From: Caprimulgus europaeus
Taxonomy: Eukaryota > Chordata > Aves > Caprimulgiformes > Caprimulgidae
Direction of reading: 5' to 3'
NCBI GenBank assembly: GCA_907165065.1
Contig: OU015535.1
Location: 186,001 to 250,000 of the forward strand
Length of the DNA stretch: 64,000 nucleotides
Both the position numbers and the translations under genes were made by a program. Positions 1-64,000 of this stretch are shown here, in pieces. How positions within the stretch are numbered: position 1 is the stretch's first letter; every line of letters starts with the position of its first letter. The notes below the pieces were generated by a model that saw nothing but the letters and a program-made list of their open reading frames with translations, was not told where the DNA came from and did no database searches.

Positions 1-62
1 ACATCCACAGGAAGGCAATCCCAGCCCTTCATGTAACCTTTCTCTCCTCTCTGCCCCTCCAG

Positions 63-1162
63 ACCCCTTTGTGGCCCAATGTGTGGCAGGCTGTGAGCTC
101 TACCCCAACAGGACCTCTCAGGCCTTTGCCTATGTGGGCTACAATGGCCAGGACTTCCTCAGCTTCGACACAAACAATGCCACTTGGCTCCTCTCCCAAG
201 ACACTGACCTGTCAAGGTATGTCCAGGACGTTCTCCGTAACTATACTGCCTTCACCGAGCTGGTGGAAGTCCTCTTTAATGACACCTGTGTTGACGACAT
301 GGAATTGTTACTGCACTATGGGAAGGCAGCTCTGGAGAGACAAGGTGAGACCACCCAGACCCTGGCAGGGCTACCCCAAAGCCCCTCCCACTGGGGCCAA
401 GTGGTGCCCCTCCAGGGATCCCCTCATCCCTTGGCTCTCACCCCCCAGAGCTGCCCGTGGCCACAGTCTTCGCCCGCACGCCCAGCCCAGCCCAGCTCCT
501 GCTGGTTTGTCGCGTCACCGGCTTCTACCCGCGGCCCATCAGTGTGGCCTGGCTGCGGGATGGCCAGGAGGTGCCACCAGGTCCGGCTCTTAACACCAGC
601 ACCATCCTGCCCAACGCCGACCTCACCTACCAGCTCCGCAGCATCCTGGCCGCGGCCCCCCATGACGGGCACAGCTACACCTGCCGCGTGCGCCACCGCA
701 GCCTGGGCACTCGCAGCCTCCTCATCCCATGGGGTAGGTGCCATCCATGGGGACAGGGATGGGGGTCCTCAGCCACCCTACCCCGCAGGATGGAGCAAAG
801 CCAGGAAATCTCATGGCAGCCTCTGATCGTGTTTCTCAGGGAACTCGGAGGCGGTGCTGATCGCAGGGCTCAGTGCTGGGCTGCTGGCAGCCGTAGCCGT
901 GGCTGCCATCATCGCACTTTGGGTGTGGAGATGCAGGTGAGGCTCTTTCTGCCGCGTGAAGCAGCAGTGGGAGAGAAGGAAGGAAATGCCCCAGGAGTTT
1001 GCTGCACTTAGCATTGAAGCTTCTGCTTTGGGGCCGGCTGCTCTCTGCACCCCCATGTCTCTTCCATGGTGTATCCATGAGCCACCCTCCTCTCATTTCA
1101 GAAAGCACCAGCAGATGTTGGAATCAGAGTCCAGGAACTCCATCCTGAGCAAAGAAGCTTAG
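63..1162 (+). CDS. CD1: CD1-A, antigen-presenting CD1 heavy chain, 3' part (alpha2 to tail)
   Basis: Partial gene: coding exons 63-344 (alpha2), 449-733 (alpha3), 840-936 (transmembrane) and 1102-1162 (tail, stop 1160-1162), all with AG/GT borders and consistent phase; 240 residues are visible. The signal peptide and alpha1 exons must lie left of the window. Alpha2 keeps the disulfide pair (Cys in the AGCELYP strand, Cys in NDTC of the helix) and four N-glycosylation sequons (NRTS, NATW, NYTA, NDTC). Alpha3 is a C1-set Ig domain with LLVCRVTGFYP and the YTCRVRH signature, and the CD1-like ILPNAD segment. The membrane segment is rich in Ala, Leu and Val and ends WVWRCR. The 20-residue tail is the longest of the four genes and contains a dileucine-like SIL after acidic ESES; there is no YxxPhi motif. 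CD1 proteins pair with beta2-microglobulin and present lipids at the surface and in endosomes (family knowledge). A non-classical MHC class I gene is the only real alternative. Confidence 0.92.
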
Positions 1163-1697
1163 CCCAGAAGGGAGACAACAGCCCCTGTGTCCTTCCACCA
1201 CCCACACAGAGACAAAACTCTTACCTTTTTCTGCTTTGACAAAATTCTGGGCACTGCCAAGTGCATGACCAACTTGACCAGGAGATACAGGGGAGAAACC
1301 TGGGAGGCTCCTGACCCACTTCAATTTGCTAACCAGACAAGGATACAAGTGAGACCTTCTCACTCACGGCACACAGTCACCTCTTACCTCATGGTAATGT
1401 CCTGTCCACCCACTGAGGCTCTTTAGGGCATCTCAATGCCCAGTGGCAATTGTCTTCCAGTTCTGGTACAAGAACAACTTTAGCAGTAAACAGTAAGCAG
1501 TGCCCTTCTATTGTCTCTTTCTACTTTTTTTTTTCCTAAAAGCTACCTTTATTAACCCTATTCCAGAAATATTTGTGCTGAGGCTGAACTGTTCCACACA
1601 GACTAATGGCACCTGGCCACAAACCATTTTACAAAGTGCTGAGTAACAGTGAAACTCTGATGTAATCCGTGGGAGCTGCAGATGTGTATAAAATGAA

Positions 1698-1703
1698 ATT
1701 AAA
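1698..1703 (+). terminator. Polyadenylation signal of CD1-A (ATTAAA)
   Basis: ATTAAA about 540 bases after the CD1-A stop, the first good signal downstream. The 3' UTR between contains no recognised element. Assignment to CD1-A is inferred from position. Confidence 0.45.
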
Positions 1704-1719
1704 ACATTCATGTTTTCAC

Positions 1720-3840
1720 TAAGAACTCGTGCCTTTCCTCAGGATTTGGATGGGCTCGGGGAGGTTTTGACCAGCTGCAAATGGAGCCTGGAGCACCACT
1801 GAATTATTGGTGCTAATTGAAGGGAACACCAAAGCAAAAACAAAAACAACAAAAAAGTGTGTATATACAAACACAAACTTACATATTTCATGGAAATAAG
1901 CAACTGTTCATGGGGAGGTAAAGTGCCCACAAGCCTCCCAATTAAGGATAAAAAGGAAGTCAATCTCCCATCAGAGACAGCAGAGTTCAGACAGGCATAG
2001 GAAGGAATTAAGTTTGTGCTGCCAATCAACCACACACTTGAATGTGCAGCTTCAAAAGGGTTGGTTTCACAGCACAACTTCCTGGCAAAGCTTCACAGGA
2101 AAAGTCTCTGGCAGCTGTGTGTGAGCCAACTATCGGCTGAGTCAGAAGAAAACCTGGCTGGCCTGTGGCCACATCCACCACAACTCTGCCAGGGCTGGTT
2201 CTCCCCTGGCCAAACCCTGTGAACCACAGTGCTGTGGGCAGGACTGAATTTCCCTGACAGTCAGAGTCACCTGCTGGCACCAAAGGGCTCCAGGATCTTG
2301 CTGCAGGAGAAGTGATGCAGAACCCTCACATCCTTTCCTGAGCTAGGACAGACAAATGAAACTTTCAGCTGCAGGCAGGGCTCAGTGGGGCTGGGAGCCC
2401 ACAGCCTCAGCACCTACAAGGCACACGGGGCAATTCGTCTCCCAGAGTGAAGCATGTTGGAGCACTCGACATGGCAAGATGAAGTTTACCCACCAAATCT
2501 GGAGAGCAGATGCAGTTGGTGAGCAAACCTGGTAAGAAAAGGCAGGTGTGTGCATGACATCCTAAGGGCCTCTGCAATAACAAACACCCAGAGCCAAGGA
2601 GGTGTCTGCAAGTGTTTATTCACAGCCCCAAAGAGACTCTACAATAATACATACACACACAGACAGGTTTTTGAGAGGTTTTCAGGCATTTTGACCTAGC
2701 CCACTGGGTGCTCGCGTCTGCATACCCAGTGCAGCACACAGAAGCACTGCAGCCCTGCCCCAACTCATGCAGGCCCAGCTCTGGGCTCGGGGGGATTACA
2801 GCCCTCACCTGAGGGGAGAATGCAAGGACCAATGGTTACCCAAGGGAACTGCAAGGACCAGTGTTACCTGCAGGGTATGGGAAGACTGGGAGAAGTGTGG
2901 ACATCGTGGTGGAATGGCTAAACATCCCCTGGGTGATGCTGAGATGAGCTGCTGGGGAAGTGGGATCATCGGTGCCATTTCTGGGCCTGACAGACCACCA
3001 CAGCATCCCTACTTCTCCATGGGACAGCTCCACGGAAGGGAAGGGGTTCAGTGTTTGAAGGCTACTGGGACACGCCCCCCCCCAAACTTCCCCTTGGCTG
3101 TGATTTCGGTTCTGCCTTCACCCACAGCATGGGGACCCCCAAGAAAGGGGAAGAGAAAATGTGGGGTAAGGAGAGGCACTAGGGAGGAGCAGAGGGTAGG
3201 GGACATTGTGGGGGCAAGGCTGGCTCTGATCACCCCATTGTCCCTCCAGTGCTGGATACTGGTGACAATGGGGACAGAGCAGCATTCCTCTTCCCATGCC
3301 CAGGGGGCATTTGAGGAAGGGGACGGGGTTCCCCAACAAAGATGATGGGAAGGAAAGGGGAGTGCCAGGCTGCAGCTCAGCCCCAGGCCCTCTCCAGGGG
3401 GCATTTATGGGAGAGTTGGAGCACCCCAGCACTGTTCCTGCAGCTGTGGGCTGTGCAGGAGCTGCTCATCGCCTCCTCCTTGGGGAACCCCATCCCCAGG
3501 ATTATGCAGGTGGTGCAGGAAGATCCTGAGCCGGAGGTGTCAGAGGGAGCCCAAAGCAGCCCTTCTCCCCATGTGGGCCTGAAAGGACAGAGGCTGTCTT
3601 TCTCCAGTTGGGGCTAAAACCCAAAAGCCATCATCACCTCCCCTGGAGCTAATGCATCCCACCAGAACAGCGATGGGTGGGGAGAGGCAGTCAGGAGGAT
3701 CCAGCTCAGCTCCTCCAGCATCCGTTTTTCTCTTAGTACCATTTCCTGGGCCTCCTTTTTCCTGCCCTCTCCTCCCAGCTGGGCTCTCCACAGCCCCAGC
3801 CTGTTGGCAATTTATGTTCAAGAGCTTATTTCAGCTGTCC
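1720..3840. other. Intergenic region between CD1-A and CD1-B, no recognised gene
   Basis: About 2.1 kb without a recognisable exon or repeat. Several open frames of 60-190 codons occur on both strands but none has family motifs or a convincing splice pattern. On the minus strand an AATAAA lies near 2618, so an unidentified minus-strand transcript ending there is possible, but nothing else supports it. Confidence 0.5.
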
Positions 3841-3894
3841 TCCCTCTCACGTGTCCCCAGCCCCCAGCTCGGGACCTCCCCAACACATCCGCAA

Positions 3895-4013
3895 CCAGTG
3901 CAATTGGCGGGGAGCCCCAGCTGTGAGTGCTGGGCTGGGCTGAAGCCTGGGACCCCACAGGGACTTCCTCATCCCGCAGTCACTGCTGCTGCTTCGGCCT
4001 GGCAGTGTGCACC
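3895..4013 (+). promoter_or_regulatory. Putative CD1-B promoter with inverted CCAAT (ATTGG) box
   Basis: An ATTGG element at about 3902-3906, in the context ACCAGTGCAATTGGC, lies about 110 bases before the CD1-B start codon. A very similar block (ACCAGCCTCATTGGC) sits about 130 bases before the CD1-C and CD1-D starts. ATTGG is the Y-box/NF-Y core known from MHC promoters. No TATA box is evident. Function is inferred from position and from conservation between paralogues. Confidence 0.45.
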
Positions 4014-7000
4014 ATGCAGCATCCTCACCTCTTCCTCTTCCTCTTTGTCCCCCTCCTCCTCCCTGGGATATGGGCAGACCCAGAGGGTAAGTGGAAGCCC
4101 TGGCTCCCCCCCAACCGCTCTCACTCCCCTGTCACTGGACCCCACAGTTCCTCAGGGGAGGCATGGCCAGGCCACCGTCCCCTGCATGGGAAGGATGATT
4201 CCCAGCATCAAAGGGCCACCCCCACCCCCTGCACAGCACCTAAAGGTGTCCTGCCCCTGCCTACCTTCCTTGTTCCTGCCTCCAGCATGGGGCTTCATGC
4301 CCCACTGGCTCCAACACATGGGCTCGAGCACCCAAGCAGAAGTGGGGCCAGGGTGTCCAGCCAGGCCTTGGGTGTTGGGGATCATCCAAAGGTGCCTTCC
4401 TCTTGCAGGAAGCCCCTGGCTGCCAGGGGGGTCTCAGCTCCACCTCCAGCTGTGGGCCCCTTCCAGCACACACTTGTTTGTTGGGGAGCTGCACCTGCAA
4501 GAGGGTGTTTTGAGCTCTGCCGTTGCACAGAGTGTTTCACCGCAGCCCCGCGAGACCTCACGTTTCCGGGGGGGGACAGCAGCAGACTGGAACACGGGAT
4601 TGATCTCTGAGCTGGGCTACTCTCCTGCCCCTGTCAGAGTTTGGTCTCCTTGAGCTCCCAGTGCTCACGAGCCCCCAGACCAGGATGAAATGCGCTTTCC
4701 CCTCCTTCATCCTCCAAGTCCTCTGCACTGTGTGCAGGTCTCTGGCAGAGCCACCTCCTGGCACAGGTGGTTCTCTGAGGGGATATTATTTGGGATTCCC
4801 CAAATAAGCAATGAGGTGCCCCCCACCATCTGCTCCACACAGCCAGACAGCAAGTGCTGGACAGAAGGGAGGCGGGGAGGGGATGAGGTGCCTGAAATGA
4901 CGTATGGGACAGAAATACCTTGCTGAAAGTAAAATAGAGAAGGAAAAAAAGCAGCGGGGGCAGAGGAAGTTCAAACAGGAAAGCAACCCTGAAGGGAGTG
5001 AGGAGGTAGGAGTCCACCAAAGACATGGCTGAGGGGTTTCCCAGGCAGGGCCAGTTGCAGGCTGCTGGAGGTCCCCTTGGTGTGGGGTGAAGAGCATAGA
5101 ATAGTTTGGGTCAGAAAGGACCTTCAAAGGTCATCTAGTCCAACCCTCCAGCAATGAGCAGGGGCATCTTTAACTAGATCAGGTTGCTCAGAGCCCCATC
5201 CAGCCTGATCTTGAATTTTTTTCAGGGATGGGGTTTCTACCACCTCTCTGGGCAACCTCTGCTAGGGTTTCACCAGCCTCATCATAAAAAATTTCTTCCT
5301 TATATCTAGTCTGAATCCCCTGTTTCCTCTCCAGCCCCACACTCATCCGTTTCCTGCAGCCCTTCCTGTCCCCATCCTTTTTCCCAGCAGAGTCACAGGT
5401 TCTTCAGCTGCTCCAGACCAACCTCTTCACCAACATCAGCTCTGCCGAGGTATCCATGGTGGCTTTCCTAGGGGACCTGCCCATCTTTGCGCTGGATCCT
5501 GCCTACTGGAGCATCCACTTCCACTGGCCCTGGGCCCGCCAGGCCACAGACGAGGGTGATGCAAAGACGATCATGTCCCACTACAAAATCTTTCTGCGCA
5601 ATATGGTCCGATACGTGCATGAAATCGCCCAGCGGGCGCAACTGGACTGTGAGTAGGACAACCCCAGCCAGAGCCCCAGTCCCTTTCCTTGGGTTCCAGC
5701 TGAGGTGGCATTTGTGGGGGTCTCATAGGGTACAACAACTCCTGAAAGGGTCCTGGGAAATGCTGCAGCTGACAGGGCACATGGTGAGCAGAGGCAGGGA
5801 GGGCAGCACACCAAAAACACCCCTCAGGGCTCCTGCCATCAGGCACGGAGGAACCCCTCTGCACATCGAGAAGCTGCCACCAAATTTACTGGAGCTGCAG
5901 GAGCTGCATGGCACAGATTACAGAAAGAGAAATTTGGGGGCAAATACTATGGGTGACAACATTCTGATTCAGCAACCAGTCTGCGCAAACTGGCTCCGTA
6001 TCCATGCCAGCCTTCCAAGGGGACTGAGGGCTTGCAGGGTGTCCTGGAGCTTCCTGAAGCTTGGCCCCATGCCCTGCTGCCCATTGCACCCTGCTGCCCA
6101 TCACACCCCTGCACATGCTTCCAGCCATGTTCCGCCCCATGCCACCCATGTTCAACACACTCATGGGACCTCTCAACTGGCTCTACCCTTGGCAGACCCA
6201 TTGGTGGTCCAGATCCATGCAGGCTGTGTGCTGCACCCCAATAGGACAAGCTGGGGCTTCATGCATGTTGGTGAGGGCGGCAGAGACCTCATATCTTTTG
6301 ATATGGAAAGGCAGCGCTGGGAGCTCCAACAGCAATCCTCGCTGGCAGAGCTAGTCACCAAGACCCTCACAAGCAAGAAGGCCATCACGGGGATCCTGGA
6401 GCACCTCCTCTCCATCTCCTGTCAGAGCCACATCCTCAACCTGTGCAAGTATGGGAGGGCTGAACTGGAGAGACAAGGTGAGACCACCCAGACCCTGGCA
6501 GGGCCACCCCAAAGCCCCCCGCTACTGGGGCCAAGTGGTGCCCCTCCAGGGATCCCCTCATCCCTTGGCTCTCACCCCCCAGAGCTGCCCGTGGCCACAG
6601 TCTTCGCCCGCACGCCCAGCCCAGCCCAGCTCCTGCTGGTTTGTCGCGTCACCGGCTTCTACCCGCGGCCCATCAGTGTGGCCTGGCTGCGGGATGGCCA
6701 GGAGGTGCCACCAGGTCCGGCTCTTAACACCAGCACCATCCTGCCCAACGCCGACCTCACCTACCAGCTCCGCAGCATCCTGGCCGCGGCCCCCCATGAC
6801 GGGCACAGCTACACCTGCCGCGTGCGCCACCGCAGCCTGGGCACTCGCAGCCTCCTCATCCCATGGGGTAGGTGCCACCTGTGGGGATGGGGCGCAGGAC
6901 GCAGGTGAGGGGCATCTCCTGGCCCTGTGAGGGGCAGCTCCTGCTTCCTGCCTCCTGCAAATGGCTGTCCTCTTCTCTCCCTGTTCCAGAAGACCACAGC

Positions 7001-7241
7001 ACAGCTCCAACCATTGGTATTGCCATTACAGTACTGTTCCTCGTGGCTACAGCCTCTGCCGGGGGGTTTTGGTGGTGGAAGCAGAGGTAAGGTCTCCCTC
7101 CCACTGTCTGCTCTCAGGTTTATGGACAGATGCATCGGGCCAGGGGTTGCAGAGCAGCAGATCGGCAGGGGTGAATTCCCCAGCCCTGAGCATGGCTCAC
7201 GCTGGTGCCCCCCTTGCAGGAAAGGTGACGAGGCTACATGA
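4014..7241 (+). CDS. CD1: CD1-B, antigen-presenting CD1 heavy chain, complete
   Basis: Six coding exons: 4014-4086 (leader), 5391-5648 (alpha1), 6196-6477 (alpha2), 6583-6867 (alpha3), 6990-7086 (transmembrane), 7220-7241 (tail); 1017 coding bases, 338 residues. The ATG at 4014 opens a classic leader (MQHPHLFLFLFV, then a Leu run ending PGIWADPE). Alpha1 carries one sequon (NISS). Alpha2 keeps the AGC and SISC cysteines, has sequon NRTS and an extra unpaired Cys in NLCKYG. Alpha3 is the Ig C1 domain with YTCRVRH, identical by eye to that of CD1-A. The membrane segment ends FWWWKQR, followed by a six-residue tail KGDEAT without a tyrosine or dileucine sorting motif. Intron 1 contains a minus-strand CR1 fragment. 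From the alpha2 end rightwards the gene belongs to the 6.9-kb duplicated unit shared with CD1-C. Role as in CD1-A: lipid presentation with beta2-microglobulin. Confidence 0.94.
5095..5335 (-). repeat. CR1 LINE 3' fragment in CD1-B intron 1
   Basis: Minus-strand CR1 3' end: the block starting ATAGAATAGTTTGGGTC, followed by the complement of the usual CR1 tail (AAAGGACCTTCAAAGGTCATC). It is about 240 bases and severely 5'-truncated. It ends about 55 bases before the alpha1 acceptor. Confidence 0.85.
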
Positions 7242-7379
7242 GGGATCCAGGAATTCATCATTTGAGGCCTGGCTGCCTGCCCAGCAATGAGCTTCCTCAC
7301 CGCCAGCTCTCCCTGCTCATCTCATCTCCCATCCCTGGCCCATCAGCACCAACAAGAGTTTGTTCTGGAAAACCACCAC

Positions 7380-7385
7380 ATTAAA
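7380..7385 (+). terminator. Polyadenylation signal of CD1-B (ATTAAA)
   Basis: ATTAAA 139 bases after the CD1-B stop, the only good signal nearby. The same signal is repeated in the duplicated copy behind CD1-C. Confidence 0.6.
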
Positions 7386-7984
7386 CAGCTACAAACTTCT
7401 CCAGCTGCATGTGGCTCTCATCCTCCTTCCCCCTCACAAGGTCCCTCCAGGAAACACTCCAGTGCACTGCTGGGACCCCACAGGGTAACCAGGATGACTC
7501 CCCTTTTTCCTGGACACTAGCTGATCTCCTCTGGCATGTCAGGAGAAGCAATCCCTCTGCCAACATCTCCCACATCTCAGTACCTCCATGGCCACTGTCT
7601 CTCTCTGGCAGAAGGGCAGTGACAACCTGGGGCCAGACCAGCATGGAACCACTGAGCGGGATGGAGGACGGAGCAGGCCACAAATCAGGGACATGGAAGG
7701 ATTTGAGCTTTTTCACTGGGGAGAGAAGGGGAAGGTAGGACCCAAGTGAAATCTCCAATCCCCTGGCACAGAGAGGTGTTTCAAGCAGGTGCGAAGCCAC
7801 TCTGGCTCCAGTGCAGATCTCACCCTCTGTCTGGCATGGTTCTGGGTCAAGATCTCCACTCCTAAACTCCTGCCCCTGCAAAAGCTGGAGGGACGGGGGG
7901 CAGTCACCCTTCCAATATGCCCAACAGCCATGAAAGAGCCATGCTCAGGCTCCAGGAGACTCTGTCTTTGAGCAACATGCCCCC

Positions 7985-9065
7985 AAAAAGGGTGAGTTGA
8001 CTTTGGCTGGCCACTAGACGCCCATCCAGCAGCTCTATCATTCTCCCTCCTCAACTGTACAAGGGGGAGACAATATGACAAAAGGCTTGTGGATCCAGAT
8101 AAGGACAGGGACATCATCAACTACCAGCACAGGCAAAACACACTCATCTTGGAGAGTTTAACTTAATTTCTTGCAAATCAAAATCAGAGTAGAATAATGA
8201 GAATTAAGAACAGACCGAAAAACACCTTCCCCCACCCCTCCCTTCTTGGGCTCAACTTCATTCTTGAATTTTTTACCTCCTCCTCCGAAGTGACACAGCA
8301 GAATGAGGAGTGTGGATTGCCACCAGTTTATAATGCATTGTCTCTGTCACTCCTTCCTCCTCACTCTGCTTCAGCATGGGACCCCACCCACAGGAGACAG
8401 ACCTTCATAAACTTCTCCAGCATGGGTCCTTCCCCTGGGCTGCATGGGCACAAACTGCTCTGTAGTTTCCACACGGGTACTTTCCACAGGGTGCAGTTCT
8501 TCAGGAGCAGTCTGCTCCAGCATGGGCCCCCTGCGGGCTCACAAGTCCTGCTGGCAGACCTGCTTCAGCGTAGGCCCCTCTCCATGGGGTCACAGGTGCT
8601 TCCAGGAGCCTGCTCCAGCACGTGCTCTAAGGGTCACAGCTTCCTTCCATCCACCTGCTCCGACATGGGGCCCTCCATGGTCTGCAGGTGGATATCTGCT
8701 CCACCGCGACCCTGCACCATGGGCTGCACGGCCACTGTCTCTGCTCCGGTGCCTGGAGCATCTCCTCCTCCTCCTCCTCCTCCTTCTCCTTCACTGACTT
8801 CAGCGTCTCCATAGTTGTTTAATCTCACACATTCTCACTTCTCTCTCCCAGCTGCCGTTGCACAGAAGTTTCTACCCCTTCTTAAATGTTATCCCAGAGT
8901 CACTACCAACACTGCTGAGTGGCTCAGCCTCGGCCAGCGGTGAGTCTGTTTTGGAGCTGGCTAGAACTGGCTCTGTTGGACATGGAGGCAGCTTCTGGCA
9001 TCTTCTCACAGAAGCCACCCCTGCAGGCTTCCTGCAGCCAAAACCTTGCCACATGAACTCAATAC
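7985..9065 (-). mobile_element. Solo LTR (ERV), minus orientation, behind CD1-B
   Basis: About 1.08 kb resembling the LTR family also seen at 34858-35821, 21150-21967 and 51275-51837. Shared blocks include CACAGGCAAAACACACTC, the TTAATTTCTTGCAAATC region and the C-rich CACCTTCCCCCACCCC stretch. The borders are approximate and I could not define a target-site duplication. It lies between CD1-B and the CD1-C promoter, about 415 bases before the CD1-C start codon. No internal retroviral genes are present. Confidence 0.7.
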
Positions 9066-9339
9066 TCTCTCCCAGGGGTCTACCGAGTAAATCCCTGGGT
9101 GTTACCATGGCAGGAGGTGAAGGCCATCACGGGCCAGTTCAGCCTACATCTCCTTGAGTGCCAGGGTGCTGCTGCAGCCTGGAGGGATGTCCCCTGCAGC
9201 CAGGGTGGATGACTTCACCCCCACCCAAATTCCCCTGCAATTTGAAGCCACTGCCCAGAGTGCCCCAGCCCAGGCCTCCGCCAGCCACACAACCTCCCCC
9301 TGGGGAACGCACCCGGCCAAGCCCTCCCCAAAACCTCAG

Positions 9340-9479
9340 CACCAGCCTCATTGGCTCCTGGGGCCGCCCCATGACAGCAGCACCACCAGAGCTGCACAGG
9401 CACAGCAACCCTGGGGAGAAGTGTGCAGCCACGGCTCCCGCGGCCCCTTCCTCCTGCTACCCTTGCTGCCGCTGGCACC
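9340..9479 (+). promoter_or_regulatory. Putative CD1-C promoter with inverted CCAAT box
   Basis: ATTGG at 9350-9354, 126-130 bases before the start codon, in a context shared with the CD1-B promoter (ACCAG then ATTGGC). No TATA box is seen. Function is inferred. Confidence 0.45.
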
Positions 9480-12400
9480 ATGCAGGCCCCTCGCCTCCTC
9501 CTTCTCTTCCTTCTTCTCGTCCTTCCTGGGATGTGGGCAGATCCAGAGGGTAAGTGGGAGCCCTGGCTCACCTCCACCTGCTCCTATCCCTGCACTGCAG
9601 GACCCCACATATGTGGCAGGGGCTGGGCACAGATTGGCCACTGTCTGCATCACCAAGGGGCCACCCCCCACCCTACAACACCCAAAGGTGTCCCATCCCT
9701 GTCCACCTGCTCAAGGTTCCCTGTCCCACACCATCTTGCCCACTGGCGCTGGGGTTCAGGCACCTGAGCAGGCATTGGGTCCCTCAGACAGGCCTGGGGT
9801 GCCCCCAAAGGCACCTTCCTGCTCCAGGGAGCCTGCAGGCAGCAGGGCTTCTCAGACCCTCCAGGCACAACAGCCCTGCACTGGGTTCCAACACCCTGAG
9901 CAGGTCCTGGGCTCCACCCTCAGCTTGTGGGATCTTTTCTCTTGCAATTGAAGGGTCTCTGGGTCCTCTGCTTTCTCCCTCTGTGAAACAACAAAGCTCG
10001 AAGTTTCCCCCTGTGGGTACAACGAGCTTTCACCTCCATTCCCAGTCTGTGTTTCCCATTCTGGGGCAGGCACTTGCTGCACCCTGGCCAGAGGGGCACT
10101 CACTGCTCCAAAACAACCTTCTCTCTGCCCTGCTTTCTACTGGAGTCTCATTTAGCTCTGCAGGATCAAACTGTCTCCTGCTTCCTGCCAGCATTTGGTT
10201 TTGAGCACTGCCCAAGACACTCTGAACTGGGGTGAAATGCCTCTCGCTCGCAGCTGCCCCAGCTCCTGCACTGGATGCGGATCTGGGTCCTGGCATGGGT
10301 GCTCCTTGATGAGGGAAACATCATCCCAAACCAGCACCAGGGTTCCCCTGCCATCCCTTCCCCGTGGTTAAGTGACAGCTTCCAGAAGGTCTCACTGGGG
10401 CAGTGGATGGCTAAAAGAAGGGAATTAGAGAAGCAGGGAGAGGCTCAGAGAGGCCACGGAAGGAAACTGCAAACTGAGTGAAACCAGGGGATTTCCCCCT
10501 CCCTGCCTGTCTGCCCCATCTCGCCCTGCCTGTCCCCAGGGACACTGCAAGCCACCCTTCCTCCTGAGGCTGCCCACCAGCACTGGAGCCTGCAGTCCCC
10601 TGACCTCCTTCATCCTCATGTACTCCAATGCAGTTTCCTTTCCCCCCTTGCCCCACAGGCTCTTCTCATAAACTTCACATTTTCATAACTGTCATCTTCC
10701 ACAACACCACCCTTGTGGACATTTCAGCCTGGGCCACCCTGGAGGACATCACTTTTGCTACCGTGCAGAAATACACCTGGAACATCTTATACCTCCACCC
10801 ATGGGTCTACCAGGCTCTGCCTGCAGCAGAGTGGGAGAACCTGCAAAACCTGTTCAGGATCTACGTGCACAACTTCATCCTGTCCCTGAACAATGATGCC
10901 AGGCTGTACCAGACACCTTGTAAGTACCAGATGCTGAGCACCCCCTCACCCAAGGCAGGGAGCTGTGAGAAGGAGCTCAGACCCACCACCACCAGCTTAC
11001 CCAAACCAGGGCTGGCAGGAAGGCAGGGAATAGACCTCATCATGCACCAGCAAGACCCCTAAAAGTATCCTGTCCTGTGCAGAGGTCACACGGGGCCATC
11101 CTGGTCCCCAGCACAAACTTTGGTTGCGTTTAGCTCCACTTACACCCTAACACCAGCCCCCCTACTGCTCTCTGGGAACCCCAGATCCCACCAGAGAAGA
11201 CATCTGAGAAAATGGAGATCAAAGGGGTCTCTCTGCTCATGTCTGTAGGACACACAGAGCAAGTGCCTGGCCCCAGACACTGGTGCAGTGCCAGTTAACC
11301 AAGGGCAGAGCACTGGGCTGAGTGCCACCATCCTCCTCCTCATACCCCACGTCCTGTTACTCACCCAAAGCAGTGCTTCCTGCTTTGCCATGACTCCCAA
11401 CCCTGCTGTGGGCAGGGATAGCTCAAGGACAACAAGCTACAGGGCTCAGGACAGGTTTCTCACCTGCAGAGTTTCCACCAGGTATAAAGCAGAGCAGTGA
11501 CATGGGGGGGAAAGGGGGAAGGGGAAGGAAAGGGGAAGGGGTAGGGGAAGAAGGAAAGAAAAAGTTGGAAGGGATCTACAACAATTATCTAGTCCAACTG
11601 CCTGACCACTTCAGGGCTAACCAAAAGCTAAAGCAAATTAAGGGCATTGTCCAAGTGCCTCTTAAACACTGACAGGCTTGGGGTGTTGGCCACACCTGTA
11701 AATAAAAGCTTCCTAATGTCAAGTCTCAGTCTGCCCTGAGCGAGCTTTGAACCATTCCCACATGTCCCATCACTGTATCCCAAGGAGATCAGCACCTCCC
11801 TCTCCATGTCCCTGCCTCAGGAAGCTGTAGAGAGAGGTCGCCCTGCAGCCTCATTTTCTCTAAATTACACAAGCCCAGAGTCCTCAGCCACTCCTCGCAG
11901 GACACACCTTCCAGCCCCTTCAGCTCTGTTGCCCTTCTCTGGACACATTCTAGTACCTTCACATCCTTCTCAAATTGTGGGGCCCAGAACTCGAGGTGAG
12001 GCCACACCAATGCTGAATACAGTGGGATAATCCCTGCCTTTGACCAGCTGGTCATGCTGTGTTTGATGCACCTCAGGATGAAGTTTGCGCTCTTGGCTAC
12101 TATGGCACGCTGCTGGCTCCCACTGAGCCTGCTGCTGACCAGTACCCCCAGGTCTTTTTCTGCAGAGCTGCTTTCCAGCTGCTCCTATCCCAGTTCATAT
12201 TTGTGTCCAGTGTTACTCCATCCCAGGTGCAGAATCTGGCATTTGTTCTTGTTAAATTTCATGCCATTGATGATTGCCCAATGCTCCAATCTATCCAGAT
12301 CCCTCTGCAAGGCCCCTTGTCCCTCAGCAGAGTCAACAGTTTTTTATCATCAGCAAACTTGCCAATGGTGCATTCAACTCCTGCATCCAGATCATAAAAA

Positions 12401-14139
12401 TATTGTAGAGCCCTAGGACTGAGCCCTGAAGAACACCACTGGTGACTGGTCGCCAGCCAGATGTAGCCCATTCACTGCAGCCCTTTGAGCCCTGCCATCT
12501 AGGCAGTTCTCCATCCAGCACACCACGAACCTGCTCACCTCGCAGCTGGACAGCTGGTTCAGAAGGACGCTGTGAGCGACAGTACCAAAAGCCTTACTAA
12601 AAGCCAGAAAAACTACATCCATTTCCTTCCCTTCACCTCCCGGACTTGTGAATGTTCAGCTGATACAGCTGGTCCCTGACAACTTCAGTGTCCACAAATG
12701 GAAAGTCATTGTTACCACACTCACGGTCCCCCAGCTCAGAGGACTGGGCACCCCAGGGTCTACCAGTATTACTAAAGACTGAGGCAAAAAAAGTATTGAA
12801 TGCCTCCTCTTTTTCTTCATCCCTATTAGTCAGGTGATCATGTTCAACAGGTATTGGTCCAATGTTTTCTTCAGACCTCTTCTTGCTATGAATGTACTTC
12901 AAAGAGCCTTTCTTGTTGTCAGACACAACGCTGGCTAGTTTCAACTCTGATGAGCTTTGACTTTTTGTGTCCTTCCTGAGGGGAATGACTTGGGGTGCAG
13001 AGGGAGGGGAGGAAGGGCTGTGCCCAGAGAAGCGGGTGCCAGGCTGCAGTTTCGTGCTCCAGCTCAGGCTGCACTCATGATGCCCATCAACCCCCCTAGA
13101 CCCCTTTGTGTTACAGGCCGCAACCGGCTGCGACTTATATCCCAATGGCTCCTATACGAAATTCTATCACCTCGCCTACAACGCCCATGACTTCCTCAGC
13201 TTCAACGTGGACAACATCCAGTGGGAGAGGCAACAGGAGAGTGAACAGGCGGTGCGACTTCAGAAGCAGTTCAACACCGGCTTCTCTGCAATCCTGCAGC
13301 ACCTTCTTAATATCACCTGTGTTGACCACATGAAGAAATTCATTGAGTACGGAAAGGCAGCTCTGGAGAGACAAGGTGAGACCACCCAGACCCTGGCAGG
13401 GCCACCCCAAAGCCCCCCGCTACTGGGGCCAAGTGGTGCCCCTCCAGGGATCCCCTCATCCCTTGGCTCTCACCCCCCAGAGCTGCCCGTGGCCACAGTC
13501 TTCGCCCGCACGCCCAGCCCAGCCCAGCTCCTGCTGGTTTGTCGCGTCACCGGCTTCTACCCGCGGCCCATCAGTGTGGCCTGGCTGCGGGATGGCCAGG
13601 AGGTGCCACCAGGTCCGGCTCTTAACACCAGCACCATCCTGCCCAACGCCGACCTCACCTACCAGCTCCGCAGCATCCTGGCCGCGGCCCCCCATGACGG
13701 GCACAGCTACGCCTGCCGCGTGCGCCACCGCAGCCTGGGCACTCGCAGCCTCCTCATCCCATGGGGTAGGTGCCACCTGTGGGGATGGGGCGCAGGACGC
13801 AGGTGAGGGGCATCTCCTGGCCCTGTGAGGGGCAGCTCCTGCTTCCTGCCTCCTGCAAATGGCTGTCCTCTTCTCTCCCTGTTCCAGAAGACCACAGCAC
13901 AGCTCCAACCATTGGTATTGCCATTACAGTACTGTTCCTCGTGGCTACAGCCTCTGCCGGGGGGTTTTGGTGGTGGAAGCAGAGGTAAGGTCTCCCTCCC
14001 ACTGTCTGCTCTCAGGTTTATGGACAGATGCATCGGGCCAGGGGTTGCAGAGCAGCAGATCGGCAGGGGTGAATTCCCCAGCCCTGAGCATGGCTCACGC
14101 TGGTGCCCCCCTTGCAGGAAAGGTGACGAGGCTACATGA
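9480..14139 (+). CDS. CD1: CD1-C, hybrid CD1 heavy chain (CD1-D groove, CD1-B membrane and tail)
   Basis: Exons 9480-9549 (leader), 10659-10919 (alpha1), 13100-13375 (alpha2), 13481-13765 (alpha3), 13888-13984 (transmembrane), 14118-14139 (tail); 1011 coding bases, 336 residues. Leader MQAPRLLLLFLLLVLPG is clear. Alpha1 has sequon NTTL; alpha2 has NGSY and NITC and the usual two cysteines (ATGCDLY, NITC). Alpha2 is two residues shorter than in CD1-D (6 bases missing after 13278), in the helix. Alpha3 ends YACRVRH (Ala where CD1-A and CD1-B have Thr). Membrane segment (ends WWWKQR) and tail KGDEAT equal those of CD1-B. The leader-to-alpha2 part matches CD1-D and the alpha3-to-tail part matches CD1-B, so the gene arose by unequal crossover. 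Intron 2 is long (2.2 kb) because of a CR1 insertion. All splice sites are intact, so it is probably expressed. Confidence 0.94.
11498..11562. repeat. Polypurine (G-rich) tract
   Basis: About 65 bases of G and A only apart from single T bases (GGGGGGGAAAGGGGGAAGG and so on), directly beside the 3' end of the intronic minus-strand CR1. An identical tract is at 18396-18460 in CD1-D. Confidence 0.85.
11555..12965 (-). repeat. CR1 LINE (RT to 3' end) in CD1-C intron 2
   Basis: Minus-strand CR1 of about 1.4 kb. Minus-frame pieces show CR1 reverse transcriptase and C-terminal features: DVVFLAFSKAFGTVAHS (from the YLDFSKAFDTV block), the VTSGVLQGSVLGL block, and PLYSALVWPHLEFWAP. Frameshifts and stops break the frame, so it is a dead copy. 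An identical copy lies in CD1-D intron 2. Confidence 0.9.
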
Positions 14140-14277
14140 GGGATCCAGGAATTCATCATTTGAGGCCTGGCTGCCTGCCCAGCAATGAGCTTCCTCACCG
14201 CCAGCTCTCCCTGCTCATCTCATCTCCCATCCCTGGCCCATCAGCACCAACAAGAGTTTGTTCTGGAAAACCACCAC

Positions 14278-14283
14278 ATTAAA
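14278..14283 (+). terminator. Polyadenylation signal of CD1-C (ATTAAA)
   Basis: Exact duplicate of the CD1-B signal, 139 bases after the CD1-C stop. Confidence 0.6.
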
Positions 14284-14882
14284 CAGCTACAAACTTCTCC
14301 AGCTGCATGTGGCTCTCATCCTCCTTCCCCCTCACAAGGTCCCTCCAGGAAACACTCCAGTGCACTGCTGGGACCCCACAGGGTAACCAGGATGACTCCC
14401 CTTTTTCCTGGACACTAGCTGATCTCCTCTGGCATGTCAGGAGAAGCAATCCCTCTGCCAACATCTCCCACATCTCAGTACCTCCATGGCCACTGTCTCT
14501 CTCTGGCAGAAGGGCAGTGACAACCTGGGGCCAGACCAGCATGGAACCACTGAGCGGGATGGAGGACGGAGCAGGCCACAAATCAGGGACATGGAAGGAT
14601 TTGAGCTTTTTCACTGGGGAGAGAAGGGGAAGGTAGGACCCAAGTGAAATCTCCAATCCCCTGGCACAGAGAGGTGTTTCAAGCAGGTGCGAAGCCACTC
14701 TGGCTCCAGTGCAGATCTCACCCTCTGTCTGGCATGGTTCTGGGTCAAGATCTCCACTCCTAAACTCCTGCCCCTGCAAAAGCTGGAGGGACGGGGGGCA
14801 GTCACCCTTCCAATATGCCCAACAGCCATGAAAGAGCCATGCTCAGGCTCCAGGAGACTCTGTCTTTGAGCAACATGCCCCC

Positions 14883-15963
14883 AAAAAGGGTGAGTTGACT
14901 TTGGCTGGCCACTAGACGCCCATCCAGCAGCTCTATCATTCTCCCTCCTCAACTGTACAAGGGGGAGACAATATGACAAAAGGCTTGTGGATCCAGATAA
15001 GGACAGGGACATCATCAACTACCAGCACAGGCAAAACACACTCATCTTGGAGAGTTTAACTTAATTTCTTGCAAATCAAAATCAGAGTAGAATAATGAGA
15101 ATTAAGAACAGACCGAAAAACACCTTCCCCCACCCCTCCCTTCTTGGGCTCAACTTCATTCTTGAATTTTTTACCTCCTCCTCCGAAGTGACACAGCAGA
15201 ATGAGGAGTGTGGATTGCCACCAGTTTATAATGCATTGTCTCTGTCACTCCTTCCTCCTCACTCTGCTTCAGCATGGGACCCCACCCACAGGAGACAGAC
15301 CTTCATAAACTTCTCCAGCATGGGTCCTTCCCATGGGCTGCATGGGCACAAAATGCTCTGTAGTTTCCACACGGGTACTTTCCACAGGGTGCAGTTCTTC
15401 AGGAGCAGTCTGCTCCAGCATGGGCCCCCTGCGGGCTCACAAGTCCTGCTGGCAGACCTGCTTCAGCGTAGGCCCCTCTCCATGGGGTCACAGGTGCTTC
15501 CAGGAGCCTGCTCCAGCACGTGCTCTAAGGGTCACAGCTTCCTTCCATCCACCTGCTCCGACATGGGGCCCTCCATGGTCTGCAGGTGGATATCTGCTCC
15601 ACCGCGACCCTGCACCATGGGCTGCACGGCCACTGTCTCTGCTCCGGTGCCTGGAGCATCTCCTCCTCCTCCTCCTCCTCCTTCTCCTTCACTGACTTCA
15701 GCGTCTCCATAGTTGTTTAATCTCACACATTCTCACTTCTCTCTCCCAGCTGCCGTTGCACAGAAGTTTCTACCCCTTCTTAAATGTTATCCCAGAGTCA
15801 CTACCAACACTGCTGAGTGGCTCAGCCTCGGCCAGCGGTGAGTCTGTTTTGGAGCTGGCTAGAACTGGCTCTGTTGGACATGGAGGCAGCTTCTGGCATC
15901 TTCTCACAGAAGCCACCCCTGCAGGCTTCCTGCAGCCAAAACCTTGCCACATGAACTCAATAC
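14883..15963 (-). mobile_element. Solo LTR (ERV), duplicate copy behind CD1-C
   Basis: Copy of the LTR at 7985-9065, carried along by the tandem duplication rather than by a new insertion. Two substitutions (15333, 15353) separate the copies. It ends about 415 bases before the CD1-D start codon. Confidence 0.7.
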
Positions 15964-16237
15964 TCTCTCCCAGGGGTCTACCGAGTAAATCCCTGGGTGT
16001 TACCATGGCAGGAGGTGAAGGCCATCACGGGCCAGTTCAGCCTACATCTCCTTGAGTGCCAGGGTGCTGCTGCAGCCTGGAGGGATGTCCCCTGCAGCCA
16101 GGGTGGATGACTTCACCCCCACCCAAATTCCCCTGCAATTTGAAGCCACTGCCCAGAGTGCCCCAGCCCAGGCCTCCGCCAGCCACACAACCTCCCCCTG
16201 GGGAACGCACCCGGCCAAGCCCTCCCCAAAACCTCAG

Positions 16238-16377
16238 CACCAGCCTCATTGGCTCCTGGGGCCGCCCCATGACAGCAGCACCACCAGAGCTGCACAGGCA
16301 CAGCAACCCTGGGGAGAAGTGTGCAGCCACGGCTCCCGCGGCCCCTTCCTCCTGCTACCCTTGCTGCCGCTGGCACC
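16238..16377 (+). promoter_or_regulatory. Putative CD1-D promoter with inverted CCAAT box
   Basis: ATTGG at 16248-16252, duplicate of the CD1-C promoter block. Because the whole upstream region is duplicated, CD1-C and CD1-D should respond to the same signals unless downstream elements differ (inference). Confidence 0.45.
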
Positions 16378-19300
16378 ATGCAGGCTCCTCGCCTCCTCCT
16401 TCTCTTCCTTCTTCTCGTCCTTCCTGGGATGTGGGCAGATCCAGAGGGTAAGTGGGAGCCCTGGCTCACCTCCACCTGCTCCTATCCCTGCACTGCAGGA
16501 CCCCACATATGTGGCAGGGGCTGGGCACAGATTGGCCACTGTCTGCATCACCAAGGGGCCACCCCCCACCCTACAACACCCAAAGGTGTCCCATCCCTGT
16601 CCACCTGCTCAAGGTTCCCTGTCCCACACCATCTTGCCCACTGGCGCTGGGGTTCAGGCACCTGAGCAGGCATTGGGTCCCTCAGACAGGCCTGGGGTGC
16701 CCCCAAAGGCACCTTCCTGCTCCAGGGAGCCTGCAGGCAGCAGGGCTTCTCAGACCCTCCAGGCACAACAGCCCTGCACTGGGTTCCAACACCCTGAGCA
16801 GGTCCTGGGCTCCACCCTCAGCTTGTGGGATCTTTTCTCTTGCAATTGAAGGGTCTCTGGGTCCTCTGCTTTCTCCCTCTGTGAAACAACAAAGCTCGAA
16901 GTTTCCCCCTGTGGGTACAACGAGCTTTCACCTCCATTCCCAGTCTGTGTTTCCCATTCTGGGGCAGGCACTTGCTGCACCCTGGCCAGAGGGGCACTCA
17001 CTGCTCCAAAACAACCTTCTCTCTGCCCTGCTTTCTACTGGAGTCTCATTTAGCTCTGCAGGATCAAACTGTCTCCTGCTTCCTGCCAGCATTTGGTTTT
17101 GAGCACTGCCCAAGACACTCTGAACTGGGGTGAAATGCCTCTCGCTCGCAGCTGCCCCAGCTCCTGCACTGGATGCGGATCTGGGTCCTGGCATGGGTGC
17201 TCCTTGATGAGGGAAACATCATCCCAAACCAGCACCAGGGTTCCCCTGCCATCCCTTCCCCGTGGTTAAGTGACAGCTTCCAGAAGGTCTCACTGGGGCA
17301 GTGGATGGCTAAAAGAAGGGAATTAGAGAAGCAGGGAGAGGCTCAGAGAGGCCACGGAAGGAAACTGCAAACTGAGTGAAACCAGGGGATTTCCCCCTCC
17401 CTGCCTGTCTGCCCCATCTCGCCCTGCCTGTCCCCAGGGACACTGCAAGCCACCCTTCCTCCTGAGGCTGCCCACCAGCACTGGAGCCTGCAGTCCCCTG
17501 ACCTCCTTCATCCTCATGTACTCCAATGCAGTTTCCTTTCCCCCCTTGCCCCACAGGCTCTTCTCATAAACTTCACATTTTCATAACTGTCATCTTCCAC
17601 AACACCACCCTTGTGGACATTTCAGCCTGGGCCACCCTGGAGGACATCACTTTTGCTACCGTGCAGAAATACACCTGGAACATCTTATACCTCCACCCAT
17701 GGGTCTACCAGGCTCTGCCTGCAGCAGAGTGGGAGAACCTGCAAAACCTGTTCAGGATCTACGTGCACAACTTCATCCTGTCCCTGAACAATGATGCCAG
17801 GCTGTACCAGACACCTTGTAAGTACCAGATGCTGAGCACCCCCTCACCCAAGGCAGGGAGCTGTGAGAAGGAGCTCAGACCCACCACCACCAGCTTACCC
17901 AAACCAGGGCTGGCAGGAAGGCAGGGAATAGACCTCATCATGCACCAGCAAGACCCCTAAAAGTATCCTGTCCTGTGCAGAGGTCACACGGGGCCATCCT
18001 GGTCCCCAGCACAAACTTTGGTTGCGTTTAGCTCCACTTACACCCTAACACCAGCCCCCCTACTGCTCTCTGGGAACCCCAGATCCCACCAGAGAAGACA
18101 TCTGAGAAAATGGAGATCAAAGGGGTCTCTCTGCTCATGTCTGTAGGACACACAGAGCAAGTGCCTGGCCCCAGACACTGGTGCAGTGCCAGTTAACCAA
18201 GGGCAGAGCACTGGGCTGAGTGCCACCATCCTCCTCCTCATACCCCACGTCCTGTTACTCACCCAAAGCAGTGCTTCCTGCTTTGCCATGACTCCCAACC
18301 CTGCTGTGGGCAGGGATAGCTCAAGGACAACAAGCTACAGGGCTCAGGACAGGTTTCTCACCTGCAGAGTTTCCACCAGGTATAAAGCAGAGCAGTGACA
18401 TGGGGGGGAAAGGGGGAAGGGGAAGGAAAGGGGAAGGGGTAGGGGAAGAAGGAAAGAAAAAGTTGGAAGGGATCTACAACAATTATCTAGTCCAACTGCC
18501 TGACCACTTCAGGGCTAACCAAAAGCTAAAGCAAATTAAGGGCATTGTCCAAGTGCCTCTTAAACACTGACAGGCTTGGGGTGTTGGCCACACCTGTAAA
18601 TAAAAGCTTCCTAATGTCAAGTCTCAGTCTGCCCTGAGCGAGCTTTGAACCATTCCCACATGTCCCATCACTGTATCCCAAGGAGATCAGCACCTCCCTC
18701 TCCATGTCCCTGCCTCAGGAAGCTGTAGAGAGAGGTCGCCCTGCAGCCTCATTTTCTCTAAATTACACAAGCCCAGAGTCCTCAGCCACTCCTCGCAGGA
18801 CACACCTTCCAGCCCCTTCAGCTCTGTTGCCCTTCTCTGGACACATTCTAGTACCTTCACATCCTTCTCAAATTGTGGGGCCCAGAACTCGAGGTGAGGC
18901 CACACCAATGCTGAATACAGTGGGATAATCCCTGCCTTTGACCAGCTGGTCATGCTGTGTTTGATGCACCTCAGGATGAAGTTTGCGCTCTTGGCTACTA
19001 TGGCACGCTGCTGGCTCCCACTGAGCCTGCTGCTGACCAGTACCCCCAGGTCTTTTTCTGCAGAGCTGCTTTCCAGCTGCTCCTATCCCAGTTCATATTT
19101 GTGTCCAGTGTTACTCCATCCCAGGTGCAGAATCTGGCATTTGTTCTTGTTAAATTTCATGCCATTGATGATTGCCCAATGCTCCAATCTATCCAGATCC
19201 CTCTGCAAGGCCCCTTGTCCCTCAGCAGAGTCAACAGTTTTTTATCATCAGCAAACTTGCCAATGGTGCATTCAACTCCTGCATCCAGATCATAAAAATA

Positions 19301-21044
19301 TTGTAGAGCCCTAGGACTGAGCCCTGAAGAACACCACTGGTGACTGGTCGCCAGCCAGATGTAGCCCATTCACTGCAGCCCTTTGAGCCCTGCCATCTAG
19401 GCAGTTCTCCATCCAGCACACCACGAACCTGCTCACCTCGCAGCTGGACAGCTGGTTCAGAAGGACGCTGTGAGCGACAGTACCAAAAGCCTTACTAAAA
19501 GCCAGAAAAACTACATCCATTTCCTTCCCTTCACCTCCCGGACTTGTGAATGTTCAGCTGATACAGCTGGTCCCTGACAACTTCAGTGTCCACAAATGGA
19601 AAGTCATTGTTACCACACTCACGGTCCCCCAGCTCAGAGGACTGGGCACCCCAGGGTCTACCAGTATTACTAAAGACTGAGGCAAAAAAAGTATTGAATG
19701 CCTCCTCTTTTTCTTCATCCCTATTAGTCAGGTGATCATGTTCAACAGGTATTGGTCCAATGTTTTCTTCAGACCTCTTCTTGCTATGAATGTACTTCAA
19801 AGAGCCTTTCTTGTTGTCAGACACAACGCTGGCTAGTTTCAACTCTGATGAGCTTTGACTTTTTGTGTCCTTCCTGAGGGGAATGACTTGGGGTGCAGAG
19901 GGAGGGGAGGAAGGGCTGTGCCCAGAGAAGCGGGTGCCAGGCTGCAGTTTCGTGCTCCAGCTCAGGCTGCACTCATGATGCCCATCAACCCCCCTAGACC
20001 CCTTTGTGTTACAGGCCGCAACCGGCTGCGACTTATATCCCAATGGCTCCTATACGAAATTCTATCACCTCGCCTACAACGCCCATGACTTCCTCAGCTT
20101 CAACGTGGACAACATCCAGTGGGAGAGGCAACAGGAGAGTGAACAGGCGGTGCGACTTCAGAAGCAGTTCAACACCTTCACCGGCTTCTCTGCAACCCTG
20201 CAGCACCTTCTTAATATCACCTGTGTTGACCACATGAAGAAATTCATCGAGTACGGAAAGGCAGCTCTGGAGAGACAAGGTGAGACCACCCAGACCCTGG
20301 CAGGGCCACCCCAAAGCCCCCCGCTACTGGGGCCAAGTGGTGCCCCTCCAGGGATCCCCTCATCCCTTGGCTCTCACCCCCCAGAGCTGCCCGTGGCCAC
20401 AGTCTTCGCCCGCACGCCCAGCCCAGCCCAGCTCCTGCTGGTTTGTCGCGTCACCGGCTTCTACCCGCGGCCCATCAGTGTGGCCTGGCTGCGGGATGGC
20501 CAGGAGGTGCCACCAGGTCCGGCTCTTAACACCAGCACCATCCTGCCCAACGCCGACCTCACCTACCAGCTCCGCAGCATCCTGGCCGCGGCCCCCCATG
20601 ACGGGCACAGCTACGCCTGCCGCGTGCGCCACCGCAGCCTGGGCACTCGCAGCCTCCTCATCCCATGGGGTAGGTGCCACCTGTGGGGATGGGGCGCAGG
20701 GTGTGAGCAGAGGCCTCCGGCCTCATGCAGGCGCCTGGAGGATGGTGGGTCAGGCTCCAATGGCTGCTCTGGCCATGTTGTCCTGTGTGCCCACAACTGC
20801 TCTCTTTCCTCTCTCCTCCAGGCAGCTCCAGGGTAGCTCTAAGTTTTGGTATCATCATTGCGGTGCTTCTCACCATGGCTGCAGTCCTTACTGGGACCAT
20901 CTGGTACTATAGGCGCAGGTGAGGTCTCCCTGCCGAGATGCACCAGCCCCATCACCTCCATACCATGGCTGGTGGCACCTGCCTGGCCAGGGCTGCCTGC
21001 CTTTGTCCAGCCTCACTCACCTCCTCTTCTCCTGCAGGAGCTGA
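16378..21044 (+). CDS. CD1: CD1-D, antigen-presenting CD1 heavy chain with minimal tail, complete
   Basis: Exons 16378-16447 (leader), 17557-17817 (alpha1), 19998-20279 (alpha2), 20385-20669 (alpha3), 20822-20918 (transmembrane), 21038-21044 (tail); 1002 coding bases, 333 residues. Leader and alpha1 are the same protein as in CD1-C (the one leader change, 9488/16386, is silent). Alpha2 keeps full length (282 bases) with the extra Phe-Thr in NTFTGF and a Thr for Ile change after it. Alpha3 equals CD1-C. The membrane exon is unique to this gene: a hydrophobic run containing GIIIAVLLTMAAVLTG, then WYYRRR. The last exon adds a single Ser before TGA, so the cytoplasmic part is essentially RRRS, with no YxxPhi or dileucine signal. 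Such tail-less CD1 forms would be expected mainly at the cell surface or early recycling compartments (inference from CD1 trafficking knowledge). Confidence 0.94.
18453..19863 (-). repeat. CR1 LINE in CD1-D intron 2 (duplicate)
   Basis: Same CR1 insertion as at 11555-12965, duplicated with the unit; no difference noted by eye. It shows that the insertion preceded the duplication. Confidence 0.9.
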
Positions 21045-21099
21045 GAGCACAGGACACACCACACCAGGAATGCCCTGAGGCCCTCCATATCTTCCTGAT

Positions 21100-21105
21100 A
21101 ATAAA
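21100..21105 (+). terminator. Polyadenylation signal of CD1-D (AATAAA)
   Basis: Canonical AATAAA 56 bases after the CD1-D stop. It differs from the ATTAAA used by CD1-B and CD1-C, as expected from the unrelated 3' end of this gene. Confidence 0.7.
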
Positions 21106-21149
21106 CCACTGATTAACACCCCCATGCATGTGGGAACTGCTAGCGTGCC

Positions 21150-21967
21150 ATGCCTCACAGGCAAAACAGACTCAACTTGGGGAAGAAAAATCAAATTAAA
21201 TCATTGCCATTCATCTGAGTACACATAATAACCACATCTTACAACATCTTCCCCCCACCCCTCCCACTTCCCGGGCTCAAATCACTTTGCTCCAACGTCT
21301 CTACCTTACTCCCCCAGCAGCACAGGGGACAGGGAATGGGGGTTCAGTCAGGTCACCTCTGCCACTCTTCCTGGCATGAAAGTCCAGGAACAAGATGTTC
21401 CAGAGCAGCTTCCCATGGAGTCACAGACCTCTTCGGGTTCAGCTCCTGGCTCCAGCATGGGGACATCCATGGGCTGCAGACTCTCCCCCTGCTTGGAGGT
21501 CCACCCCGGCTCGGGGGTTGGGCAACTCTCAGGTCTCAGATCAGTCACACTTGTCTCAGGCTCAACTTCTCTGCTCCACCATGGAGTCCTCCATGCTCTA
21601 TACGTGGGTCTCTGCTCCACCATTGAACCTCCATGGGCTGCAGGGACCTCCTTTGCCTTCTCCTGCTCCATGGGGTTGAACTGAGTGTCTGAGTTTCTCT
21701 GTCCTCCTCCTCCTTCCTGCTGGCACAGAAGCTCTCCCTCTGTTTAGGCCAATGGTCTTCTGTTCAGGTCAACAGCCTCTCCTCCTGGTTCTCTCCACCT
21801 TTTTCTTTTAAAGACAGTTCTTCCCGTCACGAATGTGGATTAGCAGAGGTGTTTCTCTAGGGTTCACTGGCCCAGCCTGGGCTGAGGGGGTCTCTGCCTT
21901 GGAGCCAGGGAGCCCCTTGCTGTCACAAGGTGTTTCCCCCCCCCCCCCCCCCCCCAAACCTAACACA
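21150..21967 (-). mobile_element. LTR (ERV), minus orientation, downstream of CD1-D
   Basis: Reverse-oriented relative of the LTR at 34858-35821. The blocks GCAAAACAGACTCAAC, the ACAACATCTTCCCCCCACCC region, the part complementary to the frame GSCSGTSCSWTFMPGR, and the terminal CCTAACACA match in order. The end that would be the LTR 3' border is missing or diverged. Twenty consecutive C residues (21936-21955) sit near the other border. Confidence 0.75.
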
Positions 21968-22260
21968 GCACCCCAGCCCAGCCTCCCCTGTGTTACCGCA
22001 TGGGCAAGGGGCTCACCCAGGCACTTGCCCTGACACCTCCTCATCCTTCTCCCCACTGTGCCCCCACTCCATCACTGTCCCTTTCCCCCGGCCCCCGTGT
22101 CCTTCTTGCTCCCCACACACGGCCCCAGCCGTGGCGCTGCCCCTTCCTCATCCCAAACTGACTGTCCCCTGTTCCCCTTCCCCAGCCCCACCTGTCCCTC
22201 CTCTGTCCCCACGAGTCCCTTACTCCTCCCCACACGTCCCCGTGCCCCCAGCCTTGGCGC
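21968..22260. other. C-rich unique DNA, no gene seen
   Basis: Cytosine-rich sequence between the LTR and the CpG-rich block. Open frames on both strands are low-complexity Pro/Ser or Gly/Arg strings and are not credible proteins. Confidence 0.5.
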
Positions 22261-22289
22261 GAGGGTGAAAGGGGGTCCCAGTGCCCCCG

Positions 22290-22480
22290 CGCTCACGGTC
22301 TATGCTCGGCCAGGGCGCCCCGCAGCAGCACAAGGCTCTGCCCCGGCCTTACCGCGTGCGCGCGCCCCGCCAATGGCCACCCATATTGCCTCTGACGTCA
22401 CCGGGCACCAGGCAGATCCCTGGCCCCGCCCGGCCCCGCCCCGCCCCGCCCCGCCGTCAGCAGTCCCGGACACGTAAGCT
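22290..22480. promoter_or_regulatory. CpG-rich promoter-like block with CCAAT, CRE and GC boxes
   Basis: Dense in CG dinucleotides. Elements in order: CCAAT at 22370-22374, a perfect palindromic CRE (TGACGTCA) at 22393-22400, and tandem GC boxes (CCCCGCCC) at about 22423-22455. A possible + strand splice donor (CACGTAAGC) follows at about 22480, and a GTAAGG donor-like site on the minus strand is at about 22352, so it could fire either way. I find no convincing downstream coding exon in either direction. It overlaps the end of the pyrin-like stretch on the minus strand. Confidence 0.55.
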
Positions 22481-22733
22481 GAGCAACAGCAGGAGAAGGC
22501 CCATGCGATTCCTCATCATGGGAGGCAAGAGCAGCAGCACCGGGTCCCTGGTGCTCACACGTGCGCTTAGCAAGCTCGGCTGCATCATTCACTTCTTCAA
22601 ACCAACCTTTGGACGGAGTGTGCATGCCATCATAACCAATATGTGATAATTTAAACTTGAATATGCCCAGCACAAGGTCTTCCAGTGCTTCCAAAAGGAT
22701 TTCACAGGAACTCACCTGTCCTGCTGTCACACC
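22470..22733 (-). pseudogene. Pyrin-domain (PYD)-like remnant
   Basis: The minus strand reads through a frame with the hallmarks of a death-fold pyrin domain: LLEALEDL (helix 1), FKFKLSHI (helix 2), a DGMHTPSKGWFEEVNDAAELAKR stretch broken down as YDG, TPSKG and DAAELA (helices 3-4), then EHQGPGAA and AVAQL (helices 5-6). Residues appear to be missing between helix 1 and FKFKL relative to typical PYDs. The frame is open from a TAA near 22780 but has no ATG before the domain, so it is either an internal exon or, more likely, a decayed copy. PYDs mediate inflammasome assembly (family knowledge). The match is by eye and moderate; chance similarity is possible. Confidence 0.4.
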
Positions 22734-22789
22734 GTTAAAAAAAATACCTTGGAAAAAGGCAAGAATTTAAAAATAAATTCTCTCCTTTG

Positions 22790-24200
22790 CCCACAGTGCT
22801 TCTTTGAGCCTTTTCTTGCAGCCCCTGCCTCAGTCAAAGGATTGATATACGCATTCAGGCCGTGATGGATCTGGAGCTACACCCGCATGTCATACACACC
22901 AGAGAGAGGAGCTGCAAGGCACTGAGGGAACCTCTGGGCCCTCCTGCAGGGACAGTCACTGTGGCAGGGCCAGGGCTGTCCCCTCCACGTTTCTGGAGGC
23001 CCTGCTTAGCCCAGGAGTAGCACTGAGTCTCTAGGACCGTTACATACAGCATCTGTCCCAGCCCAGGAGCAGCAGCGTTCCAATCCGTCAGGAGAGCGGT
23101 GGGGATCAGGGACGTGCCCGTAGCATCGTGCTTAGCGGTGGTGCTTCAGCTGAGCAGCAGCGTTCCCACTGGTGGTATACCAGCAAGGCCCTGGGCAGCT
23201 GTGGGAGCCTGGCTTGTGGAGGTCGTTGTGATGCCACTGGTGGACGAATAGCGAACAGGCAGGAGCAGGCACCTGGCTTGTGCAGGTGCTCGTGATGCCA
23301 CTGGTGACTGATTAGCTTTGCTGGTTAGGAGAATTGTTGTATCTCTGGTCCCAGTCTGGCCTCTTCTACAGGTGCAGGAATCCCATTTCTGATACCAGTA
23401 TGTGGGGAAATCTTTATTGTATCTCTTGTGGTGAATTAAACACACTTCTGTGCTTAAGTTTAGAAAGATTTAATGAACAATGCATTGGACAGAGTCCTAG
23501 TGCTGTAAGCTGTTCTACAAAGAACAGCTCTGCCTTCAAGATACTGGTGTGCATGTCTCAGCAGATATCATGTGAGAAAAGCTTAACAAATGCAAAAAAT
23601 ACACTGCCTTTTTCAAGCTGGTTCAGTTTAGGATTGCTTTGGACAGTATGCCTGTTGAACCCAGTTTGACACTTCAAACCCATTTTGGGTCAAAACTTAT
23701 CCTACAAGTTTGTAGAATAACCAACTAAATTCTATGTTTTACTGTCTAGCATCCTAAATATGTAACTGTGTATTAAAGTCATATCATTGCAAACTTGCCT
23801 ATCAGAATATTCCTTACAAAGCTGGAAATAATGTTTTTTGTATCATAATTTGTCATATTTCAGGCTTGAATTAATGATTATCTTTCCTGAACTAGAAGTA
23901 ATTTGGGGACTTAACTGTGGCATTTAAGCACAACAAACTACAAGAGATAGTGCCAGACAGCTGTGATTCTTCCTGGCCCTGGAGAGAAGTAAACACTGTG
24001 CATGGAAAATGGGGACATAGAGATGGGCTGTGTCCTTGGAGGAAAGTCTCTGTCTTCAGGTTGTTCTGCTGTCTGCTGAGAGCATGCAGAAAAGGCTGCA
24101 GGCTAGATGGCTTTCCATGTGTACAATTTAGCTCTGATTGCTCTCTGTGTGGATTGTATCTGCCCTTAACCAGGCATACAGTAGCTTTCAGATGAGGAAT
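22790..24200. other. Intergenic, no gene; short direct repeat inside
   Basis: No exon or known element recognised. Two imperfect copies of a 37-base segment (CCTGGCTTGTG, then GTGATGCCACTGG) are at 23208-23244 and 23272-23307. Base composition becomes AT-rich from about 22.73 kb. Confidence 0.5.
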
Positions 24201-24221
24201 GGGACTATTCCCAAACATAAA

Positions 24222-24938
24222 TAGAGGCTGGGTGATGAGTGGCTTGAGACCAGCTCTGAAGAGAAGGACCTGGGAGTAGTAGTGGACGAGAGGCTCAACA
24301 CGAGCTGGCAACATGCGCTGGCAGCCAGGAAGGCCAATAACCGTGTCCTGGGCTGCATCAAGAGAAGTGTGGCCAGCAGGTTGATGGAAGGGATTCTACC
24401 CCTCTACTCATAAGGCCCCACTGTGTCCAGTTCTGGAGCCCCCAACACAAGAGAGACATGGACCAGTTAGAACAAGTCCAGAGGAGGCCACGAGGATGAT
24501 GCCAGGGCTGGAGCAGCTCTGCTGTGAGGACAGGCTGAGAGAGTTGGGGCTGTTCAGCCTGGAGAAGAGAAGGCTCTGGGGAGATCTTCTAGTGGCCTCC
24601 CAGTACCTGAAGGGGCTCCAGGAAGGCTGGGGAGGGACTTTGGCCAAGGGCAGGAAGTGAGAGAACAAGGGGTGATGGCTTGAAACTGGAAGAGGGGAGG
24701 TTTAGATTAGAAATTAGGAAGAAATTCTTTGGTGTGAGGGTGGTGAGACCCTGGCCCAGGTTGGCCAGAGAAGCTGTGGCTGCTCCTCCCTGGAAGTGTT
24801 CTCGGCCAGGTTGGATGAGGCTTTGAGCAACCTGGTCTAGTGGAAGGTGTCCCTGCTGCTGGCAGGGGGGTTGGGACTGCATGATCTTTAAGGACCCTTC
24901 CAGCCCAAACCAGTCTGGGATTCTATGATTCTATTCCA
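24222..24938 (+). repeat. CR1 LINE 3' end
   Basis: Plus-strand CR1 of about 0.7 kb, from the AGGCTGGGTGATGAGTGGC block to the terminal GATTCTATGATTCTAT octamers. It contains the CR1 C-terminal coding block (GAGAGAGTTGGGGCTGTTCAG) and is 5'-truncated and non-coding. Confidence 0.92.
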
Positions 24939-24949
24939 GGGCAAAGTGA

Positions 24950-26510
24950 GCCATCAGGATTCCAAGCCTGTTTTATTCAAGGCAGTTGGGTGAAAATGTG
25001 CAGGTAAGAGTTGTCTGCACTGCTTACTATTTTGGTTTCAATGCTCTTGTCTAGTTCTTTTCTTTAAAAGTTTGTTGGGGTTTTTTTTCTGCAGCATAAA
25101 AATTATATACAGAAAGCAGATCTTCCTCAGCCACACACAGCCCTTCCCCGCAGCGCAAGGTGAACAAACAAAATCTCTGCATGTCTGTTGGGAAGAAGGC
25201 AGTGATGAGGTTCTACCCCTGATCTTCAGTTTACGAAGTGTCCTCTGCTTGGTGGAAAGAAGGAGCAAGGAGGGGATGTTCGGAGTGGTGGCACTTGTCT
25301 TCCCAAGTAACCATTATGCATGATGGAGCATCTCCGGAGATGGCTGCACACCTGCCTACTGATGGGAAGTGGTGAATGAATTCCTTATTTTGCTTTGCTT
25401 GCACATGCAGCTTTTGCTTTACTTAGTAAATTGTCTTTACCTCAACCCATGAGTTTTCTCACTTTTACCCTTCTGATCCTCTTCTGCATCCCACCGGAGA
25501 GGAGCGAGCGAGCACTTGTGTGGGGCTGAGCTGCTGACCGGGGATGAAGTACAACAGTATCTCTGTCCTATGCTTAGAATAGGAGAGCTTTAGAAATGAG
25601 CTTTCTGCTGGGATTTGCACAGCTCATAGCTCAGGATAGCCCTGTCTGTGACCATCACACGGGTTTCACGCTGCCAAGCCAAGCTGTGATACAAGGGCTT
25701 TGGTCTCCCCTGTCTCTCAAACAAAGCCAGAAATAGCATTAAATATAATCAAGCTCCTATGGGAAGGGAAGCTTGTCAAGAAACAACTGTGTCTTGTAGT
25801 GTAGGCTTTGAACTAGCCCTGATGAAAAAGCTGAGCAGCAGATTGTCACTAGAGGACACTTGGGCTGCAAGTGGGTGTGTTTTCCTGAGTTCACTTACCT
25901 GGAGGGGTGTCTGCTTTGACAGCCCTGTGACAGAAGGACGTGGACTGCACAGGTGGGCATTTATAGATGTGTCTGTTGTACTTCCCAGTGGAATAACCAC
26001 CTAAGACAGAGGAGAACAGCAGAGAAGCAGTGAAGTTCTGGCCGTTTTCTCAAGACAAGGAGGCAATTTCATCAAGAGGTGGCTCTCCTTAGCAGCTGCA
26101 GAGAGCTACCAGCTGTCTAAAAATATCTACAGGTTTTTCAAGGGGTGAGCTGATTGTTTTGTCCTCACTGACACAGGGCAAAAAGAAAGCATATTTGTAT
26201 TGTCTGAATGAATGCCTGGAGAAATGTTACTCACATGGTCCAGGTGCAATCTTGATGTTTATCTTGGGAAGTCTGCAGAAGGGATATGCTGGAGCAACAT
26301 TATTCCCATTTCTGGTCATGGAGGGCTCCACATAGTCATGAGGACCTGGAGAACAGATGTCTTCTGCAGGAAGTTTTGCCCTTATAACTTGTGTAAGCAA
26401 GGGCTTTGGATTTGTTGGGATTGTGGTTCAGGTAAGCTAGGGAAAAAGGACATCGGCATGCAACTGCATATTTAAAGCTGCTTTGTAACTGGAGAGTTTG
26501 AGTTTCCAGC
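24950..26510. other. Intergenic, no gene seen
   Basis: About 1.5 kb of unique-looking DNA. Short open frames only; no splice-compatible exon set, RNA gene or known repeat recognised. Confidence 0.5.
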
Positions 26511-26519
26511 CTCATGAAA

Positions 26520-28848
26520 TGGTCCAGCCCCATGCTGGACCTTGTTCTCACCAACAAGGAGGGGTTGGTGGGGAACGTGAAGCCCTTGGGCAGTCTTGGC
26601 TGCAGTGACCATGAAATGTTGGAATTCAAGATCCTCAGGGCAGTGAAGAAGGTGCACTGTAAGTTCACCACCCTGGATTTCAGGAGAGCAGACTTTGATC
26701 TCTTCAGGGATCTGCTTGGTCACGTACCATGGGATGAATTCCTGGAAGGAAGAGGGGTGCAGGACAGTTGGAACATACTCAAAGATCTCTTCCTCCAAGC
26801 CCAGGAATGATGCATCCCTACAAAGAGGAAAGCAGACAAAAACAGCAGGAGGCCTGCATGGATGGACAGGAAGAGCCTGAACAAACTTAGGACCAAGAAA
26901 GAAGCCTACAGAGGGTGGAAGGAAGGACGGGTAACCTGGGCGGAATACAGAGAAATTGCCCAAGAAGCCAGGGATCAGGTTAGGAAAGCCAAGGCCCTGA
27001 CAGAATTAAATTGGGCCAGAGCTGTCAAGGGCAACAAAAAAAGCTTCTACAGGTATGTCAGGGAGAAAAGGAAAACCAGGGAAAACGTGGGCCCTCTCCG
27101 GAAGGCGATGGGAGATCTGGTCAGTCGGGACATTGAGAAGGTTGAGGTGCTCAATGACTTTTTTGCCTCAGTCTTCACCGGCAAGGGCTGGTGCCACACT
27201 GCCCAAGCCCTAGAAATCCTAGGAATGGTCCAGGAGAATGGAAAGCCACCCAGTGTAGGAGAAGACCAGGTTTGGGAGCACCTGAGGAACCTGAAGGTGC
27301 ACAAGTCCATGGGACCTGATGGGATGCATCCGCGAGTCCTGACAGAACTGGCAGATGAAGTTGCAAAGCCACTATCCATCATATGTGAGAAGTTCTGGCA
27401 GTCTGGTGAAGTTCCCACAGACTGGAAAACAGGGAACATCACCCCCATTTTTAAAAAGAAAAACAAGGAAGATCTGGGGAACTACAGGCCGGTCAGGCTC
27501 ACCTCAGTGCCAGGCAAGATCACGGAGCAGATACTCCTGGAAACTGTGCTAAGGCACATGGAGAATGAGAAGGTGATTGGTGACAACCAGCACAGCTTCA
27601 CCAGGGGCAAATCGTGCCTGACCAATCTGCTGGCCTTTTATGATGGACTTACAACGTTGGTGGACAAGGCCAAAGCAACTGATGTCATCTACCTGGACTT
27701 GTGCAAGGCATTTGACACCGTCCCACATGGCATCCTTGTCTCCAAACTGGAAACATGTGGGTTTGATGGATGGGCCACTCGATGGATAAGGAACTGGCTG
27801 GGTGGAGGCACTCAAAGAGTTGTGGTCAACAGCTCAATGTCCAAGTGGAGACCAGTGACGAGTGGTGTCCCTCAAGGGTCAGTATTGACTAGTGCTGTTC
27901 AACATCTTTGTCAGTGACATGGACAGGGGAATTGAGGGCACCCTCAGGAATTTGCTGATGACACCAAGCTGTGTGGTGCGGCTGACACGCTGGAGGGACG
28001 GGATGCCACCCAGAGGGACCTGAACAGGCTGGAGAGGTGGCCTGTGCCAACCTCATGAAGTTCAACAAGGCCAAATGCAAGGTCCTGCACCTGGGTCAGG
28101 GCAGCCCCATGTACAAATACAGGCTGGGTGATGAGTGGCTTGGGGCCAGCTCTGAAGAGAAGGACCTGGGAGTGGTGTGGTGGACAAGAAGCTCAACATG
28201 AGCCGGCACCGTGCGCTGGCAGCACAGAGCCAATAACCGTGTCCTGGGCTGCACCCAGAGCAGCGTGGGCAGCAGGGCCAGGGAGGGGATTCTGCCCCTC
28301 TGCTCCGCTCTCCTGAGACCCCCCCTGCAGTGCTGCCTCCAGTGCTGGGGCCACCAACAGCACAAGGACATGGAGCTCCTGGAGCCAGTCCAGAGGAGGC
28401 CACGAGGATGATGCCAGGGCTGGAGCCCCTCTGCTGTGAGGACAGGCTGAGAGAGTTGGGGCTGTTCAGCCTGGAGAAGAGAAGGCTCCAGGGAGACCTT
28501 CCAGTGGCCTCCCAGTACCTGAAGGGGCTCCAGGAAGGCTGGGGAGGGACTTTTCATAAGGGCAGTTAATGACAGAACAAGGGCAAATGGCTTTAAGCTG
28601 AAAGAGGGGAGGTTTAGATTAGATATTAGGAAGAAATTCTTCACTCTGAGGGTGGTGAGACACTGGAACAGGTTGCCCAAGGAAGTTGCTGATGGTTCCA
28701 CTCCCTGGAAGTGTTCAAAGCCAGTTTGGATGAGGCTTTGAGCAACCTGGTCTAGTGGAAGGTGTCCCTGCTGATGGCAGGGGGGTGGGACTGGATGAGC
28801 TTTAAGGTCCCTTCCAACCAAAACCAGTCTGGGATTCTATGATTCTAT
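26520..28848 (+). repeat. Long CR1 LINE with partly open pol frame
   Basis: Plus-strand CR1 of about 2.3 kb. It starts in the endonuclease end (LDLVLTNKEGLVGNVK) and runs through reverse transcriptase to the octamer tail at 28835-28848. A frame of 351 codons (26862-27917) covers much of [40 protein letters not shown]. It breaks just after PQGSV, before the catalytic F/YxDD region could be read in the same frame (a frameshift near 27890), and further shifts follow. The element is 5'-truncated and inactive. Confidence 0.93.
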
Positions 28849-29090
28849 GTGAAATTCCCTTCATAGGCAACTTTTTCCTCCAAGAATAATCCACACAAAT
28901 TATGCAGCGCTTTGCAGTGCCGAAGAATAAATCACTAAGCACAAAGGGTTTTGCAACTGCATTGCTAAATCATCTTAAAAACAAAGTGGCTCTCCTCCCA
29001 GCATGGTTCCAGTGACTATTGGAGAGAATGCAGTGATAAAGGCTTAAAAGATTATAGAAGCATAGATAATATCTCAAGTTGGAAGGGACA

Positions 29091-29624
29091 TGTCCTGATT
29101 TTTAGCTGAGGCAGAGCTGGGTTTCATTTTAGTAGGCAGAATAGTGCCATGTTTTGGTTTCAGTATGGGATTTATTATGAGAAAAATAAGCATGTTGATA
29201 ACATGCTGCTGTTTTCAGTTGTTGCTGAAAATTGAAGGACTGTCTGTTTTGCTAGTCTTCCGGTACAGGGTCTAGGGTGCAAGGTCTGGTCTTTCTAGCT
29301 CTCACGCGGGGCTCCTCCTCTTCCAGTTTCGGTTTTCAGGATTGCCACTCCTCTGGGATCATTATCTGAGAATGGGCTGAGCTGGATTGGTGGGTGGTGA
29401 GCAATATGCAAATGAGTAAGTATCACTCATTTGCATATTTCATTATTAATGTTATTGTCAGTATTATTTTAATATCATTATTATTTTAAGTTTCATTTTA
29501 TTTCATTTAAATCGTTCTCATCACAACCTATGAGTCTCCTTACCCTTACCACTCAAACCATCTCTCCTGTTGGGTGGGAGAGTGAGCAGCTGTGTTTGGC
29601 TGCTGGCCAAGTTAAACCACCACA
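29091..29624 (+). mobile_element. Solo LTR inserted in CR1
   Basis: 534 bases, TGTCCTGA...CACCACA, flanked by GGACA (29086-29090) and GGACC (29625-29629), an imperfect 5-base target duplication. The CR1 3' end continues directly across it. The 5-base duplication fits an ERVL-like or similar integrase (inference). It contains an AT-rich ATTATT run and a CACTCATTTGCATAT palindromic stretch. Confidence 0.88.
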
Positions 29625-30762
29625 GGACCCGTAAGGATCATTGTGTCCAGCTCCCTGCTCCTCACAGGACTACTTAACAATAAACCATCTGACTAAGAGC
29701 ATCGTCCGGTCGCTCCTTGAACTCTGATGGGTTTGATGCCTTCACCACTTCCCTGGGAAACCTGTTCCAGTGACCTCTCAGTGAAGAACCTTTTCCGCAT
29801 GTCCAATCTGAACAAGGTCCTGACACAGCTTCAGTCCATTTCCTGGACCTATCACTGGTCACCAGAGAGAGGAGACCAGCACCTGCCCCTCTGCCTCCCT
29901 CCAGAAGGAAGCTGTAGGCTGTGATGAGGCCACTCCTCAGCCTTCTCTTCTCCAAGCTGAACAAGTCAAGTGACCTCAGCCACTCTTCATAACTCTTCCC
30001 CTTCACCATCTTGGTCACCCTCCCCTGGGCACACTCTGATAGTTTAGTGTCCATCTTCTGTTGAGGTACCCAAAACTGCACACAGTACTCGAGGTGGTGC
30101 TGCACCAGTGCAGTGTAGAGTGGGACAGTCACTTCCCTCAACCAGCTAGCTATGCTCTGCTTGATGCACCCCAGGACACGGTTGGCCCTTTTGGCTGCCA
30201 GGGCACACTGTTGACTCTTATTCAACTTGCCATCAACCCAAATGCCCAGATCTCTTTCCATGAGGCTGCTCTCCAGCCTCTCATCCCCCAATTTGTACAT
30301 ATAACCAGGGTTACTTCGTCCCAGGTGGAGACTCTGGCCGTTGCTCATGTTAAATTTCATGTGGCTGATGAGTGCCCAGCTCTCTAGTCTATCCAGATCT
30401 CTCTGTAAGGCCTGTCTACCCTTGAGGGTGTCCACAGCTCCTCCTAGTTCAGTATCACCAGCAAACTTACTTAATTTGATTCCTGTATCCAGATCATTTA
30501 TAGAAACATTCAAGAGCACTGGCCCTAAAATTGGGCCCTGGGGAACCCCACTGCTGACTGACCACCAGCCTGATGTCACCCCATTAATTATAACCCTTTA
30601 AGCTCAACTTTTCACCCAACTTGTTATGCACTTGTCTAGCTGTGTGCTGGACATTTTGTCCAGAAGGATGCTGTGAGAGACAATATCAAAAGCTTCGCCA
30701 AAATAATAAAAAAATCCATGTCTACTGGCTTCCCTTGTTTAACCAGATGGGTGACCTTGTCA

Positions 30763-31114
30763 TGTTGTAAATCATTGAAATGGCTTAGGCGCCTTGGCAT
30801 AAATCAGAGAGAATTAGCAGAGATCTTCAGTAGGCCTCTTCTCCTTGAGAACTTTAGACAAAACAATTCTAACCAAGCTGGGAAAAAAGGGAGTATTCTG
30901 TTTTTGCCCTTTGAAGTTCAACTGAACAAACACCACCTGCTGTAACGAGGAGAGAGTTCTCAGGAGAATGAATAAGCCAATCAGTGTGGATTTATAAGAA
31001 CGTCTGTGGGCTTGGTTAACGGATTGTATATAAGAGACATGTGTGTGATCAATAAATGGGGAAGTCTGATGATTCTCATATTGAGCGTCCGGATTTTTTC
31101 CCCCCGTCGCAACA
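30763..31114 (+). mobile_element. Solo LTR, 352 bp, with perfect 6-bp target duplication
   Basis: TGTTGTAAAT...CGCAACA flanked by TTGTCA on both sides (30757-30762 and 31115-31120). It carries a TATA-like GTATATAAG near 31025 and AATAAA about 25 bases later, giving a compact U3-R-U5 layout on the + strand. Short length plus a 6-base duplication is what alpha/beta-retrovirus-like (class II) elements make. No internal retroviral sequence remains. Confidence 0.93.
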
Positions 31115-33060
31115 TTGTCACAAAAGGAAATTAAGTTAGTGAAACAGGACTTTCTCCTCTTGAGTCTGTGCTGGCATGACCAAGTCCGTGGTCTCTCAAG
31201 TGTTTTCTGATAACTCCCAGTATAAAATTCTCCATAATTTTACCAGGCACTGAAGTGAGACTGGCAGGCCAGTAGTCACCAGGGAATTCCTTCTTTCCCT
31301 TCTTGAAAACTGGGACAACATTTACTAGCTTCTGGTCTACTGGGACCTCTCCAGACTCCCAGGACAATGGAGAAAACAATGGAGAAAGGTCTCATGATGA
31401 CATCAGCCATCTCTTTCAGTATCCCGGGATGAAGGCCATCAGGCCCCAGAGACTTATGCACATCCAGCTGGAGCAGCAAGTCTCAAACACTTTTACTATC
31501 AGCTGGGAGTTTTTCATCTCCCCAGTCATGGTCTCCCAACACAGGGCTTCAGGAGTCCCAACACCATCATCGGTGTTGAAGACAGGGGCAAAGAAGGCAT
31601 TAAATGTTTCTGCTTTGTCTATGTCCCTATTCGTGAGGTGACCGACCACATCAAGTAATGGACCAGTGTTCTCTCTGGTCCTCCTTTTGCTGTTAGCATA
31701 TTTTAAAAAGTCCTTTTTGTTGTTCTTCCCAGTGCTGGCCAGCTTGAACTCTAATCAAGCTTTGGCTGCATTAATTTTCTCCCTACAGAAAAGTGATCAG
31801 CATTCATGGATCCCAATACCTTCAAAAGCAGATTCCCAGGAGACCTTACTAACGAGTTCCTTCTGCAGCTCCAAGTGTGCTCTCTCCATATCCAGGGCTG
31901 AAGATTTCCTGACTTTTTTCTTCTATCACCAGCGATTTGAAACTCAACTACTTCATGGTCACCCATCTCCACTTCACCCATGAGGTTCTCTCTGTTTACA
32001 AACAACAAATCTAGGAGGACACCTTTCCTAGTCAACTCCCTTAGTACCTACACCAAGAGGTTATCTTCACCATGCTTCGGGAGCTTCCTGGATGTGTTTG
32101 TGTCAGCTGTATGATTCCCAGTTGGCATCTAGGAAGTTAAAATAACCCATAAGGACAAGGGAAGCTAATGTGTAGATATCCCTTAAATCCTTGTAGAATA
32201 ATTCATCAGTGTCATTATCCCAGCTGAGTGGTCGATGGTGGACTCCCACAACACATCTACTTTATCTGCTTTCCCCTTAATCCGTGCCCGGAGGCTGTCA
32301 GCCATGGCATTGCCAACTGCAAGCATCATATGATCCAACCCCTCCCATGCCTACAGCACCACCCGCCGCCTTGCCTGTCCCTCCTGCAGACCCTGTAGCC
32401 ATCTGTCACGGCAACCCCAGCCACAGGACTCATCCCACCAAGTTTCACTTATGTCTGTGATGGCACAGCTCTGGGACTGGGCCAAAGCTTCCAGATTCCT
32501 CATGCTGTGTTTATTCCTCATGCTGTGCACATTAGTATACAGACATTTCAAATGTGCTCCGGTGTACTCAGCACATCATGGAGCAGGCTATAGGACCTCT
32601 CTAGCACAGGTCCCCTCAAACTTTGGCATGCCACCCCCAAGCTTATCTCTAGCCAGCCTGGTTTTATCCCTTCCCCTCTTCAAATCTAGTTTAAAGCTCT
32701 TTCAGTGAGCCCTGCTAACTCCTGTGCAAAGGTCCTTTTCTGCTGTTGAGAAAGGTGTGCCCCATCTGTCACCAGCAGCCTAGTGTTGTGTAGACCCACT
32801 CATGATCAAAAAAACAAGATTCTGTCGGTGACACCAGTCACAGAGCCAGGCACTGGTCAGGTGGGTCTTTTTGTGTCTTCCCTCATCATTCCCTGCAAAT
32901 GGAAGGATAGAGGAAAACACTACTGTGCTCGTGATCCCTTAACCAGTCATTCCAAGGCCCTGAAGTCTCTTTTGATTGCCCTCGGACTTCTTATGGCAAC
33001 TGCAGCACTGTCTACATGGAAGAGCAATAATGGATAATAATGCAAGGGCTGTAGCAGGGT

Positions 33061-33690
33061 AGGAAGTTTTCTCATCACATCTTTAACTGAGGCCCCAGGG
33101 AGGCAGCAGAATTACCCAAGAAGTAGGTCAGGTCAGAATATGTATTATGCTTATACAGTGTATGTTTCATACGTATTGTGAAAGGGATTTTAATAATATG
33201 TAGCCAAGAAATGGAAACTTGACTCCTGTTACAAAGAAAAAGAGAATTACGAGGTGGGAGCAACAAGTGCAAAGAGACAAGACAAGCTTCCTCCTGCCTT
33301 TGTGTAATTTCACATGCAAGGGAGGTTCACACTCAGTTCTTCTTTAGCTGTCTGGAGAGCCACTGCTCTTGATCCTCAACAGCAAGGCTGAGCTCAGCCC
33401 CCCACAGCAGAACTGAGCAAAGACATTTCCCAGTTCCCGCTGGTGCGTCTGTCCTCAGCGCTGAGCAGGCAAAGTACCCAGCACGTGTGCGGCAGTGGCG
33501 TTCCAAGTGGCAAAGGGTTAAGAGGCAGCTGGTGTGTGAGAGCAGGATCAGGCTGCTCTCTCCTGTGTTACCCTGAGCAGCGTTAGAAGCATAAGCCTTC
33601 CTCTGACAAGTCCTGCTCCCATCTGACTGTGGAGTTCCATTCTGCATGTCTTCATCTTTTCTAATCAGCATGGTGGGCTCACAAAATTGT
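33061..33690. other. Intergenic, no gene seen
   Basis: Unique-looking sequence between the CR1 and the minisatellite; open frames on the minus strand extend into the minisatellite and are not credible proteins. Confidence 0.45.
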
Positions 33691-34256
33691 TTGAGATAAT
33701 ATTGCAGAGGCCATTGCTGCTGCAGAGGCCATTGAAGAGGTGGATACATTGCAGATAACACAGATGGAATTGCAGATGCCAGTGCGAAAGCAGACATCAT
33801 TGGAGATGCAGATGTCATTGCAGGTGCCATTGCAGATGCAGATACCGATGTAGATGCAGATACAATCACAGCTGCCACTGCAGAAACTGGTATCATTGCA
33901 GATACAACAGCAAACAAACACTGTGCAGATATAGATACCGTTGCAGATGCCAGTACAAAACCAAAGGCAGATAAAGTTGCAGATGGCACTGCAGATGCAG
34001 ATACTGTTGCAGACAGATGCAGATACCATGGCAGATGTGGTTGCCATTGCAGATACCGTTGCAGATGCCAGTGAAGATGCCACTGCATCTGTCACTGCTG
34101 ATACCATCGCAGATGTGATACCAGTGCAGATGCCATTGCAAATGCAGATACAGTTTCAGGACGCAAAAGCAGACAGACGGAGGTGCCATTGGAAATGCAG
34201 ATACCAATGCAGATACCATAGGAGATCCAACTGCAGATGCAAATACCATTGCAGAG

Positions 34257-34618
34257 AGCTGGGTCTGTTCAGAGAAGAACAGACTGAGAGGGAACCTAAC
34301 TAATGTTTATAAGTGACAAGAGGATGGGGCCAGACTCTTTTCAAGGGCAGCCAGCGATAGGACAAAGGGCAACAGGCAAAAGATGTAACACAGAACATTC
34401 CACTTAAACATGAGGAAATGTTTCTTTCCTGTGAGGGTGCCAGAGCCCTGGGACAGGCTGCCCAGAGAGGGTGTGGAGTCTCCATCTCTGGAGATGTTCA
34501 AACCCACCTGGACACTTTCCTGTGCAAATTGCTCAAGATGGACCTGCTCTGGCAGGGGGGTTGGACTGCATGATCTCCAGAGGTCCCTTCCAACCCCACC
34601 AGTCTGTGATTCTATGAT
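34257..34618 (+). repeat. CR1 LINE 3' end inside the minisatellite
   Basis: About 360 bases of plus-strand CR1 ending GTGATTCTATGATAC, with the coding-region block CAGAGCCCTGGGACAGGCTG. It is related to the CR1 subfamily at 48.66-49.93 kb. Confidence 0.92.
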
Positions 34619-34857
34619 ACCACTGCAGATACCACTACTGGATGCCACTTCAACAGAGGCAGATGTGACTGAAGATGTAGGTACCGATGCAGGTAAAATC
34701 GCGGATGCAGGTACCATTTCCGATGCAGAGGCCATTGCAGATACCGATACCATTGCAAAATCCCTTGCAGATGTAGATGCCTTTGCAGACAGTGATACCA
34801 TTGTAGCTATTGAAACAGTTACACATAATGGTGCAGATACCAATACCATTATAGTTA

Positions 34858-35821
34858 TGTGTTGGGTTGGAGGGTTTTGGTAATGGGGGAAGGGGCTACT
34901 TTGTGAGAAGCTTCTCTGGCTCCAAGGCAGAGACCCCAGCCCAGGCTGGGCCAGTGAGCTCTAGAGAAACACCTCTGTGAATCCATATTTGTGAGGGGAA
35001 GAACTGTCTTTAAAAGAAGAAGGTGAAGAGAACCAGGAGGAGAGGCTGTTGACCTGAACAGAAGACCATTGGCCTAAACAAAGAGAGAGTTTCATTGCCA
35101 GGAGGGGAGGACAGAGAACCTCAGACACCAAGTTCAATTGCGTGGAGCAGGCGAAGGTGAGGGAGGTTCTGCAGCCCATGGAGGTTCAACAGTGAAGCAG
35201 TGACCCATGTGTAGAGCATGGATGACTCCACGCTGGAGCAGAAAAGCAAGGGCAAGTGTGACTGGAATTGAGATCCCAGAGTTGCTCAATACCAGAGCCA
35301 GGGTGGACCCCTGGAGTGGAGGGTGAGGAGATGTGCTGGACCGGAGGCCTATCTGCAGCCCGTGGATGTCCCGTTCTGGAGCCAGGAGCTGAACCCGAAG
35401 AGGTCCGTGACTCCATGGGAAGCTGCTCTGGAACATCTTGTTCCTGGACTTTCATGCCAGGAAGAGCAGCAGAGGTGACCTGACTGAACCCCCATTCCCT
35501 GTCCCCTGTGCTGCTGGGGGGGAAGGTAGAGACATTGGGAGCAAAGTGATTGGAGCCCGGGAAGAAGGGAGGGGTGGGAGTGGGTGTTGTAAGATGTGGT
35601 TGTTATGTGTTATTGTGCTACTCTGAGGAATGGTAATGAATTAAATTGATTTTTCTTCCCCAGGTTGAGTCTGTTTTGCCCGTGACCATCACTGGTGAGT
35701 GAGCCCTCCCTGTCCTTCATCCTAATCCTGTATCCCCTTTGTTGTGATTCCCATCCCATCTCACTGGGTGGGGGGAGTGACAGCAGGACAGCATGGTCCT
35801 GCTGTGGGTTAAACCACCACA
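34858..35821 (+). mobile_element. Solo LTR, 964 bp, in the minisatellite
   Basis: TGTGTTGGG...ACCACCACA flanked by AGTTA on both sides (34853-34857 and 35822-35826), a perfect 5-base target duplication. It is the best-preserved member of the LTR family also found at 7985, 14883 and 21150. No retroviral genes are present. Confidence 0.93.
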
Positions 35822-36359
35822 AGTTACTATTGCCAACACCATTACATATTGTCACACTATTACAGCTAGTCACACCCATATTGATGCTATTAGAGATACC
35901 CTTGCAGATTCTATTACAGGTAGAGATAAAATTGCACATACACATCTAGAAACCAAATACAAGTACATATTTAGATACAGATACCACTACTGATACAGAT
36001 ACAGATAGTGTTGGAGACAGAGATAGTGGTACCATCACAAATACAGAGACTGGTACCATCACAGATGCCATCAGAGAAACTGATGTCATTTCAGACACAA
36101 ATATACGTACAGTTGCAGACACCGTTAATAATAAAGAAACAATTAAACACACTATTATAGATACAGCCACAGAAGCCATCACCATTGCAGATACAAGTAC
36201 AGATACAGATATAATTACACATACAATTACAGATACAAGTACACAACACAGACACAAGCACGTGCATTCCAGATGCAGATATCATGGCATGTACCACTGC
36301 GTATTTACTGCTCCTGACCACTTCATTCCTTTAAACTTTGTCTTCCTCCTTCCTGGCCT

Positions 36360-36840
36360 CCCCCCTTCCCTTCCCCTTCCCCTTCCCCTTCCCCTTCCCC
36401 TTCCCCTTCCCCTTCCCTTCCCCTTCCCCTTCCCCTCCCCCTCCCCTTCCCCCTCCCCCTTTCCCTTCCCCTTCCCTTCCCTTCCCTTCCCTTCCCTTCC
36501 CTTCCCTTCCCTTCCCTTCCCTTCCCTTCCCTTCCCTTCCCTTCCCTTCCCTTCCCTTCCCTTCCCTTCCCTTCCCTTCCCTTCCCTTCCCTTCCCTTCC
36601 CTTCTCTTCCCTTCCCTTCCTCTCCCCCTTCCTCTCCCCCTTCCCCTTCCTCTTCCCCTTCCTCTTCCCCTTCCTCTTCCCCTTCCTCTTCCCCTTCCTC
36701 TTCCCCTTCCCCTTCCCCTTCCCCTTCCCCTTCCCCTTCCCCTTCCCCTTCCCCTTCCCCTTCTCCTTCTCCTTCCCCTTCCCCTTCCCCTTCCCCTTCC
36801 CCTTCCCCTTCCCCTTCCCCTTCCCCTTCCCTCTTTCCTT
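36360..36840. repeat. Pyrimidine-only satellite (CCTTCC/CCCTT type)
   Basis: About 480 bases of C and T on the + strand with 5- and 6-base periods (CTTCC and CCTTCC), in internal blocks: 6-base units on the flanks, a pure CTTCC block in the middle (about 36475-36600), then CTTCCCCTTCCT units. The opposite strand is pure purine. Open frames across it on both strands are artefacts. Confidence 0.97.
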
Positions 36841-37002
36841 TCTGTTGTCCAAACAGCGATGGAATCTGACATTATAAACACAGCTTTATTGAAGCAGTAA
36901 GAAAGAGGAGCAACAGCGCACCCCTACAGCCACTCACCCAATCACCACCAACAGACACAGGATCGTAAGCGATGCTGTGGCTTCAGTGGACTCCTAGGTA
37001 TA

Positions 37003-37830
37003 TAGAATCACAGAATCTCAGAATGGTTTGGATTGGAAGGGACCTTCAAAGATCATCTAGTTGAACCCCCTTGTGTGGTGGATTCACTCTTGTTTGCAGC
37101 CAAACACAGTCGCTCTCTCACTCTCCCCTGCCCCCACCCGCTCCAGGCAGTAGGGGAGAGAATTGGAAAGAAAAGGGCAAGGAGATTCACACTTGAAATA
37201 AAAACTATTTACCAATTAAAATAAAACGATAATGATAACAACAGTGTTAACAGAATATACAGATGAGTGATGCCCAGTGCAGTTGCTCACCACCCGCTGA
37301 CCAATGCCCGGCCTGTCCCAGACAGTGATCCCGGAGCAGAGACAGTCCCCAAACCAAACCCCTGGAAGAGTGAGCCCGAGCGATCCCCGAGAGAATCCCC
37401 CCATCTTCCAGTCAGCCCTGGTTAATGCACTGACATGACATGACATGATCTGGAATATCTCATTGGCACATCCCAATGCCAGTTTGGGGTTTGCCATTCA
37501 CTGGGCTTCTCCCTCCCAGTCCCAATGCAGCTGTGAAGCAGCCAAACACGGTGGCCTTGAGCTCCAGCAGCAACTCCTAACATCAGTGCTGTATCAGTGT
37601 TCTCATAACAAATCCCACACTGAAACCAGAGCACGGCTATTCCAACTACTAAGAAGAAAATGAACTGTATCCTAGCAAAACCAGGACACCTTGCCAGGGT
37701 TGGAGACATCTTTCACTAGATCAGGTTGCTCAAAGTCACATCAAATCTGATCTTAACACTTCCAATGACGGGAAGTCTGTACTTCCACTGCAGCCTACGC
37801 TGCCACCATTCTTGACCTCTCTAATTAGAA
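37003..37830 (-). repeat. CR1 LINE 3' end split by an LTR
   Basis: Minus-strand CR1: 37003-37073 (AGAATCACAGAATCTCAG, TTGGAAGGGACCTTCAAAG) continues at 37689-37830 (ACTAGATCAGGTTGCTCAAAG). The interruption is the LTR at 37074-37688. Confidence 0.85.
37074..37688 (-). mobile_element. Solo LTR, 615 bp, minus orientation, inserted in CR1
   Basis: On the + strand TGTGGTGGAT...ACCAGGACA, flanked by CCTTG on both sides (37069-37073 and 37689-37693). In reverse it begins TGTCCTGGTTTTGCTAGG, so it belongs with the LTRs at 29091 and 60241. Confidence 0.92.
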
Positions 37831-38189
37831 CATCTGTGTTGGTAACACAGATCCAATAATGCTTCTTCTCTGGTTGGGCTGTCTTATAAACTTCATTAAG
37901 AAATTATTCTTGATGTACTCCCAAGTGTCTCATGGAGTGTTCACAGCTTGCTGTGGTGCTTTTCCAGCAGATGTCATAGGGGGTTGAAGTCCCACCTTTT
38001 TAGAGGAGCATGCCCTAGACCCTTTGAGACTTTTCACAGGTGTTTCCTATTGGTTTCTAGTACATCAGCAGCCCTTAGTTCTTCCCTACTATTCAAAACT
38101 CCATCCCCTCCCCCCACTAAGTGTCATTTAAATCTCCCCGTGTAAGTCTGGCCAGCTTGTCGTTTTGACTGTCTAGAGCGTGACAACGG

Positions 38190-38650
38190 TAATGACAGGG
38201 TTGAGTGTTTATGGGTAGGAATCAGGAGAAAGGCCAACAGGCAGATATCATGGTGGGACTCTATTATAGACCATCCAACCAAGATGAAGAGGCAAATGAA
38301 ATATTCTATAAGCGATTGGGTTGGGAGAAGTCTCATGATCGCCAGCCCTTATTCTCATGGGGACTTCAACTTACATGTTCTTTACTTTCCAGATATCTGC
38401 TGGAAATACAACACAGCAGAGAGGAAACAGTCTTGGAGATTCCTGGAGTGTGTGGAAGACAACTTCCTGAAACAGCTGGTGAGTGAGACAACTAGGGAAG
38501 GCACCCTGCTGGACCTTTTGTTTGCAAATAGAGAAGGACTTGTGGGTGATGTGGTGGTTGAGGACTGTCTTGGGCACAGCAATCATGAAATGATACAGTT
38601 TGCAATTCTCAGAGAAGTATCTGACTGCAACCATCAGCTCAGGTCTGGGA
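38190..38650 (+). repeat. CR1 LINE endonuclease fragment
   Basis: Plus-strand frames show CR1 endonuclease end motifs: GTLLDLLFANREGLVGDV followed by GHSNHEMIQFAILRE. The flanking 38650-39130 may be a continuation, but it is too diverged for me to assign. Confidence 0.75.
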
Positions 38651-39744
38651 GAATCAGCAGTGGAAGCAGTGGCCCGAGGGACTTCCACTGGATCAAGCCC
38701 TGACCCCAGTTTCCTGCGTGTTGGTGATCTAGATTCATTGCATGTTGGGATCCACTTCTGTTTGGTGAACTGCAGGTGCTGGAACAGGAACCATGAAATG
38801 GCATGGGACACATATCATGTTGAGGTTCCCACAGCTGAAGAGGGACATAGATGACCTTTTTGCTGAGACCTGTCAGCTCTACAAGTACAGAAAGATTCAT
38901 AACTTATCTGGGCAATCTCCCCAGGGCACAAAAAACACTTGGAAGACCTTAGGAGGACCTTAAGTAAAATTGCACATGGAAAAACTCTTGCCACATTGTC
39001 AATGATCATTTCTTCAAGGAAAACAGACATCAAGAACTTACTTCCAGGATGCCCCCAGGGCTCAGAACCAGCATCCAGCCAAAAAACTGGCTGAGCACTG
39101 CCACCTCCATCATCTAGAACCAAGCACAGATGAGAAGCATTTCCGATGCATGTTGGGCTCCGCTTCTGCCTTGGTGAACTGTAGACACTGGAAGGGGTTC
39201 AGGTAACAATGTGAGAACCAGATGTACTTACAGTTTATCAGACCTTTAGCTGCTTGTGAACAGAGAAAGTGGTATCTTTCAGTGTGTGTACCCACACAGT
39301 AGGAACAGAACTGTAAGGCTCCCTGTGTGAAGCTGGAAAGGTTCTTTGAGCCAAAACAACTTTCATGATCATGTACGTCTCTGGGTCAGACTCTTTCTGT
39401 TTGTTCCAGGCAGCAGGAAAGCACTGAAACTTTAGAAGTTCATTTTTGCTCTTGTCTGACTGTACCTTCTTCCCTGACATGGTTTTACTGGGATGTTGTG
39501 GAGTTGATTCCTCCCCTCCAGCACACCAAGCCCTAGGGTGGGAGAGAAGCAGCACAACCCTCAGTTCACAAACCCATGGTGCATTAAAGGAGGTGCAGTA
39601 GAGTGCTCTAGGATTTGGGTTATTTCCAGAGAAATTAACAAGTCAAAACTTGCTAAACTTGTTAAAGTTAAAACTTACTATCACCCCATCCCTCCAACCC
39701 TGCTGTGTCATCCTGCCGCTTGTCACAGAAATTATTGATATTAT

Positions 39745-40270
39745 TATCCCCCTCTCCCTTAACATCTAATTTAAAGCCCTGTCAAATCAGGCCCACAATC
39801 TCTTGGGCAAAGACCCTCTTCCCCCTTAAAGAAAGGTGTCTCCTATTTTATGCCAGCATACCTGGTGCCATGTAGGTCCTCCAATTATCAAAAAACCCCA
39901 AATTTTGCCCTTGACACCAGCCACAGAGCCACGTGTTTGTAGACCTTCTGTTCCTTCCAATGTCACTGCTTGCAACTGGAAAGAGAGAAGAAAAAACAAC
40001 CTGTGCCCCAGATTGTCTCACTAACTGTCCCAAGGCCCTGACGTCTGTCTCGATCACTCGCGGACTCGTAAGTCACAGCTTCCGCACTGCCCCCCTGGAA
40101 AATCAGTGGTGGCTCGTGATCTGTGGACCTTACCAAGCTGGGAAGTTTCCTAGTGATGTCCCTAACCCAGGTTCTGGGGAGACAGCAGACCTCCCTGTGA
40201 AGAGGGTCTACTTGGCATATTGGACCCTCTGTTCCCTCAAAACAGAGTCACCCACAATAATAACCCTTCT
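39745..40270 (-). repeat. CR1 LINE ORF1 (esterase-like) fragment
   Basis: Minus-strand frame 39848-40057 contains the esterase-like stretch of avian CR1 ORF1 (VVFSSLFPVASSDIGRNRR, then NTWLCGWC and GFFDNW). The same region is present, more decayed, at about 32.7-33.06 kb. No intact ORF1. Confidence 0.65.
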
Positions 40271-40279
40271 TTTCTTCTT

Positions 40280-41580
40280 TGTGGATCATTTATTTCTGGT
40301 TTTGAAAACTCCCAAAAGACAGTTTGATTCTCTTTCCATATTGTTAAATAGATGCAAGGTAAGAATGAGTCACTGGCTAAAAATAAAAACAAGCCTCTTA
40401 TCTTGTAGCCTTAAGTAGAAAGTGGGATGTGCTGCGTTAATCAAGCCTTGATTGGAAGTCCTGTGTAGGTTGAGTGTATTGAAAAGGGAGATCTGATAAA
40501 GCTTTCATTTCTCAGGCAATTTTCCCTCTCTCTGGAATTCTTCAGCAAGAAACAGAAACCTTTGATAAGAAGCTGTCACAGAGAATATCTTTGATGGGCT
40601 CTTACTTTCTATGCACACAGGAATCAAATTGTGATTTGCCAAGGCTTCCTTGAGACAGTTCCTGACTTTGTGGGTACCTAGTGCACCGTAGCAGAGCAAC
40701 AAAGTGTTATGGCCCCTAAATATTTTCTTCTGTTGTCTGCATTTCACTATGGATGTACTCACATCATGTATCTAAGTTTTGTCCCACCAGAGTGAGACTT
40801 CTGGTTTTTTTGGCCCTATTGGTCGTGGCCTGCTGTCAAGAGCTGTTAGAGTTAATAGAAGTTGGAAAGGAGCAGAGGAGCTGCCAGACTGTGTCATCCA
40901 CCTCACAACCCGCAAAGCACTGCGCTTATACGCTACCCGCAAGTCAGCTCAGGAGTAGCCTGGATTTGCCTATACCGTGGCTAATCACAGCAAGCCTTCT
41001 AATTATTTAAGGAAACCGAGAATGAGCCCTGATTATCTGTTGACTTCCCTCCCCTCAAAGCTGTGCCACTATCAACCACGTGTACAAAGCATCGAGATCA
41101 TACCAGCTTTGGGGAGAATCCTTCCTCAGTCCCTGTGACTCCTCTTGCCTGGAGTTATGCATGAAGGATGTTTGTGTACTGGGAACCATTCAACTGCACG
41201 CAGTAGTTTGACTGTCATCTAGTGTCCAACAAAACATGCTGGTGAGATGAATCTACTACAGCTGCCAGTTGACATTCAGGGATTTGGCTTTTTAAAAATA
41301 CTTCCTGCATGTGGCTTTGCCAGCTTATACAACGGGACCAGCATGACCTGTTTGTTTATCATGGACTCTATGACTTAATAAGATGTTCTAATAGCATCTG
41401 ACTTTGTAATTTTGAAAGTATCATAGTTACATGACCTTGTTTGGAGATGTTGCAACCTATTTTGCTCCTTGTAGCCTAATCAGTAATAGGTCCTTAAGAT
41501 ACAGAGCCTCTGCAGTTGCATTTATAATTAATCAATCACATTTTTTAGATGTGAAGGTCGCTAATTCATTTATTTAAAGG
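40280..41580. other. Intergenic, no gene seen
   Basis: AT-rich, unique-looking DNA. No exon, RNA gene or known repeat recognised. Confidence 0.5.
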
Positions 41581-41587
41581 GTAGAAA

Positions 41588-43060
41588 GGAGGATCCTGAG
41601 AATGACTGACCTGTCCGCCTCACCTCTGTGTCTGGGAAGATCATGCAACAGATCCTCCTAGAAGCTATACTAAGGCACATGGAGGACAGGGAGGTGATTC
41701 AGGACAGCTAGCATGGCTTCAGCAAGAGCAAGTCCTGCCTGACCAGCCTAGTGGCCTTCCGTGATGGAGTGACTACATCAATGAACAAGGGAAGAGCTAC
41801 AGATATAATTTATCTGGACTTCTGTAAGGCCTTTGGCACAGTCCCCCACGACATTATTCTCTCAGTTGGAGAGATTTGAATCTGGTAAGTGGACTGTTCT
41901 GTTCAATGGATAAGAAATTGGCTGGAGGGTCACATCCAGAGGGTAGTGGTCAATGGTTCAATGTCCAGATGAAGATTGGTGACAAGTGGTGTCTCTCAGG
42001 GATCTCTACTGGGACCAGTACTGTTTAGTATCTTCATTAATAACATAGTGGGATCGAGTGCACCCTTGGCAAAATTGCAGATGACACCAAGCTGAGTGGT
42101 ACAACTGACACACTTGAAGGATGGGATTCCATCCAGAGGGACCTGGACAAGCTCAAGAAGTGGGCCCATGTGAACGTCACGAGGTTCAGGAAGGCCAAGT
42201 GCAGAGTCCTGCACCTGGGTTAGGGCAATCCCCGGTAGCAGTACAGGCTGGGGGATGCAACCCAATACCTTCTATGATTCTATGATTCTATGATTCTATG
42301 ATTCTATGATTCTATGATTCTATGATTCTATGATTCTATGATTCTATGATTCTATGAAGGCATTGAGAGAAGCCCTACTGAGAAGGACTTGGGAGTCCTG
42401 GTGGAAGAAAAGCTGGACATGAGCCAGTAATGTGCATTCACAGCCCAGAAAGCCAACTGTATTCTGAGCTGCACCAGAAGTGTGGCCAAGCAGATTGAGG
42501 GAGTTGATTCTACTCCTCTGCTCTGGTGAGACCCCACCTGGAGTACTCTGCCCATCTGTGGAATCCTCGGCACATGAAAGACATGCATCTGTTGGAGCAG
42601 GTCCAGTGGAGGGCCACAAAAATGGTCAAAGGGCTGGAGCAGCTCTGCTGTGAGGACAGGCTGAGAGAGTTGGGGCTGTTCAGCCTGGAGAAGAGAAGGC
42701 TCCAGGGAGACCTTAGTGGGGCCTTTCGAAACTTAAAGAGGACCCATAAGAAAGATGGGGACAAACTTTTTAGCAGGGTCTGTAGTCATAGGACAAGGGA
42801 TGATGGATTTAAACTAAAAGAGGGGAGATTCAGACTAGATACAAGGAGGACATTTTATACAATGAGGGTGGTGAAACCCTGGCCCAGGTTGCCCAGAGAG
42901 GTGGTAGAAGCTCCATCCCTGGGAACATTCAAGGTCAGGCTGGACAGGGCTCTGAGCAGCCTGATCTGGTTGAAGATGTCCCTGCTCACTGCAAGGGCAC
43001 TGGATTAGATAACCTTGAAAGGTCCCTTCCAACCTAAAGGGTTCTGTGATTCAATGTTTC
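41588..43060 (+). repeat. CR1 LINE (RT to 3' end) with an internal octamer expansion
   Basis: Plus-strand CR1 of about 1.5 kb: RT block with CTGGACTTCTGTAAGGCC (YLDFCKAF type), C-terminal coding block, and 3' end GGTTCTGTGATTCAATG near 43055. At 42271-42357 the body is interrupted by about 11 tandem octamers of the CR1 tail type. Stops throughout; inactive. Confidence 0.9.
42271..42357 (+). repeat. (ATTCTATG)n octamer array
   Basis: Perfect or nearly perfect 8-base repeat, about 11 copies, inside a CR1 body rather than at its 3' end. Confidence 0.95.
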
Positions 43061-43069
43061 TATTGGTTC

Positions 43070-46000
43070 TACGTATTTCTGTCTCTCTTCACACAGCAGG
43101 ACAGTGAGGCTGTAACCCAGCCTCAGGCAAACCACTGATGTCAGTGGTGCTAGTGGAGACCTGAGAAAAGAGCCCAAGACTGCTGGTGTTTCTAAGCACT
43201 GCACAGAGCTATTAATAATTGTTCAAATATCTGAGATAATTTATTAAAAATTGGATGATAATGGGAACTCTAGAAAGCTCGTTTTGCTTCAACATGGACT
43301 TCCATTTTTTCAACTACTATAATACAACTAAGTGTGACTGAAATAGGAACCCAAATAATCTGTCCCTTGTTCTGTTTTTATAAGTGGCTGTGATTTCTTG
43401 TTACGTTTTTGTCCACCACTGAATCTTAGGGCTGGAAAAGGTCAAAGAGGTCCAATTTCAACTGAGTCAGGAGAGCCCTGATCTTTACGATGGTGTAAGT
43501 CACACACTCATGAGTCTAGAGTTGGGTTCTGATCTCCTCCCTCTGCAGTAATTTCATACCAAAGACAGAAATCTAAATCAGCATATTCAAGAGTTCACCT
43601 CTTCTGTTGCTTGGAAGTGTACAGGCAGGCAAATGCAGCACAGATCCTGCAGTGGAGATCTGCAGCAGAGAAGTAGCTTGTTCTTCACCTTCTTATGCTT
43701 CAGGAGAAAGGTCTGAGATGCACAAGGGGAAATAGTGATGGATGTGCATTACATGAGAAGTCCATGAAGGGCCATAGCTAAAGTGTGCTATTAGGTAGGC
43801 ACTGGCCAGTTTTTGCCCAATCTGTGTTTTTGTCAGATGGACGATGCCAGGCACGTCTGCTGGGTGTTTCAGTTTCTTGCCTACCCATCATTGATAAGAT
43901 GCTCTCTCTTAAAATATCAAATCTTTAATATAAAGCCAGAAAAATTAATTACTGGACATTTTTATGATCCATAAAAGGGGTGACTGTTTTGCTGTCTATG
44001 TTTGAGCCTGCATGCCTTTGAACAGAACCTGTGGCCAGCTAGATAAAGGTGCGTGCCATATGATAATTAAAGAGAGAGAATCTTCTACACTATATGGTTA
44101 AATCACTGAGGCTTCCCTTTGACCACAGTTCCTGGGTTACTAACCTCAACAAAATTTAATTAGAACAACACAATAGCCAAAAAATAAGCTTGTCAAATGG
44201 CAGATTGAACATTATAAGGCGCTGTTCCACTTTGTGAGTCACAGACCCTATAAAACTTGCAAAATAACCTTGGAAAGGAACAACGGTGCTTGAAGGTCAG
44301 TTTTGCATCTCCTAATAAAAGGAGTGTTTTATGTTATTTATATTCAAGCTCCTGTGGCTAATCATGTTAATTCAAGCAATGGTTAAGGGCCATCAGGCTA
44401 ATAATTATGTGTCATCCGCAATTACCATCTTGAATATTCCCGCTTAGAAAGACCTCAGTTATGTCTGCTTCAGAATAACTAGCTGAGCAAAGCTAAACTC
44501 AGGGCCTGAACTCTCTCATTCCGTGCCCTTCCACAGCAGCATGTCTGCTCTGTAACCACTGCTGTGCTATTTAGGATTAGTCTGCTCCTTCTCCCATTTA
44601 CTCCAGCCGACCACGTGAGCAAATGCAAGTTGCTGTACGTTTCAATGGCTGTTCCTACAGGCAGAGAGCAAGGATTGAACATGAAGAAAAAAAGAGGCTT
44701 CTTACTATTGCTATTTATGTTAAAATGACACAAAGACTTTTACTATTATTTGAATGTACTTAATGTAAAGAAATAAAATAAATAAGCTCCAGAACATTAA
44801 ATATTTTTCACTTGAAGCAATTGCATTTGTCACAAATTAGTTTGATTGCTCTAAACAGACTATCAGTGCAATTTTGGATGTTATAGGTAAGCAGGGCTCT
44901 CTGGAAACTATGTAGGCTGGCAGGGATGACCAAGACCTTGACAATGTAGACAAGATATAAAAAGACAAGGTATAAAATCTTTTTTCTGCTGGGATGTGAG
45001 AAATATGTGTTAGCTATGTTAGCTTATATTCTTAAAACAAATCTATTTATTGAATAAAAAAAAATAACAGGCATTGAAAAAGAGTCAGAACTTGCAGTAC
45101 TATTCTATGCTTAGTTGAATAGTTATAATTTAATTCAGCCCATAAAGACTCAGCCTGAAAAAGAATCTGCTTGAAACAATGAGAATTTGTGATCTGTGTT
45201 TCTCTGGGGCCAGGATGCCTCCCTGGGGAGGAGGAATGGAGAAATGTTTTGATATTTGTATTACTGTTTGCCCTTTCTCCTCCTTTCTGTTTTTACTTCT
45301 AAAAACCTTTGGGGAAAAAAAAGGCCAAAAAAGAAAAAAAAATGAAAAAGGTTTTAAAAATATAATATTGAAAATAATTATTTATTTGGTTTAGCAGGTT
45401 TGTAATTGATAGCACAACAATACTATTTGTGTTCAGCAGCCTCACAGAGAAATGGAGCATAAGCGTGAAGGGTTTTGGTTAAGCCTTTAAGGGTTTTAGG
45501 ACATACACTATACATTAAAAGAGACAATACTATAATGACCCTATGGACATATGCCAAACACTCAGATTATCTGATAACAAAAACTTGTTACAGGCAAAAG
45601 ATGCTGGTCCCACCACCTGAGCACAGCCTGACCGTGCATGGGCTTGTCAGACACTGGACTTGCTGTGCAGAAGGCAGTGTGTTCAACAGTGTTGTCAGGA
45701 GCTGGGATATACCGAAAGGTCCTGGGTTTTAAACACTTGAAGTCATGTATTTTTGCTAAGTAATCATAAAATAATTTTTTTATTGTCTGAGCAAATGCTG
45801 GTGAGCAAGGGAAGAGCCAGAGTGAATAATGATGGAGCAGGATGCTAGCTGAATGCATTGCTTGGGCTTAAGGTCAGACTTGTCTGCAGCTAGAGGCTGA
45901 AGCCGAATAATGGACAAATACACACTTCACTAAAGTCTGGAGCTATTTAAGACTCAATTGAACATTTCTGCTGAGAAAAAAAAAAATAGTTCTAGAGGGT

Positions 46001-48650
46001 TTTCTTGTGATGTGTTCCATTATTACCTTTTAAACCACTAGTGCTTCTGATCAAGCTGAAAGGGGCTCTAGATATGTCACACTACCCAGCTGCTCATAAC
46101 TTGAGCAAAAGTAAGTTAAACATTTTGAGGAGCCTTATTTGCTTAGCCATGGTCTCTTCACTGGTGTGGGAAGTGGGTTTGTTCAATCTACACATGTAAT
46201 TTTTTGCAGGTGCTAGCAGACATGAGTTAATGGGGTTTAACTGCTGACAACCCTCTTGGCAACTGTTAAGTTTCTTACTCCCAGTTCAGGACTTCTTATT
46301 GATTCAGGACTCAGCTGTGCGGTGTGGAGGGCAGTGCCCAATAGTGGCCCTGCCTGCGAGGAGAGCAAGGTGAAACACTTCTGAAATAAACTTCTGAATG
46401 ACAAAATAGAAGATAAAGGGTAAAGGAATAAAAAAATAATGTCTTATGATTTAAAAACAAACGAACAAACAAACAAGCAACAAAAACTCTTGGAAAATTG
46501 CCTGACTGGAAGCAATTGAGGGGCATAAATAGTCAAGTAAAAAGCAATTTCAGGTAATATCTGGAGATCCTGCTGGGATGAACTAATTCAGTGTCTCGGT
46601 TTATGCAGCAGGTGATGAACAGAGCCAGCTGAAAAGCCAGAGCATATTATTTTCAGCTAATTCTGTTATAGAAAGATGAACAAGAGGCCTAATCTCCAGC
46701 AGGCCAGGAAGGGCAGCTGAGGGAACTCATCTGCCCCCATAAGCACCTCCAGAACTTTTTTGGGGCACCCTAATGAAGCAGAGGAGCTCAGGACCAGAGG
46801 GAAAGCATCAGCAGCTTTGTCCCATGCATCAGTATGCCAGAGCAGAGGTCCTCTCACTCAAGTCAGTTAAGAGCTAAGGATGGAGACACAAAATGACATA
46901 AAACTAAGATTAGTTGAGAATGGAAGAGCTGTGTTAACCAGGCACTTGGCGGCAGATAACTTCCAACTGGTGAATGGTTCTTAGAGTGGGCTGGAAGGAG
47001 AACACTGACATGCACATGTTAGGAGTTTCTATGCCAACCGGCACATGGGAGAAGCCTCGGCTTACTGAGCCCCATGAAACCTTTTGCTTCCTACTGCCAA
47101 GCATGTGGAAGACATCCAGACATGGAGAGGAAAAATGATTTAGGGGTAAGGTTAGAAACAGATGCGTAAGAGAAAGAGGTGATACTAACTTCAGAAAGGA
47201 AGTGGTGGAATCCTGTTTTCCTTGATTCAGATTTCAAGTTAAGGCAAGGAAACAGGAGGATTATGTTTATAATGGTCAAGCCTATTTGAAAACACAGAGT
47301 CATGCTGCATCACGTGTCTTGGGGAGCTGTAGAGACATGATAATATAAACTAACCATTTTGTAAGGTTCAGCATGATCAGACCTCTGTGGACCTCATTGT
47401 CATCACATCATTTCTCTCTTCCTCTCTTTCTGTATGCGTACGTGTATATATATGAAGTATGTGCATAAAAATACTGAAAGTATAAACCTTCCAGTTTCAT
47501 ACAAAGCAAGAAAATCTCCCCATTTGGATGGGGTATCCTGTAATCCCACTTTTTTGTGAAGCATCTCTTGATGGTGGGTATGGCAAGCAGAACTCTGAGG
47601 CGCCATGGTACTGGCACACTTGGGGACTGATACCAGCAAAATAGCTGCTTATGAGCTTGAGGGAAATCCTTTGTGGTAAAACAAATTAACCAATGGGTAT
47701 TATAAACTCAAAAGATTAAAACATACCTGATCTGTGAACCTTTTACCCCTCATTCAAACAATGGTCTCTGAATGCTTTTGAAACCTTCCCACCAGTATGA
47801 GTTTTTCAGCATCTGGCTACAAGCCACAGAGCTGCGAAAACTCCTCGGGGGTCAGAGAGGGCCTTTGAACGGGCATGTGAGCTCTGATGCAGCCATGCTA
47901 ATGACCTTGAGGAAGGACAAGCCCTAAACACTAATAATCAGGGTTTCCTAGGCCATCGGTTTCTCCCAGATGGTCATTAATCCTCAGAAAATGTGTGCTG
48001 TGCCTCAGTTGTTAATGCCTAATTAACCCCATAACGACAACACCTCGGCCATAGCTACAGGTTTTCTGTTCCCCCTTAAATGTATAGAAGACCCTGATAC
48101 TTCTCAGTCAAGGCATATGCTTCCCAAGAGGCACAGCAGACTGTAGCCTATCAATCACACTCCAATTAACAGGAAAAAAGATCCCCGTGGAGTGTCGATA
48201 TGTCAGATGACACTTTGTACAGCTGCAGGAAATGCATTTGCCATTAAAAACCTGCTGATCTCAGGGCTGTGTGTGCATTCCAGATGCTGGTATACAATGT
48301 TCCTTTGGAAGCTATAATGCAGAGGAGGGGCTGTCAGCTTTAGTAACTTTTCTTGCAAAAAACACTTTCCCAGGATTTCCTTTGGCTGTTGCATATTGTA
48401 TGACTTTCCAGAATTCCTGACAGTGGTGGCTGTCACTGAACCAGTCAGAGCAGTAACGAGCAACCATGACCAAGTAGTTAGTTTTTGTCTTCATATTTTG
48501 TCTTCACTAACAGTGGGTGACTCAAGTCTTGCCTCCTGCATCCATGGTGACTGTTGAGAATTACCAAATCCTTCTGGCTATGGTGCACAGTAAAGGCACA
48601 GGTGCTACACAACACCTTATTTTCACGGGTGCTTCACAACACCTCCTCCT
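43070..48650. other. Long gene-poor AT-rich region
   Basis: About 5.6 kb with no recognised exon, RNA gene or repeat family beyond short A/T runs (for example at 45,057 and 45,970). Two stretches, about 44325-44450 and 47885-48080, are unusually rich in TAAT cores and may be conserved non-coding elements (inference only). Confidence 0.5.
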
Positions 48651-48659
48651 TGGTGCCAT

Positions 48660-49926
48660 CTCTAGGCATATCAAGGATAAGAGGGTCATTAGGGGCAGTC
48701 AGCACGGCTTCACCAAGGGGAAGTCGTGCTTGACCAACCTACTAGACTGTTATGAGAACACGACCAGGTGGCTGGATGATGGCAGAGCAGTGGATGTGGT
48801 CTGTCTTGATTTCAGCAAAGCATTTCACACGGTCTCCCACAGCATCCTCACTGACAAATTGAGCAAGTGTGGGTTAGATGGTCAGGTAGTGAGTTGGACT
48901 GTGAACTGGCTGGTGGGAAGATGTCAGAGAGTGGTGGTCAATGGGGCAGAGTCTAGTGGAGTCCCTCAAGGGTCGGTACTAGGACCAGTGCTATTCAATA
49001 TATTCATCAATGACCTGGGTGAGGGCACAGAGGGCACTGTCAGCAAGTTTGCTGGTGACACCAAGCTGGGAGGAGTGGCTGACACAGCAGAGGGCTGTGC
49101 TGTCATCAGAGAGACCTGGACAGGCTGGAGAGCTGGGCAGGGAAAAACTTGATGCAATATAATAAGGGCAAGTGTAGGGTGTTGCACCTGGGCAGGAACA
49201 ACCCCAGGTTCCAGTACAGGTTAGGAAATGATCTCCTAGAGAGCAGTGAAGGGGAGAGCGATCTGGGGGTCCTGGGGGACAGCAGGATGACCTTGAGCCA
49301 GCACTGTGCCCTTGTGGCCAGGAAGGCCAATGGCATCCTGGGGTGCATTAGAAGGGCTGTGGTCAGTAGGTCCAGAGAGGTTCTTCTTCCCCTCTACTCT
49401 GCCCAGTGAGGCCACATCTGGAATATTGTGTCCAGTTCTGGGCCCCACAGTTCAAGAAGGACAGGGAGCTGCTGGAGAGAGTCCAGCACAGAGCCACCAA
49501 GGTGATGGAGGGAGTGGAGCATCTCCCTGATGAGGAAAGGCTGAGGGAGCTGGGGCTCTTGAGCTTGGAGAAGAGGAGGCTGAGGGGGGACCTCATTAAT
49601 GTTTATAAATACATGAAGGGTGAGTGTCAGGAGGATGGAGCCAGGCTCTTCTCAGTGGTGTCCAATGGTAGGACAAGGGGCAATGGGTGTGAGCTGGAAC
49701 ACAGGAGGTTCTGCTTGGATTTGAGAAGAAACTTCTTTCCTGTGAGGGTGCCAGAGCCCTGGGACAGGCTGCCCAGGGAGGGTGTGGAGTCTCCTTCTCT
49801 GGAGACATTCAAGACCCACCTGGACACCTTCCTGTGTGATCTCATCCAGGTGTTCCTGCTCCAGCAGGGGGGTTGGACTGGATGAGCTTTCGAGGTCCCT
49901 TCCAATCCCCAACATTCTGTGATTCT
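48660..49926 (+). repeat. CR1 LINE (RT to 3' end)
   Basis: Plus-strand CR1 of about 1.27 kb. The frame 48517-49152 shows [34 protein letters not shown] and [19 protein letters not shown], then FAGDTKLGG (FADDTKL in active elements; the second catalytic Asp region is altered to GD). The C-terminal region continues in another frame (49406-49885). The tail ends ATTCTGTGATTCTTG. Confidence 0.92.
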
Positions 49927-49929
49927 TGC

Positions 49930-51265
49930 CCTCTTTTTTCCTTGTATTTCAAAAGATCAAGTACTGGATAAATATTGTCTTCATTATTACAGCCACCTCT
50001 GGGAACTGCACAGTTGATTCTTCTGTCATAACTGCCCTGCACTCCCCTGGCAGGTTCTGCATTCCCATACTTATATTATTTCTGCTTTTTGATATTCCTT
50101 CTAGAAATCTCAGCTCTTTGAGCAATCACTCTTACCTTTGTCTCCTTGTTAATAATCTCCACACCCTCTTTTTCCTGTGCTCTTGTCTCAGGTCTGGTCA
50201 TGTTTACCTTCAATTGGAAATGCCCTGAGGCTAGGGAGTATGTGTAATTATGAAAGGGATGATTAAATCTCATTACTCTGAAGAAATTACAGTTAAAAAT
50301 GTTCTTAAGAAGCCAGGCAAATGTGTATTGGATCAATGATGCTATAGGGAGAGGGAAGAATTACCACATTACATTTTTACCCTTACAAAATCAGTCTCAA
50401 ATAAACCTTGGATTTGTCCAAAACTTGGATAACTCCCTTATAATCTTATGCTGGTTTTATTCTTAAAAAAATAAAAAAATAAAAAATAAATAATTCTGCT
50501 TGTGACAAGCTGCTGCATTGGATTCTTTACCACAGGAGGACACCATGTGCTGCCAAAACTGTACTTGAAACAATAAAATATAAGTGTCACGACTGGAAAA
50601 ATGATACAATGAAGAGCCATACCCGTGTACAATTGGCACCATCAATTATCTAAGGCAGCTTTCTTGTTACAGCTACTGCTTCCTCAGGTATTGGCAGGAC
50701 AGATGCAGCTATCTGAGCGAGGAGCATTAAGCAATAGGTGAAAAATGTTAGCAACACACTTTGAAGGCTCACAATGTACTGGTAAAAGAGGTTTGTCCTC
50801 ATCACAGTTGGTGAGGATTATGAGGATTAACTTCAGTGACTTTGCTCTGGAGTACTTCACACCCACAAACCTTTTTTTCCTTGGATTTTTTTTTAATAAC
50901 TAAATATTTGGAGGAATCATTTGACATTAAACCCATTTATAGTTATGCAAGACCTACTGGCTCTCAACAAAGTAGGTGTGGAGGCATTTCTGTTCCAGTG
51001 CAGCTGTTGCTCACTGGTCAGGTCCTCCCACTTCCACACTGCCTCGCTGAGCCTCGTCTTTTCACCTGCATTCCCTCTGTGATGACAGGTCTTCCTAGTC
51101 AGCTTCAGCTTCCCTCTCTGAGTGTGCAACACCAGCGTTTGTCCTCTCTGACACTGGATTAGCCAGCAGCTTCAGGGAGACCTGCCCCAGCAGCTGGGGC
51201 TGGCTGGTGCCAGGGAGACGGGATCTGCTGTCGCTCTCGATGCGTCTCCAAACAGATGGGGTAAC
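49930..51265. other. Intergenic, no gene seen
   Basis: Unique-looking AT-rich DNA with an A-rich run at about 50465-50492. No credible exon. Confidence 0.5.
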
Positions 51266-51274
51266 AAATACAAG

Positions 51275-51837
51275 TGTGGTGGGTTGACCTTGCCTGAAAG
51301 CCAGGTGCCCAGCAAGCCGTTGTACCACCCTCCTCCTCAGCAGGATGGGGAAGGGAGAAAATAAGATGGAACAAAAACCCCAAACTCATGGGTCGAGACA
51401 AAAGGCAGTTTGATGGTAACAAAGCAAAGCTGGGCAAGCAGAGCAAAAGAATAAAATATTTATTCTCTACTTCCCACCAGCAGGCGATGTTCCCAGGAAG
51501 CAGGGCTCCACACATGAGTGGTTACCCCGGAGGACAAATGTGAATGATGAATACCCTCCCCTCCCCTCACTTTTATTTCTGAGCAGACCTCCTATGGATG
51601 GAATGTCCCTTTGGTCAGTTTGGGTCAGCTGTCCTGGCTGTGTCCCCTCCCAAGACCTTCGCCACCCCCAGCCTACTGGGGGGTGCGTTGGAGAGCAGCC
51701 TTGGTGCTGTGCTGGCACTGCTCGGCAGTGACCCAAACCCCGGTGCGTTATCGACAGCTTTCCAGGTACTGATACAAACCCAGCACTCTGAGGGCTGCTG
51801 TGGGAAAATTAACTCCATCTCAGCCAGACCCAGTACA
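51275..51837 (-). mobile_element. Solo LTR, 563 bp
   Basis: On the + strand TGTGGTGGGTTGACC...CCCAGTACA, flanked by ACAAG (51270-51274) and GCAAG (51838-51842), a 5-base target duplication with one mismatch. Its left part (GGTTGACC, TGCCAGGTGCCC-like block, CCTCCTCAGC) resembles the start of the LTR at 7985. Reverse orientation is inferred from that similarity. Confidence 0.85.
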
Positions 51838-51844
51838 GCAAGAT

Positions 51845-53440
51845 AGTGGATGAGTGGGGTTTAGCTGGAGTAACAGTGGAACAAAGAAGTTCTGGCACTG
51901 GCAACAAGAATGTTAACAACAACAGAAAGGTTTCAGGAGCATGTGCAAGGTACCCAGTTACGAAGGGAAATACGTGAGATCCCACCACCAGCTGCTGCAT
52001 TTTGTAGATTTCCTAATTACTGCCCAAGTTCTTGGGCCACTCAACTTGCATAAAAATTGTTGTCTTGTCTCTCTTTTTTTCTCTTTTTTCCTACTGTAGC
52101 ATCAGCACACAAAAAAAGGGACAGAGAATGGAGTGGGAAATAGCTACCCTGTCACCTGGAGAGACAACCCAGCTCCCAGGAGCACAAAAGCTTTGGAAAC
52201 ATTACTTTGTCCTCATGCACAAGTCTGAAAAGTCTGACTGCATACAGCACAAGGCAGCAACTCCCTCTGTGCTGCCCAAGCAAAGTGCTGAGGATGTATT
52301 TCCAAATCTCCTGGCTGCAGTGATCCTGCAGGAAAGCACGCTGGGGCGGGTGAGCCCTGCTTGCCCAGCCACTCCTGCTGATCCAGCCACAGGGAGACAG
52401 AAAACCTGCAAAAAACAAGCATACCTTGAGATGTTTCTGTAGCTTAGGTATGGTCACAAAGCAGAGGTCATGCAGTGAAGTGTTTGAAGTGGGAGCATGA
52501 GGACTGTAAATATGCAGGAGAAAGAATTACGGCAGAAGTTCAACCAAGGGTTTTGATGACACAGCTCTTACTAGAGGTTGTGGTCAGCTGCATGTGTTTA
52601 ATCTAATGATGAGTTAGGCCTCTTAAAGCTTTACTGGGCAGGCAAGCAGCATGAGGGAATGGCAGAAAAAAAAACCCTAAATAGAAGAGAAATTCAACCC
52701 TGCAAGTATAGCTGCACAGGATCAGTCTCATTGGAAACATCATCTATCTGCCAGGAGTGGAGGAGGAGGAAAGGGCAACCTCAGCATCTGTTTCTCAAAA
52801 CACTCTGGTTCCACTCATTCTTAGTTTACGTAGACTATAAATAGTTTAGTAGAGTACAGGCTCTTGAGGTAGAGGAACAAGGAGGCTGCAGTATAAAGTC
52901 TAATTGAGAAGTCTCCAAGGGTTTCTCACAAATCTCAGTTTTTTGACTGACTTTTTTAGTTTTCACTCTCACCTCAGTTCTCTGCATTGGGAATTTACAC
53001 TGTAACCAGCACCTGGTGCAGAACTAGGCAGAAAAGCTAGGGAAAATAATCCCTTTCTTTTGTTGTTTATTTTATCAGAATTTGATAAATGTGGAAGTTT
53101 CAGCTCTGCCCAAGCTGAATCACTGGCACATCTGTAAGAGTGATGTACAGACACAGCTGTCTACAGCCAGCACGTGTACTCTAGGGAGCTTGAACATGAC
53201 AATGCATTTGCTTGTTTACAGACGCAGTAAAAACAGACTCTTTATTTCACCCCACAAATATTTTATTTGTGTGGAGAATTTTGGCACATAGTGTGTGTTT
53301 GGATGATGTAATGAATACAACTTATGTTGCCATTTTTTGTATTTTATTCTAACCTTGCATATAAAAGCCATGGGGTTTATATTTTTTCAATCAGCTTGTC
53401 TCCTTTTACCTCATCCTTCAGTATTTCCTCCAGAGCAACA
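51845..53440. other. Intergenic, no gene seen
   Basis: No recognisable exon or repeat; a 136-codon open frame at 52032-52442 has no family features. Confidence 0.5.
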
Positions 53441-53444
53441 CGGA

Positions 53445-54445
53445 GCAAACAGAAGAAAGAGAGCATTATCCTGAGCCTAGCACATATATTTTCTATATCT
53501 CATTCTCCACAGCTTCTTTCTAGCAGAATAAAGCCAGGATATCCTCTAACTGAATTACTCACATGGCTGTGGCTGTCATCCTGGTGCTGCAGCACAAGCA
53601 AACAGAAAGGAAATACTGAAGTGTTGAGCCTGGAGAAAAGAAGGCTGAGGGGAGACCTTCTGGCTCTGTCCAACTACCTGAAAGGAGGGCGGAGAGAGGT
53701 GGGGGTCAGTCTCTTCTCCCAGGTAACAAGTGATAGAATGAGAAGAATGAGAGGAAATGGCCTCGAGTTGCACCAGGGGAGGTTTAGGTTTGATCTGAGG
53801 AAAAACTTCTTCACCCAAAGGGCAGTCAAGCAGTGGAACAGGCTGCCCAGGGAGGTGGTGGAGTCACCTTCCCTGGTGGGATTTAGCAGATGGGTAGACA
53901 AGGTGCTCAGGGACATGGGTTAGAGGTGGAATTGGCAGTGCTGGGTTTATGGTTGGACTCAGTGATCTTAAAGGGCTTTTCCAACCACTGTGATTCCGTG
54001 AGTGGTTCCCAGACTGCAGATGTTTATGATACAGTCTTAGCTCTTTTCTAAAGGGAATAACTGCAAGCACCTCTGTGCAAACTGTAGCCTTTTGGTCGGG
54101 ATCTTCTAAGTCTGCAGAAGAACTCAAAATAACTAATTACAGTTCCTATATATGGTAGTTTTTAAAAACTGTTTATGAATCTTCTAATAGTAGGAATTCT
54201 CCTGGCTTTGCCTTACTTCCCAAGACTTGTGTGGGGAATTCATTCTCCTTTCTCTTTCCTGTGCTGACACTTCAGTATTTCCTTTCTGTTTGCTTGTGCA
54301 CCAGGATGACAGCCACAGTCGCGTGAGTAATGCAGTTAGAGGACATCCTGGTTTTATCCTCCTGGAAAGAAGCTGTGGAGAACAAGATACAGAAATTATA
54401 TCTGCTAGGCTCAGGATAATGCTCTTTTTTCTCTGTTTGTTCTTT
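53445..54445. repeat. Inverted repeat, arms of about 179 bp
   Basis: The left arm (53445-53623) matches the reverse complement of the right arm (54267-54445) over its full length with scattered differences. Shared blocks include GAGCATTATCCTGAGCCTAG, TTCTCCACAGCTTCTTTC, GGCTGTCATCCTGGTG and CAAGCAAACAGAAAGGAAA. The 643-base spacer holds a CR1 3' end and about 260 bases of other DNA. Confidence 0.92.
53624..54003 (+). repeat. CR1 LINE 3' end in the spacer of the inverted repeat
   Basis: Plus-strand CR1 of about 380 bases starting TTGAGCCTGGAGAAAAGAAGG directly at the end of the left arm and ending near CTGTGATTCCGTGAG. This is the CR1 subfamily also seen at 57005-57150. Confidence 0.9.
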
Positions 54446-57000
54446 CCTGTTAGGTCAAGAGACAGTAGAGTTGGCTGCCAAGGGCTGTTGAAGCAAGGTC
54501 AGTTGTGAGCGTCCAGCCTGATGTCTCTTCACTGATGGCCAGAGCTTGGCTGTTGTGTATGGGGCCAGGTTAGCTCATCTCGGGGGATAGTTTGGGGTGG
54601 TGGGGCAGCAGGTTTCTACACAGTGCAACTGAAAGAAATTAAATGTGCTGCCTGAGGGTGCCTTTAGCAGGGATGCAGATGATCTGTAATCACAGATGGG
54701 CCATTGGAGGAGAGGCCGTTGCACGCTAGCAACTCTGCCTAAATGGAGGGGAAGCAGCAAGGTGGGAAATGTTACCCAGAGAGGCTGGGAGTAGCTGAAC
54801 CAAGCTATGGGAGACCTGATCTTCCCATGGGATGTTGGACTGTGTCCCCTCAGGTGCGTCCTTCCATGACCTGAGGCTGGGCACAGGTCTTATGCCTGCA
54901 GAGGGTGCTGGAGGGGCAGCTGGTGCCCCAGAGACCCTCTGTCCATCAAAGTCTTCTATCCCTGGACCAGTAATCCTCCTCCAGCCTGTTCAGACATCTT
55001 TAACTGCAGCTGTTCGGTGTGAGTCCTTCAGCCAATGTTACTCAGGGAGGAATAATCCTTCCCCAGGGCAGAGCATCTGCACTGGTTACATGCAAGGCTC
55101 TGTGAGAAGCTGTAAAACCGATGGATTGTCTGGGGAATTGGAGCAGCAGTTTGTCTCTGTGGGTTGTGCCTCTGCTGGCCTTTTTCTTCTTTTTTTTTTT
55201 TTTTTTTGTACTTACAGAAAAGAAGAAAATATGTTTATTTTTTACTCCTGCTGCTGCAGTCCATTAACTGCCTTCCATTTCACAGCCGGGTGCTATGTTC
55301 CTCAGGGGAAAGCGCTGCAATAAACTTACTCTGAATAATGAAAGCTCTCTACCCCCATTAACAGCTTTTAGAGTTATGCCTTTGGGGAGAGATTTTTGAA
55401 GGTACTGCACGAGGTCTGATTTTTCCCACTACTTTTGAAATCTTTCTCTCTTTACTGTACAAGCTCCAGGGGTGTCTGGGTCACCCAATACAAATAACAG
55501 CAGGGACTTGGCTTTGGCCAGCTTTCCCCTCAGATAACTGAGCTGAAACGCCTGAGTGGGTGGGTTGTTGGGGAGCACCACCTTGACTTATTGCTCGACT
55601 GTTTACATCAGAACAAAAAGGTCACAGGTAAAAAAATCTGGGAAACGTGTTGTGCTGTAGAGAACGGAATGGACGCACTTTTCCTTCTCCAGAAAGCGAG
55701 GATAGGGGATATATTATTTGAAGGGCTCAATGGAATTAAATTTTAGTCCTGCCTCTGAAACAAGTTGCACTTTTTATTATTTTTTTATAATACATTTATT
55801 GCTGAGAAGATTATTCTAGAGATTAAAATAGGAAATTGTGATTTTTCTTGGACCTCCTCCTAGTTGAGTGTGTTGCAGCTACCTGCCAAAAAGCAGTTTC
55901 AAAGCACGTTCTCCATACCCGGCATACGGGTGCACGTCCCTACACTCACTGCACTTACTGTATATCTGCAGCTCCCACTGGCTTTAACACTACTGAACAT
56001 CCAGAGCTGGAGTGGAAATTCAAAACACAAAGCACCCAGAATCCAGAGCCATTCCCAGAATTGAATATATCCTTCTATGTGAAAGGTGTTATACTTCATA
56101 GTTGTTACATGACTATCCATATAGATATCAAGCTATATAAATAGTAGATATCTATATAAAAAAAAATCCAAATAATCATTATGCAGTTTTGCATTCCTTA
56201 TCTGAAGACTGTCACACAGATACAAAGCACAGCTTTCAGCAGATAAATTGCTTTCAGGGCTTTTTTTACCTAAAGTTTGTATTTCACAGGTCTGACTCAC
56301 CTTTTCCATGGAAGACAAAATGTACTTACCGGCCAGTCTCAAACCAAATTTCCTATGTGGTAAGGGGACTCTTTCATGCTCTTAAAGAAGAACAATGCCT
56401 TCCCTACATAGGTGCCTTATATGAACACAGAATGTACGATACATGTTGTGAGGAGCACAAGAGTTAGTGTCCAAACAATAAAAAGTCAGTCCTGAAGTGG
56501 CATTTAATTTGCATGTGTGATGTAATAAAAGAAGGTACACTGAGTTATACAATTTCCTTTAGGCTGGTTTAGTTTTAAGTTAAATGGCACGATATCTGTC
56601 AAGTTAATGTGTTTTTATCTGGTTATGTTGAACTGGGAAATGGTAACCCCATTCCTCACTGGACTAGTTAAGGAGCAAAACAAAACACTTGTCTGGCCAT
56701 TCTGGCTCCTGCATGATCAGGCAGACACTTCGAGAAGGAATTTTACTCATGTCAATAGCATTTTTAAAAAGTTATTCAAATACAGAACTGTTTGTAGAAT
56801 TTGGCCTGTGGTTTGCCTCATCAGTGCTGCAGTTTGAGACAGATACTTCTGATCAAAACTCTGCTTTCTTTGGTCCTAGTTTGGGTCTTATTTCTGACAT
56901 CTCCTTATTCCTAAATACATATTCAAAACACAACTTGATGATTCCAGTTGGTTTATTTAACTTTTCTTAATGTTTCTGTCTTTGCACTGAATTATATTGT
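54446..57000. other. Intergenic, no gene seen
   Basis: About 2.5 kb of AT-rich DNA. A 163-codon frame at 54832-55323 runs into a poly-T tract (55188-55207) and lacks family features. Confidence 0.5.
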
Positions 57001-57004
57001 CAAG

Positions 57005-57150
57005 CATTGGAACAGGCTGCCCAGGGAAGTGGTGGTCACCATCCCAGGGGGTATTTAAAAGACGTGTAGAGGTGGCACTTAGGGACATGGTTTAGTGGCA
57101 GACTTCACAGTGTTAGGTTCACGGTTGGCCTCAATGGGGTCTTTGGAAAA
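57005..57150 (+). repeat. CR1 LINE 3' fragment
   Basis: Short plus-strand piece: GGAACAGGCTGCCCAGGGAAGTGG block followed by the GTGGCACTTAGGGACATGG block, matching the 53.6-54.0 kb copy. It is decayed at the 3' end. Confidence 0.8.
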
Positions 57151-57159
57151 AAACAAAAT

Positions 57160-60100
57160 TATTCTATGCTTAGAAGAAATTGCCATTTTGAAGATGTTAC
57201 ATAGCAGTACATAACCAACTGGCCAAATAAAACATTTGATTTACTCTCCTCTCCAGAACAATGTCTTCAGGAACCCATGTGATGTTACTTGCCCATCTGC
57301 AAAAGGTCTACAGCAGTAGGAGTTTAATATTCAGCGTGAACAGATGAAGATCAGGCTGGTGGATTTAGAAATGTGAGTGACACTGCACTGTGCCAGGGAC
57401 CATGCACCTTTGGAACAAGGAGGAGCTTTCCAGGTGACCAAAACCTGGTCCCTTGTGTGGAGCAGAGCAGGGGAAAACAGGAAGCAAGAAGAGCTTGGAA
57501 AGATGGGAAAGAAACAGAGGTTGCAAGAGCAAAACAGATGGGTAAAATACTGATAAATGCTGTACTCTTAAATACTAATAGCCACAATGACGTAGAAAAT
57601 ACAGCTAGTTACAGTGGAGTGACAATTATGTGAAACTTCTTTTTTAAGTGTGACAAATCTGGGATATATATGGGATATGAATATAGGAGGTATGCTTAGA
57701 TGGAAACAGGAGAATGCTAGTGATGTTCTTGGCATCATATGCAACGTGGATTTTAATTTATGGTAGCACTTTTTTCAGTGGATTTTCTTGTTGTAATGAT
57801 GGACTATAATTACCACATAGTTTTCATTCATTGCTGCCCATAAGAATTGCAGGTATTCCAATCAAGGATAGGACCATCAACATCTCTTTTATTTGTGCTA
57901 CATGTTGAATGATGCTACCTGTATAATAGTTTGTATTTCTTCATGACAGGGTGATAGAGGGTGATTGCAGTTCTTTGGATGTGTTTTCACATCAGGCTAC
58001 CTCTGGTGTCCAGCTCTTCCCCTCCAACTACAAGTCTTCTTCCAGATATGACAATAAAAGATGCAGCCTATGCTTTGGCCAGCCTCTAGTATTTCCTGAA
58101 AGAAGAAGAAAGCACAAATCTAATTCTATTTTTGTTCTTATTTTTGCCAACAGTTTTCTTTTTTTGAGCGTTGGCAGTCCACCACCATATGGGGAGCCCT
58201 AGTCAGCTTCCAAAAGAAATGGGGCGTGTGCTAAGCAGAAAGCACACCTCTGCCCTTGCATGGTCCTCATGGCCAGGCTGGTGGGCTGATGCTATGGATG
58301 GAGGCAACTAGTCCAGCAGACACTGCCTGGGAAAAGCTGCAGCACGTCTGCTTTTATCTTTCTTTGGAATTCATTAAGTTTATAGAGCAAAGAATTTGAC
58401 TGTTGGGTATGAGCATGTGCTGCAGAAGGACTGCACCTCTGTTTTTTCATCAGTCTAAATGTAGGCTCGTTCTTGCTTTTTAAGAGACCTGACTCTTGCT
58501 GTGCAGCAGCAGTGTCTCCAGCCAAGACGGTACCGAGTGTGAATGGACGCCTGCGCATGCTGCACAACTGCACCCCTGCGCCTGCTCTGCAGATAACAAA
58601 AGCCTCTTTGGAAAATAATTCAGACATTTAAAACTGCAGGAGCTACAGAAAGTGCCCCATTAAGGTCCAGTTGCTTAAAGGCTGACATTTAACAAGGTGC
58701 AATTAACTTGGTGCTCTGCTTCCTTGTTTTCCTGAATCCTCCCATGGGGGATCTGAACTGAGCAGTAAGGCATTTTATTATATTTTAATTGTGGATTTTA
58801 TGACATCCAGTGAAAACACTGCCCATATCAACACACTGGAGTTAGCCCTTTTTATACATCTGATGTTTTTTTAGTCATCTGGGGTTGCCTTCTTTTGGAT
58901 TTGGGATTTTTGTTATTGTTTTTTTTATATAGCGGGTGGTTTAATCAGTTTTGGAAAGGCAGCATTGTCTGAAGGCCAGAGCAGAGGGATAGACATCAAA
59001 GGACAGAGACTAAGGTACAAGTCTATTTATTTCTAACTAGATGTATAAAATAGGAACCTAGTGTTACAATCTTAAACCCACACAGTAATATTTCCAAGCA
59101 CTAAAGTTGAGCCCTGCTTCAGTTACCAGCTGCTGACATCGACCACAATGACACATTTTGCTTTCATAAAACATTTTAATTAGGAATAATAGGAATTTAA
59201 TAGGCATTCAAATTATTAGTAATTAATACAGGAACTATAGCAGATGTCAGTGAAATCTGTGAATTCCCAAAATATGAAAATGGAAATAACATTATCCAAA
59301 AACCAGTACCTTTCTGTTGCACAGCCCACTAGTTCAGTGCTAAAAGCACAGACTAATTTACCTGGGTTCTCAATCACACCGTTTCCTTTACCAGCCTTCT
59401 GATTTTTCTTTATTTAAACTTGATGCCCTGGTCATTGAGGGCCCTCACATTTATATAACAGAAGAAAATAACAATGAGATCAGACCTACTGTGAATTATT
59501 TCATTGATTAACTTTAAAATTAATGAATTATTTAGTCGATTACCTTTTAAAAGAATTAAATTAATGCCACAGTTGGGTATATGGTGGGGTTTTTTAAAAG
59601 GTTTCCTTAATCTAATCTAGAAAAGTGGCACTGAGGAATACAATGTTTAGAATGGGGCAAAATGAGTAGATAAGGACTAGCAGCCACCTCTCGCCTTGTT
59701 GAGCTACTGAGCAGCACAATGGGCCCATGAATGCATCAGCAAGAGATGGAATTTACAGTTTGGCTTCCCTGACATGGGGAAAATGCTCTATTTTAAACTT
59801 GTGCATTGTCAACAGAGTGACATAAAGTCATTCAAAACAGACCAAATTCTGGCCCAGACATGAGGTGCCGCAGGAGTGTGTGTGCCTGGAAGTACGGAGA
59901 AACTTTTGAATGACTTTTACGTGAGCCATGTCTTGAACCGAAGCAGATCTGATGCACCCCCCAGATACTGGCTATATATCAGGAAAACCATCATTGCCAG
60001 GAGGATGTTCTAGCAGTGAGGAAATAATCTGACTGCAGAAATGCTGCCTTGCTGTTTCTCCCAGCTTAGCTCTTCAGCAAGAATAATGGAGTTGGCGGTG

Positions 60101-60235
60101 CCAGCAGCATCCTGGGACTCTAGCATGCTGCAGGGGGTTGCAGAGATGCTTTTCAAAAGGACCAAAGCTGCTGTGTCCCATTGGTGGTACAAGAGCATCC
60201 TCTCTGGGGCCAAAACTCTGACCCACTGATTTTAC
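57160..60235. other. Gene-poor AT-rich region
   Basis: About 3 kb without recognisable exons or repeats. TAAT-rich stretches at about 59160-59240 and 59500-59570. Confidence 0.5.
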
Positions 60236-60240
60236 TCAGG

Positions 60241-60907
60241 TGTCCTGGTTTCACTAGGATAGGGTTAACTTTAGTAGCTAGAATAGAGCTGTGTTTTGGT
60301 TTCAGTGTGGGATTTGCTATGAGAAGAAAGTTGGTAACATGCTGATGTTTTTAGTTGTTGCTGGAAATCCAAGGACATCGTGTTTGGCCAGTCTGCAAGT
60401 GCAAAGGACTGAGGGGAAAGCATAGTAATTAGAAAAACCCAAAACTGTCATTTGGATATGCCAATGAGATATTCCATATTATATAATGTCATGTTCAGTT
60501 TATTAATCAGGATTGACTGGAAAGCTGGGGATTCTCTCAGGGATCTCTTGGGCTCACTCTTCTGGGACTGTGGCTTCAGGTCGGGGTTCCTTTTCACTCT
60601 TCTGGGATTATTATCGGCAGGTGGTGAGCAATTGTACTGTGCATCACTCGTAGATATTATAATTATAATTATAATTATAATTATAATTATCATTATCATT
60701 ATCATTATCATTATCATTATCATTATCATTATCATTATCATTACTAGTTTATTTTATTTCAATCATGAAATTGTTCTTATCTCAACCTATAGGTCTCCTT
60801 ACCTTTACCCCTCCAGTTCTCTCCCCTATTCCCTGGGTGGGGGAAAAGGGGCGGGGTGAGCAAGTGGCTGTGTAGTGTTTGACTGCCAGACAAGTTAAAC
60901 TACTACA
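60241..60907 (+). mobile_element. Solo LTR, about 667 bp, with internal microsatellite
   Basis: TGTCCTGGTTTCACTAGG...AAACTACTACA; same family as 29091-29624 and 37074-37688. Flanking bases (TCAGG and CCATG) agree at only three of five positions, so the target duplication is decayed or the border is slightly off. A hexamer microsatellite is embedded at 60655-60742. Confidence 0.85.
60655..60742. repeat. Microsatellite (TAATTA)n then (ATTATC)n
   Basis: About 88 bases: a TTATAA/TAATTA hexamer block followed by about ten ATTATC/CATTAT hexamers. It yields a run of Ile or Ile-Met codons in open frames, which are artefacts. Confidence 0.95.
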
Positions 60908-63900
60908 CCATGTTGCATCAATTTGGAGTAATTCAACTGACTTCCTCAGTGAAATTCCTGCTGTGCGTAACAGTGCAGCCAAAAGCAGGCTCTGGCTATG
61001 CCTGTCTCACTTCAGAGCTTATGAGAGGAGGGGAAATATACAAACTTCTTTTCTCACACTGGTGGAAGTTAAGTATAAATATTTCTTACTTGAACAGAGA
61101 AAAGCAAAAACCTGTCCCTGCCAAAGTACCTGCTGCATTTCTGTGTGTCTGCATAACTATATTACTGCCCTGTAGGTGACCTTTGGCACCTGGGACCCTT
61201 TTGACTTATAACAGGAAAATGAAGATGGGGGAAGGTGGGGGAAGAGATGGAAATAGCATTGCCATGATCCACTCGGTTATACTGGTACACCCCACTGCGC
61301 GGGCTCTTGTTTTGCTTCACTTTAAACATGTGCCTAAATGATTTATCTAAAACGAAACAGGCTTGGTTCAAATCCAAATAAGGATGTGTTTACCTCCCCA
61401 AAAGAGAGTGAGTAATGGCAGCTCATGTACTGCTCATCAGTCAGATTTGCAAAGATGATTTAAAAGGGAATTTTTCAGCAGCATGAAGCATAAACATGGT
61501 CCTTCACTGCCGTTTTGTGGGGAACAGGTCAGCCACTTGGGATGACCCAGCCCTTTTTGCAGATGTGGTGCAGATCCTCAGGTGAATGAGACGAAGGAAG
61601 AAAAATGCTGAAAAGCAAGAGGGCACAGCATGGTCTAGAAAGCTGTAGGTGGCTCTGAGGGAGGTGCTAGGCTTGCAGTTCAGGGGAAAGGAGGAGAAAA
61701 CAGGGACATGTTGGAGGGAGGAAAAAGTCCTCCCTTCCTCTCGGGCTTGTTCCCTCCTGGTAAGGAAGTATGCTGAGCACCTGCTCCCTGCTATGCCTAG
61801 CAGAAGGTGTGCCAGACATGGCATCATTTGGACCCTCCAGCCATTCCTCCTGTGCATCTCCTGGCAGTGGGCCAAACGCTTCTCGGGATGGATGTCCAAC
61901 TGCTCGGGTCAAGGAGCAATCCCCACAGTTGTTGTACGCTCCCAAACCCAGCCCAGGCGTTCCACCAAATGTCCAAGGTTAAGTTGCCTCTTTCTCCTGA
62001 TGCTTAGACATCTTAAGAATGTGGTTTCATGGCAAAGATTCCTCTGCTCATTTCTTGCATGCAGATGTGGCTTTCTGCCACTAAATCATCAAACTCTTGA
62101 AAATAAATATTTTCAAGCCACACAAACCTTTCAGGTTCTTATTGTGAGCATGTTTTGTTTAAGAACAGTCATCACCATACCTTACCCAAACATCTAGCCA
62201 GTCCCAAAGTGTTCTTACCATCAAAGTAATTTTTTTTTCTTAAATAGAAAACAAAACAAGAGAAGGAATTGGGGGCTGCTCACCAGGGTTTCTAACAGCT
62301 GTTTCAGGGCCAGAGTAAAGATTTTTTTGTTCTGATGTTTGCTATAGCTGAGCTGTACACAAATGCAGTGGATAAAAGGAGAATGAAACAATGATGTGCT
62401 GTCCTGCCTTATTTTGCTACACTTGAACTAATCCAAAGTAAGATATAAAAAGAAAGGCATTTTCAAGGATTCTCATGTGTGCAGTCATCCCAATTTTAGG
62501 TACAGGTTAGGTTGGCTTTCCACATTCATTCAGCAGGGATTATCATAAAATTGAGGTTGTTCAAAGCTGATCACGCCTGCAGACACCTGAACATCTTCCA
62601 GCGTTGGACTAGAGCGCCTATGTGCTTTGGGGGTTGGACTCGTATAAAACTAGCGTTGCAGGGCATTGCCACTGCTGAGATTTTTCCACTGGGGAAAAAT
62701 TTTTCTCTGGGTGAACTCCCACAAGAAGAAGCACTATCCAACTTTATTTTAGTATTCAAGATCGTTCCTGTGTGATTCTACCACCTTGTGCTCAGTGGTT
62801 AGCTTTAAAATCTCAGCAGGAAAAAAGGCTGCCAGTCTGCCTTCTGCACCAGCTGCGTCAGGCTTACACCACCGAAAACACCCGTGGTCAGCCCACCTTG
62901 GATCAGTGGGGTGAGTCTCTGCGTTCATGGAGCCTGGGGACAGTGAACAGTGCCCGAAAGGGGCAGTGGCCTCTGGCTGTGCCAGGAGGAAGTGATGGCA
63001 CTGGCCAGGCCGTGCTTGTGCGCTTGTTACAGGCTTTTATCGTTACCTTGAACGATGATGGGAACCTCACCTTTGACAAGCCACTCCAGTCTTCTAAAAT
63101 TGTGTAGAAATGCTTTTGAAATAGCTATTGCAATATTTGTACTTGCTGCTGGATATTTCCCTTTGCATCTCTGGCAGTTTATCAAAACAACAAAGTGTGA
63201 AACCTTGCATCAGATCTTAGTTTTAAGAATGACCTAGAAAACAAATAATTACCCAGTGAAGTCACTTGTGCTATGAGGAGTTGATCAGCTCATCTCTATG
63301 AATCCCCAAAACTGGTCAGGTCTCACAATTTACTTGTGAGCCCAGCAGTATCCAGGATGTGAACTGAAGCTTTGTGTCCTGAGAGCAAGTCATTACGTGC
63401 AGATTTCAGTTTCGGAAATGGAGGAGCAATGAAGGGTAGCTAATTTGTTCGACTCCAGAGTTGCTGAGAAAAACCCGAGCACAATTAAATCTCTGACAGT
63501 ATGAGGTGAAAGAAAACAAGCCAGTATTTATCATTAAAAATAACTTACTGATGAATCAGTTGTGAATGAGTGGGATTAGCAATGCTACCTAGCAGGGGCA
63601 GAAAAAAGAAAAACATAAAATGCAACAGATCTGAGGAGAAATCCTAAACATGGTGTGGAGGAGAATCTGAGAGACAACATTTTTATTTTTCTCACTTGGG
63701 TTTAAAAAAGAATCAGGATGTTTAAACCCCCTAAAAAACATCCTAGATCACACAGTGATGGTTATGGTGGTACAGCAGTGTAAATCCAGTGCAAGAGAGT
63801 AAAGATGCCTTTACATGAGAATTCAGCTTTATGGAAATGGCATTAAACTTTTGTTTTCACACTAATTTCATCAGGAAGTGGTGAGTTGCAGCTCCTGCCA

Positions 63901-64000
63901 TTTTAACGTGGGCATTTCTCAATAAATCCATCGGGGAGGCGCTGTTTTGAAGACCATCAAAGCTTTAGCAGACCAGGAGCAGGAGATGGCTCTGCCACCT
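60908..64000. other. Intergenic to window end, no gene seen
   Basis: About 3.1 kb. The longest open frame (61649-62197, 182 codons) has no recognisable domain and no supporting splice context. Nothing else recognised. Confidence 0.5.

Follow-up and report, generated by a model that had tools for sequence, protein, structure and literature searches.

A probable young chimeric CD1 gene of the European nightjar, likely formed by recombination between two neighbouring CD1 genes

How can a gene come to carry the groove of one neighbour and the membrane anchor of another? A CD1 cluster of the European nightjar, Caprimulgus europaeus, raises this question. The window, by which we mean the whole 64,000-nucleotide stretch analysed (contig OU015535.1, positions 186,001 to 250,000, forward strand), holds four such genes, A to D (Table 1), each with the exon order leader, alpha1, alpha2, alpha3, transmembrane segment (TM) and tail, GT/AG splice sites and open frames; the leader and alpha1 exons of A lie just beyond the window (C12:185259-185337 and C12:185648-185905). 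Frames of B, C and D that contain alpha2 scored above the curated cut-off of Pfam MHC_I_3, single alpha1 exons fell below it, and the C1-set alpha3 domain (PF07654) was found in all four genes with E ~1e-17. For the MHC-I-like groove, gene A was compared with the PDB only. The top PDB match of the A, B and D grooves was a chicken CD1, so that CD1 is nearer than classical class I; the C groove equals the D groove used in that search with three changes. By groove, alpha3 domain and exon order, the predicted products of A, B, C and D are members of the CD1 family, with putative lipid binding and beta2-microglobulin pairing.

Table 1. Features of the nightjar CD1 cluster (positions in the window)
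Feature	Position	Strand	Details
Gene A, alpha2 exon onward	63..1162	+	exons 63-344, 449-733, 840-936, 1102-1162
Gene B	4014..7241	+	exons 4014-4086, 5391-5648, 6196-6477, 6583-6867, 6990-7086, 7220-7241 including stop
Gene C, 5' exons	within 9480..14139	+	D-type leader 9480-9549, alpha1 10659-10919, alpha2 13100-13375
Gene C, 3' exons	within 9480..14139	+	alpha3 13481-13765 (identical to D's); B-type TM 13888-13984, tail 14118-14139 including stop
Gene D	16378..21044	+	exons 16378-16447, 17557-17817, 19998-20279, 20385-20669, 20822-20918, 21038-21044 including stop
Tandem unit 1	6465..13362	+	6,898 bp; B alpha3/TM/tail, intergenic stretch, C leader/alpha1/alpha2
Tandem unit 2	13363..20266	+	6,904 bp; C alpha3/TM/tail, intergenic stretch, D leader/alpha1/alpha2
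434-bp homogenised segment in B	6465..6898	+	alpha2 end, intron 3, alpha3, intron 4 start
434-bp homogenised segment in C	13363..13796	+	identical to D's
434-bp homogenised segment in D	20267..20700	+	from self-BLAST and pairwise comparison
Junction of 6-bp in-frame deletion, C alpha2 exon	13274..13275	+	from unit comparison
TGA in B tail exon	7239..7241	+	precedes in-frame remnant GIQEFII; copy in C at 14137-14139

Self-BLAST aligned 6465-13796 with 13363-20700 over 7,338 columns at 99.836% identity, with 6 mismatches and 1 gap (13,479 bits), which far exceeds chance. This bears out the recent tandem duplication of ~6.9 kb units proposed in the first-pass annotation of this DNA, and the six substitutions and one 6-base indel counted there by eye proved exact when the units were compared site by site: they differ at 6813, 8435, 8455, 9488, 13292 and 13344, and by a 6-bp indel after 13274. 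Three of these seven differences fall inside 71 bp (~0.01 by chance), and conversion may therefore have blurred the record; the duplication is perhaps ~0.2 million years old. The same picture would emerge if the assembler had put two alleles of one unit end to end, by way of the near-identical alpha3 segment, the true order being A-B-D. Six substitutions in 6,898 bp are few enough for an allelic difference, false duplications are described as common even in purged assemblies (PMC9516828), and the paper on this assembly, which was built from long reads, mentions 31 haplotypic duplications removed manually (PMC8729189). However, a gap or depth gap is reported to separate most false duplications (PMC9516828), and C12:1-280000 is without any N. 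Moreover, the 434 bp common to the unit ends would give long PacBio reads little length on which to overlap falsely, and other birds also have predicted proteins with similar groove/anchor pairs. A 1,001-base probe from the unit had exactly two matches genome-wide. We consider an assembly error behind the duplication unlikely. PacBio HiFi reads are described from a second European nightjar (PMC11512156), and copy number is therefore resolvable without new sampling.

Compared exon by exon, C turned out to be a mosaic. It matches D at 98.6% in the leader, 100% in alpha1, 99.3% in alpha2 (apart from the 6-bp deletion) and 100% in introns 1 and 2, and matches B at 100% in TM, tail and introns 4 and 5, while B and D are only 52.6-56.7% identical to each other in alpha1, alpha2 and TM. 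The first-pass annotation was thus right in describing the leader, alpha1 and alpha2 of C as D-type and its membrane segment and tail as B-type, but not in calling its alpha3 B-type: C and D show 0 differences over 285 alpha3 positions, and at the sole site separating B from D, C agrees with D. The alpha2 domain encoded by C is two residues shorter than that of D, of three other nightjars and of chicken CD1-1. The parents B and D are neighbours on the same strand, both are retained next to the hybrid, and the entire segment in between is doubled.

The switch had been placed inside a near-identical stretch of alpha2 end, intron 3 and alpha3, and there it was found: B and D share a stretch of exactly 434 bp that contains a single mismatch, and the bases bordering it on each side differ. 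This sharp-edged segment consists of the final 13 bp of the alpha2 exon, the 105 bp of intron 3, the 285 bp of the alpha3 exon and 31 bp of the next intron. It is 99.8-100% identical among B, C and D, and its counterpart in A is 98.3% identical across 423 bp. The alpha3 exons of A and B are the same, as are those of C and D, a single site splitting the two sets, whereas the exons flanking alpha3 are only 54-57% identical between A and B. For intron 3, identity in this genome is 100% for B/D and 97.1% for A/B and A/D. Alpha3 and intron 3 are homogenised among the CD1 genes of the window. Constraint at the protein level as the sole cause of the alpha3 identity was rejected, since B and D also have the same intron 3.

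We conclude, with a probability of about three in four, that CD1-C is a genuine chimeric gene of recent origin, produced by non-allelic recombination between B and D, with a crossover as the likely mechanism. The ancestral order would have been A-B-D on one strand; fused predictions from ibis and owls suggest that B precedes D in other birds as well. Repeated gene conversion would have held the alpha3 exon and intron 3 near-identical as the grooves and anchors remained far apart in sequence. Two chromosomes may then have mispaired, with the alpha3 of B aligned to that of D, and a non-allelic homologous recombination crossover in this stretch would have given A-B-C-D, with the 5' region, leader and groove of C coming from D and its transmembrane segment and tail from B. 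As the alpha3 exons of C and D are identical and both differ from that of B, the simplest crossover would lie downstream of 13711, with 13796 as its last possible position (that is, within 13712-13796), a placement set by one diagnostic site. The chimeric join is known in nightjars from one individual's assembly; among the matches listed, the D-type proteins of three other nightjars stop at alpha3.

Judging from the 2,581 bp upstream of its start codon, in which two differences separate it from D, C would be expressed in a D-like manner. Its product would probably be displayed at the cell surface with beta2-microglobulin and present lipids. C should serve as another lipid presenter of the D type, its alpha2 domain being a little shorter. 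The trafficking signal that C had been thought to gain did not withstand comparison with other birds. Of 37 complete B-type tails of other birds, picked by a length rule that left out the short tail of the mousebird chimera, 34 share a conserved acidic/aliphatic ending, and the nightjar B and C tails terminate just ahead of GIQEFII, a remnant of that ending. Because the B-type tail of this genome has lost the conserved ending, C carries no intact tail signal and gains no known endosomal sorting motif. In the D tail, YYRRRS, no tyrosine or dileucine motif was recognised.

Is the homogenised alpha3 peculiar to this locus? Among bird proteins, mean alpha3 identity of isotype versus isotype was 97.1% within species (42 pairs) and 89.1% between species (4,857 pairs). 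These statistics cover 120 public proteins hand-picked out of 237, with species assigned by hand from the listings; together with the window genes, C being excluded from the counts, they represent 82 species, and at least two isotypes are present in 32 of these. The proteins came from the best 120 of 655, best 120 of 618 and best 120 of 636 matches, 7,992 candidates having been scored for the first listing. At alpha3, the own-species paralogue was at least as similar as the best orthologue in 62 of the 71 hand-picked rows, compared with 0/71 at alpha2, which follows isotype in all 71; both ruddy duck rows and both hoopoe rows were exceptions to alpha3 concert in the median test. The predicted proteins indicate that alpha3 evolves in concert by gene conversion across birds and that alpha2 does not. 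MHC class I and II are likewise reported to evolve in concert by gene conversion, with parts of same-species paralogues more alike than orthologues (PMC1397804; PMC2907588). Unlike in the MHC, homogenisation in CD1 is, within the regions compared, confined to alpha3 and intron 3, which lie between grooves and anchors that are each specific to an isotype.

Nor is the groove/anchor pairing of C unique, as had been supposed. Proteins with a D groove and a B anchor are annotated, among the matches listed, in the hoazin (P0076) and the speckled mousebird (P0059), each alongside a D/D protein of the same species. Ten mixed proteins were found among these matches, five with an A groove and B anchor and one with a B groove and D anchor (103 of 247 proteins had no classifiable anchor), and barbets appear, from predicted proteins on partial or short records, to pair a D groove with an A anchor. 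Such proteins could reflect read-through splicing or annotation chaining, the nightjar chimera standing alone. The A/B and B/D proteins fit splicing into the next gene in the order A-B-D; some mixed proteins are labelled isoforms, all are predicted, and the hoazin record, too, is partial or short. On the other hand, a D groove with a B or A anchor (4/10) contradicts the order A-B-D and is expected from duplication by unequal crossover. Furthermore, in both hoazin and mousebird the groove, too, distinguishes the D/B from the D/D protein, so that the two apparently belong to separate genes. Read-through as the source of all these proteins seems possible, if rather doubtful.

The co-occurrence of D/B and D/D proteins in hoazin and mousebird could also mean that C is an ancient gene common to many birds that was overwritten by D through recent conversion or repeated unequal exchange, and gene conversion is clearly active in the CD1 cluster. 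In a tree of alpha2 (95 columns, seven D-type proteins, chiefly alternative isoforms or second species records, having been removed by hand), the mousebird chimera grouped with another mousebird genus and not with its own D/D partner, a placement almost unsupported (92/39). In contrast, the same tree pairs C with D (100/95) and the two hoazin proteins with each other (100/75), a grouping that follows lineage, not anchor type. C is also the same as D throughout introns 1 and 2 and in the greater part of the 6.9-kb unit, a length far beyond that of the alpha3 conversion tracts. An ancient C is, in our view, very improbable. Alpha2 residues common to the hoazin and mousebird chimeras were considered as a mark of one old event and dropped, as they also occur in a gull (P0008) and a courser (P0024). 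The hoazin and mousebird D-type pairs are far more divergent than C and D (84% and 76% overall, a comparison that takes in the anchors and a missing exon piece), and these chimeras are predictions without coordinates, the hoazin record having no tail and the mousebird tail being short.

The closest known system is that of chicken, in which the two CD1 genes, CD1.1 and CD1.2 (CD1-1 and CD1-2), stand in tandem in one orientation (PMC5002281), as in the window, which has four. The chicken alpha3 domains are nearly identical (1/93 residues differ) and the grooves very different, again as in the window. The A groove is nearest to chicken CD1-1 (174.8 bits) and the B groove to CD1-2 (178.3 bits). 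D was rejected as the CD1-1 counterpart: it scores 115.1 bits against CD1-1, its top PDB match, and a frogmouth A-type groove reaches 158.1. Nightjar D is a third isotype and C a chimera, while a review using full-length proteins reports two bird CD1 clades (PMC5002281). The short chicken CD1.2 tail is described as ending in leucine-isoleucine (PMC5002281), in contrast to the nightjar B tail, which is cut short.

In CD1, alpha3 is the domain that contacts beta2-microglobulin. Tentatively, and with our opinion nearly balanced but leaning slightly against, we suggest that the bird alpha3 exon may be both a shared cassette and a standing hub: conversion would keep it uniform within a species, and crossovers would repeatedly re-pair grooves and anchors, the nightjar, hoazin and mousebird (D/B) and barbet (D/A) combinations being separate products. 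If so, bird CD1 would be modular, with a near-uniform alpha3 permitting groove/anchor exchange in a single step. Trees of full-length bird CD1 would then mix species-specific alpha3 with isotype-specific grooves, and such chimeras would provide a natural experiment on whether the destination of a lipid-presenting molecule changes with its anchor alone. As a separate observation, each of the four alpha3 exons of the window has a third-position GC of 0.85, compared with 0.66-0.75 in alpha1/alpha2, and CpG is raised; this hints at biased conversion, but amino-acid make-up may explain it instead.

Self-comparison of the window returned a single long head-to-tail repeat (6465-13796 against 13363-20700; 7,338 columns, 99.836% identity, six mismatches and one gap), confirming the six substitutions and one 6-base indel that the first-pass annotation had counted between the two tandem units, and bearing out its unit length of about 6.9 kb (Table). 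Searched with a 1,001-base stretch of the unit, the genome gave two matches, both within the window. The four CD1 genes, A-B-C-D, share one strand, and tblastn found in C12:1-280000 these four and one decayed alpha3 relic. Gene C resembled D in the leader (98.6%), alpha1 (100%), alpha2 (99.3% and a 6-bp deletion, which removes two residues) and introns 1 and 2 (100%), and was identical to B in the transmembrane (TM) and tail exons and in introns 4 and 5, while B and D themselves were 52.6-56.7% alike across alpha1, alpha2 and TM, with a leader identity of 80%. The alpha2 of D has the same length as in chicken CD1-1 and three other nightjars.

Table. Features of the CD1 cluster and its surroundings (window positions unless prefixed C12; the window spans C12:186001-250000)
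Feature	Position	Remark
Gene A	C12:185259-187162	intact
Gene D	16378-21044	
Unit 1	6465-13362	6,898 bp
Unit 2	13363-20266	6,904 bp
Inter-unit substitutions	6813, 8435, 8455, 9488, 13292, 13344	
Inter-unit indel	after 13274	6 bp
Segment common to B and D	6465-6898 (B); 20267-20700 (D)	434 bp
Early tail-exon TGA	7239-7241 (B); 14137-14139 (C)	directly 5' of in-frame remnant GIQEFII
Decayed alpha3 relic	C12:184541-184660	1.4 kb upstream of window, beside A
Similar upstream stretches	2888-3433 (B); C12:183332-184097 (A)	84-89% alike
CpG-rich stretch	21951-22500	observed/expected up to 0.76
Reverse-transcriptase fragments	26811-27917; 48511-49152	PF00078
Intron 2 stretches	11985-12314 (C); 18883-19212 (D)	match 30083-30412
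CCCCTT array	36362-36831	470 bp, assembled without N
8-bp repeat array	42270-42357	perfect, 11 copies, assembled without N

The segment common to B and D contains one mismatch, and its flanking base differs at both ends; the proposed switch within the near-identical stretch of alpha2 end, intron 3 and alpha3 was supported. As the copy of this segment in C did not differ from that of D, the simplest placement of the crossover is 3' of 13711, with 13796 as its outer limit, and at the one alpha3 site where B and D differ, C has the D state. Thus, the proposed D-type leader, alpha1 and alpha2 and B-type TM and tail of C stood, but its B-type alpha3 did not. Three of the seven inter-unit differences were crowded into 71 bp, which has a probability of about 0.01 if placement is random; this clustering suggests that conversion has been active since the duplication.

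The inter-unit differences are small enough to be allelic, and could therefore reflect a false duplication. However, false duplicates are mostly separated by gaps and found at half depth, according to PMC9516828, and N is absent from C12:1-280000. The assembly was built with Falcon-unzip and purge_dups from PacBio (87-fold) and 10X (62-fold) data (PMC8729189). We consider the duplication real rather than an artefact, with a probability of about 0.8. With the values used for the European nightjar in PMC11512156 (a rate of 4.6e-9 per site per generation, a generation time of 2 years), six substitutions in 6,898 bp would date it to about 0.19 million years, or 94,500 generations ago; the range due to counting error is 0.07-0.41 million years.

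The trafficking signal proposed for C did not survive inspection of the tail. Among the matches listed, 71 proteins had a B-type anchor (TM and tail), 37 of them with a complete tail by a length rule, and 34/37 shared an ending of an acidic residue followed, after one position, by two mostly aliphatic ones, e.g., WETQEFII; the chicken CD1.2 tail ends in a putative dileucine motif (PMC5002281). The tail frames of nightjar B and C read alike (KGDEAT, TGA, GIQEFII, TGA), so that in C, as in B, the conserved ending is cut off by the first TGA. The ending was lost in B itself, and this loss was then copied into C. The D tail, YYRRRS, resembles HYRRRS, which several other D-type proteins carry.

The groove (alpha1 and alpha2) of A was best matched by chicken CD1-1 (174.8 bits) and that of B by chicken CD1-2 (178.3 bits versus 72.1 for CD1-1); D scored 115.1 bits against CD1-1. 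Sequence comparison sets D apart from the counterparts of CD1-1 (A) and CD1-2 (B), as a third isotype of bird CD1. When their alpha2 was scored against the genes of the window (smallest margin, 18 bits), 247 public proteins from the matches listed split into 47 A, 120 B and 80 D. The closest D-type proteins by identity among these matches were from Nyctiprogne (93%), Chordeiles (91%) and Antrostomus (89%), at 83% query coverage each; the matches listed also held D-type proteins of ducks, geese, kiwi, rhea and emu, and none of galliforms. Full-length bird CD1 proteins are described in PMC5002281 as forming two clades; a third isotype, and likewise the alpha3 pattern, would extend this picture.

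A and B have identical alpha3 exons (0/285 differ), and so do C and D, with one site separating the two sets; intron 3 did not differ between B and D, and matched at 97.1% between A and B. The relic, with stops and 74.6% alike over 134 columns, stands outside this homogenisation. Window genes A, B and D were compared together with 120 hand-picked public bird proteins. In this set, alpha2 identity was 74.3% within an isotype across species and 36-38% across isotypes, while alpha3 identity across isotypes was 97.1% within species (42 pairs) versus 89.1% between species (4,857 pairs). Among the 71 rows having an other-isotype paralogue, the paralogue was closer than the median orthologue in 0/71 for alpha2 and 67/71 for alpha3 (the exceptions being the two ruddy duck and the two hoopoe rows), and it equalled or surpassed the best orthologue in 62/71 for alpha3. 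Likewise, chicken CD1-1 and CD1-2 differ at 1/93 alpha3 residues. We read this pattern as concerted evolution of alpha3. Titles and abstract openings in the open-access literature yielded no paper on birds that deals with homogenised alpha3 or with chimeric CD1.

The anchor could be classified in 144 of the 247 proteins, and groove and anchor were of the same isotype in 134. The ten mismatched (groove/anchor) were A/B (five), D/A (two), D/B (two) and B/D (one); additionally, a loon protein joined a D-type alpha1 to an A-type alpha2. The A/B and B/D proteins would fit read-through splicing along A-B-D. The D/B proteins (hoazin P0076 and speckled mousebird P0059) and D/A proteins (two barbets), all predicted, run contrary to that order and would fit duplication by unequal crossover. 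Overall identity of the D/B to the D/D protein was 84% in hoazin and 76% in mousebird. An alpha2 tree (76 rows, 95 columns) grouped by lineage the nightjar pair (100/95), the hoazin pair (100/75) and three mousebird rows (100/99), with the mousebird chimera beside another genus, away from its own D/D partner, in an unresolved position (92/39). This grouping weakly suggests that the nightjar, hoazin and mousebird chimeras arose in separate events.

On the C12 scaffold (23,520,972 bases), the CD1 cluster is 184-207 kb away from the scaffold end; the first 10 kb of C12 are a 156-bp satellite in 64 copies. Many bird CD1 proteins among the matches listed come from contigs of about 22-26 Mb; zebra finch CD1 has been assigned, doubtfully, to chromosome 12 (PMC2907588). 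The likeness upstream of A and B is probably a leftover of an older duplication that created these genes. The most CpG-rich stretch of the window, just downstream of D, is possibly the promoter of another gene. The reverse-transcriptase fragments probably belong to CR1-type LINEs, and both C and D hold a similar-looking stretch in intron 2. Two repeat arrays also lie downstream of D.
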